DNA of 62,878 nt from Alloalcanivorax xenomutans (GTDB lineage Bacteria; Pseudomonadota; Gammaproteobacteria; Pseudomonadales; Alcanivoracaceae). Shown here in pieces: positions 1-62,878 of this stretch (position 1 is the first letter of the stretch; each line of letters begins with the position of its first letter). The notes beneath the pieces were generated by a model that was given only the letters and a program-made list of their open reading frames with translations, was not told the DNA's origin and searched no databases. The DNA lies in assembly GCF_900217905.1 (NCBI RefSeq), contig NZ_OBMO01000025.1, forward strand, positions 1 through 62,878. The letters are read 5' to 3'. Made by a program: the position numbers and the translations under genes.

Positions 1-48
1 CTCGCGTTTGAACGCGTCACTAAACCGACGCTTGCTGCGAAATTGCAT
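1..48 (-). CDS. IS3-like transposase OrfA, N-terminal 16 residues (partial)
   Basis: The visible peptide is MQFRSKRRFSDAFKRE. The basic KRRFSDAFKRE stretch resembles the start of the helix-turn-helix of IS3-type OrfA proteins. The ATG lies 47 bp inside the IS end, a usual distance for this family. The gene is cut by the window edge, so completeness cannot be judged. An identical partial gene sits at 62831-62878. Confidence 0.7.
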   Translation of the reverse strand, partial: MQFRSKRRFSDAFKRE

Positions 49-95
49 ACACCTTCCTCGTCAATGAAGGTGTCTACTTTTTTGGGGCCACTCCA
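1..95 (-). mobile_element. 5' end of an IS3-like insertion sequence (left edge copy)
   Basis: On the minus strand the element begins at position 95 with TGGAGTGGCCCCAAAAAAGT, a TG-started end typical of IS3-family inverted repeats, and runs off the window. Positions 48 to 1 encode the start of a transposase OrfA. The same 95 bp recur, fully identical and in inverted orientation, at 62784-62878. The IS body therefore lies outside the window at both ends, and the window stops inside it, as a contig assembled between two repeat copies would. IS3 family membership is inferred from the terminus and the 16 visible residues only. Confidence 0.8.
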
Positions 96-99
96 CTTT

Positions 100-134
100 T
101 TTAACTGTTCACTTTTAACTCTTCACTATTCACT
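100..134 (-). repeat. Heptanucleotide tandem array at the queF stop codon
   Basis: Read on the minus strand this is five tandem heptamers: AGTGAAT, AGTGAAG, AGTTAAA, AGTGAAC, AGTTAAA. The queF stop codon TGA (132-130) lies inside the first unit. The IS end starts five bases beyond the array, at 95. The same AGTKAAY array recurs at 25420, 25571, 57910, 58084 and 62616. Confidence 0.85.
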
Positions 135-951
135 GTCTTATTGTGCGTCGGTTCTCCGGCGCCGCTTCGAAGTTGCTGCGGAACGGGTTGATGTCGAGGC
201 CGCCGCGGCGGGTGAAGCGGCCGAGGACGGAGAGTTTGGCCGGGGCACATTGGCGCTGCAGGTCGACGAACATCTGCTCGACGATCTGCTCATGGAAGCC
301 CTGGTGGTTGCGCAGGGAGACCACATAGCGCAGGAAACCCGCCGGATCGATGGGCACGCCTTCATAGCGCACCACCACCGTGCCCCAATCCGGCTGGTTG
401 GTCACCGGGCAATGGCTGCGCAGGAGGTGCGAATAGAGTTCACCCTGGTGTGCCTCCCCCGTCGTGGTGGTCAGCAGGTCCGGGCGGTACTCGACGGTGT
501 CAATGGTCAGATCCAGCTCATCCACGCAAACACCATCGCCATGCCAGGCCGGTTGGGCCGCCGCCTCGTCCAGGGAAAGAATCCGCACCGTCACCGCTTC
601 TCCGGCCACCTTGCCCAGGTCGGCTGTGATGATCTCCCGTACGGAATCGGCATCGGTGTAGCGGCTGTTGGCGAACGAATTCAGGTAAAGCTTCAGCGAT
701 TTGGACTCGATGATGTTGTCCGAGGTGCACGGCACCCGGACTTCCACCAGCGCCACATGGGGTTTGCCGCCCTGGTCCAACCAGGACAGCTCGTAGCCGG
801 TCCATAGATCCTCGCCCCGGAACGGCAGGGTGCCGGTCAGCGCCAGGCTTTCCCGTGCCAGTGCCCGGGGCACCGGATACAGCAGTTCCGGTGCGTATTG
901 ATCCACGTACTCACTAGTTTGCCCCAGCGGGGCGTCTTGCAAATAGCTCAT
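130..951 (-). CDS. queF: NADPH-dependent 7-cyano-7-deazaguanine reductase QueF (long form)
   Basis: QueF reduces the nitrile preQ0 to the amine preQ1 in queuosine tRNA-modification biosynthesis, in the cytoplasm. The 273-residue length matches the bimodular long-form (E. coli-type) enzyme. Visible family motifs are [13 protein letters not shown] (residues 81-93, the QueF motif), the nucleophilic Cys181 in [12 protein letters not shown], with Asp188, and the His220-Glu221 pair. The C-terminus ([10 protein letters not shown]...IRQ) looks like a natural family end, so the neighbouring IS has not truncated the gene. The stop codon lies inside a heptamer repeat array. The next gene on the same strand ends 10 bp upstream, so queF could be read from the same message. 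Confidence 0.96.
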
Positions 952-960
952 TATCTTGTC

Positions 961-1734
961 TCAGGCGCGGATACCGGTGCCACGGCGCAGCAGCCACAGG
1001 GCCAGGATATAAAAGCCCAACACGAACAGCGCGATGGTCCCCAGGGACGTGTACACATTAACGTCACTGACTCCCAGAATACCGTAACGGAAGGCGTTGA
1101 CCATGTAGACGATGGGGTTGGCCAGGGTCACCGTACGCCAGAAATCCGGCAGCAGCTCCAACGAATAAAACACCCCGCCCAGATAGGTCAGCGGCGTCAG
1201 CACGAAGTTGGGGATGATGCTGATGTCGTCGAAATTACGGGCGAACACCGCGTTGATGAAACCACCGAGGGAGAACAACGCCGCCGTCATCACCACCACC
1301 GACAGCGTGATCCAGGCATGCTGCAGCGTCAGATGGGTGAAGAACAGACTCAGCACGGTAACGATGCCGCCGACCATCAAACCGCGGGCGATACCGCCCA
1401 CCATGTAGCCGGTGAGAATGACGTGGGCCGGCATCGGCGACACCATCATCTCCTCGATGGAATGCTGGAACTTGGTGGAGAAGAACGAACTGACCACATT
1501 GCCGTAGCTGTTCTGGATCACGCTCATCATGATCAGACCGGGCACGATGTATTGCATGTAATCGAAGCCGCCCATATCACCGATGCGGCTGCCCACCAGG
1601 TTGCCGAAGATGACGAAATACAGGGACATGGTGATCGCCGGCGGCAGCAACGTCTGCGGCCAGATACGCACGAAGCGCCGGATTTCCTTGGTCACCAGGG
1701 TGAGAAACGCCACCCACTGTTCAGTAAAACTCAC
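961..1734 (-). CDS. ABC-2 type transporter permease (YadH-like)
   Basis: This is a 257-residue inner-membrane protein with about six hydrophobic helices and the ABC-2 permease layout (N-terminal cytoplasmic stretch, then FVRIWPQTLLPPAITMSLYF). It resembles E. coli YadH. Its start overlaps the stop of the ATPase gene by ATGA (1731-1734), so the two are translationally coupled and form one exporter. The family exports lipids, polysaccharides or drugs. The substrate here is unknown. Confidence 0.9.
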   Translation of the reverse strand: MSFTEQWVAFLTLVTKEIRRFVRIWPQTLLPPAITMSLYFVIFGNLVGSRIGDMGGFDYMQYIVPGLIMMSVIQNSYGNVVSSFFSTKFQHSIEEMMVSPMPAHVILTGYMVGGIARGLMVGGIVTVLSLFFTHLTLQHAWITLSVVVMTAALFSLGGFINAVFARNFDDISIIPNFVLTPLTYLGGVFYSLELLPDFWRTVTLANPIVYMVNAFRYGILGVSDVNVYTSLGTIALFVLGFYILALWLLRRGTGIRA

Positions 1735-2672
1735 GAGGCGGCCTCCTTGCCGGCAAGATCCGCGTTGCGTTCCACCAGTCGCACGAACAATTCCTCCAGC
1801 CGGTTGGCTTTGTTACGCATGCTCAGCACTTGAATGTCCTGTTCCGCCAGGGCACCGAACAGGCGATTGAGACTCTCGGTTTTCGGCACATCCACTTCCA
1901 GGGTGGCGGCATCACGCAGGCGCACGTGGAAACCGCACAACTCCGGCGCGCTTTGCAGCGGCCGTTGCAGATCAAGCACGAAGGTCTCCACCTGCAGCTT
2001 CTCCAGCAGGGATCTCATATCGGTGTTTTCGACGATCACGCCGTGGTCGATGATGGCGATGCGCCGGCACAGCGACTCCGCCTCTTCCAGATAATGAGTG
2101 GTGAGAATGATGGTGCGCCCTTGCTCATTCAGACCGATGAGAAAATCCCACATGGAGCGGCGCAACTCGATGTCGACGCCGGCGGTGGGCTCATCCAGGA
2201 TCAGCAGCTCCGGTTCGTGCACCAGCGCGCGGGCGATCATCAGGCGGCGCTTCATGCCCCCGGAGAGCATGCGCGCGGCGGACTGGCGCTTCTCCCACAA
2301 CCCGAGCTGGCGCAGATATTTCTCCGCCTGGCGCCGGGCCTCGGCGATGGGGATGCCGTAGAACCCGGCCTGGGTGACGACGATGTCGTACACTTTCTCG
2401 AATTGATTGAAGTTAAATTCCTGCGGCACCACACCGATCTTCTTTTTTGCCAGTGCCCGCTCCCGGTCCAGGGAATGCCCGAAGATCTCGACCTCTCCGC
2501 CGCTCTTGTTCACCAGAGAACTGACGATGCCGATGGTGGTGGATTTGCCGGCGCCATTGGGGCCCAGCAATGCGAAGAACTCGCCTTTTTCAACGGTCAG
2601 GTCGATGCCCTTGAGCGCCTGGACACCGTTGCCGTAGGTTTTGGTCAGATTACGAATGGTCAAGGCCGACAA
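1731..2672 (-). CDS. ABC transporter ATP-binding protein (YadG-like)
   Basis: This cytoplasmic ATPase partners the following ABC-2 permease. Walker A is GPNGAGKST (37-45), the Q-loop glutamine is residue 84, the signature LSGGM is 136-140, Walker B ends in Asp160-Glu161, and the switch histidine is 193. Length 313 is usual for the YadG/CcmA-like group, which has a C-terminal extension after the nucleotide-binding domain. The best start is a TTG at 2672, preceded by GAGAGG at a good distance; no ATG fits as well. The transport substrate cannot be read from the sequence. Confidence 0.92.
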
Positions 2673-2777
2673 AAATCACCTCTCTTTCCGGTCTGGGGCG
2701 GAAAACGGATCCAATCCGAGTGCTTTACCAATCGGTGCGTAGCGAACGGTAGTTAATGGGGATAACCAAAGACAAAA

Positions 2778-3455
2778 TCAAGCAGAGGCACGCAGCAAGC
2801 GGTGGCCACGTTCACCACGCCATACCCAGTGCATGCCGCCGTCCTGGAACCAGACCCACAGGCCTTCCATCATCCACGGCCAATCGTCCTGGTTGATGGA
2901 GCGCCGCCCTTCCAGCTCCGCCACCAGCACCGCGAGAATGGTGTCATGGGTCACGTGCACCGCCAGTTCACCGTGGCCAGGCTCCCGGTTCCGCAAGTAG
3001 ACGGCCAGCTTGGCGCAGCCATCCGCCGGCGACAGCATGCCCTCGAACGGATTCTGCAAATGGCGATTGAGGAATCGCATGGCGCCCATCTTCAGAAAGG
3101 TGGGTCCCACCCGATTCATGTCCTGCACATAGCACCCCGGTTCCACCAGCGTGTTATCGGTGAGCACGTCCATGGGACGATCGATCAAACCGGCGCGCAG
3201 CGCGCCCTCGGCCATGGCCTTGGCGGTATCCACGCAACGTCCCACCGGGCTGGAATAAAACGCCGACACCGGGCGCGCCAGCTGCCCTCCCCAATCCCGG
3301 GCCAGTTCGATGCCTTCCGGCGTCAACGGCAAACGGTAATCCGCGAACCCGTTCTTGGCCAGCTCCCGAACCGAGTGGCGGGTCAACAAGTGCACCGGCC
3401 GGTCCGACGGCAATAAATTGAGTGCATGCAATAATCGAGGGTGTAATCGGGCCAT
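2778..3455 (-). CDS. Histidine phosphatase superfamily protein (SixA/PGM-like fold)
   Basis: The protein (225 aa) has the branch-1 histidine phosphatase layout: LLTRHS near the N-terminus (Arg26-His27), then SPVGRCVDTA, and a second catalytic histidine in HVTHDTILAVLV. The classical RHG triad reads RHS here, a tolerated but less common variant. The ATG at 3455 was chosen over an in-frame GTG 54 bp upstream because homology to the fold begins just after it. The substrate is unknown. Neighbours on both sides are transporter operons, so context does not help. Confidence 0.8.
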   Translation of the reverse strand: MARLHPRLLHALNLLPSDRPVHLLTRHSVRELAKNGFADYRLPLTPEGIELARDWGGQLARPVSAFYSSPVGRCVDTAKAMAEGALRAGLIDRPMDVLTDNTLVEPGCYVQDMNRVGPTFLKMGAMRFLNRHLQNPFEGMLSPADGCAKLAVYLRNREPGHGELAVHVTHDTILAVLVAELEGRRSINQDDWPWMMEGLWVWFQDGGMHWVWRGERGHRLLRASA

Positions 3456-3651
3456 GGCAGATCGTCTCGCTGTCCCGCACATCTTAGGGCCTGGGGGGAT
3501 TTTCTGCACCCTTCTTGCCAGGAGTTATTGCAACGATTAACACCTCGACCGCCAACGGACTACCGCGAGCGCGGCGGCCACCTGATCGGGATGCAACCGG
3601 GCGGCGGCATTTTCATACCATTGTGGCGGGCACGCTTACACACATACGCCG

Positions 3652-3722
3652 ATTCGCTGGCAAGCCAGCTTCCCACGGAGAAAGCCACGGAGCCGCTGTG
3701 GGAAGCTGGCTTGCCAGCGAAT
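3652..3722. repeat. REP-like palindrome
   Basis: Two perfect 25-bp arms (3652-3676 and 3698-3722) enclose a 21-nt loop containing GAGCCGCT. The arm core (GCTGGCAAGCCAGCTTCCCAC) belongs to the same family as the hairpins at 15798, 35234, 42898 and 57978. It lies between the 3' end of the LolD-like gene and the 5' end of the phosphatase gene. Such palindromes can stabilise mRNA 3' ends or serve as gyrase, IHF or RAYT-transposase targets. Confidence 0.85.
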
Positions 3723-3742
3723 TCCGAGACAGCACGGGCGGC

Positions 3743-4432
3743 TCACTGGAGGCGCCCCTGACCCTCAAGCCGGCCATCCACCAGATGCAGGCGCCGGCCC
3801 ATGCGCGCCGCCAGCTCCATATCGTGGGTTACCGCGATCACCGTTTTACCGCGCTGATGCACCAGATCGTGAAGAATGGAGAAGACCTGTTCGGAACTGG
3901 CGCTGTCCAGGCTGCCGGTGGGCTCATCCGCCAGCACCAGGGGCGGATCGTTGGCCAGCGCCCGGGCCACCGCCACACGCTGGCGCTGGCCGCCGGACAG
4001 TTGATGCGGCCGTTTGTGCAGATGCGCTTCCAGGCCCAGCACCGCCAACAGCTCGGCGGCGCGTTCGCGCTGCTCGCGGTCGTTGCGTTCACCCAGCTTG
4101 CGCATCGGCAGCATGACATTGTCCAGGGCGCTGAATTCCGGCAACAGAAAATGGAACTGGAATACAAACCCCAGGGTTCGCAAACGCAATGCGGCCCGTG
4201 CGGCTTCGTCCAGCTCGGCGGTGTCCTGGTCAATCAACACCAGACGGCCCCGGGTTAACTGATCCAGCAGGCCAAGCAGGTACAGCAGCGAAGACTTGCC
4301 GGAGCCGGAGGGGCCGGTAATGGCGACGAATTCCCCACCGGATACCGTCAGGGAGACGTCGTCCACCAGCGTCACCGGCACGGTACCCGGGAGAATCCGC
4401 GTCAGGTGCTCACCACGCAACAATACGCTCAT
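3743..4432 (-). CDS. LolD/MacB-type ABC ATPase of an exporter operon
   Basis: The ATPase is 229 aa. Walker A is GPSGSGKS (40-47), the signature LSGGQ is 145-149, and Walker [10 protein letters not shown] has Glu170. The PTGSLD tail is characteristic of the LolD/MacB/FtsE group that pairs with FtsX-like permeases. The open frame extends upstream, but the start is placed at 4432, where ATG overlaps the stop of the permease gene (ATGA). It is the last gene of the HlyD-FtsX-LolD operon. Because the operon has a periplasmic adaptor and a TetR gene, a small-molecule or peptide exporter is more likely than lipoprotein release. Confidence 0.92.
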
Positions 4433-5685
4433 GACGCTCCCCGGATAATATCCACTGGATGCAGACGGGCGGCGCGACGGGCCGGCAGGTAACCGGCCAT
4501 GGACGCCGAGGCCAGTGCGCATCCGGCCGCGACCAGGTAATGCCAGACATTCCAGGCCAGTGGCAGATGCGTCATCTCCTGGGCCACGCCGGCACCGGAG
4601 AGCTCGAAACGCACCATCGACATGGCCACGCACAACAGTGCGCCGATCATCCAGCCGATGACCGAGCCGGCAACCCCGAAGGCCACGCCTTCCGCCACGA
4701 ACAACCGGCGTATGTCGCGCTCGGTAAAGCCCAGGGATTTGAGGATGGCGATGTCGCGGCTTTTTTCGTGGGTGATGGTGGAAATAATGTTGAAGATGCC
4801 AAACCCGGCCACCACCAGAATGGCGCCGACCACCGTGTACATGATCACATTGCGCACCACCAGCGCTTCCAGCAGGGATTCGTTGGCTTCCTGCCAGGCC
4901 ACCGTCTTATAGCCGATCCGCCGCTCGGCCCGGCGCGCCACCTCCGGCGCCAGCGCCGGATCCGCCAGCCGCAGGCGAATGTCGTTGATGACATTGGGCC
5001 GGTCACTGAGAGTCTGGGCTTTGGTCAGCAGCACATACCCTTCCCCCTCGTCACGGGCGGTGGTGCCGGTATGAAACAGACCGGTGATCTTGAAGGAACG
5101 GGACTCACCGGTGGCGGACACCAGCGACACTGTGGTGCCCAGCCGGGCACCCAGTTTTTCCGCCAGGCGATCGCCGACCACCAGATTGTTGCCACCGAAC
5201 GCCAGTGACTGGAAATCCCCGGCGATGAACTCTTCCGGCTTGATCGCCGCCACCGCCTGGGCCTGATCCGGCTCGATGCCGACCAGAGTCAGGCCCTGGT
5301 CCCGGCCGGCATAACGGACCACCCCCTGGGTACGCAGACTCCAGGCCAGTGAGCCCGGCACCCAACCGGAAAGGCGGGCGCGCACCTCCACCGGATTGAG
5401 AATGCCGCGCCGGTCCTCCTTCGGGCGCAGACCAGCGATGGCAACGGCATCGAAGCGATCCTGCACCGGCTGGCGCCGGGCATGACGAAATTCATCGGTG
5501 ATCCGCACATGCGGCATGGCGTTGACCATCTGCTCGATCATGTCGTCCTCGCCTCCCTGCATCAGAGCCGCCATGGCAATGGAGAACCCGACGCCCAAAG
5601 CCACGCTGAGGACCGCCACCAGGGTCTGCCGGCCGCGTCCCAACACATGGGAGCGGGCCAGATCCAGGACCACCGGCACCTTCAT
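4429..5685 (-). CDS. FtsX-like/MacB-type ABC permease
   Basis: This 418-residue protein has one N-terminal transmembrane helix (about 18-40), a large periplasmic MacB_PCD domain (about 45-270) and three C-terminal helices (about 280-305, 325-355 and 380-400). The motif ATLKS-like DIAILKSLGFTERDI in the cytoplasmic coupling helix is typical of FtsX/LolC/MacB permeases. It overlaps the adaptor gene upstream by 4 bp and the ATPase gene downstream by 4 bp, so all three are coupled. It works in the inner membrane with the adaptor and ATPase. Confidence 0.92.
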   Translation of the reverse strand: MKVPVVLDLARSHVLGRGRQTLVAVLSVALGVGFSIAMAALMQGGEDDMIEQMVNAMPHVRITDEFRHARRQPVQDRFDAVAIAGLRPKEDRRGILNPVEVRARLSGWVPGSLAWSLRTQGVVRYAGRDQGLTLVGIEPDQAQAVAAIKPEEFIAGDFQSLAFGGNNLVVGDRLAEKLGARLGTTVSLVSATGESRSFKITGLFHTGTTARDEGEGYVLLTKAQTLSDRPNVINDIRLRLADPALAPEVARRAERRIGYKTVAWQEANESLLEALVVRNVIMYTVVGAILVVAGFGIFNIISTITHEKSRDIAILKSLGFTERDIRRLFVAEGVAFGVAGSVIGWMIGALLCVAMSMVRFELSGAGVAQEMTHLPLAWNVWHYLVAAGCALASASMAGYLPARRAARLHPVDIIRGAS

Positions 5686-6716
5686 GGCGGCGCCTCCCGC
5701 CGCTCCGGGCGCACCCGGTCTCCGTGTTCCCGATCGTCCGGAAAGGGCACGATCACAGCGGTTTCCGCGGACACGCCGTCACGCACTTCCACCTGATCGA
5801 TGCCGCGAATGCCCACCGCCACCGATGCCATCACCACGCGGCCATCCCGGACCCACGCCAGCCGGTCCCCGTCGAACGCATTCGCCGGCAACAGCCAGGC
5901 GTGGCGGGAAACCCGGGTGACGATATTGGCCTCCACCGTCATCCCCACCCTCAGCGGGGTGCGCTCCGGCAATGCCAGATAAACCCGGTAGGTCTTGGCC
6001 ACCGGGTCACCTTTCGGGGTGATTCGTTCGACCCGGGCTTCCAGGGATTGCCCTGGAAAAGCGTCCGAGTTGAGCAAGACGTCCTGACCGGTCTCGACCT
6101 GGGGAATGTCTTCCTCATTGACTTCCGCCACTACCCACAGCGGCCGTGGCCGCCCTATCCAGAACAACGGCGTGTCCGGGCTGGCGATCTCTCCGGGTTC
6201 ACCCTCATCGCGCAACACATGACCATCCATGGGCGCCCGTATCTGATGGTATTCCAACACGGTGCGTTGACGCTCCACCGCCGCTCGGGTCTGCTCCGCC
6301 TCGCTCCTGGCCTGGTCCAGCGCCTGGCGACTGACCGCGTTGCGGGCCGCCAGCACCTTGAGGCGCTGATAATCGATTTCCGCGCGCCGTGCCCTGGCCC
6401 CCAGTTCGGCCAGAGTGGCGCGGGCCTCGCGGTCATCCAGGCTCGCCAATACCTGACCTTCACTGACCTGTTCCCCCTCGCAGCGGCAATGGGTTTGCAG
6501 ACGCCCACTCACCAGCGGCGCCACCCGCGCCCAATAGCGAGGTTCCACTTCCCCTGTGGCGTAGACCACCTCGGCGGCATCGCCACGTTGCGGAGCCACC
6601 ACCGTCACCGTCGGTGGCCGCCACAACCAGAACCACAGCAGCCCCAGGAATAGCATCAGCGCGAGCAACCACCCGAACCGCTTGAGCAAAACAGGCTTAC
6701 CGGAGACCCATTGCAT
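5682..6716 (-). CDS. HlyD-family periplasmic adaptor (membrane fusion protein)
   Basis: The protein is 344 aa with an N-terminal membrane anchor (residues 12-32). Next come a split lipoyl domain, a hairpin rich in Arg/Glu/Ala, with the second lipoyl half at GHVLRDEGEPGEIA, and beta-barrel domains. It bridges the inner-membrane MacB-like permease towards an outer-membrane channel, which is not encoded here. It is the first gene of the operon and diverges from a TetR gene, with two palindromes between them that probably control it. Confidence 0.92.
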   Translation of the reverse strand: MQWVSGKPVLLKRFGWLLALMLFLGLLWFWLWRPPTVTVVAPQRGDAAEVVYATGEVEPRYWARVAPLVSGRLQTHCRCEGEQVSEGQVLASLDDREARATLAELGARARRAEIDYQRLKVLAARNAVSRQALDQARSEAEQTRAAVERQRTVLEYHQIRAPMDGHVLRDEGEPGEIASPDTPLFWIGRPRPLWVVAEVNEEDIPQVETGQDVLLNSDAFPGQSLEARVERITPKGDPVAKTYRVYLALPERTPLRVGMTVEANIVTRVSRHAWLLPANAFDGDRLAWVRDGRVVMASVAVGIRGIDQVEVRDGVSAETAVIVPFPDDREHGDRVRPERREAPP

Positions 6717-6747
6717 CCCTTGTCCTTGCTGCTTAGTCTATCTACAG

Positions 6748-6787
6748 ACCGACCGTCGGTTTATTACAGACAGACCGTCGGTCTGTC
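6748..6787. promoter_or_regulatory. Two TetR-type palindromic operators between divergent genes
   Basis: A perfect 19-bp palindrome GACAGACCGTCGGTCTGTC (6769-6787) and a 13-bp palindrome ACCGACCGTCGGT (6748-6760) share the core GACCGTCGG. They lie between the adaptor start (6716) and the tetR start (6814). Their position and symmetry fit autoregulation by the adjacent TetR protein and repression of the exporter operon. Confidence 0.75.
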
Positions 6788-6813
6788 GTCAAGCCCACAG
6801 ACAGGACACGGTG

Positions 6814-7518
6814 ATGCCACGCACCCCGCAAAACCCGGAACGACGCCGGGATCAACTCCTGGATTGCGCCCAGACTCTGTTCTTTGAGCAGGGTTATGAA
6901 GCCACCACCGTCAACCACATCCTGCAGCGCTCCGGTCTCTCCAAAGGGGGGTTCTATCATTATTTCGCCTCCAAGGAGGACGTCCTGGAAGCCATTGTCG
7001 CGCGGGTGGCGGAACGTTCCGTGGCCCAGGTCAACGATTTGGTGGAACAGGACAACGGCGATGCCCTGACCCGGCTGAACGCCTTTTTGCGGCGCTCCCG
7101 GCAGCTCAAACTGGAGACCGCGCCGCAGTTACGACCGCTGTTCAGCGTCATCTTCAGCCCCGGCCATCAGTCCCTGTTTCATCGCATCAACCAGGCCAAT
7201 ATGACGCTGGTTGGGCCGCTGCTGGCACGCCTCATCCAGCAGGGTATCGAGGAAGGCCGTTTCCAGGTGCCGGATGCCACCGCCGCGGCGGAAATCATCA
7301 TGCAGTTGGGCGCCAGCACCTATGATGCGGTGGGCCGGGCGGTATACGCCCAGGGCACGCCTGAAGCCAAGGCGGCGAACCAGGCGCTGGAGCGGCGTCT
7401 TCAGTTCCAGGGGCTGGCCATCGATCGTATTCTCGGCCTGCCGGATGGCAGCATCCGCTACATTGACCCCGGCTTCGTCGAGGCGCTAATGCGCCTGCTG
7501 GATGACACCGCTGAATAA
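6814..7518 (+). CDS. TetR/AcrR family transcriptional repressor
   Basis: The protein is 234 aa. The N-terminal helix-turn-helix reads TTVNHILQRSGLSKGGFYHYF, a textbook TetR recognition helix. The C-terminal part is the usual variable helical ligand-binding domain. An upstream in-frame ATG at 6682 would place the operators inside the gene, so the ATG at 6814 is taken. It is divergent from the HlyD-FtsX-LolD operon and probably represses it until an efflux substrate binds. The ligand is unknown. Confidence 0.92.
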   Translation: MPRTPQNPERRRDQLLDCAQTLFFEQGYEATTVNHILQRSGLSKGGFYHYFASKEDVLEAIVARVAERSVAQVNDLVEQDNGDALTRLNAFLRRSRQLKLETAPQLRPLFSVIFSPGHQSLFHRINQANMTLVGPLLARLIQQGIEEGRFQVPDATAAAEIIMQLGASTYDAVGRAVYAQGTPEAKAANQALERRLQFQGLAIDRILGLPDGSIRYIDPGFVEALMRLLDDTAE

Positions 7519-7538
7519 CCAACGGCGAACACCGGGTC

Positions 7539-8450
7539 TCAGTGCCACAGTGGATCCTGACCGAACCATTCCGCCAGATAATCCAGCAGCGCCCGTAACG
7601 CCGGCGGCATATGACGCCGTGAGCGGTAAATCGCGGAAATGGCCAGATCCTCGGGGCGCCAGTCCGGCAGCAACGCCACCAGGCGGCCGCTGTCGATCAG
7701 AGGCGCCGCCGCGTACACCGGCTGCAGGGCAATACCCAACCCCGCGCTGGCGGCTTCCAGCAGTGCCATGGGATCGTTGGCGTTGAGGTTGCCTTCCACC
7801 GGCACCGACACCTCGCCGCCAGCGCCTTCACCATCATGACGCTGGAAACGCCAAAGACTTTTACCGAAATAGGAATAGGTCAAACAGTTATGGTCGGCCA
7901 GTGCCTCCACCCGCTCCGGCATGCCGCGCGCGGCCAGATAGGACGGCGATGCGCACACCACCGAAGCGCAATTGGCCAGGCGGCGGGCGATCAGATTGGG
8001 ATCCAGCTGGTTGGTGATGCGGATCGCCAGATCAATGCGTTCTTCCACCAGATTCACCGGGTGATACCCCACCTGGAGGTCAATGGCGGTGTGCCGGTAG
8101 GTCTGCAGATAGCCGGTCAGCGCCTTACCCAGCGCCGCCTGGGCCAGCGACGGCGCGCACGCCACCCGCAACCGGCCACGTGGTTGGCCATCGTCGGTGC
8201 CGCCGAGGGTTTCGATATCCTCGGCCAGTGCCAGCATTTCCCGGCACCGGCTCAGCGCCCTTTCGCCCGCCTCGGTGAGACTCAGGCGCCGGGTGCTGCG
8301 GTGCAGCAGCCGGGCATCGGCCCATTGCTCCATTCGTGCCAGATAACGGGTGACTTGAGCCCGGGAAAGATCGAGCGCGCGGGCGGCGGCGGACAGACTG
8401 CCCTGCTCAACGATGCTGACAAACACCCTGGCGGCGATCAATCGATCCAT
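7539..8450 (-). CDS. LysR family transcriptional regulator
   Basis: The 303-residue length is standard. The winged helix is at residues 1-60 (MDRLIAARVFVSIVEQGSLS, then AARALDLSRAQVTRYLARME), followed by a periplasmic-binding-protein-like effector domain. It resembles the subgroup that regulates a divergent gene. The next gene, a metallo-hydrolase, starts 99 bp away on the other strand, so it is the likely target. The effector is unknown. Confidence 0.92.
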   Translation of the reverse strand: MDRLIAARVFVSIVEQGSLSAAARALDLSRAQVTRYLARMEQWADARLLHRSTRRLSLTEAGERALSRCREMLALAEDIETLGGTDDGQPRGRLRVACAPSLAQAALGKALTGYLQTYRHTAIDLQVGYHPVNLVEERIDLAIRITNQLDPNLIARRLANCASVVCASPSYLAARGMPERVEALADHNCLTYSYFGKSLWRFQRHDGEGAGGEVSVPVEGNLNANDPMALLEAASAGLGIALQPVYAAAPLIDSGRLVALLPDWRPEDLAISAIYRSRRHMPPALRALLDYLAEWFGQDPLWH

Positions 8451-8549
8451 ATTGTTTCCAGATTCGCAACAGTGGTGTTCATTTTACAGGGTATTTGCAT
8501 CCTTTATTGCAACTTACCATGAAGGCCTGACTCAATCAGGAGATCCTTT

Positions 8550-9443
8550 ATGTCCCTCAAATCCATGCTCATCCAGGCGCTCGGTGGCGGCCTGCTGGCG
8601 TTGAGCGCCCTCACGGCCCAGGCGGCACCGCTGCATCTGGATGTGTATAACCCCGGCGAGGCGTCGGTGTTTCCGGTGACCTCCACTTTGATCACCGGCG
8701 AACGCGAAGCACTGCTGATCGACGCTCAGTTCCAGCGCGACGACGCTCAGGCTCTGGTGGACAAGATCCGGGCCAGCGGCAAGACACTGACCACCATCTA
8801 CATCAGCCATAGCGATCCTGATTATTACTTCGGCCTGGACCTGATCCATGCGGCATTCCCGGCGGCCAAACTTCTCGCCACCGGTGAGACCCGCGCCAAG
8901 ATTCTGGCCAACAAGGACCGTAAATTGGAGTACTGGGGGCCAATCCTGAAAGACAACGCGCCACGGCAAATTATTGTGCCGGACGCCATGGAAGGCGATC
9001 GGCTGGCACTGGAAGGTAAGTCACTGAACGTGATCGGCCTCAACGGGCCCGCCCCCGAGCGCACCGTGCTGTGGATCCCATCCCTTAAAACGGTGCTCGG
9101 CGGCGTACCGGTCTCGGCCAACATTCACGTGTGGATCGCCGATACGCAAACGGAAACATCACGCAGTAACTGGCTGACCCTGCTCGAACAACTGCAAGCA
9201 CTGAACCCGGATCAGGTCATCCCCGGCCACTACCTGCCCAACGCCGATGGCACCTCGCCCTTCGACGGCCAGGCCCTGGCGTTTACCCGTGATTATCTCA
9301 CTGCCTTCGAGAGCGAAGCAGCCCGCGCCGACAATGCGGCCGACCTGATCACCGCCATGCAACGACGTTACCCAACCCTTGAGGACAGCAGTTCCCTGGA
9401 ACTCAGCGCCAAGGTGATCAAGGGAGAGATGAGCTGGCCCTGA
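8550..9443 (+). CDS. Exported metallo-beta-lactamase-fold hydrolase with altered metal motif
   Basis: This is 297 aa with a signal peptide ending at about AQA (residues 23-25). The MBL fold is recognisable, but the canonical HxHxDH reads H87-S-D89-P-D91-Y92-YFG. The second histidine is thus Asp and the final histidine is Tyr. A later histidine in VIPGHYLP fits the third metal-ligand strand. It is probably periplasmic. It is divergent from a LysR gene that probably controls it. Whether it binds two metals, one, or none is open, and the substrate is unknown. Confidence 0.82.
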   Translation: MSLKSMLIQALGGGLLALSALTAQAAPLHLDVYNPGEASVFPVTSTLITGEREALLIDAQFQRDDAQALVDKIRASGKTLTTIYISHSDPDYYFGLDLIHAAFPAAKLLATGETRAKILANKDRKLEYWGPILKDNAPRQIIVPDAMEGDRLALEGKSLNVIGLNGPAPERTVLWIPSLKTVLGGVPVSANIHVWIADTQTETSRSNWLTLLEQLQALNPDQVIPGHYLPNADGTSPFDGQALAFTRDYLTAFESEAARADNAADLITAMQRRYPTLEDSSSLELSAKVIKGEMSWP

Positions 9444-9462
9444 TGGGAAGGGATGCTCCGAG

Positions 9463-10629
9463 TCAGTCTGACGGATAGTATCCATTGAAGGGCGGCCTCT
9501 GGATCCACCATCGCGGTGTGTCGGCACGCCGGATCGGACAGCGCACCAGGGCACTGCCGTCAATGCTGATAGTGCGGCCATGCTCATGGCGCAAGACGGC
9601 GGAGGCCTTCCTCCCCGTGGCGCCACCGCGCAAGGCCGCGTCCTGTTCCGGCTTGTCACCACAACGCAGTTGCAGAGTGCTGTGGAATTCACCCGGCGCC
9701 GGCGCCTCCCCCTCGGCCGTGAGCACGGCGCAGTATTGATCGAACCACTGCAGCGCCCCGCCGGACGGCCGCGACAAATCCAGGGACACCCGTTCGTCAG
9801 CGCCGCCACGATCGCACCCTCTGGCCTGGCGCGCGTAAACGCCGTCATAGAACCGGCCCGCCCGTCGCCGGTACGGCTCCGCCGGATCAGGCACTTCATC
9901 GACCCTCTGAACAGACAGTACCTGGCGAATCTCCCGCCGTTCCCGCCGGGTGTCCGCCAGTACCATCGCTTCCACCTTACAGAGGGCGTCCTCGCGGCAA
10001 GCCGCTTTAACCGGGTTCAGGATCGCACTGCCGGCGGGGATAGAGCAGTGATAGTCGCCTTTAATCACCATTCCGGTCTCACCGGAGGCCATCCGCGGAT
10101 AGCCGTAGCACAGCGCCCATTGCAGAGCCTCCGGTTCCACGGTGGGTGTCATCCGTGCCCGAATCGCCGGTGGAATCCGGTCCGCCTCGGAAGGGCAAGG
10201 CTCATACCGGGTGGCGATACGCTCCCCCTCCATATACCAGTCCGCCCCCTGCACGCCCGGCTCCACCCCGGAAGAGAAACAGGCCGCCGCCGGCGCGCCC
10301 CGCGGTGAAATCAGCAACGCCCAACTAACGTCGCCGCCACTGGCCGGGTCGAAGGCATGCATAAGCAGGCCATGGTCCGTTACCAGGATTTTCCCGGCGA
10401 CCCCATCGCGGGTCTCAACCAGAAGGGCCTGGCGAATGCCGGGATCTTCCACCGCCGCGGTGACCGCGGCTTCCACCAAGGGGGCATCCAGGAAGGAGGC
10501 GCCGTCGACGTCATCCCACGGATACCGGCCCGCGTAACGATCCAGGGCCGCCGCCGTATCCGCGCTGCCAACAGCGGGCAGCACCATTAACGTGGCGGCC
10601 GCCACCGCCAGCCATTTCCTTTGATTCAT
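9463..10629 (-). CDS. Exported protein of unknown function
   Basis: This 388-residue protein has a clear Sec signal peptide (about residues 1-23, ending VGSADTA). The mature part has several spaced cysteines (ACFSSG, YEPCPSE, ACREDALC) that could form disulfides in the periplasm. I do not recognise the family. Its start overlaps the stop of the upstream membrane-protein gene by ATGA, so the two are coupled and probably act together in the envelope. Confidence 0.75.
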   Translation of the reverse strand: MNQRKWLAVAAATLMVLPAVGSADTAAALDRYAGRYPWDDVDGASFLDAPLVEAAVTAAVEDPGIRQALLVETRDGVAGKILVTDHGLLMHAFDPASGGDVSWALLISPRGAPAAACFSSGVEPGVQGADWYMEGERIATRYEPCPSEADRIPPAIRARMTPTVEPEALQWALCYGYPRMASGETGMVIKGDYHCSIPAGSAILNPVKAACREDALCKVEAMVLADTRRERREIRQVLSVQRVDEVPDPAEPYRRRAGRFYDGVYARQARGCDRGGADERVSLDLSRPSGGALQWFDQYCAVLTAEGEAPAPGEFHSTLQLRCGDKPEQDAALRGGATGRKASAVLRHEHGRTISIDGSALVRCPIRRADTPRWWIQRPPFNGYYPSD

Positions 10630-11129
10630 GCCGGGTGCCCCTTTTTCCGCCCAGATCCGCTTTCACCGCGCGCCTTGCGCAACAGAATACCGCCGACAAT
10701 CAACCCCACGGCGCCGATCACCGTGTAAGGCAACGCCATGGCCAGCAGCCAGAACCAGAATGCGGTGGAGGCATCACTTTCCGCCCGGGAGCCGGGGTTG
10801 ATCAGGGCTCCGAGGTCCAGCCCCGAAAACAACAGAGTGGAAACGATGTTCAGCAGCAACACCGCGCCCAGTATCACCAGCCCCCAGCCGATCAGCCGTT
10901 TCATCACGGAGATCCGCGCCAGCCATACGGCGCTGGCAACGGCCACTACCAGTTGAATCACCAGCGCCGCGATGATCACGTAATGGAACGCCGTGGGATC
11001 CTCGGCCAGCCACTGGGGCTCGGCACCAAGAACGGGAGAGAGGAAGGGAGCGACAATGCCAAAACTGACCCGCCCGATGACAACACCGAAAAGAATCCCC
11101 GCCAGCCACCTGATCCATGTGGATTTCAT
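10626..11129 (-). CDS. Small integral membrane protein, unknown function
   Basis: The protein is 167 aa with four predicted hydrophobic helices (about 5-27, 45-70, 78-100 and 125-150) and a basic C-terminal tail. The start is placed at MKSTWIRWLAG (11129), just before the first helix, rather than at an upstream in-frame ATG. Its stop overlaps the start of the exported protein gene by 4 bp. No family is recognised. Confidence 0.65.
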   Translation of the reverse strand: MKSTWIRWLAGILFGVVIGRVSFGIVAPFLSPVLGAEPQWLAEDPTAFHYVIIAALVIQLVVAVASAVWLARISVMKRLIGWGLVILGAVLLLNIVSTLLFSGLDLGALINPGSRAESDASTAFWFWLLAMALPYTVIGAVGLIVGGILLRKARGESGSGRKKGHPA

Positions 11130-11291
11130 TCGGTCCCTGCCTTGTTTGTAAAAGCCGATGGGCGATATCGGGTTTGGCACGCAATCGCACCCGGCCAATA
11201 GTAAACGGATGTGGTCGGACGCACCAAGCATATTGAGCGCCGTACCGGCGGTGGCGAACGCCCTTTTCGCGGGCGGGGGTCGGCCGGGATT

Positions 11292-11332
11292 TTGACCAGG
11301 ATCAACTCTCCCGCCATCCGCTGGCGTACTGT
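11292..11332 (+). promoter_or_regulatory. Anr/FNR-type box and -10 element upstream of the UspA gene
   Basis: TTGACCAGGATCAA (11292-11305) matches the FNR/Anr consensus TTGAT-N4-ATCAA with one change. A -10-like TACTGT follows at 11327-11332, which places the FNR centre about 41 bp upstream of the expected start near 11340. That is the class II activation geometry. It suggests low-oxygen induction of the universal stress gene, as is common for usp genes in pseudomonads. Confidence 0.65.
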
Positions 11333-11401
11333 CGAATTGTGGCCCCGTGAATGTTCACGGCGCCGTCATCAGCCCCGCCACGCCAGTCGGGAGGAGGTTC
11401 C

Positions 11402-12262
11402 ATGTTCACCACCGCACTTGTCGCCCTGGACCAGTCACCCGCCGCGCCGCCCACGCTGGCCCGTGTGGCGGATCTGAGCAGCTGGGGTATCAAAAAAGTG
11501 ATTCTCACCCATGTGGTGCGAGTCGGGTACAACCAGTTCGCCGCCTACGACCACGGTGAGAATTACCGGGAATGGCTGGAACGCTGCGCCGAACCGCTCA
11601 AGGAAGCCGGCCTCGAAGTAACGGTCTGCGTGCGTATCTCCGGTCTGGTGGCCGATGAGCTGCTGGCCATCGCCGCGGAGTTCAAAGCGGATTTGCTGCT
11701 CATCGGGTCCCGGGCGCACAGTCGCGTCAGCAACCTGTTTCTGGGTAGCGTCGCCCGTGACCTGATCCGCAAGACCACCCTCCCGCTGTTTCTGGAATGG
11801 ATTACCCCCGAAACGGACGACACCGGAACCCAGGGCACGGCTCCCGGCAGGCCGGCGCTGGAGCATGTACTGATGGCCACGGACCTGTCCAAATACGCCA
11901 GCGGCGCGGAAAACCTGCTCCGGGAATTGTCCACCCAGGCCAAGCGCATCGATCTGCTAACCGTGCTAACCCCCGACGGCCTGAATAACACCCCGGCCTT
12001 GCCGGTGATGGCCCTAGCGGCACTGAATCACATTCGTGACTACCTACCCGACGAGGCAGGAGAGGTCAGTGTGCTGACAGAGCGTGGAGCCCCGGCGGAA
12101 ACCATACTGCGCATCGCCGCCGAGCGAGACTGCTCCCTGATCCTTATCGGCAAGCACGGCCAGGGCTGGCTGGAAAGCAAGCTCGTCGGCACGACCGCCA
12201 CCGAAGTCTGCGAAGCGGCGCAGCGCCCGGTGCTGGTGGCGCCCCTGCTGGATCATCAATAG
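11402..12262 (+). CDS. Tandem-domain universal stress protein
   Basis: The protein is 286 aa with two Usp domains. Each carries the ATP-binding loop G-2x-G-9x-G-(S/T): IGSRAHSRVSNLFLGS in the first and IGKHGQGWLESKLVGT in the second. The start at 11402 follows GGGAGGAGG; an in-frame ATG 51 bp upstream would put the Shine-Dalgarno inside the gene. The Anr/FNR-like promoter upstream suggests a role in survival under low oxygen or energy limitation. Confidence 0.92.
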   Translation: MFTTALVALDQSPAAPPTLARVADLSSWGIKKVILTHVVRVGYNQFAAYDHGENYREWLERCAEPLKEAGLEVTVCVRISGLVADELLAIAAEFKADLLLIGSRAHSRVSNLFLGSVARDLIRKTTLPLFLEWITPETDDTGTQGTAPGRPALEHVLMATDLSKYASGAENLLRELSTQAKRIDLLTVLTPDGLNNTPALPVMALAALNHIRDYLPDEAGEVSVLTERGAPAETILRIAAERDCSLILIGKHGQGWLESKLVGTTATEVCEAAQRPVLVAPLLDHQ

Positions 12263-12326
12263 CAACGATGGCGACGCCAGGCAGGTCGATTCTGAACGGG
12301 ATGGCGGCAGGAGCCGGCGGGACCGC

Positions 12327-13388
12327 TCAGCAATCGTATTGAGGTTCCGGGATCCGCAGCGGGCGGTTCAGGATCCTGCTGAGATGGGAGGCGAGATCGT
12401 CCAGTGCGTCCATGTCGCCGTGGGATCCGGAAATACTCAGTTCCCTCTCCATTCCATCAGTGGGTTGAAGGGCGGCGGTCAAGGCGGCGCCACCCCCACC
12501 CTTGGCCGGTCGAAGCTTTTGCAGGCGAAGCGCGACAATGCACTGAGCCGGTATGATGTGCAGCTGCCGCGAGCAAACGATCAAGGCCTTGCGGTCCGGC
12601 GAATGGCCGACCTGACCCAAAAAATTGTCCTGATCCAGAGGAGGCAGGCAAACGAAATCCTGGCCGTAGTCGCCAGGGGCACTGGCCCACAATGCCCTCA
12701 GTGTTGATGCCAGCGCCGTCCCACCCACTTTGTCCAAAGGGGTAAAACCTCTCAACCATTCTCTTTCCTGCACCGTCATCGGGCGACGATAGCCGGGCTC
12801 GATATAAATTGAGCAGGCGGTTTTCAGCCGCCGGTCCCGCTCATGGGCCGGAATGTTCCCGCTCCATCCCGGAGGTTGAAGCTTTGGTGGCCAGACGATC
12901 AGCGAAACACGGGCCGGACCGGCACGCCAGATGGAGGAGACCGTATTGTTGCGTACTCCGATTGGAGCCGGCCCCAGCAGTTCAGCCATGCGACGATGGG
13001 CATGACGAAGGTTGGCGAGGGGATCCGTTTTGATCCAGACGCTCCCGCTGAACCCTTGAGGCACCTGATCGCGCAGCGCTATCCGGGAGAGCTGCGGAGA
13101 GATGGGATAGAGCAAGCCGTCGAGCTCCAAGGGACAAGGCGTGATCGGGCATTGCTCCCAACCGTAAGCGGGATGGTGAACCAGGCCATGGCGGTCAATA
13201 AGATCCTGGCAGCTTGCCCGCCAGGGAAAGCCGATGCGGTCCAGCATATCCTGAATGGCATTGCCCTCCCCCGGAGCCCAGGGCAACTCGAGGTCGGCGG
13301 GTTGCTCTACCACCGGTGGCGTGTCGTCACGCCCTCCGAATAATTCGCGCAGCTTGCGAAGAACATCGGAAAACTCAGGTCTCGTCAT
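12327..13388 (-). CDS. Hypothetical protein, family not recognised
   Basis: The open frame (353 aa from ATG 13388; a GTG 9 bp upstream is an alternative) has no signal peptide or membrane segment. It is rich in Pro, Arg and Leu, with no catalytic motif I can name. The AGGA motif favours the GTG by distance and the ATG by codon. Its codon pattern is that of a real high-GC gene over the whole length. It stands alone beside the WG-repeat lipoprotein gene, in a stretch that looks accessory. Confidence 0.6.
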   Translation of the reverse strand: MTRPEFSDVLRKLRELFGGRDDTPPVVEQPADLELPWAPGEGNAIQDMLDRIGFPWRASCQDLIDRHGLVHHPAYGWEQCPITPCPLELDGLLYPISPQLSRIALRDQVPQGFSGSVWIKTDPLANLRHAHRRMAELLGPAPIGVRNNTVSSIWRAGPARVSLIVWPPKLQPPGWSGNIPAHERDRRLKTACSIYIEPGYRRPMTVQEREWLRGFTPLDKVGGTALASTLRALWASAPGDYGQDFVCLPPLDQDNFLGQVGHSPDRKALIVCSRQLHIIPAQCIVALRLQKLRPAKGGGGAALTAALQPTDGMERELSISGSHGDMDALDDLASHLSRILNRPLRIPEPQYDC

Positions 13389-13674
13389 TGAGGGCACTTC
13401 TTCCTGGGGCGACCGTTACCGGAGATTACCACGGCTGGCGGGTCCACACGGAGTCCGTTGCGGACGTTGGCCCGCTCAGGTGCGCGAATTCCCCTGGCTG
13501 ACGGGGTGTTGTACCCTGCGCGGGCACCCTGTCGGCGCCAACCGTCACCACGGCCTCGCCCTGTGCCAGCGCCGATGCCGACAAAAAATATGCACAATTC
13601 AACAGATCTCAGAAAAACGCCACGGCGCTTCCGCGATAGCACGCCGGCCTTGTTAAGGAAACGAGAGCATTCAA

Positions 13675-15759
13675 ATGGCAAAAACATGGATCAAAGCGCT
13701 TGCTTACAGTTGGCTTATGTTGGTGCTGGGCGCCTGTCAGCAAGAAACGAATGAGACCCTCCTGCGGCAACTGGACCAGGAAATCTCACAGTTTGAATCG
13801 CTCATTGAGCTCACCGACCTGCGCATCGAGCTCAAACCGGCTGAAAGCACGCCCTTCGACGCCTCGAACAATTCTAATTTCGAGGAAACGTTGGCCAATG
13901 AGATAAAGACAGAAACTCTGCAGAACTTCTTTGATTCCTTAAGCGTCGGCATCCGCATCGCCCACCCTTACACGCTTATCAATGTTGATACGGACTTATA
14001 CAAGCTGCAGTCTCTGCTCGGGCACGACAGTTTCTACTTCATGGAACATGCGGACATGACACCCCGGTTCCACCCGACAGAAGTCGTCTACCTGGATGGC
14101 CAACGGGCCAGCGTTACCGATGAGTATGTATCCAAGGCGGCCATCACCGCGAAATACAAAGCGGATTCCCAGATGGAAAATCGGACACCGGCAGAACGAT
14201 GGGTATTGCAGCAATCGCAAGCACGCAGTTCCAGCGACTTCTTCGTACTGACCAAAGCAAAACCCATTACCAGTATCACGTACGATATCTCCCTCCCCTA
14301 CCGCGAAACACGGGTTGGCGATGCCAGTGCCGCCGGCGATACCTTGAGCACGCCGGCCGGCGATATCAAACTGCTGGCGATCACCGGCAATCAGATCCGC
14401 TATCAGATCCCAACCGCGGTGGCCGAGCACATCACCGTCCAGGCGCTATACCAGGATGGGCGTCCACTGAGAAAGCAAGGCTCGAATAGCGCCACCTTGT
14501 ATTCCGGGCAAAAGATCAATGACCTGCGACAAGCCCTGGACGAGATGCGTGGAGCAAGAAAACAGGTGAAGCGCGGCCGGATAACCACCCAGGAAGAATT
14601 GGAAAAATACCTGGAGCCACGCCTTGACGGGCTGCCAGGATTACAGGAGCCAGCACAATACCTGCAAGTTACCGCCACTTACGCGGGCCCGGTCAGCAAA
14701 GTGACCTTCATCATTCCAGAAAGCGATGTGAAGACACTGAACTTTACCAGTACCTACCCGTTGGATACTTGGGAAGAGGAAAAGGAATATCGCGTCGCCG
14801 CCGATTTCGCCACCGGCAAAAACGGCATTATCGACAATGATGGCAACTGGATGGTTGAGCCCGCCATGGATCAGTATTTCCGGATGCTCAACCGTCACTA
14901 CTTTACCGACCAGATCGACAACAGAGAAAACCAGTATCATTTCGACCCGGCGACCGGCCGCTTGAAAAAGGTGGACTACCTCCTGGTGGAAAGTGCGATT
15001 TATCAGGACCGTTACGTGCGCGTCAGCCGGCAAACCAACGGCCCGCGCGGATTGGCCGAGGTAGCGACCGGCAAGGTCGTTTTGCCCATGGAGCACACCA
15101 TGCTCCATTTACAGGATGAGAAATTCTGGATAGCGGGGAAAAACGGCAAGGAAGGCGTGCTTGACTCGGCATTGCGGCAAGTGCTGTCCGCCAGATTCGA
15201 CAATATCGACTTCGACAACGGTTTCTTTCAAGCTCGTCGGGGGAAAACCCTGGACCTGTACGACAGCAAGGGGCGCAACCTTACCCACGGCAAGTACGAC
15301 CACTTCAAACGCTTCTCGGATGGCCGCTTGCTGGCTTCTGTCAGTAGAAAAAATCAGGATGGACTGGTGAGGCAGTACGCCTATTTCCTGGACCGGCAAG
15401 GCAAGGTGGCGATCGATCTCGCCGCCCGCGGTTTTTCCCAAGCCAAAGTCTTTCGCAATGGCCTGGCCGCCGTCCGTGACGCTGAAAGCGAGCGATGGGG
15501 CTTCATCAACCCCGCCGGAAAACTGGTCCTGCCTATGCGCTACAAAGACGTTAGTTTCGGTTTTTTCGAAGCCTCCGGCTATGCGCCGGTGAAGCTGTCC
15601 GACGGCACCAGTGCCCTGATCGACAAGCAGGGTAACGTCATCAAAACGTTCACCGGCAGTTTCAGCCACGTGCGATACGAAGGTGACGATGAAAATCGAT
15701 ATCTGCGGGCGGGAAAGAATTGGTATGACGCCTTTGGCAACCCTGTACACCCTGAGTAG
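13675..15759 (+). CDS. WG-repeat outer-membrane or periplasmic lipoprotein
   Basis: This is 694 aa. The N-terminus is a lipoprotein signal with lipobox LGAC and Cys21 as the acylated residue. The middle part is an unassigned, partly charged domain. The C-terminal half (about 380-690) contains WG-type beta repeats: GKEGVLDSALRQVLSARFDNI, then WGFINPAGKLVLP, then ALIDKQGNVI. These are degenerate but regular. WG repeats are thought to bind proteins at the cell surface. The gene is clearly less GC-rich than its neighbours, which suggests transfer. It has no operon partner. Confidence 0.82.
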   Translation: MAKTWIKALAYSWLMLVLGACQQETNETLLRQLDQEISQFESLIELTDLRIELKPAESTPFDASNNSNFEETLANEIKTETLQNFFDSLSVGIRIAHPYTLINVDTDLYKLQSLLGHDSFYFMEHADMTPRFHPTEVVYLDGQRASVTDEYVSKAAITAKYKADSQMENRTPAERWVLQQSQARSSSDFFVLTKAKPITSITYDISLPYRETRVGDASAAGDTLSTPAGDIKLLAITGNQIRYQIPTAVAEHITVQALYQDGRPLRKQGSNSATLYSGQKINDLRQALDEMRGARKQVKRGRITTQEELEKYLEPRLDGLPGLQEPAQYLQVTATYAGPVSKVTFIIPESDVKTLNFTSTYPLDTWEEEKEYRVAADFATGKNGIIDNDGNWMVEPAMDQYFRMLNRHYFTDQIDNRENQYHFDPATGRLKKVDYLLVESAIYQDRYVRVSRQTNGPRGLAEVATGKVVLPMEHTMLHLQDEKFWIAGKNGKEGVLDSALRQVLSARFDNIDFDNGFFQARRGKTLDLYDSKGRNLTHGKYDHFKRFSDGRLLASVSRKNQDGLVRQYAYFLDRQGKVAIDLAARGFSQAKVFRNGLAAVRDAESERWGFINPAGKLVLPMRYKDVSFGFFEASGYAPVKLSDGTSALIDKQGNVIKTFTGSFSHVRYEGDDENRYLRAGKNWYDAFGNPVHPE

Positions 15760-15797
15760 CTGCGATGATGGCCCACGGGAGGGGCTACGAAACTGCC

Positions 15798-15863
15798 GTG
15801 GGAGCTTACCTGCAAGCGAATCTTGAGGCCCGGAAGCCCATTCGCTTGCAGGCAAGCTCCCAC
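15798..15863. repeat. REP-like palindrome
   Basis: Arms 15798-15821 and 15840-15863 pair over 24 bp with one mismatch, around an 18-nt loop. The arm (GTGGGAGCTTACCTGC, then AAGCGAAT) is almost identical to the one at 57978. It lies 38 bp after the WG-repeat gene stop and may act as its 3' processing hairpin. Confidence 0.8.
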
Positions 15864-15938
15864 AGCGGCGTTGTAGCAACCTCCGAGTTTATGTCTCCAA
15901 GGCCAGAAGAATATACCTGCGCTTGCCAGTTACCTCGA

Positions 15939-16048
15939 AGCGGAGCCGCGTTATGCCTTTGCGGGACCCTGTCGAACAGGGACGTTCGACAGGGAGCCTA
16001 CAGGGGTGTATTCACGGCGTTCCCGCAAAGGCATAACGCGGCTCCGCT
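15939..16048. repeat. Structured intergenic element, copy 1 (conserved 54-nt core)
   Basis: Perfect 28-bp arms (15939-15966 and 16021-16048, starting AGCGGAGCCGCG) enclose a 54-nt core. The core holds an 11-bp stem CCCTGTCGAAC/GTTCGACAGGG with loop AGGGAC, then a linker with GAGCCTACA and GTATTCACGGCGT. Copy 2 at 29590-29695 has the same core length and linker, three compensatory pair changes in the inner stem, and arms of different sequence. The outer arm alone also occurs at 29376-29447 with a short loop. Confidence 0.8.
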
Positions 16049-16133
16049 GTCCTCGATGGAGGAAGGCCCCGACCAAACAAAAGTGGGGTCGCCTAGGCAA
16101 CTGCGACAACGCTTTATGAATCCAGGAAAGAAT

Positions 16134-16209
16134 TGGAGCGGGAAACGAGATTCGAACTCGCGACCCCAACCTTGGCAAGGTTGTGCTCTACCAGCTGAGC
16201 TATTCCCGC
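16134..16209 (-). tRNA. tRNA-Gly (anticodon GCC)
   Basis: Read on the minus strand this is a 76-nt cloverleaf. It starts GCGGGAATAGCTCAGC, has anticodon loop CTTGCCAA with GCC, T-loop GTTCGAATC, acceptor stem GCGGGAA/TTCCCGC, discriminator T, and an encoded CCA (16134-16136). Confidence 0.96.
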
Positions 16210-16236
16210 TTGTCACTGCTTCGCCTTAACGAAATA

Positions 16237-16256
16237 GTGGCGTCCCCTAGGGGAGT
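16237..16256 (-). pseudogene. Duplicated 3' end of tRNA-Glu
   Basis: The 20 bp GTGGCGTCCCCTAGGGGAGT are identical to 16421-16440, the CCA end, acceptor 3' strand and start of the T-arm of the tRNA-Glu gene. The rest of the tRNA is absent. Such a 3'-end copy is what integration of an element at a tRNA gene leaves behind. It could also be a relic of a tandem tRNA-Glu duplication, since the copies are only 184 bp apart. Confidence 0.7.
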
Positions 16257-16421
16257 ATTCACCGCTACGCGGTTCACCCCTTCGGGGCTGTCTCCGCAAG
16301 CGAAGACATTCCGTGTCCCCGGCTTTGCCGGTGACCGGTCGAACCCCACTAATGAAGGTTCGACTCTTGGGTTCCAATCAACGAAGTGCCAGTTCGCGGA
16401 CCGTTACCGAACCCGATTCAG

Positions 16422-16497
16422 TGGCGTCCCCTAGGGGAGTCGAACCCCTGTTACCGCCGTGAAAGGGCGGTGTCCTAGGCCACTAGACGAAGGGGAC
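16422..16497 (-). tRNA. tRNA-Glu (anticodon TTC)
   Basis: Read on the minus strand this is 76 nt. It starts GTCCCCTTCGTCTAGTGGCC, has anticodon loop CTTTCAC with TTC, T-loop GTTCGACTC, acceptor GTCCCCT/AGGGGAC, discriminator G, and an encoded CCA (16422-16424). It lies upstream of tRNA-Gly on the same strand and could be cotranscribed, although 212 bp separate them. Confidence 0.96.
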
Positions 16498-16805
16498 CCG
16501 GACTTGTCGGCCAATCCCGTTGCGGGACTGCCCTGTCAAGCGGCGCGTAGTCTAGGAATCCGGGCCGGCAGCGTCAAGGGGAAATTCCCCCGGTCGACAC
16601 CGTTCGTTCATAATCCGTTCAATCTCGGCGATTCCGACGGTTTTCCCCTGACCGGGCGGTCCCCTGTTGACCCTTCCGCGACACTGCTATATGCCTGTTA
16701 CCCCAGCCGCCCGTCGGATTCACGGGTTGAGATCCGCCTGCGGCCGGCCCACTTTCGAGTGGGCCGCACCAGGCCCAACATCACAATAGAGACCGGGAGA
16801 TCCCA
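16498..16805. other. Gene-free stretch between tRNA-Glu and the GST gene
   Basis: I see no gene, strong hairpin or repeat here. It must contain the promoter of the two tRNA genes (reading left) and of the GST gene (reading right). An AGACCGGGAGA purine stretch just before 16806 is the GST ribosome binding site. Confidence 0.6.
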
Positions 16806-17456
16806 ATGACCATCAAACTGTATGGCGCCATGCTGTCGCCGTTCGTGCGTAAAACCCGCGTGGTACTGGCCCTCAAAGGCGTGGAACATGAGACCGTCAA
16901 CGTGGACCCGCGCAACGCGCCGGACTGGTATCGGGACCTCAACCCGCTGGGACGCATCCCGGCACTGGACTACGACGGCCAGATTCTCGCCGATTCCGGG
17001 GTGATTTGCGCCTTTCTGGAGAAGAAACACCCCGAGCCGTCCCTCTACCCGGAGGATCCCTACGAGTACGCCCGCACCCTGTGGTTCGAGAAATTCGGCG
17101 ACTACGAGCTGGGCGTCAACTGTACCTTCGGCGTGTTCTTCAACCGGGTGGTGCGGCGTCTGATGGGCAAGGAAGTGGATGAAGCGGCGGCGCAGAAAGC
17201 GCTGCAGGGCGCGGTGCCACCGCTGCTCGAGTACCTGGATCGGGAACTGGAAGGCAAGACCTACTTTGTTGGCGAACGGCTCACCGTCGCCGATATCGCC
17301 GTGGCCAGCCAGTTGGTGAACTTCCAGCACGCCGGTGAAGGGGTCGACCAGTATCCCAACCTGGCCGCCCACAAGGAACGCCTGCACGCCCTGGAGCCGT
17401 TCACCCAGACCATAGCCAAGGAAAGCGGCTTCCTCACCAAAGTCCTCGGCGGCTGA
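16806..17456 (+). CDS. Glutathione S-transferase family protein
   Basis: The protein is 216 aa. The N-terminal thioredoxin-like domain (MTIKLYGAMLSPFVRKTR) carries Ser11 at the usual activating position, cis-Pro in NPLGRIPALDYDG, and the Glu/Asp-Ser motif ADSGVICAFLE for glutathione binding. The C-terminal helical domain has LTVADIAVAS, the N-capping box. It is a cytoplasmic detoxification or stress enzyme of unknown substrate, transcribed alone. Confidence 0.93.
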   Translation: MTIKLYGAMLSPFVRKTRVVLALKGVEHETVNVDPRNAPDWYRDLNPLGRIPALDYDGQILADSGVICAFLEKKHPEPSLYPEDPYEYARTLWFEKFGDYELGVNCTFGVFFNRVVRRLMGKEVDEAAAQKALQGAVPPLLEYLDRELEGKTYFVGERLTVADIAVASQLVNFQHAGEGVDQYPNLAAHKERLHALEPFTQTIAKESGFLTKVLGG

Positions 17457-17987
17457 TCAGGGCGGCCCTCCAGCCCCCTCGCCCGTGCCCTCCCCGGTGT
17501 CCTCCACGGACACCAGGGCGGCACGGCCATCGGTGGCGATACGCACCCGCGCCAGACCGCCCTGCCGTAATCGCCGCTCCAGTTCCAGCGCCTTATCCTT
17601 TGGCGCGAAATAGGCTTCGATACCGTATTCCACCGTCACTGAACCCACCCGCACCGCGCGGATATGCCCGCGAATAAAATCACCCGGCGGCGGTGAATAA
17701 CGGGTATCAACGGCTTTCCACACCCGCCCTTTCCGGCGCAACTGCACATACACTTCCCGCCCTACCCGCGGCACTCCCACTTCCGGCATCGGCGCCTCAC
17801 TGATGTCGTAGCGCAGGCGGGCATAGTTGCCGCGCAACAAATCACGCGGATCCACCGGCACCGTGCGCAGCACCACTTCCTTGCCGAACCAGACCGGATA
17901 CCGCGCATAGCCCAGCAAACCGAGCAGCACCAGAACCTGCAACACCAGCGCCGCCACCAGGGCGCGCAGCCGCCAGCGCCTAGTCAT
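17457..17987 (-). CDS. GDYXXLXY-domain membrane-anchored protein
   Basis: The protein is 176 aa. An N-terminal membrane helix (residues 7-26) is followed by a domain with LLRGNYARLRYDIS, which matches the GDYXXLXY family signature. That family nearly always sits next to DUF2157 membrane proteins, as here. The start overlaps the end of the DUF2157 gene by 8 bp. The function is unknown; the pair probably forms one envelope unit. Confidence 0.85.
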   Translation of the reverse strand: MTRRWRLRALVAALVLQVLVLLGLLGYARYPVWFGKEVVLRTVPVDPRDLLRGNYARLRYDISEAPMPEVGVPRVGREVYVQLRRKGRVWKAVDTRYSPPPGDFIRGHIRAVRVGSVTVEYGIEAYFAPKDKALELERRLRQGGLARVRIATDGRAALVSVEDTGEGTGEGAGGPP

Positions 17988-19224
17988 GGGCCACCTCCGG
18001 ATCGCGCTGGCGCCAGTAGCGGGCGCCAGCGTAGAGAATGCCGGCCATGACCAGGAACAACAGGGCCGCCCCCAGGTAATCTCCAATCAGATCGACATAA
18101 CGCAACAGCGCCAATACCGCCACCGTGCCCAAACCGGCGAAGAAACGGCGCTGGTCGGCGCGCAGCAATCCCTGGCGTATCCAGGCCATGGCCACCAGCA
18201 GAACCACCAGATTGGCCGCCACGGTCCAGTACAGGCTCTGTTCCGGCCGACCCAGACCATGCGCCAGCAGCACCCCGGCCAGCGCCAACCAGGGCAGGAT
18301 GCCACGGGGCTTGAGGGCGATCGCCGCCAGCAGCAGCGGCAGCGCCGCCCACAACCCGGGATCCAGCCAGCCCCAGTGGCTGTGCAGATATTCTTTCCAG
18401 AGGTCCTCGAACGTCAGCGGCAACAGCACCAGCAACGACAACCGTCCAAGCCACGGCAAGGGTGCCCAACGCGAGTCCCCGCGCAGCTCCAGCCGCTGGC
18501 AGAGCACCTGAGCCAGGACCAGAAGAGCAAGATTGAAGGTCAGATGGCCAGCCCGCCAATGGGGCCCGAAATCGGTGTGGAACACCCAGGACAACATCAG
18601 GTTGAGCCACAACACCAGAGCCGCCAGCACCGGCAGCATCACAACATTGGAATGGCGGCGCCAGGCCAGCCAGCCGGCCACACCGAGAAACACGATGCCA
18701 GCCCAGGGTGGCGAGAACGGGGTTTCCATCACCATCCACAGGGCGGTGAGCGCCACCAGCAGCAGGGTCACCAGCAGGCGCCGGGAGAAAAAGGCCACCG
18801 GCAACGTGCCGATCATCCACAACAGCACGCCGTTGGGGAAATGCTCGCCAAGGTGGTACATCTGCCCCACCAGCATGATCGAAGCGCCATAGCAGACCGC
18901 GCCGAGAAACAGCCAGCCACCCCCCTCGCCATGACGCCCCCAGCGCCACACCCCTACCCCGTTGGTGGCCACGGTGAGGGCCAGCAGAGCGGCGAAGCGC
19001 ACGCCCCGGGGCAGACCGTCCCAATGGGCGGACACCACCAGCAGCAGCGCCAGGCCGATGAACAGCAGAGCACAGGCGGTCAGCACTCGCGCGCCCAGGG
19101 AGCCGCCACTGGCTTCCAGACCCTTGCCATAACGGGCCAGAATGCGCCGGGCCTGATCCTCCTCGATCAGCCCCTCGGCCAGCCACTGTTGCATCTCCCG
19201 GCGCAGAGCGTCTTTACGTATCAC
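17980..19224 (-). CDS. DUF2157 domain membrane protein
   Basis: This is 414 aa with a cytoplasmic N-terminus containing the family motif (QWLAEGLIEEDQARRILARYG), followed by about 11-12 hydrophobic helices rich in Leu and Trp. It is coupled to the GDYXXLXY gene by overlap. No biochemical function is established for the family. Confidence 0.88.
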   Translation of the reverse strand: MIRKDALRREMQQWLAEGLIEEDQARRILARYGKGLEASGGSLGARVLTACALLFIGLALLLVVSAHWDGLPRGVRFAALLALTVATNGVGVWRWGRHGEGGGWLFLGAVCYGASIMLVGQMYHLGEHFPNGVLLWMIGTLPVAFFSRRLLVTLLLVALTALWMVMETPFSPPWAGIVFLGVAGWLAWRRHSNVVMLPVLAALVLWLNLMLSWVFHTDFGPHWRAGHLTFNLALLVLAQVLCQRLELRGDSRWAPLPWLGRLSLLVLLPLTFEDLWKEYLHSHWGWLDPGLWAALPLLLAAIALKPRGILPWLALAGVLLAHGLGRPEQSLYWTVAANLVVLLVAMAWIRQGLLRADQRRFFAGLGTVAVLALLRYVDLIGDYLGAALLFLVMAGILYAGARYWRQRDPEVAHD

Positions 19225-19294
19225 GTTGTTCCCAATCCTTTTGGTGCGGGCTTCCTGAGCATGCTAGCACGCTGGGTGCGCGCGGCTCTCCGCA

Positions 19295-19373
19295 GCCCGC
19301 TGTAGCAGCCTGCCTTGCGGTCGAATAGACTCCTGCGTCCGAAAATTCGCCTGCGGGGCAGGCCCCTACAGAG
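19295..19373. repeat. Imperfect REP-like hairpin
   Basis: CTGTAGCAGCCTGCC and GGCAGGCCCCTACAG form imperfect outer arms around AATAGACTCCTGC and ATTCGCCTGCGGG, a degenerate form of the same CCTGC/TTCGC palindromes seen elsewhere in the window. A single half-element with CGCGGCTCGTGGG also lies at 20957-20990. Confidence 0.5.
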
Positions 19374-19415
19374 ACTTCGAATCAACACCGGGCGAACCGC
19401 GACATTTTCAAGCCG

Positions 19416-20903
19416 TCAAAGCGGTAACCCCAGCCGCCGAGCTTCCATGCGGCGCAGGAATTCCAGCATCACCTGCCGGTACAGGTCCTCGCCCAGCCAC
19501 AGGTCCTCGACGCCGGCATCGATGTTGGGATTGTCGTTCACTTCCATCACCACCACCTGATCGCCGGACTGCTTCAGGTCCACGCCGTACAGGCCGTTGC
19601 CCATCAGCCGGGCGGCCTTGAGCGCCACTCTCAGCACCTTCGGCGGCACTTCGCGGATCGGTACCGTGCGCGCGTTGCCGGAGGCGGTTTTGCCGCCGTC
19701 CTTGTGATGATAAATCTGCCAATGCCCCTTGCTCATGAAGTACTGGCAGGCAAACAGCGGCCGGTTGTTGAGCACGCCGATGCGCCAGTCGTAATCGGTG
19801 TACATAAAAGCCTGGGCCAGCACCACGGCGGATTGTTTCAGATAGCCATGCAGGGCGTTGCCCAGCGCCTCGCGGTCCTCCACCTTGCTAATGCCACGGG
19901 AGAAACTGCCGTCCGGGATCTTCAGCACCATCGGCAGTCCCAGTTCCCCGATCAGGCTGTCCACCTGTTCGGCGGTGTCGCTGAACACAAAGGCGGTGGG
20001 CGGCACCGGCACGCCATTGGCCTGCATCAGTTCCGCCAGATAAATCTTGTTGGTACAGCGCAGAATCGAGCGCGGATCGTCGATCACCACCATGCCTTCC
20101 TGCTCCGCCTTGCGGGCGAACTGATAGGTATGGTGGTCAATGGCGGTGGTCTCGCGAATGAACAGGCCGTCGTATTCACCCAGGCGGGCGTAGGCGTCGC
20201 GGCCGACGATTTCCACCTTGATGCCCAGTTGCCGGCCGGCCCGTGCGAATCGCTTCAAAGCGGCGCGATTGCTCGGCGGCATGGCCTCCTCGTCGTTCAC
20301 CAGCATGGCCAGGTCATAGCGTTCACCACGCCGCCGGCGCGGGCCGCGCCAGACACGGGCGTTGAACTGCTCCAGGGCACGGGCGAAGGCATCTTCCTGG
20401 GCACCCTTGACCTGTTTCAGACTCGGCGTCTTGATCGCCTCCAGGGTCCACCGGTCCCGGCGCCGGAACGACACCCGCAGAATCGGACACGGCAACTGGT
20501 CAAAGATCTGCCGCGCCAGTTCCGCCAGCCCTTCCTGCTCGGTTTGGCCGAAGTAGATATTGAACGTCACCTTGGTGGCATCGCCGCCCTGCTTCTTCAT
20601 CGCCTTGTCCAGCGCCGACTCGAAATGCTCGAAGTGCAGGCCGTACAGCGCCTTGTAACTGAGGTCGTTGACCGTGCGTACAGAGGGCATGACGCGCTGA
20701 CCGCGGGCCTCCGCCAGCAGCGAACAGTAGTAGCCGGGGGACAGGTATTTGTAGCTGCGGCACAGATTGATCACCTGCACTTTCTTGTCGGTGCAGACCG
20801 GCTCGGAAGCCTGCAGGTAATCACGGGCGGACAGCAGATTGCGGGCGGGATAGTACGCCGCCCAGTCCGCCGGGTCGTCCACCAGGATAATGACTTGGCT
20901 CAT
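19416..20903 (-). CDS. RimK-like ATP-grasp ligase with RLAN N-terminal domain
   Basis: The protein is 495 aa. Residues 1 to about 190 form the RimK-like N-terminal domain (begins MSQVIILVDDPADWAAYYPA). The C-terminal part is an ATP-grasp domain: IYLAELMQANGVPVP, the glycine loop DGSFSRGISKVED, and the metal-binding EVNDNPNIDAGVED. RimK homologues ligate glutamate or other amino acids to a carboxylate of a protein or small molecule. The real substrate is unknown. It is transcribed alone. Confidence 0.88.
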   Translation of the reverse strand: MSQVIILVDDPADWAAYYPARNLLSARDYLQASEPVCTDKKVQVINLCRSYKYLSPGYYCSLLAEARGQRVMPSVRTVNDLSYKALYGLHFEHFESALDKAMKKQGGDATKVTFNIYFGQTEQEGLAELARQIFDQLPCPILRVSFRRRDRWTLEAIKTPSLKQVKGAQEDAFARALEQFNARVWRGPRRRRGERYDLAMLVNDEEAMPPSNRAALKRFARAGRQLGIKVEIVGRDAYARLGEYDGLFIRETTAIDHHTYQFARKAEQEGMVVIDDPRSILRCTNKIYLAELMQANGVPVPPTAFVFSDTAEQVDSLIGELGLPMVLKIPDGSFSRGISKVEDREALGNALHGYLKQSAVVLAQAFMYTDYDWRIGVLNNRPLFACQYFMSKGHWQIYHHKDGGKTASGNARTVPIREVPPKVLRVALKAARLMGNGLYGVDLKQSGDQVVVMEVNDNPNIDAGVEDLWLGEDLYRQVMLEFLRRMEARRLGLPL

Positions 20904-21008
20904 CGGGGTTCCATTGAGAAGGCTAAGGACGCCGGATGTCCGGCGTCCTTAGAATATCGCGGCTCGTGGGCCGCTCCTACAGAAACCGCCATGCCCGGTC
21001 CGAGCCGG

Positions 21009-22184
21009 TCAGTTGCCCTGGTAGACCACGCGGTAGATGGCGCCGGCGTGATCGTCGGCGATCAGCAAACTGCCGTCGGCGGCCTGCATGACGTCCGCCG
21101 GACGTCCCCAGCGGGTGCCGTCCTCACGCAGCCAGCCGCTGATGAATGGCTGGTACCCGGTAACCTTGTCGATGCCTTCCACGCCGACCCGGGTGACCCG
21201 GTACCCGGCCGGCGTGCTGCGATTCCAGGAACCATGCTCGGCGATGAAGATGTCACCCCGGTAGTCCTCGGGAAATTGCTCCCCGGTATAGAACGTCATA
21301 CCCAGCGGCGCGTGATGCGCCGGCATGGTTTGCATCGGCATGGCGAATTCACCGGGATCATGGTCCTTGCCAAACTCCGGATCCGGCACCGTGCCACCGT
21401 GGATAAACGGATAGCCGAAGTGTTCGCCGTCCTCGCGCACCCGGTTGAGTTCTTCCGGCGGGATCTCGTCGCCGAGCATGTCGCGGCCATTGTCGGTGAA
21501 CCACAACTGCCCACTGCGCGGATGGAAATCAAACCCCACCGAATTGCGCACTCCGCGAGCCACCGTGGTCATTTCCCCCGAGTCCGGGTCATAGCGTTGG
21601 ATGGTGGCGTAGGGTTCTTCCCGGTTGCAGATGTTGCACGGCGCCCCCACCGGCACGATCAGTTTCCCTTCGCGGTCAAACGCCAGATACTTCCAGCCGT
21701 GATGGGAATCGGAGGGAAATTGGTCCGTCACCAGCTCCAATGCCGGCGGATCGTCCAGATGATCGAGAATGTCCGGCAGCGCCAGAATCCGGTTCACCGC
21801 CGCCACGTAGAGGGTGCCATCGCGATAGGCGATCCCGGAGGGCATGTTCAGCCCTTCCGCCAGCACCCAGGTGCGCTCGGCGCGGCCATCGCCATCGGCG
21901 TCGCGGATCGCGTAGACCTTGCCCTCGTCACGGGAGCCGGCGAACACGGTGCCATCCTCGGCCTGGGCCAGTTGCCGGGCGTTGGGAACATCGTCGGCGA
22001 ACACCGTCAGAGTGAAGCCCTCGGGCAGGGTCAGGCTGTCCACCGGCAGGGACCCGGCCATGACGGGAGCGGCAAAACCGAGTAGCAGGCCGGCCAGCCA
22101 GCGCCGGCCGTGAATGGCGGGAAGATCGCTATGAGCCCGCGGCGTCCTTCCGCGCGCCGGGGTGTCCTGCTTTTTCCAAGGCAT
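21009..22184 (-). CDS. PQQ-type sugar (sorbosone) dehydrogenase-like beta-propeller protein
   Basis: This is about 391 aa with a likely signal peptide ([18 protein letters not shown]) and a six-bladed propeller of the glucose/sorbosone dehydrogenase type: [20 protein letters not shown], then [24 protein letters not shown], and [19 protein letters not shown] insert carries two cysteines. The start is uncertain. The first usable ATG (22184, MPWKK) lies 56 bp inside ccmE in another frame, and no GTG or TTG is closer, so translation may be coupled to ccmE. It is periplasmic, and PQQ dependence is inferred from the family. Confidence 0.82.
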
Positions 22185-22587
22185 CTTGAACCTCCGGAGG
22201 CATGTAGGTCTCATCGTGTTTGGCGAGCACTTCTTCCGCCTCGAACCGTTCCCGGCTCACCAGCGTGCCGTTGGCGACGATACCCTGCCCTTCACGGAAC
22301 AGGTCCGGCAGGATGCCCTGGTAATGGACGGTGAAGGTGCCCTTGCCGTCGGTGACATCGAAAGTCACGTCCAGAGTGTCGGGGTCGCGTACCACCGATC
22401 CCTCCATAACCAGACCACCCACACGCATTTTAGTGCCCACCGGCGCTTCACCGTTGACCACCTGCTGCGGGGTGAAAAACAGATTGATGTTCTGGCGCAG
22501 GGCGTACACCGCCAGAGCGGTGGCCAGGGCCAGCCCCAGAAACACCGCCAGCACCACGATCAGGCGCTGTTTACGAACCGGATTCAT
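22129..22587 (-). CDS. ccmE: Cytochrome c maturation heme chaperone CcmE
   Basis: The protein is 152 aa. An N-terminal membrane helix (9-29) is followed by a periplasmic OB fold. The heme-binding motif is [13 protein letters not shown], with the covalent ligand His124 and Tyr128. It accepts heme from CcmC with the help of CcmAB and delivers it to the CcmF/H ligase. It overlaps ccmD upstream by 17 bp. Confidence 0.97.
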
Positions 22588-22768
22588 GCTTAACCTCCCG
22601 GGTTTCCCGTCGCCACTGGCGAGCCACGTCCTGGCGCACCCGCGCCAGCTTGCGCGCCGCCAGCGCCATATTGATCACGATCAGCAGCGCACAGATACCG
22701 TAAGCGCTCCAGACATAGGGCCCGTGCCGGCCCATGGCCAGAAATTCCGCGAAGCTGTCGAAATACAT
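22571..22768 (-). CDS. ccmD: Heme exporter subunit CcmD
   Basis: The protein is 65 aa with one membrane helix ([19 protein letters not shown]) and a basic cytoplasmic tail, the typical CcmD form. The start [20 protein letters not shown] is characteristic. Its first base overlaps the last of ccmC, and its end overlaps ccmE. It stabilises the CcmABC-CcmE complex. Confidence 0.93.
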
Positions 22769-23517
22769 CAGTGCCCCTCCACCAGTTTGCGTACCCAGCC
22801 GCTGCGGCGCTCCCGGCTCAGCACTTCGGCCCGGGCCCGCATCAGTACGTTGGCGGCGTACAGCAGCCACATGCCCAGCATGCTGATCAGCAGCGGGTAC
22901 TTCATGGCCGGGTTGATGGAGGATTCGCTGAACAGGTTCAAGGTCGCCCCCTGATGCAGGGTGTTCAGCCACTCCACCGAATACTTCACGATCACCACGT
23001 TGATCACCCCGACCAGGGCCAGCAACGAGGCGGCGCGGGCGGCCTGGCGGGGATCACGGATGGCGGACTGCAGCACCATCACGCCGAGATACATGAACAG
23101 CAGGATCAGCATCGAGGTCAGGCGCGCGTCCCACTGCCAGTAGGTGCCCCAGGTGGGCTTGCCCCAGATCGCGCCGCTGATCAGGGACACCGCCGCCAGC
23201 ACGGCACCGAACGGCGCCAGCGCCTTGAGCATGACCTCGGCCATTTTCATCCGCCAGACCAGGCACACCAGCCCGGCCACGCCCATGGCGATGTAGCCCA
23301 TCAGGGCGCCGCTGGAAGCCGGGACATGCAGATAGATGATGCGATAGCTGTCACCCTGGTAACGCTCCACCGGCGCGTAGGCCAGCCCCCATACCAGGCC
23401 GATGGCGAGAATGATCAGCGCCAGCGGCCACAGCCACGGCAGCACGGCATCGGCGAACCGGTAAAAGTAGCGCGGCGAGCCCAGTTGGTGATACCAGCGT
23501 TTCAGAGTGTTCCACAT
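22768..23517 (-). CDS. ccmC: Heme exporter/handling protein CcmC
   Basis: This is 249 aa with six membrane helices. The tryptophan-rich WWD loop is GKPTWGTYWQWDARLTSML, and conserved histidines flank it (YLHVPASS and the later EWLNTLHQGA). It transfers heme to CcmE in the periplasm. It follows ccmB after a 59-bp gap on the same strand. Confidence 0.97.
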   Translation of the reverse strand: MWNTLKRWYHQLGSPRYFYRFADAVLPWLWPLALIILAIGLVWGLAYAPVERYQGDSYRIIYLHVPASSGALMGYIAMGVAGLVCLVWRMKMAEVMLKALAPFGAVLAAVSLISGAIWGKPTWGTYWQWDARLTSMLILLFMYLGVMVLQSAIRDPRQAARAASLLALVGVINVVIVKYSVEWLNTLHQGATLNLFSESSINPAMKYPLLISMLGMWLLYAANVLMRARAEVLSRERRSGWVRKLVEGH

Positions 23518-23576
23518 AACTTCGACTCTATTTTTTTGTCGTCGGCCCCGGCGGTTGTCGTCATCGACCCCGGCGG

Positions 23577-24248
23577 TCAGTCTCCGGCGCTGATACGCAG
23601 GCCCATGGCCACCGCCAGTGGCCCCAGACTCAGCGCCAACGCCAGCAACGCGCCCAATACCGCCAGCAACCCCTGGGTGGGAGAGCCGTCCACGGCGGCG
23701 CGCACCACACCGGCGCCGAACACCAGCACCGGAACATAAAGCGGCAGAATCAGCAGCGCCAGCAAAATGCCGCCGCGATTCAGGCCCACGGTCAACGCCG
23801 CGCCAATGGCGCCGATCACCGTCAGCGTCGGCGTTCCCAGCAGCACGCTGTAAGTCAGCGTGGCCAGTGCCGGCACCGGCAGCTGCATCATGTAGCCCAA
23901 CAACGGCGCCATCAACGCCAGCGGCAAGCCGGTCAGCAGCCAGTGCGCCAGCAGCTTGGCCGAAACCGGCAGCACCGACACCACCGGCGCGGTCAGCATC
24001 TGATCCAGGGCACCGCTTTCCTGGTCACGGCGGAACAGCCCGTCCAGCGACAGCATCACCGCCAGCAGTGCCGCCACCCAGACCACACCCGGCGCCACCA
24101 GCGCCAGCAATTCCGGCTTCGGCGACAACCCCAGCGGGAACAGACTGACCACCACCATGAAAAAGAACAGCGGCTGCACCATATCCGCCGGGGACCGCCA
24201 GATCAGAGTCAGTTCCCGGCGCAGGGTCGCCCACCAGGGTCCGCTCAT
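23577..24248 (-). CDS. ccmB: Heme exporter permease CcmB
   Basis: The protein is 223 aa with six hydrophobic helices. The start MSGPWWATLRRELTLIWRSP and the motif QPLFFFMVVVSLFPLGLSP are typical of CcmB. It overlaps ccmA by 4 bp (ATGA). With CcmA it powers release of holo-CcmE. Confidence 0.96.
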   Translation of the reverse strand: MSGPWWATLRRELTLIWRSPADMVQPLFFFMVVVSLFPLGLSPKPELLALVAPGVVWVAALLAVMLSLDGLFRRDQESGALDQMLTAPVVSVLPVSAKLLAHWLLTGLPLALMAPLLGYMMQLPVPALATLTYSVLLGTPTLTVIGAIGAALTVGLNRGGILLALLILPLYVPVLVFGAGVVRAAVDGSPTQGLLAVLGALLALALSLGPLAVAMGLRISAGD

Positions 24249-24850
24249 GCCGGCGCCTCCGTGCCCAAATGCAGCCGCCGCACATCATCGCCGACCCGGT
24301 GGTGGGAGGTATACAGCACTAAAGTGCCGTTGCCGGCGGCATCACGTATGCGCTGGTCCAGGCGTGCCACCCCGCTCTGATCGATGGCGGTGTAGGGTTC
24401 GTCCAGCACCCACACTTTTTTTGGCGCCAGCCACAGCCGCGCCAGCGCCACCCGGCGCTTTTGGCCGGCGGAGAGATGCGCCGCCGGCACGTCTTCGAAG
24501 CCGTACAGGTCCACCGCGTCCAGGGCCGCGTCCACGTCTCCCGGCTGGTTGTTCAGCGCGGCACTGAAGCGCAGATTCTCACGGGCGGTCAGTTCTTCAC
24601 GCACGCCGGGCTGATGCCCCAGATAGAGCAGATCCGGCGCCAGCGGCGAATGCCAGCGCACCTGGCCTTCATAAAAGCCATGCAGCCCTACCAGAATCCG
24701 CAACAGAGTGGTCTTGCCCGCCCCGTTGGCGCCGGTAATCTGCCAGATCTCGCCGGCGCGGGCCTGGAACGCCAGATCACGGAACAGCACGCGCTCATCC
24801 CGTTCGCACTGGAGCTGCCGGACGGTCAGACGAAGGGAGTCACTGCTCAT
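24245..24850 (-). CDS. ccmA: Heme exporter ATPase CcmA
   Basis: The protein is 201 aa. Walker A is GANGAGKT (40-47), the signature LSAGQ is 126-130, and Asp150-Glu151 close Walker B. LSAGQKRRVALARLWL is the CcmA-specific form of the signature. It is the first gene of the ccmABCDE unit. The rest of the pathway (ccmFGHI) is about 19 kb away at 44210-48159. Confidence 0.96.
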   Translation of the reverse strand: MSSDSLRLTVRQLQCERDERVLFRDLAFQARAGEIWQITGANGAGKTTLLRILVGLHGFYEGQVRWHSPLAPDLLYLGHQPGVREELTARENLRFSAALNNQPGDVDAALDAVDLYGFEDVPAAHLSAGQKRRVALARLWLAPKKVWVLDEPYTAIDQSGVARLDQRIRDAAGNGTLVLYTSHHRVGDDVRRLHLGTEAPA

Positions 24851-24957
24851 GGGGCTCCTGATCAGGGAATAACAGGCGTTGGGCTCGGTTCGGCGGCGCA
24901 GTATAGCATGTATTTCCGCTATGATTGGTGGGACAAAACAGCATACGGGGAGAGCCC

Positions 24958-25425
24958 ATGGGCATCGAAATCGAACGCAAATTCCTGGTCCGCGACAGCG
25001 CCTTTCTCGATGGCCTCGACGGCGAGCGTCTGACCCAGGGCTATCTCAGCCACGACAAACGGGCCACGGTGCGAGTGCGGCTCAAGGGCGGCAGCGCCTG
25101 GCTCACCATCAAGGGGGAAACCCACGGCGCCAGCCGCAGCGAATTCGAATACCCGATCCCGCCACGGGACGCCCGCGCCATGCTCGACGAACTGTGCGGC
25201 GAAGGCGTCATCGACAAAACCCGCTACCTGATTCCCCACCAGGGCCACACCTGGGAAGTGGATGTCTTCCACGGCGACAACCAGGGCCTGATCGTCGCCG
25301 AACTGGAACTGGACCACGAAGACCAGACCTTCCCTCTGCCCCCGTGGCTCGGCGACGAGGTCACCGGCGACCCGCGCTACTACAACAGCGCGCTGAGCAA
25401 AACACCCTACAAGCAGAGCAGTTAA
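24958..25425 (+). CDS. CYTH-domain protein (inorganic triphosphatase-like)
   Basis: The protein is 155 aa. The N-terminal signature IEIERKF (ExExK) defines the CYTH superfamily, and the charged residues RVRLK, TIKG and ELELD line the triphosphate tunnel. The compact single-domain form is common in bacteria and usually hydrolyses inorganic triphosphate. The start at 24958 follows GGGGAGAGCCC. The stop TAA lies inside a heptamer array. It is divergent from ccmA. Confidence 0.92.
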   Translation: MGIEIERKFLVRDSAFLDGLDGERLTQGYLSHDKRATVRVRLKGGSAWLTIKGETHGASRSEFEYPIPPRDARAMLDELCGEGVIDKTRYLIPHQGHTWEVDVFHGDNQGLIVAELELDHEDQTFPLPPWLGDEVTGDPRYYNSALSKTPYKQSS

Positions 25426-25605
25426 TAGTTAAAAATGAACAGTGAATAGTGCGCGAGAGGGGGCAAGCGAAACTGAAAGGCAAAGCGCCGCGTGCAACGG
25501 CTGAGCAGGTCCCTTGCCGCGGAAAACAAAATTTGAAACGTCATTTGCGATACCGCAATCTTTCTGTTTTTTTAACTGTTCACTCTTAACTGTTCATTGT
25601 TCCCT
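25420..25605. repeat. Intergenic element bounded by inverted heptamer arrays
   Basis: Left array (25420-25447): AGTTAAT, AGTTAAA, AATGAAC, AGTGAAT. Right array (25571-25605) is the same repeat on the other strand: TTTAACT, GTTCACT, CTTAACT, GTTCATT, GTTCCCT. The 120-bp interior has no gene. It includes GCAATCTTTC next to the right array, which resembles AAAGATTG in the barA-side element at 62644-62700. The CYTH stop codon (25423-25425) is within the left array. Confidence 0.75.
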
Positions 25606-25634
25606 GCCTTTTCCTTGCTCTATTATGGTGCATA

Positions 25635-25692
25635 CCCCAAGGACGACCTCGGGGCGCGGCGTTGAGCGCCGCCTGTTCCGGGGACGACCCCG
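25635..25692 (+). promoter_or_regulatory. Guanidine-II (mini-ykkC) riboswitch
   Basis: Two small hairpins with ACGA tetraloops match the class: CCAAGGACGACCTCGG (loop 25643-25646) and CGGGGACGACCCCG (loop 25679-25692, ACGA at 25684-25687). A GCGGCGTTGAGCGCCGC hairpin separates them. The second hairpin is just upstream of the Shine-Dalgarno AAAAGGA (25698-25704) and start codon of the SugE/Gdx gene. Guanidine binding would pair the two loops and free the ribosome site. Confidence 0.88.
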
Positions 25693-25711
25693 CCACGAAA
25701 AGGACCTCGTC

Positions 25712-26026
25712 ATGGCGTGGTATCTGCTGTTCCTCGCGGGTCTGCTGGAAACCGGCTGGGCCATCGGGCTAAAATACACCGAAGGTTTCACCCGCCCGCT
25801 CCCGACCTTGCTCACCGTCACCGCCATGGCCATCAGCTTCTGGCTGTTGTCCACGGCGATGAAAACCCTGCCAGTAGGCACCGCCTACGCGGTGTGGACC
25901 GGCATCGGCGCCACCGGCGCGGTGATTCTCGGTATCGTGCTGTTCCAGGAACCGGCGACACCGGCCCGGTTGCTGTGCGTGGCCGCCATCGTCGGCGGCA
26001 TCATCGGACTCAAGCTGATAGGTTGA
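25712..26026 (+). CDS. gdx: SMR-family guanidinium exporter (SugE/Gdx)
   Basis: The protein is 104 aa with four membrane helices. The essential proton/substrate glutamate is Glu13 in [18 protein letters not shown], and the KYTEGFTR stretch marks the Gdx/SugE subgroup rather than EmrE. The guanidine-II riboswitch in its leader supports guanidinium as the natural substrate. The ATG at 25712 is set by AAAAGGA; upstream in-frame ATGs would place the riboswitch inside the gene. Its 3' end overlaps the convergent metR gene by 17 bp. Confidence 0.94.
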
Positions 26027-26936
26027 CCCGCCGGATGCCGGACAGGTTTTTGAAGCACAGTGCCTCGGCGGTCTCCATGAAGTCCTGAATAAAGGGCACC
26101 GTCTGATCCCCCTGGCGTACCGCGGCATACAGGGTGCGCCAGACCCCTTCCTCGCCCAGCCTCACGCTTTTCACCAAACCCAGATCGAGATACTCGGTCA
26201 GCGCCCAGTTCGGCAGCGCCGCCACGCCACGACCAGCGGCCACCAACTGCACCATCATCGGCGTCAACTCGGCGGTGCGCACCGAGCCCGGCGCCACCCC
26301 GGCCGGGTCAAGGAAAGCGGTGAACACGTCCAGCCGTTCACGCTCCACCGGATAGGTGATCAAGGTCTGCTCCGCCAACGCCCCGGGCTCAATAAAGCGC
26401 CGCGCCGCCCATTCACTGTCACGCGCCACCGCCAACACCAGCTCATAGCGGAACAGCGGCAGGTAGCACACCGCCGGGTCGTCCACCGGGTCCGAGGTCA
26501 CCACCATGTCCAGATCGCCCCGGGTCAGCGCGGTCAGCGGCTCGAAGCCGAAGGCGGCGGACAGATCCAGCTCCACTTCCGGCCAGTCCTCGCGGAACCG
26601 GTCCAGCGCCGGCATCAACCACTGGAAGCAGGAGTGGCATTCGATGGCGATGTGCAGACGGCCGCTGTCACCGGCGGAGAGCCGCTTCAATTCGGTCTCG
26701 GTTTTCTTCACCAGCGGCAGGATCTGCCGGGCCAGCGCCAGCAGGCGGCTGCCGGCGGTGGTGAACCGCACCGGCCGTGTGCGCCGCACGATCAGTTCCA
26801 ACCCGAGCCGGTGCTCCAGATCCTTCAACTGATGGGACAGGGCGGACTGAGTGACATGCAGCCGCTCCGCGGCTTCCACCAGGGAGCCGGCATCGTCGAT
26901 GGCCTGCAGGGTGCGCAGATGGCGCAGCTCCAACAT
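26010..26936 (-). CDS. metR: LysR-type regulator MetR
   Basis: The protein is 308 aa. The N-terminal winged helix ([20 protein letters not shown], then [11 protein letters not shown]) and the effector domain match MetR. It is divergent from metE, the classical MetR target, at a distance of 102 bp. MetR activates metE with homocysteine as coactivator. Confidence 0.94.
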
Positions 26937-26949
26937 GAGATACCCTCAT
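26935..26949. promoter_or_regulatory. Possible MetR site
   Basis: ATGAGATACCCTCAT is a perfect 5-bp inverted repeat with a 5-bp spacer, the spacing of the MetR consensus TGAA-N5-TTCA but with TGAG/CTCA arms. It overlaps the metR start codon, as expected for autoregulation. No exact TGAA-N5-TTCA copy is present in the intergenic region, so the assignment is tentative. Confidence 0.35.
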
Positions 26950-27038
26950 ATTAAAGATTAGATATTTGATTTTGTCTCAACAGACAGTCCCACCACAATA
27001 GCGCCATTGAAATCCGACCGCATTCGAAAGGACCGATC

Positions 27039-29327
27039 ATGACCACCTTGCACAACCTGGGCTTCCCGCGCATCGGCGCCCGCCGGGAATTGAAACAGGC
27101 ACAGGAGGCCTACTGGGCCGGCACCTTGCAGCAAAGCGAACTGGAACACGTTGGCCGCAGTCTGCGCGAACGGCACTGGGCCCTGCAGGCACAGGCCGGC
27201 ATCGATCTGCTGCCGGTGGGCGACTTTGCCTGGTACGACCAGATTCTGGAATTCTCCTGCCTGCTCGGCGTGGTGCCGGCGCGCTTCGGCCAGGACGCCG
27301 ATGCCGACGTGGATCTGGACACCCTGTTTCGCATGGCCCGTGGCCGCGCGCCCACCGGCACCCCGGCGGCCGCCTGCGAAATGACCAAGTGGTTCGACAC
27401 CAACTACCATTACATCGTGCCGGAACTGGCCGCCGATCAGAGCTTCCGCATCGCCCGCGAAAGTCTGTTCGAGCAGGTCGAGGAAGCCAAGGCCCTCGGC
27501 CACGATCCGAAACCGGTGATCCCCGGTCCGCTGACCTACCTCTACCTGAGCAAGGGCGAGGACTTCGACGGCGCCGACGACAGCGCCAAGCTGGCTCTGC
27601 TGGAGACTCTGATTCCAGTTTACCGCCGGATTCTGCAGCGGTTGGCGGATCAGGGCGTGCAATGGGTGCAGATCGACGAGCCGATCCTGGTGCTGGATCT
27701 CCCCGACGCCTGGCAGCGCGCCTACCTGCGGGTGTATGACCAATTGGCCGCCGCCAGCACCGCCCGGCTGCTGCTGGCCACGTATTTCGGCGCGCTGAAG
27801 AACAACCTGTTCACCGCCCTGGAACTGCCGGTGGCCGGCCTGCACCTGGACCGGGTGCGCGGCGATGACGATCTGGAACAAGTGATCAGCCGGCTCGGTG
27901 ACAAGGTGCTCTCCCTCGGCTACATCAACGGCCGTAATATCTGGCGCACCGACCTGGATGCCGCTCTGGCCACCCTGAAGCCGCTCAAGGAGGCACTTGG
28001 CGACCGTTTGTGGCTGGCGCCCTCCTGCTCCCTGCTGCACAGCCCGGTGGACCTGGACCAGGAAGACAAGCTCGATACCGAACTGAAAAGCTGGCTCAGC
28101 TTCGCCAAACAAAAGCTGGATGAACTGGCCCTGCTGGGCGGCGCGCTGGACGGCGATGCCGCCGCCGAGGCGGGCCTGCAAGCGCAACGCGAAGCACTGC
28201 GGGCACGCTCTGAATCCACCCGCATACATAACCCGGCGGTGGCCGAGCGGATCGGCGCCAGCGGCGACCTTTCCCGTGATCGTCTGAGCCCGTTCGCTGA
28301 ACGTATCGCCAAACAACAGGACGCGCTGAAACTGCCGGCGTTCCCCACCACCACCATCGGCTCTTTCCCGCAGACCCGGGAAATCCGCGAAGCGCGCCGG
28401 GACTGGAAAGCCGGCAAACTCGATGACGCCGCCTACACCGAACAGATGAAGCAGGAAATCGCCCGCTGCATCCGTTATCAGGAAGAAGTGGAACTGGATG
28501 TGCTGGTGCACGGCGAAGCCGAGCGCAATGACATGGTGGAGTATTTCGGTGAGCTGCTGGAGGGCTTCGCCTTCACCCGCTTCGGCTGGGTGCAGAGCTA
28601 CGGTTCCCGTTGCGTGAAACCGCCGATCATTTTCGGCGACGTGCGGCGCCCCAATCCGATGACGGTGGAATGGGCCCGCTACGCCCAATCCCTGACCGAT
28701 AAACCGGTGAAAGGCATGCTCACCGGCCCGGTGACGATTCTGCAATGGTCCTTCGTGCGCGACGATCAGCCGCGCTCGGAAACCTGCAAGCAGATCGCCC
28801 TGGCCCTGCGTGACGAAGTGCGGGATCTGGAAAACGCCGGCATCAAGGTGATCCAGATCGACGAGCCGGCCCTGCGCGAAGGCCTGCCGCTGCGCCAGGG
28901 GGAATGGCAAGCCTACCTGGACTGGGCGGTGGACTGCTTCCGCCTGGCCACCGTGGGAGTCGATGATGATACCCAGATCCACACTCACATGTGCTATTCC
29001 GAGTTCAACGACATCATCGAGGCGATCGCCGCCCTGGACGCGGACGTCATCACCATCGAGACCTCCCGTTCCAATATGGAGCTGCTGGATGCGTTCCGCG
29101 ACTTCCAGTACCCCAACGACATCGGTCCGGGGGTGTATGACATCCACTCCCCCAACGAGCCGGACGTGGCCTGGATGGTGGGTTTGATGGAAAAAGCCGC
29201 CGAGCGGCTGCCGAAGGAACGGCTGTGGGTCAATCCGGATTGCGGCCTGAAAACCCGCAAGTGGGAAGAGACCCAGGGCGCCCTGGCCAACATGGTGGCC
29301 GCCGCCAAACAACTGCGCACGGCGTAA
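27039..29327 (+). CDS. metE: Cobalamin-independent methionine synthase MetE
   Basis: MetE transfers the methyl group of 5-methyltetrahydropteroyl-triglutamate to homocysteine. The 762-residue length is standard, with an N-terminal and a C-terminal barrel. Visible motifs are [19 protein letters not shown] at the start, and in the C-terminal barrel [26 protein letters not shown], and the zinc ligands in HTHMCYSEF and [11 protein letters not shown]. The AAAGGA Shine-Dalgarno sits 8 bp before the ATG. It is controlled by the divergent metR. A long open frame on the opposite strand is a codon shadow. Confidence 0.98.
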
Positions 29328-29375
29328 AAAAGGTCCATGGCGGCTTAGCGGGAGCCGTCATCCTCCATCAGGGAC

Positions 29376-29447
29376 AGCGGAGCCGCGTTACGCCTTTGCG
29401 GGAACACCGTGAAGCAGAGTCCCGCAAAGGCGTAACGCGGCTCCGCT
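29376..29447. repeat. Perfect 28-bp palindrome (same arm as structured element copy 1)
   Basis: Arms 29376-29403 and 29420-29447 pair perfectly around a 16-nt loop. The arm AGCGGAGCCGCGTTACGCC, continuing TTTGCGGGA, is the outer arm of the element at 15939-16048 with one base changed on both sides (a compensated change). It lacks the 54-nt core. Confidence 0.85.
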
Positions 29448-29589
29448 TCGAGGTAACCGGCAAGCACAGGCGTTCTTTCAACCACTGTGAAACCTCTGAA
29501 AAACGTCATGCAGAGGTGAGAGTGCGATTTCTCCTGTCCTGAAAGGTTCGTCGTTGTCGGAGCCCCAAACGCGGCGGTTCACTTCCAAG

Positions 29590-29695
29590 CGGGTCTGTAC
29601 GAAGGCCTTCCGGGACCCTGTTTGACAGGGACGTCAAACCGGGAGCCTACATGGACGTATTCACGGCGTTCCCGGAAGGCCTTCGTACAGACCCG
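29590..29695. repeat. Structured intergenic element, copy 2 (conserved 54-nt core)
   Basis: Perfect 26-bp arms (29590-29615 and 29670-29695, starting CGGGTCTGTACG) enclose a 54-nt core 44/54 identical to the core at 15967-16020. The inner stem CCCTGTTTGAC/GTCAAACCGGG differs from copy 1 at three pairs, and all three changes keep pairing. The loop AGGGAC and the linker GAGCCTACA...GTATTCACGGCGT are unchanged. Confidence 0.8.
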
Positions 29696-29714
29696 TGCCC
29701 CCCCGATGAAGCCC

Positions 29715-30881
29715 TCACTCCACCTGCAACAACCGGTCCGGCCCCAACTCCACCGGCGCGGGATCGCCGGGTAGCCGCCACTGGCCGGCGTGCCTTTCCG
29801 CCGGCTTGTGATCCACCTCCGGCAGATTGGTCAGATCCCCCACCGCGTCCCGATACAGATCCGTGCGGTAGCATTGCGCGGCGAAAGTGCTTTTCTCTTC
29901 GATGCGGCCCTGCCGCCATCGCTGCATCTCGCCGAGCAGAAATTCCGCGTCCGAGCGCCAGGGAAAATTGGCCTGGTAGGCGGAGAAGACATGGAAGTGA
30001 TGACGCGGAAACGGCTGACCAGTGAGCCCGCCGGGCAAGCGCTGGGAAAACGGCGCGCCGATCACTTCCGCCGGCACGCCCAGCCAGGCCGGATGCGCCA
30101 GCCACTCAAGGCACTCTTGCAGACGCTCATCGGCATGGGTCGCCGCCCGATACAGGGCGCGCAGCAGAGCGCGGTGGGCATCCGGATGGGCCGCCGCCCA
30201 CTCACGGGTCACCGCCAGCACTTTTTCCGGCGCGTTCTCCCAGATCTGGTAGCCGGACAGAATGCAATGTCCGGCACCGGTGAGCGCCGCCAGACTGTTC
30301 CAGGGTTCACCCACGCAGAAGCCGTCGATATGACCCAATCGCAGGTGATCCACCATTTGCGAGGGCGGCAGCACCACCAGTTTGACGTCGTGGTCCGGGT
30401 CGAGTCCCGCCACCGCCAGCCAGTGACGCAATTGATAGGCGTGACAGGAAAACGGGAACACCACCGCCAGTACCAGCGGCGCGTCACCGGCGCTGGCCCG
30501 GGCCGCCACCAGCTTGTTCAGCGCCACCGCCATGTCCTGGGGCGAGGGCCCCGGCGCCAGCGCGCACAAACCGTGGTACAGCATCGGCGACACGGTCACG
30601 CCATTACCGTTGACGCCCATGGAAAAGGCGGTGGCCAGCGGCTTCTTGATGCAACCCAGGCCGAGCGATGTGCCCAACAGCATGGGCGCCAGCATCGGCG
30701 CCGCGTTCACCTGCCCCACCAGCAAGCGATCACGCAGGCTGGCCCAGCTCCATTCCGGCTGCAGTTCCACTTCCAGTCCCTCATCGGCGAAATAACCGGC
30801 TTGCTGGGCCACCACCAGCGGCAGGCTGTCGGTGAGTGGCATATAGCCAATGCGGACATGCTGAGTTTGCTTCATCGTCAC
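29715..30881 (-). CDS. nasS: Nitrate/nitrite sensor NasS
   Basis: The protein is 388 aa of the NrtA/CmpA substrate-binding fold (HVRIGYMPLTDSLPLVVAQQAGYFADEGL), without a signal peptide. The absence of a signal and the pairing with the ANTAR protein upstream (4-bp overlap, ATGA) identify it as the cytoplasmic sensor NasS rather than a transport protein. In known systems NasS holds NasT inactive until nitrate or nitrite binds. Confidence 0.9.
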   Translation of the reverse strand: MTMKQTQHVRIGYMPLTDSLPLVVAQQAGYFADEGLEVELQPEWSWASLRDRLLVGQVNAAPMLAPMLLGTSLGLGCIKKPLATAFSMGVNGNGVTVSPMLYHGLCALAPGPSPQDMAVALNKLVAARASAGDAPLVLAVVFPFSCHAYQLRHWLAVAGLDPDHDVKLVVLPPSQMVDHLRLGHIDGFCVGEPWNSLAALTGAGHCILSGYQIWENAPEKVLAVTREWAAAHPDAHRALLRALYRAATHADERLQECLEWLAHPAWLGVPAEVIGAPFSQRLPGGLTGQPFPRHHFHVFSAYQANFPWRSDAEFLLGEMQRWRQGRIEEKSTFAAQCYRTDLYRDAVGDLTNLPEVDHKPAERHAGQWRLPGDPAPVELGPDRLLQVE

Positions 30882-31483
30882 CCCTGGGCTTTCAACAGAT
30901 CGGCGTAATCCAACACCGAACGGGCCACTTGGATCAGTGGTTGCCCGGTGTTCATGGCCTGCCGCCGCAGCATGGTGTAGGCGTCCTGCTCATTCAGACG
31001 CCGCCGCTGCATCAACAAGCCCTTGGCACGCTCGATCAGCTTGCGCTCCTCCAGCGCCTCCCGGGTCCGCTCCAGTTCCTCTCGCAGCGCCTGGTACTCA
31101 CGGAAGCGGGCGGTGGCCACGCGCATTACACCGCGCACCCGGGACAAGTCGGTTTCGCCGGCCACATAGGCACTAACGCCTGCCCGCAAGGCGGCGACAA
31201 TCAGATCCTCGTCGTCCTGGCCACAGAACATGACGATGGGACGGGGCATGTCGCGCTGCACCAGCGCCATACTCTCCAGCGTATCGCGGTCCGGCGCGTT
31301 CATATCGACGATCACCATGTCCGGATTGCACGCCATCACTTTCTGTGACAAACCGGCGGCGCTGGTGAGGCGGCACAGAATGGCGTGCCCTTCATCTTCC
31401 AGGGCCCGCTCAAGCATCGCGGCCCGCGGCGGCTGATCATCCACCAGCATGATCTTCAATGGCATGGGCTTCTTAGCATCCAT
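30878..31483 (-). CDS. nasT: ANTAR-domain antiterminator NasT
   Basis: The protein is 201 aa. Residues 9 to about 125 are a response-regulator receiver domain (KIMLVDDQPPR, putative phosphoacceptor Asp60 in VIVDMNAPD). After a coiled stretch comes the C-terminal ANTAR domain (RAKGLLMQRRRLNEQDAYTM), which binds RNA. It probably binds the dual-hexaloop leader of nrtA at 34954-34993 and prevents termination there. The start at 31483 was chosen over an in-frame ATG far upstream because the sigma-54 promoter lies between them. Confidence 0.93.
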   Translation of the reverse strand: MDAKKPMPLKIMLVDDQPPRAAMLERALEDEGHAILCRLTSAAGLSQKVMACNPDMVIVDMNAPDRDTLESMALVQRDMPRPIVMFCGQDDEDLIVAALRAGVSAYVAGETDLSRVRGVMRVATARFREYQALREELERTREALEERKLIERAKGLLMQRRRLNEQDAYTMLRRQAMNTGQPLIQVARSVLDYADLLKAQG

Positions 31484-31507
31484 GTTGGTTGGCTTCCCCC
31501 CGGTTGT

Positions 31508-31608
31508 AGCAACCGCTGTGCCAAGCGGCCATGGCCCGGTTTTCATACCGCGCACGGACCGGGGCGCGGGAAACGCACCAATCAGGTGCAAACCCGCGCC
31601 CCGGTCCG
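31508..31608 (-). promoter_or_regulatory. Sigma-54 promoter and NtrC-type site upstream of nasT
   Basis: On the minus strand TGGCACAGCGGTTGCT (31523-31508) has GG and GC 10 bp apart, the -24/-12 form. About 85 bp upstream of the implied start is GCACC-TGATT-GGTGC (31589-31575), which matches the NtrC consensus exactly. That site sits inside a perfect 16-bp inverted repeat (31555-31570 with 31593-31608, CGGACCGGGGCGCGGG). The layout predicts nitrogen-limited activation of nasTS. Confidence 0.75.
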
Positions 31609-31625
31609 CACCGTCATGACGCCGA

Positions 31626-32459
31626 TTACGCCTGCCGCCGCCGCGGCGCCGGGTCCGGGCGGCTGGGCAAGGCGGCGACCTTGTTTTGCTTCTCATACAG
31701 AAACCGCAGCACCTTTTGCCGGCAGCGGTGGTAAACGGGATCGTCCGCCAACGCCAACCGGTCCCTGGGGCGCGGCAGCGTCACCGGCAGCACTTCGCCG
31801 ATGGTGGCGGACGGGCCGTTGCTCATCATCACGATACGATCGGACAACAGCACCGCCTCGTCCACATCGTGGGTGATCATGATCACGGTGGTGCCCAGTT
31901 GCGCGTGAATCGCCATCAGTGAATCCTGCAGGTGGGCGCGGGTAAGCGCGTCCAGCGCGCCGAAAGGCTCATCCATGAGCAGCACGCGCGGTTGCATGGC
32001 CAGCGCCCGGGCAATGCCCACCCGCTGCTTCATGCCGCCGGAGATCTCTTGAGGGGTCTTGTCCATGGCATGCGCCATGTGCACCAGCTCCAGGTTATAG
32101 GCCACCCAGTCCCGCATTTCCTTTTTGCTTTTCTGTTTTCGGAACACCTGGCGCACCGCCAGTTCCACGTTCTCAAAGGCGGTGAGCCAGGGCAGCAGCG
32201 AGTGATTCTGGAACACCACCGCCCGTTCCGGGCCAGGCTCGGTGACTTCCCGCCGCTCCAGAATCACGCCGCCATCGGTGGCGCGCAGCAAGCCGGCGAC
32301 AATGTTCAACACGGTGGATTTGCCGCAACCAGAGTGACCGATCAGCGACACGAATTCACCGGCGGCGATTTTCAGGTTCACCCCCTTCAAGGCTTCGAAA
32401 CGCCCGGTGGGTGTATCAAAGGTCATGCCTACGTTGGACAGTTCCAATAACGCTGTCAT
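31626..32459 (-). CDS. nrtD: Nitrate ABC transporter ATPase NrtD
   Basis: The protein is 277 aa. Walker A is GHSGCGKST (41-49), the signature ISGGMKQRV is in the middle, and Walker B is [12 protein letters not shown]. The sequence is of the NrtD/CmpD type that drives nitrate uptake with NrtB. The start at 32459 has GGGGGA upstream. It follows nrtB after 8 bp. No NrtC-type ATPase fused to a binding domain is present, so NrtD is probably a homodimer. Confidence 0.93.
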
Positions 32460-32467
32460 AAATCCCC

Positions 32468-33469
32468 CTAGCGCTGCGCGGCGCTCTTGTCCCATACCAG
32501 AAACCGTTGCAGCGCCAGCATCAACCGGTCCAGCAGAAAACCGATCAACCCGATCACCAGCACCGCCACCATGATGCGGCCCAGTGACTGGGAGCTGCCG
32601 TTCTGGAATTCATCCCAGACGAACTTTCCGAGGCCCGGATTCTGCGCCAGCATTTCCGCGGCGATCAGCACCATCCAGGCGATTCCCAGACTCAATCGCA
32701 GGCCGGTGAACATCATCGGCAGCGCCGAGGGCAACACAATGCGGCGCACATGCTCGAAAGCATTAAGACGCAACACCCGCGACACATTGGTCAGATCGCT
32801 GCTCACCGAGGTCACGCCCACCGCGGTGTTCAGCAAGGTGGGCCATAAACAACACAGCGTGACGGTGAACATGGAAGTGAGAAACGACTTGGCCAGCCAG
32901 GGATCACTGCTGGTGTACACGGCACTGACCACCATGGTCACCAGCGGCAGCCAGGCCAGCGGCGATACCGGTTTGAAAATCTGGATCAGCGGATTCACCG
33001 CCGCGTGCACGCCGGCGCTCAGGCCGACCACGATGCCCAGCGGTATGGCCAGCGCCGAGGCCAGCAGAAAGCCACTCATCACGGTAATCAGACTGGTTCC
33101 GACCTGATCGAAGAAGGTGGGCGCGCCGGTATAGTCCCGGCGCACCGGTTGCCAGTCCGGTTGCAGCGCCAGGCGCGTCTCGATGTATTTTTCCTGACGC
33201 TCATGGAAGGCCGCTTCCCGCTGCCGCCCTTCACGATGCTCCTGGTAGAGCGCCTGGGCTTGCTCCCATACGGTGGCGGGGCCGGGAAACTGCCCCAGCG
33301 ATGTTTGAATGTTCTGCGCCGCCCAATGCCATAACAGCAGGAACAGCGCTATACCCAGAAGCGGCCATACCAGTTGCCGCAACACGGCCTGTTGTTGTGC
33401 CGGCCCGGCCTTGCCGCGCATCAGATCAAGATAAGGCGCCAGCCAGCCCGGTAGCGTCATCGTCGCCAT
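32468..33469 (-). CDS. nrtB: Nitrate ABC transporter permease NrtB
   Basis: The protein is 333 aa with about six membrane helices and the binding-protein-dependent permease motif (EAA loop: NAFEHVRRIVLPSALPMMFTG). It has a long periplasmic segment between helices 1 and 2 (YQEHREGRQREAAFHERQEK). It follows nrtA after 16 bp, with a GAGGAGGAACC ribosome site. Confidence 0.94.
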   Translation of the reverse strand: MATMTLPGWLAPYLDLMRGKAGPAQQQAVLRQLVWPLLGIALFLLLWHWAAQNIQTSLGQFPGPATVWEQAQALYQEHREGRQREAAFHERQEKYIETRLALQPDWQPVRRDYTGAPTFFDQVGTSLITVMSGFLLASALAIPLGIVVGLSAGVHAAVNPLIQIFKPVSPLAWLPLVTMVVSAVYTSSDPWLAKSFLTSMFTVTLCCLWPTLLNTAVGVTSVSSDLTNVSRVLRLNAFEHVRRIVLPSALPMMFTGLRLSLGIAWMVLIAAEMLAQNPGLGKFVWDEFQNGSSQSLGRIMVAVLVIGLIGFLLDRLMLALQRFLVWDKSAAQR

Positions 33470-33485
33470 GGTTCCTCCTCGCCGC

Positions 33486-34850
33486 TCAAAGGCGGTCGCC
33501 GTCCTTCAAACCGATGGGAAATTGTTTCAGATAGGCGTTCGGGTACCGGCCGTCATAGGTGATGCCGTCGATGAACTCGCTTTGCGGCGGCTTGAAGCCG
33601 TCTTCGCTGTCGAAGTCGGGAAAATCGGAAGTGCTCATCTTGCCTTCATCGATCAGGGCCTTGGCGGCAGCGGCATAGACATCGGGCCGATACACTTCTT
33701 TCGCCGTTTGCAGATACCAACTGTCCGGTTTGCTTTCGCTGATTTGCCCCCAGCGGCGCATTTGCGTCAGATACCAGATGGCATCGGAGTAGTACGGATA
33801 GGTGGCGTTGTGGCGGAAGAACACATTGAAGTCCGGCACCGGTCTGATATCGCCCTTTTCATACTCGAAGGTGCCGGTCATGGAATTGGCGATCACTTCC
33901 TCGTCGGCGCCCACATAGTTGGGGCGGGCCAGGATTTTCACCGCCTCGGCGCGATTGGCGTTGTCATTCTCGTCCAGCCACTTGGCGGCGCGAATCAACG
34001 CCTTGACCACGCGGATATGGGTGTTGGGGTATTTATCCGCCCACGTCTTGCTGACCCCGAACACCTTTTCCGGATTGTTTTTCCAGATTTCGTAGTCGGT
34101 GATCACCGGTACGCCGATGCCCTTGAACACCGCCTGCTGATTCCAGGGTTCGCCGACGCAATAGCCGTGAATGGTGCCTGCCTCCAGAGTCGCCGGCATT
34201 TGCGGCGGCGGCGTTACCGACAGCAGCACATCGGCCCGTAACTGGCCACTGGTATCGCCTTTGTGCGGCGCATAGAAGCCCGGATTCAAGCCGCCCGCGG
34301 CGAGCCAGTAACGCAACTCGTAGTTGTGGGTGGAAACCGGAAACACCATGCCCATGCGAAACGTCTTGCCGTCCTTGCGATAGGCTTCCACCACCGGTTT
34401 CAGAGCGTCCGCCTTGATCGGATGCAGCGGCTTGCCGTCCTGCTCGGGAATGGACGTTTTCATCGCTTCCCAGACCTCGTTGGAGACGGTGATGCCGTTA
34501 CCGTTCAGATCCATGCTGAACGCGGTGATGATATGAGCCTGGGTGCCATAGCCAATAGTGGCGCCCAGCGGCTGCCCGGCCAGCATGTGGGCGCCGTCCA
34601 GTTGCCCGTCGATGACCCGGTCCAGCAGCACTTTCCAGTTGGCCTGGGCTTCCAGCGTCACGAACAGCCCTTCTTCCTCGAAGTAGCCTTTCTCGTAGGC
34701 CACCGCCAGTGGCGCCATGTCGGTCAATTTTATGAAGCCGAATTTCAGTTCCGCCTTCTCCGGCCAGCCCACGGTCTCGGCCAGGGCCGGCATCGCCACC
34801 AGCCCCATCAGCATCGCCAGCCGGCGGCACCACCGTTGAATTCCCATCAT
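33486..34850 (-). CDS. nrtA: Nitrate ABC transporter substrate-binding protein NrtA
   Basis: The protein is 454 aa with a signal peptide ([19 protein letters not shown]) and the NrtA/CmpA fold ([27 protein letters not shown], and [25 protein letters not shown]). It binds nitrate in the periplasm and feeds NrtB/D. It heads the nrtABD operon, whose leader carries a NasT-type antitermination target and a sigma-54 promoter. Confidence 0.95.
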
Positions 34851-34907
34851 GCGTCACACCCCTTCCGTACTTCGAATTGCCCGACCTTAAAAATGGACGG
34901 TGGCCAT

Positions 34908-34993
34908 AAAAAAAGCGCCCGAGAACGATCGGCGGATACCACCGAACGTTCTTGAGCGCCTTTGCTCGTGATCGCGCCACCGCCATTGGTGGC
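34908..34993 (-). promoter_or_regulatory. ANTAR (NasT) antitermination leader of nrtABD with attenuator terminator
   Basis: Transcribed right to left. Hairpin P1 is GCCACC-AATGGC-GGTGGC (34993-34976) and P2 is GAGC-AAAGGC-GCTC (34967-34954). Both have six-base loops with A at position 1 and G at position 4, as ANTAR targets require. P2 shares GGCGCTC with the 5' arm of a strong terminator (34960-34915, GGCGCTCAAGAACG paired with CGTTCTCGGGCGC) followed by seven U (34914-34908). NasT bound to P1-P2 would block terminator formation when nitrate is present. Confidence 0.88.
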
Positions 34994-35027
34994 ACTCTCA
35001 CTGGTTTGTCATTCCGGGCTAGACAGG

Positions 35028-35043
35028 AGCAAACCCTGTGCCA
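35028..35043 (-). promoter_or_regulatory. Sigma-54 promoter of nrtABD
   Basis: On the minus strand TGGCACAGGGTTTGCT has GG and GC exactly 10 bp apart. It is nearly identical to the promoter in front of nasT. It predicts a start near 35017 and a leader of about 167 nt that covers the ANTAR hairpins. Confidence 0.75.
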
Positions 35044-35128
35044 AAAGGGAAAAACCTTTCAGCTCAGCCAGTTAGCAGGGCAAGGGGGAAAAACCGGAGA
35101 ACACGGACGTAACCAAAACAGGGAAGAC

Positions 35129-35143
35129 GCACCAATTCGGCGC
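35129..35143. promoter_or_regulatory. NtrC-type binding site upstream of nrtA
   Basis: GCACC-AATTC-GGCGC differs by one base from the NtrC consensus GCACC-N5-GGTGC. It lies about 119 bp upstream of the predicted sigma-54 start, a normal enhancer distance. A weaker overlapping copy (GCGCC-GATTC-GGCGT) follows at 35141. Confidence 0.55.
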
Positions 35144-35233
35144 CGATTCGGCGTGCCGATTCAGGGCAGGATTCTCCGACAGGCTGGGCCCGAAGCCGAT
35201 TCGCGGGCTTTGGAGACATAAACTTGCACGGTA

Positions 35234-35303
35234 TTCGCTGCCAAGGCAGCTTCCCACAGCGGCTCCGTAATCCCCCTCTGTGGGAAGCTGCCTTGGCAGC
35301 GAA
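35234..35303. repeat. REP-like palindrome
   Basis: Perfect 26-bp arms (35234-35259 and 35278-35303, arm TTCGCTGCCAAGGCAGCTTC, then CCACAG) surround an 18-nt loop. It lies 14 bp beyond the stop of the membrane-protein gene at 35318. Confidence 0.85.
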
Positions 35304-35317
35304 GAGGCCTGCCGGTA

Positions 35318-36325
35318 TCAGGGCGTCACATCGAAACGCAGAACGCCAATCACCTGCCCTCTGCCGGTCCGCACTTCCACTCGCCAGCGGCCTTCGGCGT
35401 GATCCGGGAAATGCCGTTTGTGGGACCAGGTGCGATAGCCTTCCTGGCGGCCGCCGGTGAGTTCCAGGCCGATCCGGTCCACCAGTTGGCCATCGTGGTA
35501 CCAGTAATGATCGACCGGCTGCCCCAGTCCCAGCGGGGCGCGGATCGCGGTATAGGCGAACAGCCCACCGCTCAGCTCGGAGGCATCGAAGCGGGTACCG
35601 GTCACCAGCGGTTCGCGGCGCTCGCGATTGAGCGTCAACGCCATGGTCCGGTGTTCCAATGACAGGGTCAGAGGCGGCACCAGCCGGGCTCCCCACAGCG
35701 GGACGCTGGCGATCACCACCGAGAACAACACCAGTGCCACCCAGCGATACACCGGGCGCGGCCCACCCACGCGCCAGAAGCTGGGCAGCGCGACCAGGGC
35801 GGTGAGAATGGCGGCGCCATCCAGGGCCAGGTTGGTGGGCACCTTGACGATCAGAGGCAATAACACCAGCAACGCCACGAACAGTGCCCAGGCGTGGTAG
35901 CCAAAATACAGCGCCCGGTGCGCCGCCAGCCGGAAATACAGGGGATCGACGATACTGACCAGCGCGCTGGTCACCACCAGCCCCGTGAACAGCACATAGG
36001 CGGCGCCGCCGGACCATTGCAGCAGAATGAACGGCAGCGTGAAGAAGAAGGCTTCCTGGTGCACCCCCTGGAGCATCAGTTTCAACGCCCCCTGGGACAG
36101 CTTCTGCATGGCCGGGCCGCGTAAAAACCGCGACCACAGCCCCTCGGTGAGCAGCGCCAGCCAGGTGGTGACCAGGATCACCGTCAGCACCGTGGCCAGC
36201 CAGGGTTTGCGTTCCACCAGGAAATAGCTGCTCAGACCGAGCAGAAAGCTGCCCACCGCCCACAGGTAGCGCAGGCGGTGAAAGCGGAGCATCAGGGCAT
36301 CAAGCCATGTGGAGTTCATCATCAC
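35318..36325 (-). CDS. DUF5924/DUF2914-type membrane protein
   Basis: The protein is 335 aa. The first 220 residues contain seven or so hydrophobic helices. The C-terminal 110 residues form a soluble domain of the DUF2914 kind (DHYWYHDGQLVDRIGLELTG, TWSHKRHFPDHAEGRWRVEV). The combination is known in gammaproteobacteria but has no assigned function. It is transcribed alone or at the end of the oad operon; the gap to oadB is 42 bp. Confidence 0.75.
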   Translation of the reverse strand: MMMNSTWLDALMLRFHRLRYLWAVGSFLLGLSSYFLVERKPWLATVLTVILVTTWLALLTEGLWSRFLRGPAMQKLSQGALKLMLQGVHQEAFFFTLPFILLQWSGGAAYVLFTGLVVTSALVSIVDPLYFRLAAHRALYFGYHAWALFVALLVLLPLIVKVPTNLALDGAAILTALVALPSFWRVGGPRPVYRWVALVLFSVVIASVPLWGARLVPPLTLSLEHRTMALTLNRERREPLVTGTRFDASELSGGLFAYTAIRAPLGLGQPVDHYWYHDGQLVDRIGLELTGGRQEGYRTWSHKRHFPDHAEGRWRVEVRTGRGQVIGVLRFDVTP

Positions 36326-36367
36326 CCGGAGTGGTTATAGGGGTGCCCCAGGATACCGATACCGATG

Positions 36368-37666
36368 TCAGCCCACCATGTTCAGCAGCACACCGGCGGC
36401 CACCGCCGAACCGATGACGCCGGCCACATTGGGCCCCATGGCATGCATCAACAGGTGGTTGTGCGGATTGGCTTCCAGCCCCACCCGGTTGGCCACCCGC
36501 GCCGCCATGGGGACCGCGGAGACCCCGGCGGCGCCGATGATCGGGTTCACCGGCACTTTGCCAACGGCGTTCATCAAACGGGCCATCAGCACACCGGAGG
36601 CGGTGCCGATCACGAAAGCCGCCAACCCCAGCAGCAAAATGCCCAGGGTCTCCAACACCAGAAAGCTTTCGGCGCTGAGCTTGGCGCCCACCGCCAGCCC
36701 CAGCAGGATGGTCACCGTGTTGATCAGGGCGTTGCTGGTGGTGTCCACCAGCCGGCTGACCACCCCGGCCTCGCGCATCAGGTTGCCGAAGCAGAACATG
36801 CCCAACAGCGGCGCCGCGTCCGGCAACAACAAGGCCACCAGGATCAGTAGCAACATCGGGAACAGAATTTTTTCCAGGCGCCCCACCGGACGCAGTTGCT
36901 CCATGCGGATTTCCCGCTCCTTGCGGGTAGTGAGCAGGCGGATCACCGGTGGCTGGATCAACGGCACCAAGGCCATATAGGAATAGGCGGCCACGGCGAT
37001 GGCGCCAAGCAGATCCGGCGCCAGGCGGGCGGTGACGTAGATACTGGTGGGGCCGTCGGCGCCACCGATAATACCGATACTGGCGGCATCGGCGAGAGAG
37101 AAGTCCATGCCCACCGCGTTCAGCGCCAAGGCACCAAGCAGCGCGGCGAATATGCCGAACTGGGCGGCGGCGCCGAGCAACAGGGTGCGCGGATTGGCCA
37201 GCAAAGGACCGAAGTCGGTCATGGCGCCAACGCCCATGAAAATCAGTAGCGGGAACACGCCGGTGGTGAGGCCGACGGTATAAATCAAATACAGCAGACC
37301 GTCGCTGAAATTGGCATCGGTAGCCAGGTTGTGCAGTTGCGCCTGCAAAGCCGGCGCCGCCTGGTGATAAGCCCGCATCAAGGCTTCCACACCCGCCGCC
37401 GGGTCAACGCCAAGCGCGGAAGCCATCTGCGCCAGCAAGGCGCTGTCACCGAAGTGCAGCGCCTGGCTCACCGCCGACTCCGCCAACCCGGCCACTGGAA
37501 TATTGGCGAGAATACCGCCGAAGCCGATCGGCACCAGCAGCAGCGGTTCGAAATTCTTGCGGATGGCCAGGTACAACAACACCAGACCCACCCCGATCAT
37601 CACCGCCTGTCCCCAGGTCAGGTGATACAGGCCGGTGCTGTGCCAGAGACTGAGCAAGGCTTCCAT
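36368..37666 (-). CDS. oadB: Na+-pumping oxaloacetate decarboxylase beta subunit
   Basis: The protein is 432 aa and strongly hydrophobic, with about nine to eleven helices. The conserved regions include [21 protein letters not shown] (ion and carboxybiotin site) and [14 protein letters not shown]. It decarboxylates the carboxybiotin of OadA and exports Na+. It follows oadA after 3 bp. Confidence 0.96.
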
Positions 37667-37669
37667 GGA

Positions 37670-39448
37670 TCAGTCTCCTATGACCAGCAGGACGTCGCCC
37701 ACCGCCACCGCGTCGCCGCTTTTGACGCGGACCTCCTGAACCGTGCCGGCACGATGGGCGGACACATCGGTCTCCATTTTCATCGCTTCCAGCACCAGGA
37801 CTTTCTGTCCCTGTTCGATTTTTTGTCCGGGTTTGACCAGCACCTCGAAGATGTTACCGGCCAGCGGGGCACTCAGTGGTTCTCCGGCGCCACCGCCCTG
37901 GGAGGACGATGCGGCGGCCGGCGCCTGAACACCATTCTCGGACAACGGTCGGATGCCCTCGACATCACCGCCATCCGCCACCGACACCACATAGCTCTGC
38001 CCTTCCACGGTAACGGTATAGACCCCCTCGCCTTTGCCATCGCCGTCTTCTTCCGGCGCCGGTTCAAAGGCCGCCGCATTGCCACGGTTGGCCAGAAATT
38101 TGAGCCCCACCTGAGGAAACAGCGCATAGGTAAGCACATCGTCCAGACGTTGCTCGCCCTGTGCCAGCGACACATTCTGCTGTTGCGCTTTGTGTTCCAG
38201 TTCCTGTTGCAACCGTGGTAGTTCGGACTCCAACAGATCCGCCGGACGGCAGGTCACCGGCTCGTCCCCTTCCAGTGCCCGTGCCTGCAATTCCGCGTTG
38301 AACGCCGCCGGCGCCAGGCCGTATTCGCCGCGCAGCACGCCACGGGTTTCCTTGCTCAAGGCCTTGTAGCGCTCGCCGGCAAGCACGTTCAGCACCGCCT
38401 GGGTGCCGACAATCTGCGAAGTGGGGGTCACCAGCGGAATGTAGCCCAGGTCCTTGCGCACTCGCGGGATTTCTTCCAGCACCTCATCGAAGCGGTCCTC
38501 CGCGTTCTGCTCACGCAGCTGGCTTTCCATATTGGTGAGCATGCCGCCGGGCACCTGTGCCACCAGAATGCGTGAGTCGACACCACGCAGGCTGCCTTCG
38601 AAGCGGGCGTACTTGAGCCGCACCTGGCGAAAATAAGCGGCGATGTCTTCCAGACGTTTCAGATCCAGTCCGGTGTCCCGTTCCGTTCCCTGCAGCATGG
38701 CCACCACGGTTTCGGTAGGGCTGTGTCCGTAGGTCATCGACATGGAGGAAATCGCCGTGTCCACGTTGTCGATGCCGGCTTCCGCCGCTTTCAGCGCGGT
38801 GGCGGTGGACAGTCCGGTGGTGGCATGACAATGCAGGTGTACCGGTATGGACAAGTCCGCCTTGAGACGCTTCACCAACTCATAGGCGACATTGGGGGTC
38901 AATAACCCGGCCATATCCTTGATCGCCACCGAATCAGCGCCCATGGCTTCGATCCGTTTGCCCTGCTCCACCCACACCTCCAGGGTGTGCACCGGGCTGA
39001 CCGTGTAAGCGATGGTGCCCTGGGCGTGCCCGCCCTGCTTGATCACCGCCGCCACCGCGCGCTCGATATTGCGCATGTCGTTCATGGCATCAAAGATACG
39101 GAACACGTCCACGCCGTTTTTCACCGCGCGCTCGACAAAGGCGTCCACCACGTCATCGCCGTAGTGGCGGTAGCCGAGCAGATTCTGCCCGCGCAGCAGC
39201 ATTTGCTGCGGCGTGTTCGGCATGGCCTTTTTCAGTTCCCGAATGCGCTCCCAGGGATCTTCCCCAAGGTAACGGATGCAGGCGTCGAAAGTGGCGCCGC
39301 CCCAGGATTCCAGAGACCAATAACCGATCTGGTCGAGCTTCTCCGCGATGGGCAGCATGTCATCCAGACGCAGGCGCGTGGCCAGCAAGGACTGATGGGC
39401 GTCGCGCAGGACGACATCGGTGATGCGCAGGGGTTGGGTCGCGGTCAT
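37670..39448 (-). CDS. oadA: Oxaloacetate decarboxylase alpha subunit (biotin carboxyltransferase)
   Basis: The protein is 592 aa. It comprises an N-terminal carboxyltransferase barrel ([20 protein letters not shown]), the PYC/OADA domain, a Ser/Gly/Ala linker, and a C-terminal biotinyl domain with the biotinylated Lys557 in EAMKMETDV. It moves CO2 from oxaloacetate to biotin. The start [11 protein letters not shown] at 39448 is set by homology; an upstream in-frame codon would overlap oadG. Confidence 0.97.
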
Positions 39449-39465
39449 GGGAGGTTCCGATCGGC

Positions 39466-39711
39466 TCAGGGGCGGGTAGCCCGATGTTGTCGAATGGCGG
39501 CCTGAATCGCGGCCAGAACTTGTGGAGACGGTTGTTCGGCGGAGCAAGCCGGGTTGTCCGTAGCGGCGGGCGGCGCCGTGGCAGCCGGCGCGAATCGGTT
39601 AATCAGCGCGGCCATGGTCACCATCACACCCACCAGAATCAGCAGGAAGGTCATCACCACTCCCATACCGAGCAGCATCAACTCCAGACCCTGGGACAGT
39701 AATGCGGTCAT
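39466..39711 (-). CDS. oadG: Oxaloacetate decarboxylase gamma subunit
   Basis: The protein is 81 aa with one N-terminal membrane helix ([20 protein letters not shown]) and a soluble Ala/Pro-rich tail, as in OadG. It anchors OadA to OadB. It is the first gene of oadGAB. Confidence 0.9.
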
Positions 39712-39990
39712 CAGGCGCTCCCCCTGTAGGATTCAGCGTCGGGCCTTGACGGCCTCGTCATATTTCAGCCGCCTTTTGGGCAGCGAAAGCCAACTCTTGT
39801 GCGGCGCAATGTAGCGGCATTGTCGACAACAGGCAAGATGGCGGATTGGACGATTTTTTCTGCTAAAGGTCGGAAACGCAGTGTTAACAGGGCTTCGAGG
39901 TGTTCAGGGGAAAAGTTCTTAGCTGTGGATATTGGGAAGTTGTCGACATTCAGGCGCAGGGAGAGGATTCGCTGATCCGATGAGAAAGTG

Positions 39991-40062
39991 CCGGGCTGGT
40001 CGAACCGGGGGGTTCTGCTGAATAACTCCCACAGTACGATACAAACAAAAGCGGCTCCCTAA
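39991..40062. repeat. 72-bp direct repeat, distal copy (carries half of a tRNA terminator)
   Basis: It matches 40181-40252 at a constant offset of 190 bp, with two substitutions (40031 and 40051). The copy ends ACAAACAAAAGCGGCTCCCT. This is one arm of the tRNA-Arg terminator without its partner, so this copy cannot form the hairpin. Confidence 0.85.
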
Positions 40063-40180
40063 GCGGTAGCAAGCTCGGCGGGACTGGAAAGCGATGGTGC
40101 GGGGAGGATAGGCTCGCCGCCTTTGGCGGCTCGGGGCTGCGCCCCGTCATCGCTTGCGATGACGCCCTGCGCCCGGCAAG

Positions 40181-40252
40181 CCGGGCTGGTCGAACCGGGG
40201 GGTTCTGCTGAATAACTCCCGCAGTACGATACAAACAAAAACGGCTCCCTAA
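40181..40252. repeat. 72-bp direct repeat, tRNA-proximal copy
   Basis: This is the second copy of the 72-bp unit (CCGGGCTGGTCGAACCGG...). Its last 22 bp are the distal arm of the terminator behind tRNA-Arg. The copy pair suggests a local duplication downstream of the tRNA gene. Confidence 0.85.
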
Positions 40253-40272
40253 AGGGAGCCGCTTTTGTTTGT
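40231..40272 (-). terminator. Rho-independent terminator of tRNA-Arg
   Basis: Read on the minus strand AGGGAGCCG-TTTTTGTTTGT follows its pairing arm directly after the tRNA 3' CCA. The stem is extended by AAACAAAA/TTTTGTTT on both sides, with one mismatch. Confidence 0.85.
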
Positions 40273-40273
40273 A

Positions 40274-40350
40274 TGGCGCGCTGGGGAGGATTCGAACCCC
40301 CGACCTTCTGGTTCGTAGCCAGATGCTCTATCCAACTGAGCTACCAGCGC
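40274..40350 (-). tRNA. tRNA-Arg (anticodon ACG)
   Basis: Read on the minus strand this is 77 nt. It starts GCGCTGGTAGCTCAGTTGG, has anticodon loop CTACGAA with ACG, T-loop GTTCGAATC, acceptor GCGCTGG/CCAGCGC, discriminator G, and an encoded CCA (40274-40276). The ACG anticodon is normally edited to ICG. Confidence 0.97.
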
Positions 40351-40445
40351 TTTAACTGTCTCCAGAGCGTGTCGCCCTGAGAGGCTGCGCATTATTCCCA
40401 AAGCCCTTTTGAGAGTCAAGGGAAGAGCGGCTAAAAGTTGCGCGA

Positions 40446-40925
40446 TCAGTCTTCCGCGGTTTCCATTTGTTTCTGCAGGTAGTTTTCCAGACCCACCTTC
40501 TCGATCAGACCCAGCTGCGTTTCCAGCCAGTCAATATGTTCTTCCTCGCTTTCCAGGATACGGCGGAACAGATCCCGGCTGACGTAATCCTGCACCGACT
40601 CACAATAGGCCATGGCTTCACGCAGATCCGGTACCGCCAGGTGCTCCAATTTGAGGTCGCAGGAAAGCATTTCCTTGGTGTTTTCACCAATCATCAACTT
40701 GCCCAGATCCTGCAGGTTCGGCACCCCTTCCAGGAACAAAATGCGCTCGATGAGCCAGTCCGCGTGCTTCATCTCATCGATGGACTCGTGGTACTCCTTC
40801 TCATACAGAGCATGAAGTCCCCAATCCTTGTACATTTTGGCGTGCAGAAAATACTGGTTAATCGCAATCAGCTCATTACCCAGCGCCCGGTTCAGGTGCT
40901 CGATAACCTTCTTGTCGCCTTTCAT
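40446..40925 (-). CDS. bfr: Bacterioferritin
   Basis: The protein is 159 aa and all-helical. All ferroxidase residues are present: Glu18, Glu51, His54, Glu94, Glu127 and His130. The heme ligand Met52 is also present. It stores iron as a 24-mer in the cytoplasm. The start [19 protein letters not shown] is the family start. It lies downstream of bfd on the same strand, with a possible Fur box between them. Confidence 0.96.
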
Positions 40926-41027
40926 GGGTGGTCTCCGTGCCGGTATTTGGGGTGCCAATATTGTTCAGCAATAGCCCGGCACGGGCAAGGGATATCGGAA
41001 AAAATTCCAATAAATACAAGTAGTTAT

Positions 41028-41046
41028 ACAAATGAGAATCAGTCTT
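41028..41046. promoter_or_regulatory. Possible Fur box upstream of bfr
   Basis: AATGAGAATCAG contains the TGAGAAT half-site common in Fur boxes, but the second arm is poorly conserved. It lies about 105 bp upstream of the bfr start, beyond the bfd stop. Confidence 0.35.
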
Positions 41047-41066
41047 TGCCGACCTTGCTCATGGGA

Positions 41067-41303
41067 TCAAGCCGGCTGCGGCCAATATTGCACCGCAACC
41101 GACTGATCGGAGGAAACAGAGACGGAGGTCGCCGCTACCGCGCTACGGGTATCACGCAGTACCTGACGGGCGTGGCGGGCACATTTGGCACACTGACTGC
41201 CAACCCCAAGTTCCCGACGAAGATCACGCAGGCTGTCGCAACCATTCATGGCCGCTTCCCGTATATGACCGTCAGTGATGCCGTTGCAGAGACAAACGTA
41301 CAT
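41067..41303 (-). CDS. bfd: Bacterioferritin-associated ferredoxin
   Basis: The protein is 78 aa. The [2Fe-2S] ligands are Cys4, Cys6, Cys38 and Cys41 in MYVCLCNGIT and GSQCAKCARHARQVL. Bfd reduces the heme of Bfr to release stored iron. The neighbouring bfr gene and the Fur-like box upstream agree with this role. The start was set at MYVCLCNG; an ATG six codons upstream is not supported by homology. Confidence 0.95.
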   Translation of the reverse strand: MYVCLCNGITDGHIREAAMNGCDSLRDLRRELGVGSQCAKCARHARQVLRDTRSAVAATSVSVSSDQSVAVQYWPQPA

Positions 41304-41346
41304 GCCACACCTACTCCTCAATCTCTGGAAAGCAGGTTAACCCTAA

Positions 41347-41361
41347 TGCGAATTATTATCA
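41347..41361. promoter_or_regulatory. Fur box upstream of bfd
   Basis: TGCGAAT-T-ATTATCA matches the 7-1-7 Fur consensus TGATAAT-N-ATTATCA at 12 of 14 arm positions. It lies 44 bp upstream of the bfd start, a promoter position. It predicts derepression of bfd under iron limitation. Confidence 0.6.
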
Positions 41362-41578
41362 ACACGTTTCTTTGATCTAATTATTGCACAGGAATAGTGC
41401 GGAAAAGGAACGGGAAGCCCCTCTGGCTTCAAGGGCATGTTGACGCGATCCAGGTCGGTCTTTGCCGTCCGCTCGCTCCGGCCCCGGTGACTGCCGGCTC
41501 CGGAACGAAAGAGAGATCAGGCTCGGAAAGGAGCTCCGGTCCCCGCCATGGAGACGGGGCCGGAGTGATCGAAGGGAC

Positions 41579-42283
41579 CTAGCTTGCGCTGCCAGTGGCG
41601 GCCTTCTTGCGGGCCGGAGCACGACGAGCGGCTTTCTTGCGCGCCGGAGTCTTACGGGTCGCGCTCTTGCGGGTCGCTGCCTTTTTGGTTTTGGCCCGGG
41701 TCGTGGTCTTCTTACGCGCAGTGGTTTTCTTGGCGGTGCTCTTGCGAGCCGCGCGCTTCGCTTTTTGCTCTGCTTTCTTCTGCTCGGCCTTCTCTTTCTT
41801 GGCCAGCTTGCGCTGATATTCACGCAGCTTGCTGGTCAGATTCCGCTGAGCAGTACGCAGCTTTTTATTCTCGCGAGTCACCACTTTTTTAGCCGCCTGG
41901 ATTTCCGCGCGAATCAGTTTCGCTTCACCGCGCAGGTCCTGCAGCTTCAAACGTTGGGTGTTGAGTTTGCCACGAGCGGTTTCGACGGCACGCTTGGCGG
42001 CGGCGGTAGCTTTTCCTTTCGCCTTGTCGCGCTTGGCGGCCAGATCAGTGCGGAGCTTGGCCAGCTTGCCGTTCTCCGTATCCACTTTTTTCTTCTGGCG
42101 ATCCAGTTTGGCCTGCGCCTGGGCAACTTTCTTCTCTGCCTGGCCGACCGCTTTTTCCTGCAGTTTGGCTTTCGCTTCCGCGTTGCTTACGGACTTCGGA
42201 ACCGCCGGTGCTTTGCTGGCGGTAGCGGCCTTTTTACGGGTCGCTGTTTTCTTCCGCGCTGCGGCTTTCTTTGCTTGTGCCAT
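41579..42283 (-). CDS. Histone-H1-like (AlgP-like) Lys/Ala-rich protein
   Basis: The protein is 234 aa. The N-terminal 30 residues and C-terminal 70 residues are KKAA/KKTA/RKTA-type basic repeats like eukaryotic H1 tails. The middle (about 35-165) is a charged region with coiled-coil character (KLQEKAVGQAEKKVAQAQAK). It resembles Pseudomonas AlgP (AlgR3) and probably binds DNA as a nucleoid protein. The tail-coil-tail layout is less usual than a single C-terminal tail. It stands alone. Confidence 0.8.
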   Translation of the reverse strand: MAQAKKAAARKKTATRKKAATASKAPAVPKSVSNAEAKAKLQEKAVGQAEKKVAQAQAKLDRQKKKVDTENGKLAKLRTDLAAKRDKAKGKATAAAKRAVETARGKLNTQRLKLQDLRGEAKLIRAEIQAAKKVVTRENKKLRTAQRNLTSKLREYQRKLAKKEKAEQKKAEQKAKRAARKSTAKKTTARKKTTTRAKTKKAATRKSATRKTPARKKAARRAPARKKAATGSAS

Positions 42284-42612
42284 GATCGATCTCCTAATCC
42301 TATGACGTCACTTACTTCGACAATCGGAAAATAGCATAAAAAAAAATCACTTGGTACATTATTTAATCAGATCGATGCGCGACCGCGTAAAAAGAAAACA
42401 AAAGAAGATTTCCATCGCTCTTCAGCGGCGGAAGAGACGCTCGCCCTTCTCACTCCGCCGTGACCGGCAATAACGAAAAGAATCTTCGTTAGCGGATCGA
42501 ACAACACGCCATCCGTATTCCATTTCCCGCCGGATTGTTGAATGGCGACACACCTCCACTCTCGCCACTTTGCTTTACCGAACGCAACGAAGTGTTACCA
42601 CCGGTGGCACTA

Positions 42613-42670
42613 AGAGCCTGTTTACCATTTCATCGCCGGCGCGATGGAGAATAGATCGCAAACAGGCTCT
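42613..42670. repeat. Small inverted-repeat element
   Basis: AGAGCCTGTTT (42613-42623) and AAACAGGCTCT (42660-42670) are perfect 11-bp inverted ends of a 58-bp segment. It also has an inner palindrome CATCG-CCGGCG-CGATG. It could be a tiny MITE-like remnant or a hairpin. No clear target duplication flanks it. Confidence 0.5.
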
Positions 42671-42897
42671 CAGGGGCGAGTAAGCGGAAAAAAGGAAACC
42701 AACATCCCTACCGGAATCACCGTGATGCCGGCATGGGAAAGGGACTCCTCCACGGAACAGGGGGCATTAAAAAGGCTTATCGCGGTTTAGAGGGAAACGG
42801 TATTACCCTCCATCAAGGACAGCGGAGCCGGCAGGCATGAGTGCCCTTCCTGTCACTGCTGTCCCGCTGGGCCAGGGAGATATAAATTGTTTGGCCG

Positions 42898-43003
42898 CTA
42901 CGAAGCCGCTGTGGGAGCTGATCCGGGCGGCGGGCCGCTGCAAGCGAATCTTGGGCCCGGAAGTCCATTCGCCCGCAGGCAAGCTCCCACAGCGGCTTCG
43001 TAG
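42898..43003. repeat. REP-like palindrome, long form
   Basis: Outer arms CTACGAAGCCGCTGTGGGAG, then CT (42898-42919), pair perfectly with 42982-43003. The inside contains CTGCAAGCGAATC and ATTCGCCCGCAGG, so it is a two-hairpin form of the same REP family. Confidence 0.8.
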
Positions 43004-43203
43004 TCCTTTCCGTGTCAGCGGTCGGCGTTGCTGGAGCCCGGAACGCGGTAGTTCACTCCCAGCAGGTCTGCACGGAGACATCCACCACCTCTATTCCGCA
43101 ATGAGCCATAAAAATCGTCGGGAACGATTTTTTGACGTCGCTCTAGCGACGGCCCGAAGGGGGCCGCCATGTGGACGGCGGGCGGGCATAATAAGGCGGG
43201 CAT

Positions 43204-43231
43204 AAAAAAAGGAGCCGTATGGCTCCTTTTT
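43204..43231 (-). terminator. Rho-independent terminator after adk
   Basis: AAAAAAAGGAGCC-GTAT-GGCTCCTTTTT forms a strong stem with A and T tracts on both sides, 33 bp beyond the adk stop. It can act in both directions. Confidence 0.9.
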
Positions 43232-43264
43232 CAACCTCTTATGAATGAGGTTCGCGGGTGTGTA

Positions 43265-44209
<945 letters not shown>

Positions 44210-45238
44210 CTACTGCCCCAGTGTCAACTCCGCCTGCAAGGGCGAGCCGCGCAGCGGTTCCGGCGCCACCCTGAGCCCGGCCTCGTCGACGCTGGAACCC
44301 GGCGCCGGGGTATAGCGGGCACCGGCGCGCAAATCGGAAAGGTCCGCCGGATAAGACTGCAGCCAATCCTCGCGACGCAAAACCACGGTGGCCGGGAACC
44401 GCTCCACCAGCACACGACGGGCCGCCAACGGCTGCCCCCCCTGCTCGCCCTGGCGCAGGAACACGAACAAGGTGCCACCGGCGGCCACGTCGGCGGCATT
44501 GACGGTGATACGCAGATCATCCAGTTGCCGCGCTTTGGCCAATTGCCGTTCGGTATTGGCCTTGCCCTGCCGCAGCAGGTCACCGGCTTCGCCCTCGCCA
44601 TGGCGGGCGAGCAACGCCTGCCAGGACCGCAGCGCCAGTTCATAACGATGGGCGCGGCTGGCGGCCATGGCTTGCAGCATCCAGGCGCCGTCGTGCTGCG
44701 GATAGGCCTCCAGCACTTTCTGGATTTCCGCTTCGGCGGCGTCGGTGAGACGGCCTTCGTTGGCTTGAATCAGTGACCGTGCCAACAGCAAACGGGCGGC
44801 ATCGTTGTCGGGTTCGAGGAACAGTGCCCGCCGCGCCGCTTCCTCGGCCTGGGCCGGGGCACCCAATTGATCGTAAAGCAGGCCCAGGGCGTACCAGCCG
44901 TCCATGGTCTGATGCTCACGGACCACTTCGGATTGCAGCACCCGGGCGAAGGCGGCGGCACTCAGGTTGTCATTGTCGATTTCCGGCGGTTGCCCCTGGA
45001 TCACACGGCGGGCGGCGTCGCTCAGTTCACGTCGGTCGCTCAGCCACTGGGCGGTTTCCGGATGATAGCCCAGGGTCAGATAGCCCAGCCCGCCCAGCAC
45101 CACCACCAGCAGCGGCAGCGCCAGGCCGGACCAGGAAGCACGGTCGCCGTCACGGCGGGTTTCCCGCCGCCATAACAGAAACACGGACAGCAAGGCGATC
45201 AGCAGGACGGCACCGAGCACCGCAAGCAGGAAGGTCAT
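44210..45238 (-). CDS. ccmI: Cytochrome c biogenesis protein CcmI
   Basis: The protein is 342 aa. Two N-terminal membrane helices (3-23 and 39-59) flank a cytoplasmic loop. The periplasmic part has tetratricopeptide-like repeats (WYALGLLYDQLGAPAQAEEA, RRALFLEPDNDAARLLLARS) and a C-terminal beta domain. It guides apocytochrome c to the CcmF/H ligase. It overlaps ccmH by 4 bp. Confidence 0.92.
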   Translation of the reverse strand: MTFLLAVLGAVLLIALLSVFLLWRRETRRDGDRASWSGLALPLLVVVLGGLGYLTLGYHPETAQWLSDRRELSDAARRVIQGQPPEIDNDNLSAAAFARVLQSEVVREHQTMDGWYALGLLYDQLGAPAQAEEAARRALFLEPDNDAARLLLARSLIQANEGRLTDAAEAEIQKVLEAYPQHDGAWMLQAMAASRAHRYELALRSWQALLARHGEGEAGDLLRQGKANTERQLAKARQLDDLRITVNAADVAAGGTLFVFLRQGEQGGQPLAARRVLVERFPATVVLRREDWLQSYPADLSDLRAGARYTPAPGSSVDEAGLRVAPEPLRGSPLQAELTLGQ

Positions 45239-45639
45239 TGCTCGTCATCCTCCACCCGGCGGCTGGCCCGCCGGATCAATATCACGATGGCACCGCCGCC
45301 CAGCAACAGCAGTATCGCCGGCCCCAGCCACAGCACCAGTGTCTGGGCGTTCACCGGCGGCCGGTAACTGACGAAGTCGCCATAGCGGTCAACGAAATAG
45401 TCGACGATGGCCTGGTCGTCATGCCCTTCCCGGATCATTCGCGCCACCCGCTCGCGCATGTCCTGGGCAATCCCGGCATCGGAATCGGCGATGCTCTGGT
45501 TCTGGCACTTGGGGCAGCGCAATTCCTCGGTCAGCACGCGGAAACGGGTTTCCTGTTCTTCCGTGTCGAATTGGTAAACGTCAATGGCGGCCAGGGCGCC
45601 CTGCCCCAGCACCGTCAACAAGAGCAACAACAGACGCAT
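45235..45639 (-). CDS. ccmH: Cytochrome c maturation thiol reductase CcmH
   Basis: The protein is 134 aa with a signal peptide (MRLLLLLLTVLGQGALA), a redox motif LRCPKCQNQ with Cys42 and Cys45, and a C-terminal membrane helix. It reduces the CXXCH cysteines of apocytochrome c. Its start codon shares one base with the ccmG stop (TAATG). Confidence 0.96.
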   Translation of the reverse strand: MRLLLLLLTVLGQGALAAIDVYQFDTEEQETRFRVLTEELRCPKCQNQSIADSDAGIAQDMRERVARMIREGHDDQAIVDYFVDRYGDFVSYRPPVNAQTLVLWLGPAILLLLGGGAIVILIRRASRRVEDDEQ

Positions 45640-46217
45640 TACTGTTCTCCCCCACTCCCGGCCTGGTCGAGAACGGGCTGGAATTTTTCTTCCCAGACCC
45701 GCTCGTTCAGATCGCCGGCGTGCCGCAATACCACCCGCCCTTCGGGATTCAACAGGAACGTTTCCGGTGCGCCGTAAACGCCCAGGTCGAGCCCCAACTG
45801 ACCGTCCTGGTCCACCACCACTTCGCTGTAGGGGTTGCCCAGATTGGCCAGATAGTCCCGCGCCGCGTCGGTCTCGTCCTTGTAGTTGAGTCCGATGATG
45901 GGAATCCCCCGGGCCGCCAGTTGCAGCAGATAGGGGTGCTCCACGTAGCAGGTCGGGCACCAGGTGGCCCAGACGTTCAGCAACTTCCAGTTCTGATCCC
46001 GCAGGGAAGCCGGTGTGATGGTCCGTTCACCTAATAAGGAAGGCAGTTGGAACGCCGGTAACGGCTTGCCCACCAATTCCGAGGGCAGCTCTTCCGGGTT
46101 ACGGCCCAGGCCACTGGCCAGCAACACCGCCAGGGCCACGAACGCCACCAACGGCAGGAACACCCACAGACTGACGCCGCGCTGATGGCGCGGCTTACCA
46201 CGATCAAGCCTGTTCAC
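45639..46217 (-). CDS. ccmG: Thiol-disulfide oxidoreductase CcmG/DsbE
   Basis: The protein is 192 aa. It has an N-terminal membrane anchor (residues 15-35) and a thioredoxin fold with the redox pair Cys87 and Cys90 in WATWCPTCYVEHP. The start is a GTG at 46217, with GGAGGAG at ideal distance, overlapping the ccmF end by 14 bp. It keeps apocytochrome thiols reduced in the periplasm. Confidence 0.95.
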   Translation of the reverse strand: MNRLDRGKPRHQRGVSLWVFLPLVAFVALAVLLASGLGRNPEELPSELVGKPLPAFQLPSLLGERTITPASLRDQNWKLLNVWATWCPTCYVEHPYLLQLAARGIPIIGLNYKDETDAARDYLANLGNPYSEVVVDQDGQLGLDLGVYGAPETFLLNPEGRVVLRHAGDLNERVWEEKFQPVLDQAGSGGEQ

Positions 46218-48159
46218 GAGCCACTCCTCCCATGGGTTTGCGATAACGCCGGTCGGACAGTGCCAAGGCACCACCGAGCGCCATGACCAGGGCGCCCAGC
46301 CAGATCCAGCGCACCATCGGTTTGTGATAGATGCGTACCGCCCAGGCGTCATCACCCAGGGGCTCGCCCAGCGCCACATAAAGATCACGCATCAGCCGGC
46401 CGTCGATGGCCGCCTCCGTCATCACCTGGCCGGAGGCCCGATAGGTGCGTTTTTCGGGGTTCATTTCGGTCACCGGACGGCCGTCCCGGCTGACCAGAAA
46501 GTGGCCTTTCTGGGACTGATAATTCGGCCCCTGTGGATCACTGAGGCTTTCGAATTCGAAACGGTAGCCACCCACTTCCGCCACATCCCCGGGGCGCATG
46601 CGAACATCCCGCTCGGTCTCATGGAAGCTGACCACGGTGACGCCGGCCACCAGGACCGCCAGCCCGCAATGGGCCACGACCATGCCTATATAGGAACGGG
46701 TCAGTTTACGCAGCCCGGCGAACAGGCCCTGGTTGTAGGCCAGAGCCCGGCGCACCACATCATCCAGATGGGCAAGTACCAGGAACAGAGCCAGAATCAA
46801 TGCCAGGGTACCGGGCCAGGGCGTCGCGCCGGGCAACCGCGCGCCCAGCCAGCCGCCGATCAGGGCCGCCGGCGCCAGCCACAGCAGACGGCGCACCAGT
46901 GGCTTGCCGGCCTGGCGCTTCCAATTGCTCATCATGCCGGGGACCAGCAGCAGGATCAGCAGCAAGGTCAACGGTACGAAGAAGGCGTTGAAGTAAGGGC
47001 TGCGGATCGACACCTTGATGTCCATGGCCTCGCCCAGCAGCGGGAACAAGGTGCCCATCAGCACCACGAAAGTGGCGGCCAGCAGCACCAGATTGTTGCC
47101 CAGCAGGAAGCTTTCACGGGACATGGCCTTGAAGCCGCCCTGCCCGGACAACCGGCCGGCGCGCAGGGCGAACAGAGTCAGCGCGCCACCGGCCACCACC
47201 ACCAGGAAAGCGAGAATGAAGGCACCGCGGCTGGGGTCATTGGCGAAGGCATGGACCGAGGTGAGTACCCCGGAGCGCACCAGGAAAGTGCCAAGCAGAC
47301 TCAGCGAAAAGGTGACGATCGCCAGCAATACGGTCCAGGCGCGGAACAGGTTGCGTTTCTCGCTCACCGCCAGGGAATGGATCAGCGCGGTCCCGGCCAG
47401 CCAGGGCATCAGCGAGGCGTTTTCCACCGGGTCCCAGAACCACCAGCCGCCCCAGCCCAGTTCGTAATAGGCCCACCAGGATCCCAGCGCGATACCAACG
47501 GTAAGGAAACACCAGGCCACCGTGGTCCAGGGACGGGCCCAACGCGCCCAGGCCGGGTCCAGATTGCCTTCCAGCAAGCCGGCGACGGCGAAACCGAACG
47601 CCACGGCGAAGCCCACGTAGCCCATGTACAGCATCGGCGGATGGACGATCAGGCCGGGGTCCTGCAGCAGCGGATTAAGATCGGCACCGTCGATGACGAA
47701 CCAGGGCAGAGCCCGGTCGAAAGGGTTGGAGGTAAACAGCATGAAAGCCAGGAAGCCCACCGCGATCATGCCCATCACCGACAGCACCCGCACCACCATG
47801 GGCAACGGCACGCTGCGGCTCAGCAGCCCGACCAGCGCGGTCCAGCCCGCCAGCATCCAGCCCCACAACAACAGCGACCCTTCATGGCCGCCCCAGATCG
47901 CCGACAGGCGGTAGCCAAGCGGTAATTCGGAATTGCTGTGGTTGGCCACATAGGTGATGGAGAAATCGTTGATATAAAAGCTGTAACCCAGCGCCACGAT
48001 AGCCGCGGTCATGGCCATCCACTGCAGCCAGGCCAGCGGCCGCGCATAGCGCTGCCAGGCCAATACGCCACGGTGAACGCCGATCAGAGGAAAGATCGCC
48101 AGGACCAGGGATGCCGCCAACGCCACCCACAGGGAAAGATGTCCGATTTCCGCCGCCAC
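46204..48159 (-). CDS. ccmF: Cytochrome c heme lyase subunit CcmF
   Basis: The protein is 651 aa with about 15 membrane helices. The WWD motif is GWGGWWFWDPVENASLMPWL. Heme-ligand histidines are in the preceding and following loops (VHPPMLYMGYVG). It ligates heme from CcmE to apocytochrome c. It is the first gene of ccmFGHI, which is separated from ccmABCDE by adk, bfr, oad, nrt, metE and other genes. Confidence 0.97.
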   Translation of the reverse strand: MAAEIGHLSLWVALAASLVLAIFPLIGVHRGVLAWQRYARPLAWLQWMAMTAAIVALGYSFYINDFSITYVANHSNSELPLGYRLSAIWGGHEGSLLLWGWMLAGWTALVGLLSRSVPLPMVVRVLSVMGMIAVGFLAFMLFTSNPFDRALPWFVIDGADLNPLLQDPGLIVHPPMLYMGYVGFAVAFGFAVAGLLEGNLDPAWARWARPWTTVAWCFLTVGIALGSWWAYYELGWGGWWFWDPVENASLMPWLAGTALIHSLAVSEKRNLFRAWTVLLAIVTFSLSLLGTFLVRSGVLTSVHAFANDPSRGAFILAFLVVVAGGALTLFALRAGRLSGQGGFKAMSRESFLLGNNLVLLAATFVVLMGTLFPLLGEAMDIKVSIRSPYFNAFFVPLTLLLILLLVPGMMSNWKRQAGKPLVRRLLWLAPAALIGGWLGARLPGATPWPGTLALILALFLVLAHLDDVVRRALAYNQGLFAGLRKLTRSYIGMVVAHCGLAVLVAGVTVVSFHETERDVRMRPGDVAEVGGYRFEFESLSDPQGPNYQSQKGHFLVSRDGRPVTEMNPEKRTYRASGQVMTEAAIDGRLMRDLYVALGEPLGDDAWAVRIYHKPMVRWIWLGALVMALGGALALSDRRYRKPMGGVAREQA

Positions 48160-48762
48160 CAGTTACCTCCTGAGACACGCCTGGGAAGGATCGGCCCGAC
48201 CGGCCATCCGGGAGCCAACGGCCGCGCGCTCTGTTGTTGTTTCACGTTGCCGTTTCACGGCATCGAGGGGATTCGATGGCCGCGCCGCCCCAGGGTTCCC
48301 TGAAATCGGCCCCCTTGCCCTGTCACGGATCATTCTTTCGGCTGATCCGGTGATTGGGTCCGGGTCGGTCAGTCCCACGACCGAATGTCCGAAGATGACA
48401 CCTTGAGACGACGGGGTCCTGCCCCACAATAGATTAGACTGGCGGCCGGCCTCGCGGAGGCCCGCGGCCGCCGGCGCATGATCGGCACAACGCCGCCGCA
48501 ATGCAAGCCCGGCGCCCGGCGCGGCGGGCCGCCAGGAGCGGCGATGCTGGACATATTTTGAGACGCTTACGTCCGTCCCGGTCATTTCGGGTCTGCTAGT
48601 ATGGTGACTCTGCATGGCAAAATGTCTTAATTCTGCAGTCAAACAGTCATCGGGCATCCATATACTCGCTCAACAACATACTAGCTCAACAATAATGGAC
48701 GCCGGTCTTTATCCCCCGCTGGGATGCCATTGCCGAATTGGCCTGTGTGGAGAGTCAAAGAT
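48160..48762. other. 603-bp divergent intergenic region between ccmF and fabA
   Basis: No convincing gene is visible. Frames across it have poor codon use. It must hold the promoters of ccmFGHI and fabAB. The fabA side is distinctly more AT-rich (48590-48710) and contains the 16-bp tandem repeat at 48662-48693. Confidence 0.65.
48662..48693 (+). promoter_or_regulatory. 16-bp tandem repeat upstream of fabA
   Basis: ATACTCGCTCAACAAC and ATACTAGCTCAACAAT are adjacent direct repeats (14 of 16 identical), about 70 bp upstream of the fabA start. They look like a two-site operator for a regulator of unsaturated fatty acid synthesis. The binding protein is not identifiable from the sequence. Confidence 0.5.
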
Positions 48763-49293
48763 TTGAGTAACGCTAACGTAGAAAGACAATCATCCTATCA
48801 GCGCGACGAACTGCTCGCCTGCGCCCATGGCGAACTGTTCGGCCCGGGCAACGCCCGCCTGCCGCTGCCCAACATGTTGATGGTCGACCGCATCACCCGC
48901 ATTGCCGAGACCGGCGGTGCCCATGATCGCGGTGAGGTGGTCGCCGAACTGGATATCCACCCGGATATGTGGTTCTTCCAATGTCACTTCGAAACCGATC
49001 CGGTGATGCCCGGCTGTCTCGGCCTCGACGCCACCTGGCAGTTACTCGGTTTCTACCTGGGCTGGCTCGGCCACCCCGGTCGCGGCCGCGCCCTCGGTGT
49101 GGGTCAGGTCAAATTCTCCGGCCAGGTGCTGCCCACCGCCAAGAAACTGACCTACCAGATCAATATCAAGCGGGTCATCGCCCGCAAACTGACCATGGGC
49201 CTCGCCGATGCGGTGGTGTCCGTGGACGGTAAACCCATTTACCAGGCCGACGACCTGCGTGTGGGCCTGTTCACCTCGACGGAAGGTTTCTAG
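48763..49293 (+). CDS. fabA: 3-hydroxydecanoyl-ACP dehydratase/isomerase FabA
   Basis: The protein is 176 aa. The active-site residues are His75 in [14 protein letters not shown] and Asp89 in [11 protein letters not shown]. It dehydrates 3-hydroxydecanoyl-ACP and isomerises trans-2 to cis-3-decenoyl-ACP, the branch point to unsaturated fatty acids. The start is a TTG at 48763, preceded by GGAGAG, which gives the normal family N-terminus. An ATG 39 bp upstream has no ribosome site. fabB follows after 8 bp. Confidence 0.96.
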
Positions 49294-49301
49294 GAGTCAT
49301 T

Positions 49302-50519
49302 ATGCGACGCGTCGTTATTACCGGCATGGGCATCGTTTCCTGTTTGGGCAACGATACCGATACCGTCTCTCTTGCGCTGCGCGAAGGACGCTCCGGCATC
49401 CGTTTCAAGGAGGAATATCAGGCTCAGGGCATGCGCAGCCAGATCGCCGGCAGCCCCGACATTGATCTGGAAGCGCTGATCGACCGCAAAAGCCGCCGCT
49501 TCATGGGCGATGCCGCGGCCTACGCCTATGTGGCCATGCAACAGGCCATCGCCGATTCCGGCCTGGAAGACAACCAGGTCAGCAACGAGCGCACCGGTCT
49601 GATCGCCGGCTCCGGCGGCCACTCTTCCCAGAATCAGGTGGAAGCGGCGGACATTGCCCGCTCCCGCGGCGTCAAACGCATCGGTCCTTACATGGTGCCG
49701 CGCGTGATGGCGTCCACGGTCTCCGCCTGTCTGGCCACGCCGTTCAAGATCAAGGGCCTCAACTACTCCATCACTTCCGCTTGCGCCACCAGCGCCCACT
49801 GTATCGGCAATGCCGTGGAGCAAATCCAGATGGGCAAGCAGGATGTGGTGTTCGCCGGCGGTGGCGAGGAAGAGCACTGGACCCTGAGCTGCCTGTTCGA
49901 CGCCATGGGCGCGCTTTCCACCAAGTACAACGACACTCCGGCAACCGCATCACGGGCCTATGACGCCAGCCGCGACGGCTTCGTCATCGCCGGCGGCGGC
50001 GGCATGGTGGTGTTGGAGGAACTGGAGCACGCCAAGGCTCGCGGCGCCCGTATCTACGCGGAAGTGGTGGGCTACGGCGCCACCAGCGACGGCTACGACA
50101 TGGTCGCGCCCAGCGGCGAAGGCGCGGCGCGCTGCATGCGTCAGGCCCTGTCCACGGTGGAAGGCCCGGTGGATTACATCAACGCCCACGGCACCAGCAC
50201 TCCGGTGGGGGATGTGGCGGAGTTGAAGGCGATCCGCGAAGTATTCGGCGGCGGCACCGTGCCGAGCATCAGCTCCACCAAGAGCCTGACCGGCCACAGC
50301 CTGGGCGCCACCGGCGTACAGGAAGCCATCTACTGTCTGCTGATGATGCGCGACGGCTTCACCGCCGCTTCCGCCAACATCCAGGAGCTGGATGAGCAGG
50401 CCGCTGGCCTGCCGATCCTTACCGAACGGCTGGAGCGCGCCCCGGATCTGGCGATCAGCAACAGCTTCGGTTTCGGTGGCACCAACGCCACCCTGGCATT
50501 GCAACGCTGGCAGGGCTGA
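49302..50519 (+). CDS. fabB: Beta-ketoacyl-ACP synthase I FabB
   Basis: The protein is 405 aa. The catalytic triad is Cys161 ([10 protein letters not shown]), His296 ([11 protein letters not shown]) and His332 ([12 protein letters not shown]). It extends cis-3-decenoyl-ACP made by FabA, which makes the pair an unsaturated fatty acid operon. It ends before a bidirectional terminator. Confidence 0.97.
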
Positions 50520-50536
50520 TCGGAACCAGCACGATC

Positions 50537-50569
50537 AAAAAACGGCCCCATCAAGGGGCCGTTTTTTTT
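50537..50569. terminator. Bidirectional terminator between fabB and a porin gene
   Basis: AAAAAACGGCCCC-ATCAA-GGGGCCGTTTTTTTT has A and T tracts on both sides of a 7-8 bp GC stem. It serves fabB on the plus strand and probably the porin on the minus strand. Confidence 0.92.
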
Positions 50570-50630
50570 GTAACCGGACACCTCTGATTCATATCCTTGA
50601 GGTCGCGCACCAGCGGCCCACGGACCTCAA

Positions 50631-51713
50631 TCAGAACTTGTGCGCCAGCCCCACTGACACCAACCCGCCTTTACCGTCGTCATAACCGGCGGCGTCATCG
50701 TCCACGTCCGCATCGGACACTGACAGCAGCGTATAGGCCGTGGTCTGGGCGCCCAGCTTGTAATCCGCGCCGACGGTGCCGGTGGTCAGGGTGTAGCCCA
50801 GATCGTCACTGTCGAAGCGGCCCCCCTGTGCCTTCAGGGTCAGGCGCGGGCTCATGGCCAGACCGGCGCTGAGCAGGTAGGAAGTGCCGTCGAGACGGCT
50901 GGCGCCGGGATAGTCCGGATCCAGACGCAGTTCTTCAACGATCGCGCCCAGGGACAGGTTACCTACCCGCATCCCCAAGGCCCCGCGCAGCACATCCCGG
51001 TCCGCGGGCACATTCAGGCTCACCGGTGCCGGCAGCGCTCTTTCGGTATAGCCGTGCTCGTAAGCCAAGGCGGCGTAAAGGGCATCGCTATTCCAGGTGG
51101 CGGACAGCGCGTAAATATCGGCCAGGCCGTCCTTGGTCTCGTCGTATGGCGGCGTGCCCAGTTCATCCTGTTCGCCCGGCGCGAGCTGGGCTTTCAGTAC
51201 CAGGTTGCCCAGGTTCGGGCTGACCCAGTTCAGGGTATTGCTGTTGCGATATTGGCTGGTGAACACCGTCTGCATGTCAGCGGCGGTGTTGTTGAACTGA
51301 TCCAGCTTGCCTTCCGCCTGTTTGACCAGGCTGTCATAACGACCGGCGAAAACCCGCCCCCAGGGCGTTGCCAGACCAATGTAGCTGTTGCGGGTGCTGA
51401 ACGTGCGACTGCTGCTGCCGTCCACATCGTAACCGGCTTCGAACTGGTAAATCAGTGACAATCCACCCACATCCAAGGGCACTTCATCACGCACACCCAG
51501 ATAGGAGTTATAGGCTTCCACGAACCAGCCGTCGCGTAACGGTGAATCGCCCTCGTCCATGTCATCCAGTGCCGAAGCCAGAGTCCGGCTCGGATAGTCA
51601 TCGGTGCCTTCCAGTGCGATATCGATGCGGCCATAAAACTGCGGCGCGGCCAGCGCCGAGGCCGGCAGAAAAACCAGCAATGCCGGAATGAGTCCGCGAT
51701 GTACGGTGTTCAT
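50631..51713 (-). CDS. Outer-membrane porin (general Gram-negative porin type)
   Basis: The protein is 360 aa with a signal peptide (LIPALLVFLPASALAAP) followed by FYGRIDIALEG, a first porin strand. Alternating beta strands end with GLVSVGLAHKF, with the C-terminal Phe needed for BAM insertion. It is a 16-stranded porin of the family that includes Neisseria and Comamonas porins. Substrate preference is unknown. Confidence 0.92.
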   Translation of the reverse strand: MNTVHRGLIPALLVFLPASALAAPQFYGRIDIALEGTDDYPSRTLASALDDMDEGDSPLRDGWFVEAYNSYLGVRDEVPLDVGGLSLIYQFEAGYDVDGSSSRTFSTRNSYIGLATPWGRVFAGRYDSLVKQAEGKLDQFNNTAADMQTVFTSQYRNSNTLNWVSPNLGNLVLKAQLAPGEQDELGTPPYDETKDGLADIYALSATWNSDALYAALAYEHGYTERALPAPVSLNVPADRDVLRGALGMRVGNLSLGAIVEELRLDPDYPGASRLDGTSYLLSAGLAMSPRLTLKAQGGRFDSDDLGYTLTTGTVGADYKLGAQTTAYTLLSVSDADVDDDAAGYDDGKGGLVSVGLAHKF

Positions 51714-52014
51714 GATCCCTACTCCCTCACATGAAAAATGGGAGCACACTATATGACGATTTAATGACAGGACCAATGAGAGGGGTCAAAGAACCGTATC
51801 GCGGTCCGTGGATCGCTGCTGTCCCACAGCGGCTCCGTGGCTTCCTCCGTGGGAAACTGCCTGGCAGCGAATAGGGTGTGAGCTCATAGCCGCAAGGCGG
51901 CACGGGCGGGCCAAGGGTTTGGCGTGTAAGCGTCAAATAAAAAAAAGCCCGCCAGGAAGGCGGGCAAGGCTGTCACTTGCTTCGAGGAAACTTCAGGACG
52001 TGAGTCCGTATTCT
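51714..52014. other. Intergenic region between two porin genes
   Basis: It holds a degenerate REP element (51829-51870, CCCACAGCGGCTCCGTGGC with CCTGGCAGCGAATAGG) and the terminator of the downstream porin. No gene is visible. Confidence 0.65.
51939..51965 (-). terminator. Rho-independent terminator after the second porin gene
   Basis: On the minus strand GCCCGCC-TTCCT-GGCGGGC is followed by eight T. It lies 49 bp beyond the porin stop at 52015. Confidence 0.9.
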
Positions 52015-53019
52015 TTAGAACTTGTGCTCCATGCCCACACCGAAGGTGGTGTCGTCACGGTCTTCACCGGCATCCGGTTCCAGGGACACTTGGGAGAAGT
52101 AGGCGTAGACCTTGGAGGCCTTGGCCAGTTTGTAGTCGGCGCCAACCGCCATCAGAGTGGCTTCGTCGTCAGTCTGATCGCCCTGGGTCATGCCGTACTG
52201 GGCTTTCAGCTTCCAGCGGTCGATTTTGTAGGCACCGCTGACCAGGAAGGACTGGTCTTCGCCGTCGGCTTCGGATTCTTCGGCGATCTGGTACAGAGCG
52301 CCCAGTTCCACATTACCCGGCTTCAGCATCACCGCGGCGCGGGTGATGTCCAGAGTGGTACCGGTGGTGCCATCAACAACCAGCTCGTCTTCGATATCAG
52401 CATCGTGGGACAGGGCGCCGTAGAAGATGCCCTTTTCAGCGATGATCGCGATGGAGTAGGAATCCGCCAGATCGTTTTCTTCCTGGCCGTCGCCGTCCAG
52501 GTCTTCGCCTTCACCCGGGATGAAAGCACCGTGGATGGTGACCATGTCACCGAGAGTCGGGGTGCTGTACTGAACGATGTTTCCGGCGCGGTTTTCACCG
52601 GCCATGATGTTTTTGATATCGCCTTGCAGATCGTTGAACTGATCCACTTTACCCTGGGCAACCTTGGTCGGGGTGTCGAACTTACCGGCTTTCAGCACAC
52701 CGAAGTCGCCGGCCAGACCACCGAAGATATTACGCTGGCTGAACTCGTCATCATCGCCGTCAACGGAGATTTGGTATTCCGCCTGGTAGATCGCCTTCAG
52801 ACCAGCGAAGTCCAGATCGAAGTCGCCTTTGATACCAACACGGGAAGCGTTGCTGTTCAGGGACCAGTCGTCGTCCACACTTCCGGACTGACCGATTTCA
52901 TTTTCCTGGTTTTCCAGTGAAATGTTCACTTTACCGTAGACGGTAGGACCGTCCGCCAGGGCCAGGCCAGGCAGAGCGACGGCCGCCCCCACAGCGATCG
53001 CGAGCAAATTCTTTTTCAT
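52015..53019 (-). CDS. Outer-membrane porin
   Basis: The protein is 334 aa with a signal peptide (MKKNLLAIAVGAAVALPGLA) and the mature start DGPTVYGKVNISLENQ. It is very acidic, with Asp/Glu-rich loops such as GEGEDLDGDGQEENDLAD, and ends FGVGMEHKF. It is homologous in layout to the porin 300 bp downstream; the two are probably old duplicates with different selectivity. Its strong terminator suggests high expression. Confidence 0.93.
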   Translation of the reverse strand: MKKNLLAIAVGAAVALPGLALADGPTVYGKVNISLENQENEIGQSGSVDDDWSLNSNASRVGIKGDFDLDFAGLKAIYQAEYQISVDGDDDEFSQRNIFGGLAGDFGVLKAGKFDTPTKVAQGKVDQFNDLQGDIKNIMAGENRAGNIVQYSTPTLGDMVTIHGAFIPGEGEDLDGDGQEENDLADSYSIAIIAEKGIFYGALSHDADIEDELVVDGTTGTTLDITRAAVMLKPGNVELGALYQIAEESEADGEDQSFLVSGAYKIDRWKLKAQYGMTQGDQTDDEATLMAVGADYKLAKASKVYAYFSQVSLEPDAGEDRDDTTFGVGMEHKF

Positions 53020-53146
53020 CGCAGCATCTCCTATCAATCAGGCAAGTTAAAAACAGCACGGAAGACGTCGAGCGGAAGCCGCGCGAACATCCTGGTTGCT
53101 TGGGGGCGGAGTATGGGGAGAGCGAATGACGGAAAAGTTGCTTTTA

Positions 53147-53166
53147 TGTGAAGTTTTTATTTCACA
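53147..53166. promoter_or_regulatory. Inverted repeat upstream of the porin gene
   Basis: TGTGAA-GTTTTTAT-TTCACA is a perfect 6-bp inverted repeat, 128 bp upstream of the porin start. It resembles a CRP half-site pair, but the spacing is two bases too wide for TGTGA-N6-TCACA. It is a candidate operator only. Confidence 0.35.
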
Positions 53167-53236
53167 GTCGCGAGGCGGGACGTGACAGGCAGATGACGAA
53201 GCCCCCGAGACGCCGTCATCAGCGGCGTCGGGGGAA

Positions 53237-54031
53237 TTACTCCTGGTCCTTGGCGTGACGCCAGAGTTGTTCCAATTGTTCCGTATTCAGCCCGGCCAGG
53301 GGTGACGAGCTGACGGTTTCCATGTGACGGAAGCGGCGTTCGAACTTGGCGTTGGCACGACGCAGCGCCTGTTCTGGATCCAGTTTCAAATGGCGGGCCA
53401 GGTTGATCAGGGAAAACAGCACATCACCGAACTCGTCTTCCACGGCATCGATATTGTCGCCATCCAGAGCCTGATCCAGCTCCGCCCACTCCGCTTCCAC
53501 CTGCGCCCGCACCGGCGCCGGCCCGGGCCAGTCAAACCCCACCTTAGCCGCTTTCTTTTGCAGTTTGGTGGCACGTTGCAAGGCCGGCAGCCCTTCCGGT
53601 ACACCATCGAGCGCACTGCCATGCTCACGCCCCTTGGCCCGCCGCTCCTCGGCTTTGATCGCCTCCCAGTTGGCGTTCACCGCCTGCTCGTCAGCGGCCG
53701 GGTCGGCGCCAAACACGTGGGGATGGCGGCGGATCATTTTTTCGCTGAGGGTTCGCGTCACCTGCTCGAAGTCGAACAACTCCGCTTCCCGGGCCATCTG
53801 TGAGTGAAACACCACCTGCAACAACAGATCACCCAGTTCTTCCTTGAGCTCGCCATAATCCCGGCGGGCGATGGCCTCGGCCACCTCGAACGCTTCCTCG
53901 ATGGTATAAGGCGCGATGGTGTCGAAGTTCTGCTTCAGATCCCAGGGACAGCCGCCCTCCGGATCCCGCAAACGCGCCATGATGTCGAGCAGTTGCGCGA
54001 TGGCACTGGTCGCGTTGTTGTCCGTGCTCAA
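53237..54031 (-). CDS. mazG: Nucleoside triphosphate pyrophosphohydrolase MazG
   Basis: The protein is 264 aa with two MazG domains, each with an EExxE-type metal site (IEEAFEVAEAIARRDYGELKEELGD in the first; AVEDEFGDVLFSL in the second). It hydrolyses dNTPs and NTPs to monophosphates and can lower ppGpp. The start is a TTG (54031) preceded by GGAGG at 5 bp. It follows relA after 43 bp, a conserved pairing. Confidence 0.95.
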   Translation of the reverse strand: MSTDNNATSAIAQLLDIMARLRDPEGGCPWDLKQNFDTIAPYTIEEAFEVAEAIARRDYGELKEELGDLLLQVVFHSQMAREAELFDFEQVTRTLSEKMIRRHPHVFGADPAADEQAVNANWEAIKAEERRAKGREHGSALDGVPEGLPALQRATKLQKKAAKVGFDWPGPAPVRAQVEAEWAELDQALDGDNIDAVEDEFGDVLFSLINLARHLKLDPEQALRRANAKFERRFRHMETVSSSPLAGLNTEQLEQLWRHAKDQE

Positions 54032-54074
54032 GAAAACCTCCTGGTGAAATATCGCGGGTAGGCAACACGCCGAT

Positions 54075-56312
54075 TCACTTCTTATAGCGCCGCACTTCCA
54101 GCACCCCTTTGAGCTGGTCCAGCTTGGCCAGCACCTTGCCCAGGTTGCCCAGCGAGGAGATCTCCAGGGTCAGCAGCATGGTGGCGGTGTTGTCCTCGGT
54201 GTGGGATTGGGTATGCACGGCGGTGACATTGACCTTCTCGTTGGAGAGCACCGCGATCACATCGCGCAGCAGACCCTGACGATCCCAGGCGCGCAGGAAC
54301 ACATCCACCGGATAGAAGATGCGATCCGCCTCGCCCCAGCTCACCTCGATCACCCGGTTCGGGTCCTCGCCCTGCATCGCCAGCAGGTTCGGACAGTCCG
54401 CCCGGTGCACGGTGACACCGCGGCCCTGGGTGATAAAGCCCATCACCGGATCGCCCGGCACCGGCTGGCAGCACTTGGCCATCTGCGTGAGCAGGTTACC
54501 CACCCCGTGGATGGTGATATCACCGGATTCCGAGGCCCGCGAGCGCGCCGGCACGAACGCCAGTTCCTGTTGCGGATTATCCGGCGACAGCGCCTGCGCC
54601 TGATTGACCACATGCCCCGGGCGCAGGTCACCAGCACCCAGCGAGGCCAGCACGTCGTCACCGCTTTTCAGGTTGAGCTGCGGCGCCAGCAGGTCCAGGT
54701 CGATGCGATCCAGAGCCAACCGGGACATTTCCCGCTCCAGCATCGCCTTGCCCTGGGCGATGTGCACATCGCGGTCCTGGCGCTTGAACCACTGCTGGAT
54801 GCGGGCCCGGGTGGAGGAAGCGGCCACATAGCCCAGTGACGGCGTCAGCCAGTCACGGCTGGGCCCGCCTTCCTTGGCCGTGAGGATTTCCACCTGCTCG
54901 CCGGTGTTCAGGGTGTAATTGAGCGGCACGATGTGACCGTTGACCTTGGCGCCCCGGCAACGGTGCCCCACCTCGGTGTGGATGTGGTAGGCAAAGTCCA
55001 CCGGGGTGGCGCCGGCTTCCAGATCGACCACGTGGCCATCCGGGGTGAACACATAGACCCGTTCGCTGGTCAGGCCGTGCTTGAGCTCGTCGACCACGCT
55101 CTTGGCGTTGTCACCCAGTTCTTCCTGCCATTCCAGCACCTGGCGCAACCAGGCGATGCGGTGCTCATAGTCGCTCTGCCCGCGGCGCGCCTTGGAGCCT
55201 TCCTTGTAGCGCCAGTGAGCGCACACGCCGAGCTCCGCTTCCTCGTGCATGTCGAAGGTGCGGATCTGCACTTCCAGCATCTTGCGTTCCGGGCCGACCA
55301 CCGCGGTATGCAGACTCTGGTAGCCGTTGTCCTTGGGGCTGGCGATGTAATCGTCGAACTCCTTGGGCACGTGCTTCCACAGTGAATGCGCCACGCCCAG
55401 CGCGGCGTAGCAGTCCCGCACCTCCGGCACCAGTACGCGAACGGCGCGAACGTCATAGACCTCGCCGAACTCCAGGTGCTTCTTCTGCATTTTGCGCCAG
55501 ATGCTGTAGATGTGCTTGGCCCGGCCATACACCTGGGCGCCACGGATACCGCTGCGCTCCAGATGACCGCGCAGATCCTCGATCACTTTTTCGATGTAGT
55601 GCTCGCGGTCGAGCCGCTTCTCGTCCAGCAGCTTGGCGATCTTCTTGTAGGCCCCCGGTTGCAGGTAGCGGAAGGACAGGTCCTCCAGCTCCCATTTCAG
55701 ATGACCGACGCCGAGACGGTGGGCCAGCGGCGCGTAGATATCGAAAATCTCCTGGGCCACCTTGCGCTGGCGCTCCGGCTCCGATTCCTTCACCGCGCGG
55801 ATGATGACGGTCCGCTCCGCCAGCTTGACCAGCGCCACGCGCACGTCATCCACCAGCGCCACCAGCATCTTGCGCACATTGTCGAGCTGGCCGTCCTGCT
55901 GCCCGAGCACCGCCTTGCGGGTGGGGTTGAGCACGGTGCTGATGGCGGCCATGCGCAGCACGCCCTCGATCAGCCGCGCCACCCGCTCACCGAATTCCTT
56001 GTCCACCTCCAGCAGCGACATCTGCCCTTCGCGAACCGCCCGGTACAGCACCGCCGCCGGCAGGGTTTCGGTATCGGCACCGAGGTCGGCGAGGATATCC
56101 GCCATTTCCAGACCGATGGTCAGGCAGCCCTTGCCGTAGGGCCATTTGGCGCCGGCCGCGTTGCCGGCCAGTTCGCATTGTTCGGCCCGGGCGCAGGCCT
56201 GCGCCAGGGTTTCCGCGTCGCGCACCACGGTGCGCTTCTGTAACTGCTCAAGCCATGCCTGCCAGTCATGACTCGGGGTTTCCAGGGGTTGCTGCCGCCG
56301 TACGGTGACCAT
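54075..56312 (-). CDS. relA: GTP pyrophosphokinase RelA
   Basis: The protein is 745 aa, matching RelA. An inactive HD domain at the N-terminus is followed by the synthetase domain with the E-x-D-D motif EFDDYIASPKDNGYQSLHTAV, typical of monofunctional RelA rather than SpoT. The TGS domain (FTPDGHVVDLEAGATPVDFA), a zinc-finger-like segment (KCCQPVPGD) and a C-terminal ACT domain then follow. It makes (p)ppGpp on starved ribosomes. The start follows GGAGG. Confidence 0.97.
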   Translation of the reverse strand: MVTVRRQQPLETPSHDWQAWLEQLQKRTVVRDAETLAQACARAEQCELAGNAAGAKWPYGKGCLTIGLEMADILADLGADTETLPAAVLYRAVREGQMSLLEVDKEFGERVARLIEGVLRMAAISTVLNPTRKAVLGQQDGQLDNVRKMLVALVDDVRVALVKLAERTVIIRAVKESEPERQRKVAQEIFDIYAPLAHRLGVGHLKWELEDLSFRYLQPGAYKKIAKLLDEKRLDREHYIEKVIEDLRGHLERSGIRGAQVYGRAKHIYSIWRKMQKKHLEFGEVYDVRAVRVLVPEVRDCYAALGVAHSLWKHVPKEFDDYIASPKDNGYQSLHTAVVGPERKMLEVQIRTFDMHEEAELGVCAHWRYKEGSKARRGQSDYEHRIAWLRQVLEWQEELGDNAKSVVDELKHGLTSERVYVFTPDGHVVDLEAGATPVDFAYHIHTEVGHRCRGAKVNGHIVPLNYTLNTGEQVEILTAKEGGPSRDWLTPSLGYVAASSTRARIQQWFKRQDRDVHIAQGKAMLEREMSRLALDRIDLDLLAPQLNLKSGDDVLASLGAGDLRPGHVVNQAQALSPDNPQQELAFVPARSRASESGDITIHGVGNLLTQMAKCCQPVPGDPVMGFITQGRGVTVHRADCPNLLAMQGEDPNRVIEVSWGEADRIFYPVDVFLRAWDRQGLLRDVIAVLSNEKVNVTAVHTQSHTEDNTATMLLTLEISSLGNLGKVLAKLDQLKGVLEVRRYKK

Positions 56313-56550
56313 GGAATACCTCCGTGATGTCTTGGCGCCAAATCACCACCGCTGACCGCCCCGATAACGCGCATCGGAGGGGCACGCTGACGACCGCGCA
56401 TTCTTGCGGACGGACCAGCCCTGGCCGTCCCGTTATCAATCCGCTGACCCGACCGCCCTGACCGGCCATCGGGCCCTCGCCCGGCAAACCCGCACTCTGT
56501 GCCGATTTGCACTCAATCGGTTCATCGCCGCCGGCCCGGCCGGCGCGCCA

Positions 56551-57897
56551 TCAATCGCGGTCGAACACCGCGATCGACTCGACGTGGGCGGTATGGGGGA
56601 ACATATCCATCACACCCGCCGCTTTAAGACGGTAACCCCGGCTCACCAGTTCCCCGGCATCGCGCGCCAGGGTCGCCGGGTTACAAGATACATACACCAG
56701 ACGGCGCGCACCGAATTGGGGCATAAGCCGCACCATTTCAAGCGCCCCGCTCCGTGGCGGGTCAAGCAACACCCGATCATACCGCCGTTGCGCCCAGGAT
56801 TGCCCCTGTGGCGGCTGGAACAGGTCCCAGGCGTGAAACTCCAGGTTGTCCAGGCCATTGCGGCGGGCGTTCTCGTAACCGCGCCGAACCATCGCCTCGC
56901 TACCTTCCACGCCGACCACACGGGCGGCGCGACGGGCCGCCGGCACGGTGAAGTTGCCCAGGCCGCAAAACAGGTCCAGCACCTGGTGATCCGGGGCGAT
57001 CTCCAGCAAATCCAATGCCAAGGGCACCATTTGCCGGTTTATATCGCTGTTGACCTGGGTGAAATCGGTGGGGTGGAAAGCCAGTTCCACATCCGCCTGT
57101 GGGTAACGCGGGTCCGCATGACGATAGTAAAGACGCTCTTCCCCTTGTTCCGGCCATACCCGGTGCACGGTGGATTCGTTGCCCGGCTGCAGGTACAAAT
57201 GAAACTCGCTCTGCTGGCAGAACGTCAGCAGCCGCTGCTGGTCGGCCTCGCTGAGCGGGTCCATGTGGCGCACGATCAGGGCCACCGGGCCATCGCCACG
57301 GGCCACTTCGATCTGCGGAATACGGCCGCGCCCCTCGAGGCCATCGATCAGGGCGCGGAAGTCCATGAAGCGATGCCCCACTTCCGGTATCAGCACTTCA
57401 CACTGACGCAGATCGGCGATGAAGCTGTTGCGCTTCTCGCGGAACCCCACCAGCGTCTCGCCACGCCCCTCCACGTATTTCACGCCCATGCGCGCCTTGG
57501 CGCGATAGCCGGTGACCGGCCCGGTGAGCGGATCGAGCCAGCGCTCCGGAGCCAGGCCGCCGAAATGGGCCAGCTGCTCCTCCAGCACCGCCTGCTTGCG
57601 CGCGATCTGCCGTTCCGGCGCCACGTGCTGCAGGCTGCAGCCGCCGCACAGGCCGGCATGCTCGCAGGGCGGCGTGACCCGGTCCGGCGACGGCGACAGG
57701 ATCTCCACCGCCCGGCCCTCGTCGAACTTGCGCCGCCGGTAGGTGAATTTGAACATCACTTCCTCGCCGGGCAGGGCGTTGTCGATGAAGGTGGTTTTGC
57801 CGTCCAGGCGGGCGATCCCACGGCCATCGTGGCTGAGGGATTCAATGGTGGCGGCCACCGGTGTTTCCGGCAGTTTTTTCTTGCGACGTGGGGCCAT
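56551..57897 (-). CDS. rlmD: 23S rRNA (uracil-1939-C5)-methyltransferase RlmD
   Basis: The protein is 448 aa. It has an N-terminal TRAM domain, then [4Fe-4S] cluster cysteines Cys78, Cys84 and Cys87 (PPCEHAGLCGGC), and a C-terminal SAM methyltransferase domain (VLDLFCGLGNFTVP) with the catalytic Cys in VSCNPATLARD. The order rlmD-relA-mazG is conserved in pseudomonads. The next 200 bp upstream hold a repeat element. Confidence 0.96.
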   Translation of the reverse strand: MAPRRKKKLPETPVAATIESLSHDGRGIARLDGKTTFIDNALPGEEVMFKFTYRRRKFDEGRAVEILSPSPDRVTPPCEHAGLCGGCSLQHVAPERQIARKQAVLEEQLAHFGGLAPERWLDPLTGPVTGYRAKARMGVKYVEGRGETLVGFREKRNSFIADLRQCEVLIPEVGHRFMDFRALIDGLEGRGRIPQIEVARGDGPVALIVRHMDPLSEADQQRLLTFCQQSEFHLYLQPGNESTVHRVWPEQGEERLYYRHADPRYPQADVELAFHPTDFTQVNSDINRQMVPLALDLLEIAPDHQVLDLFCGLGNFTVPAARRAARVVGVEGSEAMVRRGYENARRNGLDNLEFHAWDLFQPPQGQSWAQRRYDRVLLDPPRSGALEMVRLMPQFGARRLVYVSCNPATLARDAGELVSRGYRLKAAGVMDMFPHTAHVESIAVFDRD

Positions 57898-57909
57898 AAT
57901 CCAAATCTA

Positions 57910-58111
57910 AGTTGACAGTTAATAGTGGACAGTTAACAGCGAAAGACGAAAGACAAGGAGGGTGATCTTCAGCCACCGTGGGAGCTTGCCTGCAAGCGAA
58001 TGGGGTTCGCTCGGGCGTTTAGCGATATTCGCTTGCAGGCAAGCTCCCACAGCGGCTGAAGATCCGGCTGTTTTTTTCTCTCTGTCAACTGTCCACTATC
58101 AACCGTCAACG
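57910..58111. repeat. Intergenic element: inverted heptamer arrays around a REP hairpin
   Basis: Left array (57910-57944): AGTTGAC, AGTTAAT, AGTGGAC, AGTTAAC, AGCGAAA. Right array (58084-58111), on the other strand: GTCAACT, GTCCACT, ATCAACC, GTCAACG. Between them an 11-bp outer pair (GATCTTCAGCC with GGCTGAAGATC) encloses the REP hairpin 57978-58050 (perfect 24-bp arms). The exonuclease stop codon (58099-58101) lies in the right array. Confidence 0.8.
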
Positions 58112-58878
58112 GATTCCCACTGCTCCAGGAATGCCAGAAAGTGCGGGTGGCCTTCCTGGCGGAGGTAATCGCGCAACAGGGTCAGTTCCTGTTCGTAGCC
58201 GGTGGCGTCGATCTCGCCGCGCATCAACTGGAAGCGCAGGAACACCAGCCAGGTGTTGAGCACATCGGTCTCGCAGTAATCGCGGATGCCCTTGATGTCG
58301 CCTTCCTGGAAAGCATCGAACACCTTGGCGCCGCTCATGCCCATCTTGCCGGGGAAACCGAGCAGCGAGGCGATCTGATCCAGCGGCGCCACCGCGCGGC
58401 CGTTGAACATGGCCAGTTGATCCATCACGTCCAGATGGCGCTGGTGATAGCGGCTGATGTAGTTGTTGAAGCGGAAGCTGGTGTCCTCGCCGCCGGTTTC
58501 CCAGAACCGCCGCGCCACCACGCCATGTTTGAGCGCGCGGTAGTTGAGCACCGGCAGATCAAAACCACCGCCGTTCCAGCTGACCAGCTGCGGCGTGAAC
58601 CGTTCGATGCCGTCGTAAAAGCGCTCGATCAGCTCCTTTTCGCTGCTGTCCTCGTCCCCCAGGGACCAGACCTTGATGCCCTGGGCGGAACGCAGCACCA
58701 CCGAGATCGCCACGATCCGATGCAGGTGCAGACGCAGGAACTCAGTGCCGTTTTCCTGGCGGCGCAGATTGAACAGCGCGCTGGCGGTGTCCTTGTCGTT
58801 GAGCCCATCCAGATCGTAGAGACGGCGGCCGCCTTCCAGATCCGGAATGGTCTCGATGTCGAAAACCAGAACGTTCAT
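58099..58878 (-). CDS. Predicted 3'-5' exonuclease (PolB-like DEDD domain)
   Basis: The protein is 259 aa. The DEDD metal residues are visible: Asp7 and Glu9 in VFDIETIPD, the second Asp in WNGGGFDLPVL, and the last in YCETDVLNTW. It resembles the stand-alone exonuclease domain related to DNA polymerase B proofreading. The start is MNVLVFDIET at 58878. The last residues VDG and the stop come from a heptamer repeat. cysM ends 7 bp upstream, so they form one operon. Confidence 0.88.
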   Translation of the reverse strand: MNVLVFDIETIPDLEGGRRLYDLDGLNDKDTASALFNLRRQENGTEFLRLHLHRIVAISVVLRSAQGIKVWSLGDEDSSEKELIERFYDGIERFTPQLVSWNGGGFDLPVLNYRALKHGVVARRFWETGGEDTSFRFNNYISRYHQRHLDVMDQLAMFNGRAVAPLDQIASLLGFPGKMGMSGAKVFDAFQEGDIKGIRDYCETDVLNTWLVFLRFQLMRGEIDATGYEQELTLLRDYLRQEGHPHFLAFLEQWESVDG

Positions 58879-58885
58879 GCGGTGC

Positions 58886-59785
58886 CTACTCCTGACCGGC
58901 CGAGAACACGCCGGTGGACAGGTAGCGATCGCCACGATCGCAAATGATCGCCACGATCACCCCATTCTCCAGTTGTTCGGAAAGCTGCAGGGCACCCGCC
59001 ACCGCGCCACCGGAGGAGACCCCGCAGAAGATGCCCTCTTCCCGGGCCAGACGGCGCATGGTGTCCTCGGCCCGTTCCTGGGTCATGTCGATCACCTGGT
59101 CCACCCGCGCGTCATCGTAGATGCTCGGCAGGTATTCCTTGGGCCAGCGGCGGATACCGGGAATCGAGGCGCCGTCGGTGGGCTGCAGGCCAACGATCTG
59201 GATCGCCGGGTTCTGCTCCTTCAGATACATGCTGCAACCCATGATGGTGCCGGTGGTGCCCATGGAACTGACGAAATGGGTGATGCCGCCGGCGGTGTCG
59301 CGCCAGATTTCCGGCCCGGTGGATTCATAATGCGCCAGCGGGTTGTCGGGATTGGCGAACTGATCCAGCACCTTGCCTTCGCCGCGCGCCTGCATCGCCT
59401 GGGCCAGATCCCGCGCCCCTTCCATGCCCTCCTCGGCGCTCACCGAGATCAACTCGGCGCCGTAGGCGGCCATGGCGTCGCGCCGCTCCTGGCTCTGATT
59501 GGCCGGCATGATCAGCTTCATCTTGTAGCCGCGCATGGCCGCCGCCATCGCCAGGGCAATACCGGTGTTACCGCTGGTGGCCTCGATCAGCGTGTCACCG
59601 GGCTGGATCTCGCCGCGCTCCTCCGCCTTGCGGATCATGTTGAGCGCCGGGCGATCCTTCACCGAACCGGCGGGATTATTGCCTTCCAGCTTCACCAGAA
59701 TGGTGTTCGTCGTGTTCCCCGGCAGGCGCCGCAGCCGCACCAGCGGCGTATTGCCGACCGTGGATTCAATGGTTTTGTAGTTCAT
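58886..59785 (-). CDS. cysM: Cysteine synthase B CysM
   Basis: The protein is 299 aa. The PLP lysine is Lys43 in NNPAGSVKDRPA. The phosphate-binding loop is EATSGNTGIALA, and the substrate loop is GTTGTIMG. CysM makes cysteine from O-acetylserine with sulfide or thiosulfate. The start MNYKTIESTVGNTPL at 59785 is the family start. Confidence 0.97.
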   Translation of the reverse strand: MNYKTIESTVGNTPLVRLRRLPGNTTNTILVKLEGNNPAGSVKDRPALNMIRKAEERGEIQPGDTLIEATSGNTGIALAMAAAMRGYKMKLIMPANQSQERRDAMAAYGAELISVSAEEGMEGARDLAQAMQARGEGKVLDQFANPDNPLAHYESTGPEIWRDTAGGITHFVSSMGTTGTIMGCSMYLKEQNPAIQIVGLQPTDGASIPGIRRWPKEYLPSIYDDARVDQVIDMTQERAEDTMRRLAREEGIFCGVSSGGAVAGALQLSEQLENGVIVAIICDRGDRYLSTGVFSAGQE

Positions 59786-59913
59786 GGGCGGCATTGTAGC
59801 CCAAGCCCGATGGCGGGCCCATAGCTTCACACCGGACACGGTGAGCACCCCGCCACTGGCAGCCACCGCAAACTCCGGCATAATGACCGCCACCGAATAG
59901 CAATAAGGCAAGC

Positions 59914-62634
59914 ATGGCCCGATCCAGTCTGCGCACCCGCATCATGGCGATGACCGCCCTGCCCGCTCTGTTGGCGGCGCTGGTGGTCGGCGGCTATGCG
60001 CTGATCAATCGCATTCTGGAACTGCGCGTGGACGATGCGCTGCGCCAGCAATTGATCATCGACAGCTATGCCGCCCGGCTGGCCGCCCTGGAAGGGATGC
60101 CGGACACCTCGCGCGACCAGTTGCTGCGCGAGTTGCTGGAACAACCGGACGTCCGCGCCGCCAGTCTGGCCGACCACCGGGCGGGCTGGCATTTGCACGC
60201 GGGGCCGCGGCTGCGGCCGGTGGAACGCAGCGAAACCAACGAGGTGGGCGGTGCCCGGCTGCTCACCGACTCCAGTTGGCAGCTGGTCCGCCCCCTGCCG
60301 GGCCGCCCCAATCAGCTGCTGACGGTGGAGTTTTCCCGCCAGGGCCAGTACGTGGAAATCCTCGAATCCATGCTCACCATGTTCGGCGTGGTGATGCTGC
60401 TGATGGCACTGGCGCTGATTCCCGCCTCGCGGCTGGCGGCCCAGGTCACCCTGCCCATCGGTGGCCTGCTGGATACCGTGCGCCGGGTCCGCGACGGCGA
60501 TCTCAGCCCGCCGCCAAAGACCGGCGCCCTGGGCGAGCTGGCCGATCTGGAGGACGGCCTGCGCAATATGGTGGGCGCCCTGGACGATGCCCAGGCGGAG
60601 CTGCAGAAAAACGTGGATCAGGCCACCCAGGATCTGCGCGAGACCCTGGAAACCATCGAAATCCAGAACATCGAACTGGACATGGCGCGCAAGGAAGCGC
60701 TCAAGGCCAGTCAGATCAAGTCCGAGTTCCTGGCCAACATGAGCCATGAGATTCGCACGCCGCTGAACGGCATCATCGGCTTCACCCGGCTGCTGGAACG
60801 CTCGGATCTGTCGCCCCGCCAGCAGGATTATCTGAACACCATCCGCAAGAGCGCCGAGGCGTTGCTGTCGATCATCAACGACATCCTCGACTTCTCCAAG
60901 ATCGAGGCCGGGCGCCTGTCGCTGGAACACATTCCCCTCAACCTGCACGACATCATCGAGGACGTGCAGACCATGCTGGCGCCGCTGGCCCAGGAGAAAG
61001 GCCTGGAACAGGCGGCGATCATCTATTCCGATCTGCCCTCCCATCTGCTCGGCGATCCGCTGCGCATCCGCCAGGTGCTCACCAACCTGGTCAGCAACGC
61101 GATCAAATTCACCGAGCACGGTTCGGTGGTGGTACGGGCCATGCTGGAGGAGCAGAAAGGCGCCGAGGCGGTGGTCAAGATCACCGTCACCGACACCGGC
61201 AACGGGCTCAGCGAGGACGTGCAGCGCGGCCTGTTCAACGCCTTCACCCAGGCCGACCAGAGCGCCAGCCGCCGGGCCGGCGGCACCGGGCTGGGGCTGG
61301 CCATCTCCAAGCGTCTGGTGGAAGGCATGGGCGGCGAGATCGGCATCGACAGCACCCCCAGCCAGGGCTCCACCTTCTGGTTCACGCTGCGCTGTGAGCG
61401 CGATGTGGGCACCCGCCCGGAATCGCCGCCGGCGGAGCTGGCGCGGCTGTCGGTAACTCTGGTGGAAGCCAGCGAGTACGCCCGCCTGGGCCTGTACCAT
61501 ATGTTTTCCGGCTGGCGCATGCGGATCAGCGAAATCCAGGGCCTGGACGTGCTGGATTCACACTTGGCGGCGGAGAATCTGCCGCAAACCGATTTCTATG
61601 TGGTCGGCGTGCCGGCCATGACCCGGGACCCGGTGGGCCTGGCGCCGCTGATCCAGCGGCTGGCGCGGCACAGTCAGGCACCGGTGCTGGTGCTGGCCAA
61701 CAACGGCGACTATCTGGCGGACGAACTGGCCGACCAGCCCCGTTGCCGGGTGCTGGGCAAACCCGCCACCCGCCGCCGCCTGCGCGACGCCCTGCTGGAA
61801 TTGAGCGGCCTGGGCGGCGACCGCGCCCGCCACCAGGAATTGCTGACGCCCCTGGGCTGCCATCCGCGCGTGCTGGTGGTGGACGATCATCCCGGCAACC
61901 TCAAACTGGCGCGCATTTTTCTCGAGGAACTGGGCGCCCAGGTGGTGCCCTGCGCCGGTGGCCAGGAGGCCCTGGACGCGTTCAGCCAGGGCACCTTCGA
62001 CCTGATTTTCATGGACGTGCACATGCCCGGCATGGACGGTCTGGAAACCACCCTGGCCCTGCGTGAGCGGGAAGGCGAAAGCCAGCGCACCCCGATCATC
62101 GCGCTCACCGCCCACGCCCTGGAAAACGAAAAGCGCGCCCTGCTGGCCGCCGGCATGGACGACTACCTGAGCAAACCGATCACCGAGGAGCAGTTGCGCC
62201 ATACTCTGGAGCGCTGGGTTCTTGGTCAGCAAAGCAGCGCACCCGCGCAGCCGGAAAACAAGACCGCTGACATCGACATCGAGCCGGACACCCCGGTGGT
62301 GGATCCGGAACTGGGCCGCAAACGCGCCGGCGGCCGCGACGCCCTGGCCCGGGACATGTTCGAGATGCTGCTCAACAATCTGGAACAGGACGGCCCCGGC
62401 ATCCGTGACCTGGCGCAAAGCGGCGACCAGGAAGAGCTGCTGGAACGGGTCCACCGCCTCCACGGCGCCACCCGCTACTGCGGCACCCCGCGCCTGGAAC
62501 AAGCCGCCCGCCGCCTCGAGGAAGGCCTCAAGGGCCACCAGCCGGACGCGCAGCTGAATACCTTGGTGGGGCAGTTATTGGCGGAGATTGAGCAAGTGCA
62601 AGAACATGGAAAGGCAGTGAATAGTGAACAGTGA
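59914..62634 (+). CDS. barA: GacS/BarA-type hybrid sensor histidine kinase
   Basis: The protein is 906 aa. The first membrane helix is about 12-33, a periplasmic domain is 35-150, the second helix is about 152-172, and HAMP is 173-225. A coiled coil is followed by the dimerisation domain with His278 ([15 protein letters not shown]), ATPase G boxes ([15 protein letters not shown]), a degenerate receiver (510-630), a true receiver with Asp701 ([11 protein letters not shown]), and an Hpt domain with His850 ([11 protein letters not shown]). It phosphorylates GacA/UvrY. The last residues VNSEQ are encoded by the heptamer repeat. It is divergent from cysM, as in Pseudomonas. Confidence 0.95.
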
Positions 62635-62643
62635 ACAGCGAAA
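62616..62643 (+). repeat. Heptamer array at the barA stop codon
   Basis: Units are AGTGAAT, AGTGAAC, AGTGAAC, AGCGAAA. The barA stop TGA (62632-62634) lies in the third unit. The following 140 bp (to 62783) hold GATTGC-GTATCG-GCAATC (a 6-bp palindrome) and no gene. An inverted partner array, if it existed, would lie beyond the IS end. Confidence 0.8.
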
Positions 62644-62783
62644 AGCCAAAGGCCTTGCGACTCTGCAAAGATTGATTGCGTATCGGCAATCTGGTGCTAC
62701 TGGTTACTTTTTTTCAAGACAACGAGGCCACTCCTGGACTTTGGACTCGGCCTCGTTACGACCCGGCGGCTCCTTCCTCTTCC

Positions 62784-62878
62784 TGGAGTGGCCCCAAAAA
62801 AGTAGACACCTTCATTGACGAGGAAGGTGTATGCAATTTCGCAGCAAGCGTCGGTTTAGTGACGCGTTCAAACGCGAG
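62784..62878 (+). mobile_element. 5' end of an IS3-like insertion sequence (right edge copy)
   Basis: These 95 bp are identical to the reverse complement of positions 1-95, starting with the inverted-repeat end TGGAGTGGCCCC. The element runs off the window. The two copies face outward with their 5' ends towards the interior. Positions 62831-62878 encode the same OrfA N-terminus as the left copy. Confidence 0.8.
62831..62878 (+). CDS. IS3-like transposase OrfA, N-terminal 16 residues (partial)
   Basis: The visible peptide MQFRSKRRFSDAFKRE is identical to the one encoded at 48-1. The gene is cut by the window edge. Confidence 0.7.
   Translation, partial: MQFRSKRRFSDAFKRE

Follow-up and report, generated by a model that had tools for sequence, protein, structure and literature searches.

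A MITE-like intergenic repeat family of Gammaproteobacteria with a predicted twin CsrA/RsmA site in its transcript

In the window analyzed here, a 62,878-nucleotide stretch of the Alloalcanivorax xenomutans genome, two copies of a structured repeat lie on the plus strand, each of them between convergent genes. Copy 1 occupies positions 15939 to 16048 (arms 15939-15966 and 16021-16048, core 15967-16020), and copy 2 occupies positions 29590 to 29695 (arms 29590-29615 and 29670-29695, core 29616-29669). Direct sequence comparison showed that both cores are 54 nt long and that they are identical at 44 of the 54 positions; the arms are perfect palindromes of 28 bp in copy 1 and 26 bp in copy 2. Three core pairs are exchanged between copy 1 and copy 2 and remain paired: 7-22 (CG/TA), 8-21 (GC/TA), and 9-20 (AT/GC). 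All of these features, including arms that differ and yet stay paired, had been reported in a preliminary description and were reproduced exactly. The folding energies of both copies, on both strands, gave z scores of -8.7 to -11.4 against 200 dinucleotide shuffles, and our covariance models R1 and R2 matched copy 1 (E values of 5.0e-20 and 1.2e-16, respectively) as well as copy 2 (1.1e-21 and 5.1e-18). A REPIN-like repeat adjoins copy 1 and is a separate feature.

Each core contains two plus-strand hairpins. Hairpin 1 (15967-15994 in copy 1, 29616-29643 in copy 2) carries the apical loop AGGGAC (15978-15983 and 29627-29632, respectively), an ANGGAY loop that we assign as a CsrA/RsmA-type site on the basis of its sequence, its fold, and family-wide covariation. 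Hairpin 2 of copy 2 (29645-29667) has the loop ATGGAC (29651-29656), a TAC/GTA stem, and a TTCAC bulge, and it agrees with the published CsrA SELEX consensus. The preliminary description regarded the loop AGGGAC and the linker as fixed but overlooked that the linker's ACATGGACGT and this loop are one motif shown twice, namely, ANGGAY closed by a C-G pair. The second motif is not invariant: in hairpin 2 of copy 1 (15996-16018) the loop reads AGGGGT (16002-16007), and this loss of the second GGA is the sole such case among 74 aligned copies.

A short derivative lies on the minus strand at 29376-29447. As previously noted, the copy 1 arm recurs there (27 of 28 bases); however, the site is not coreless. 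Its arms enclose a 16-nt core remnant devoid of the GGA hairpins, the minus-strand loop being CTCTGCTTCACGGTGT, a shortened core in which the 3' end TTCACGGYGT is kept; model R1 detects it at 29391-29439 (E value of 5.7e-5). Because the supposedly coreless site holds a shortened core, the earlier suggestion that the core was inserted into existing palindromes is not supported. The same shortened form is present at several loci in relatives. Together, the short derivative (minus strand) and copy 2 (plus strand) make up an approximate divergent pair unit at 29363-29711, between metE and a convergent gene at 29715-30881. The ends of this unit, CTCCATC...GATGAAG, were placed by eye, and no target duplication was recognized there. 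Homology to relatives breaks off near both ends, and the unit is inverted in one relative (G006).

The repeat belongs to a family that, as had been anticipated, occurs elsewhere. The models gave 24 matches in the genome that contains the window and detected the element in 73 of 369 gammaproteobacterial genomes, with carriers spanning 66 genera and as many as 141 matches in one Marinobacter genome; within one genus, the copy number ranged patchily from 0 to 75. No Rfam family covered the element at the gathering threshold when the whole window was searched, and the matches to copy 2 in a relaxed search look like chance hairpin likeness (RsmW, 15 bits versus 52). Copies are dispersed, and their presence or absence varies between relatives, as is characteristic of MITEs; no terminal sequence outside the arms is common to all genera. 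A hybrid A/B copy (L006) with unmatched arms shows that copies have recombined with each other. Large Pseudomonadaceae genomes contain a second form with other stems and other arms; all 24 of its loci that were examined, of which 21 were distinct, keep both strict loops, and it had no match in a search of plasmids. An exact pattern search of viral contigs likewise gave no match for the element, and neither did blastn searches of phages in which the query was used in two forms. The existence of the family, its copy number, and its traces of mobility are established by these observations.

Among 74 diverse copies, 26 of the 29 pairs change on both sides. The covariation score was 0.690; shuffles gave 0.186, and sliding the alignment gave no more than 0.180. 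Isolated arm mismatches, counted in distinct contexts over 166 distinct arms, comprised 99 G.T, 18 A.C, and 66 others, and the arm parts beyond the model columns gave 38 G.T versus 8 A.C. Since G.T mismatches far outnumber A.C mismatches on the same strand, one strand acts in the folded state, most simply as RNA. The structure and its strand asymmetry are firm. The preliminary description saw in the two copies the mark of selection on structure. For the arms this claims too much: among the copies of a single genome (G030; 29 of the 40 retrieved fitted the element's sequence pattern), the cores are near identical, yet arm changes are already matched on both sides. Hairpin-templated palindrome correction could produce such matched changes without selection and may account for part of the arm covariation. 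Stronger evidence than the arms comes from the strand-asymmetric G.T excess and from the constancy of the loops.

The fixed loops indicate what the folded strand may do. GGA is present in loop 1 of 74/74 and in loop 2 of 73/74 diverse copies, and the strict form C[ANGGAY]G is found in loop 1 of 60, in loop 2 of 70, and in both loops of 57; because the initial genome pattern required GG in loop 2 and both loops are part of the models, the choice of rows favors copies with both. The two GGA motifs are about 20 nt apart; of 143 matches, 100 have both ANGGAY loops, and in these the loop starts are separated by 23 to 26 nt. The CsrA/RsmA consensus is given as RUACARGGAUGU, with ACA and GGA invariant and located in hairpin loops, and the sites bridged by a CsrA dimer as lying 10 to 63 nt apart, with the best spacing above 18 nt, in the available part of one source (PMC7652899). 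The loops of the family have both attributes, a GGA loop on a short hairpin and a spacing suited to dimer bridging. The function, previously described as unknown, can be narrowed, since the fixed parts match a twin CsrA/RsmA site. The genome containing the window encodes CsrA (G000 C35:5383-5538). CsrA is present in 68 of 73 carrier genomes and in 61 of 73 noncarriers, values too close to decide whether the two are linked.

We therefore consider it somewhat better than an even chance (a probability of about 0.55), judging from sequence, that this is a MITE-like intergenic family whose transcript forms a twin CsrA/RsmA site. Once transcribed, the plus strand would fold into a three-way junction, in which two hairpins with C-G-closed A-N-G-G-A-Y loops sit on a long outer stem whose sequence varies freely. 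Each loop would serve as a site of the CsrA/RsmA type, and their fixed geometry would suit one dimer bound to both. Close copies are mostly divergent pairs (37 of 45; 27 of 28 in another count), so that transcription from either side reads one copy in sense, and read-through transcripts would therefore carry the twin site. Locally, the likely effect would be on the stability or termination of transcript 3' ends; summed over tens of copies, it would probably be CsrA/RsmA titration. We infer transcription, binding, and any effect on the cell from these features. Several observations count against the CsrA reading: short derivatives persist without GGA hairpins, copy 1 has lost its second GGA, CsrA is nearly as frequent in noncarriers as in carriers, and the plasmid copy folds only modestly better than its shuffles (z of -2.3). 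In addition, the strand of the element is not tied to that of the 5' neighboring gene; by heuristic gene calling, the two agree in 86 of 158 copies. The same figure gives no support to the idea of a sense element in the 3' untranslated region of the upstream gene. A bolder and doubtful extension is that tens to more than 100 repeats, each a candidate twin high-affinity site readable from either side, form a distributed mobile sponge that wires the element into the host's global posttranscriptional switch, with copy number setting the CsrA/RsmA tone between strains.

The hairpins could instead be read by a transposase, as single-stranded DNA or cruciforms at the ends of a mobile element, with the likeness to CsrA sites arising by chance. 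The divergent layout indeed resembles inverted ends, the copy number is patchy within a genus, and G.T pairs are tolerated in DNA hairpins too. On plasmid pDCA of Ancylobacter novellus, an ISAs1-family transposon has one element inside each end, the two lying in divergent layout inside its terminal repeats, with a 10-bp duplication; this is the one locus at which the terminal repeats and duplication of a MITE were seen, and a Xanthobacter flavus plasmid record matched the core search equally. However, six other ISAs1-type plasmid regions lack the element, hairpin-less derivatives occur at several loci, the inverted ends of a DDE transposon require no strand-specific loops, and in two forms that differ from each other, both loops fit the CsrA consensus and are suitably spaced. 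We consider this explanation unlikely. As for ISAs1 as the general mobilizer, we rejected it: the pDCA transposase had no match at the other element loci compared, and one viral contig encodes a relative of it without the element.

That the repeat is simply selfish and neutral, with palindrome correction generating the arm covariation, spread and transfer the core likeness, and no function for the host, is consistent with the matched arms of G030 and with the recombinant L006, but it predicts neither the G.T versus A.C asymmetry nor the retention of GGA loops across carriers of 66 genera while stems are rewritten; we find it distinctly improbable. There is a slimmer chance that the long stem alone acts as a bidirectional transcription end or mRNA 3'-end stabilizer. 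The convergent genes around both window copies agree with such a role, as do the 50 tail-to-tail versus 28 head-to-head positions among 158 classified copies (heuristic gene calling), a bias known for Pseudomonas repeats from what is accessible of one report (PMC2718517), and a T-tailed hairpin, identified by eye, behind metE in a relative lacking the element (L223). Read directly, no T-run follows either window copy on either strand side, as an intrinsic terminator would have, and a stem acting alone would explain neither TTCACGGCGT nor the constancy of the loops.

CsrA-sequestering small RNAs are known from the same host groups, namely, CsrR1 and CsrR2 of Alcanivorax (PMC9788540) and, in the accessible text, Aln1a-c of Alteromonas (PMC5864184), which we compared with the repeat by description alone. 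Like the repeat, RNAs of the CsrB/CsrC and RsmX/Y/Z types have apical GGA hairpins suited to CsrA/RsmA titration; unlike it, they are described as products of a single locus or a handful of loci, each with several GGA motifs, whereas the repeat has two sites, is dispersed and palindromic, and lacks an Rfam match. The REP/REPIN, R0, R1, R2, R178, and R200 repeats of Pseudomonas are likewise dispersed, hairpin forming, intergenic, tail-to-tail biased, and MITE-like, but the accessible portion of their report (PMC2718517) describes no twin GGA core; R178 and R200 are set apart by description alone. The pDCA insertion sequence carries the divergent pair and represents one carrier type only. A search of the literature, mostly outside subscription journals, found no CsrA/RsmA-binding repeat in print, and element sequence strings matched only seemingly unrelated papers.

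Should the sites bind, a large class of repeats without an Rfam entry would join a Csr/Rsm network usually explained by a few small RNAs, a mobile element would be exploiting a host RNA regulator, and strain differences in Csr/Rsm tone would gain a mechanism. There would also be a reason for palindromic intergenic RNA in an Rsm pulldown: the RsmA/RsmE/RsmI data from P. putida KT2440, as far as the source is accessible (PMC7937890), list a "long palindromic" intergenic region, which we liken to the repeat by description alone, along with intergenic sequences flanking ISPpu8. The latter belongs to the IS4 family and has 11-bp repeats, according to the available part of its description (PMC3056050), and is not an ISAs1 element. 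With the covariance models, the family can be annotated now.

Both copies of the element in the window, at 15939-16048 and 29590-29695 on the forward strand, were found to have the architecture given in the preliminary description: cores of 54 nt (15967-16020 and 29616-29669) identical at 44 of 54 positions, perfect arms of 28 bp in copy 1 and 26 bp in copy 2, and an inner stem in which three pairs differ between the copies, with pairing kept in all three. Both elements folded far better than dinucleotide shuffles. The arm of copy 1 had also been said to occur without the core at 29376-29447; however, the minus strand there carries a shortened core with its 3' end retained, which was recognized by R1, a model of the family built from 53 copies.

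In A3, an alignment of 74 diverse copies, the fold comprises an outer stem and two hairpins. Changes on both sides were seen in 26 of 29 pairs and filled 606 cells versus 184 in shuffles; the covariation score was 0.690, compared with 0.186 for shuffled and at most 0.180 for slid alignments. Low information in the outer arm columns contrasts with the near invariance of loop 2, of the C-G pair closing it, and of the flanking AGC and TTCACGGCGT. GGA is present in loop 1 of all 74 copies and in loop 2 of 73, the sole exception being window copy 1. The strict form C[ANGGAY]G was found in loop 1 of 60 copies, loop 2 of 70, and both loops of 57. These counts call for caution: the models learned both loops, and the initial pattern, which left loop 1 free, already required GG (but not A) in loop 2. 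Departures in loop 1 are mostly one base shorter (AGGA), and the hairpin 2 stem, TAC/GTA, can be swapped for CCC/GGG or CAC/GTG with the loop unaltered. At three loci (L099, L086, and L219), other structured DNA breaks the apical loop of hairpin 2; the flanks of L219 are nearly identical to those of L221, which has no interruption.

The preliminary description took the compensated changes as a sign of selection on structure. For the arms, this argument does not suffice: in the relative G030, where 29 of 40 copies examined fitted the pattern used, copies with near-identical cores had arm changes already matched on both sides, and because palindrome template switching can yield such changes, arm covariation alone is no proof of selection. 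A strand test is better for judging selection against mutation; equal numbers of G.T and A.C mismatches would be expected if both strands mattered alike. In distinct contexts within the outer palindromes of 166 distinct arms, isolated mismatches comprised 99 G.T, 18 A.C, and 66 others (binomial value for G.T versus A.C, 1e-14, with related copies not being independent). Arm parts outside the model columns, in which a bias of the model toward G.T is impossible, gave counts of 38, 8, and 29. The alignment-column count, in which some rows are out of register, was weaker (G.T versus A.C, 44 versus 27 in the arms and 45 versus 23 in hairpin 1), and in 59 well-paired rows it was 23 versus 0. An earlier set of 87 copies gave 44 versus 2 in hairpin 1, 15 versus 0 in the arms, and 28 versus 7 in hairpin 2. 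From the strand-asymmetric excess of G.T, one strand either matters as a folded single strand or undergoes regular transcription in sense.

The SELEX consensus for CsrA, RUACARGGAUGU, has invariant ACA and GGA and lies mostly in hairpin loops, and one dimer bridges two sites 10 to 63 nt apart, with >18 nt being best, according to the available portion of the source (PMC7652899). As judged from sequence, hairpin 2 is this consensus, and hairpin 1 has the same loop, likewise C-G closed; loop starts are 23 to 26 nt apart in 100 of 143 matches (those with both ANGGAY loops). In Pseudomonas putida, intergenic sequences that flank ISPpu8 or lie at its putative insertion sites were recovered in pull-downs with each of the three Rsm proteins, and one target is given as a long palindromic region (PMC7937890, available text); by this description, the latter is a lead to a possible member of the family. 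CsrA is encoded in the window's genome. Of 73 carriers, 68 have a CsrA match (59 of the 60 with good quality, G259 being the one without), as do 61 of 73 sampled noncarriers (56 of the 63 with good quality); this co-occurrence is compatible with CsrA/RsmA binding and not discriminating.

Most likely, transcription across a divergent pair would read one copy in sense, whose long stem would close and display two putative CsrA/RsmA sites. Locally, the element may settle transcript ends, as suggested by an excess of tail-to-tail (50) over head-to-head (28) contexts among 158 classified copies; taken together, the copies could titrate CsrA/RsmA. In 86 of the 158, the sense strand was that of the 5' neighboring gene; this lack of a tie speaks against a simple 3'-UTR motif and fits a two-way layout. 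In G030, 27 of 28 neighboring copies within 1,500 nt were divergent; among the collected loci, G030 included, 45 distinct pairs had their copies within 600 nt of each other, 37 of them divergent and eight codirectional. Dispersal and tail-to-tail bias are shared, by description only, with repeat families of Pseudomonas fluorescens (PMC2718517, available text).

The model search of related genomes proposed in the preliminary description returned R1 or R2 matches in many gammaproteobacterial genomes. In the window's genome, BLAST and pattern searches found nine copies bearing the core; the pattern search of named genomes gave 27 stretches, from Alteromonas, Marinobacter, Halospina, Alcanivorax/Alloalcanivorax, Pseudomonas/Halopseudomonas, Thiopseudomonas, and one uncultured gammaproteobacterium. 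R1 matched 24 times in the window's genome, 80 times in G030, and, with 150 candidates scored per genome, at least 141 times in Marinobacter (HL-58) and at least 108 times in Halospina. Genomes with R1 matches numbered 25 of 57 (counting the window's own), 73 of 369 among the Gammaproteobacteria, and 51 of 298 in the family that includes Pseudomonas sp. MYb185. Of 398 genomes from the phylum (class makeup unstated), 32 matched the second model, R2, all of them in the window's class. Within one genus the distribution is patchy, with no matches in three genomes (G014, G025, and G028) and 29 to 75 in four (G021, G030, G032, and G035). All 12 further Pseudomonadaceae genomes matched R2 at E <= 0.01. 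In ten of the 12, R1 gave weak matches at best; this group carries the element in a second form, with up to 33 matches (G573; E <= 0.01). Its stems and arms differ, and the twin C[ANGGAY]G loops are as in the first form (L185-L212, large Pseudomonadaceae genomes), with two strict loops in all 24 loci checked (21 distinct).

Downstream of metE, six of 12 genomes of the genus had a model match (E <= 4.1e-7), three had a shortened or interrupted element (by eye), and three had none; a thirteenth, truncated locus was left out. In G006, the pair at this site is inverted between collinear flanks. Copy 1 and its upstream gene lie in a stretch (~13410-16065) at whose place G006, G007, and G008 have other DNA. 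Some copies that lack both hairpins likewise persist. An ISAs1-family transposon (L213, 39-1630) on the Ancylobacter novellus plasmid pDCA has one element inside each end: its transposase (PF13808, PF01609) is flanked by the two in divergent layout, terminal repeats CAGGGCAATCGCACTA enclose all three, and a 10-bp duplication, AGGTTGGGGT, lies outside. Since this transposase had no match among the other collected loci searched, and six other ISAs1-type plasmid regions had no element, it is one carrier, and a role as general engine is unsupported. At L006 (contig C13:188583 of the window's genome), the arms are of different types and the palindrome is broken, which looks like a hybrid from recombination between copies. 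Six direct tandem copies spaced by ~227 bp, each unit with an additional short inverted repeat, occur at L241 1432-2653 (G003 C1:94431-95652), and several elements cluster within ~0.5 kb at four Alteromonas loci (L030, L034, L042, and L048).

CsrB, RsmX/Y/Z, REP, and REPIN are well-known kinds of RNA or repeat. Rfam has no family for the element, the literature text contained no evident match to its sequence, and no repeat carrying CsrA/RsmA sites was found in the literature searched, with most subscription journals outside coverage. According to the available parts of the sources, CsrA is widely distributed in Alcanivorax, with two other CsrA-related RNAs reported (PMC9788540), and the highly expressed, CsrB-like Aln1a-c of Alteromonas originate in a single 404-bp intergenic region (PMC5864184).

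Two further features were seen in the window. A Guanidine-II riboswitch match at 25635-25692, barely above the Rfam gathering score (33.3 versus 32 bits), lies upstream of an open reading frame ending at 26026 that by eye resembles a small multidrug-resistance-type transporter. Adjoining copy 1, at 15798-15863, is an inverted pair, GTGGGAGC..TTCGCTTGCAGGCAAGCTCCCAC, which we take to be REPIN-like from its presumed likeness to REP sequences.
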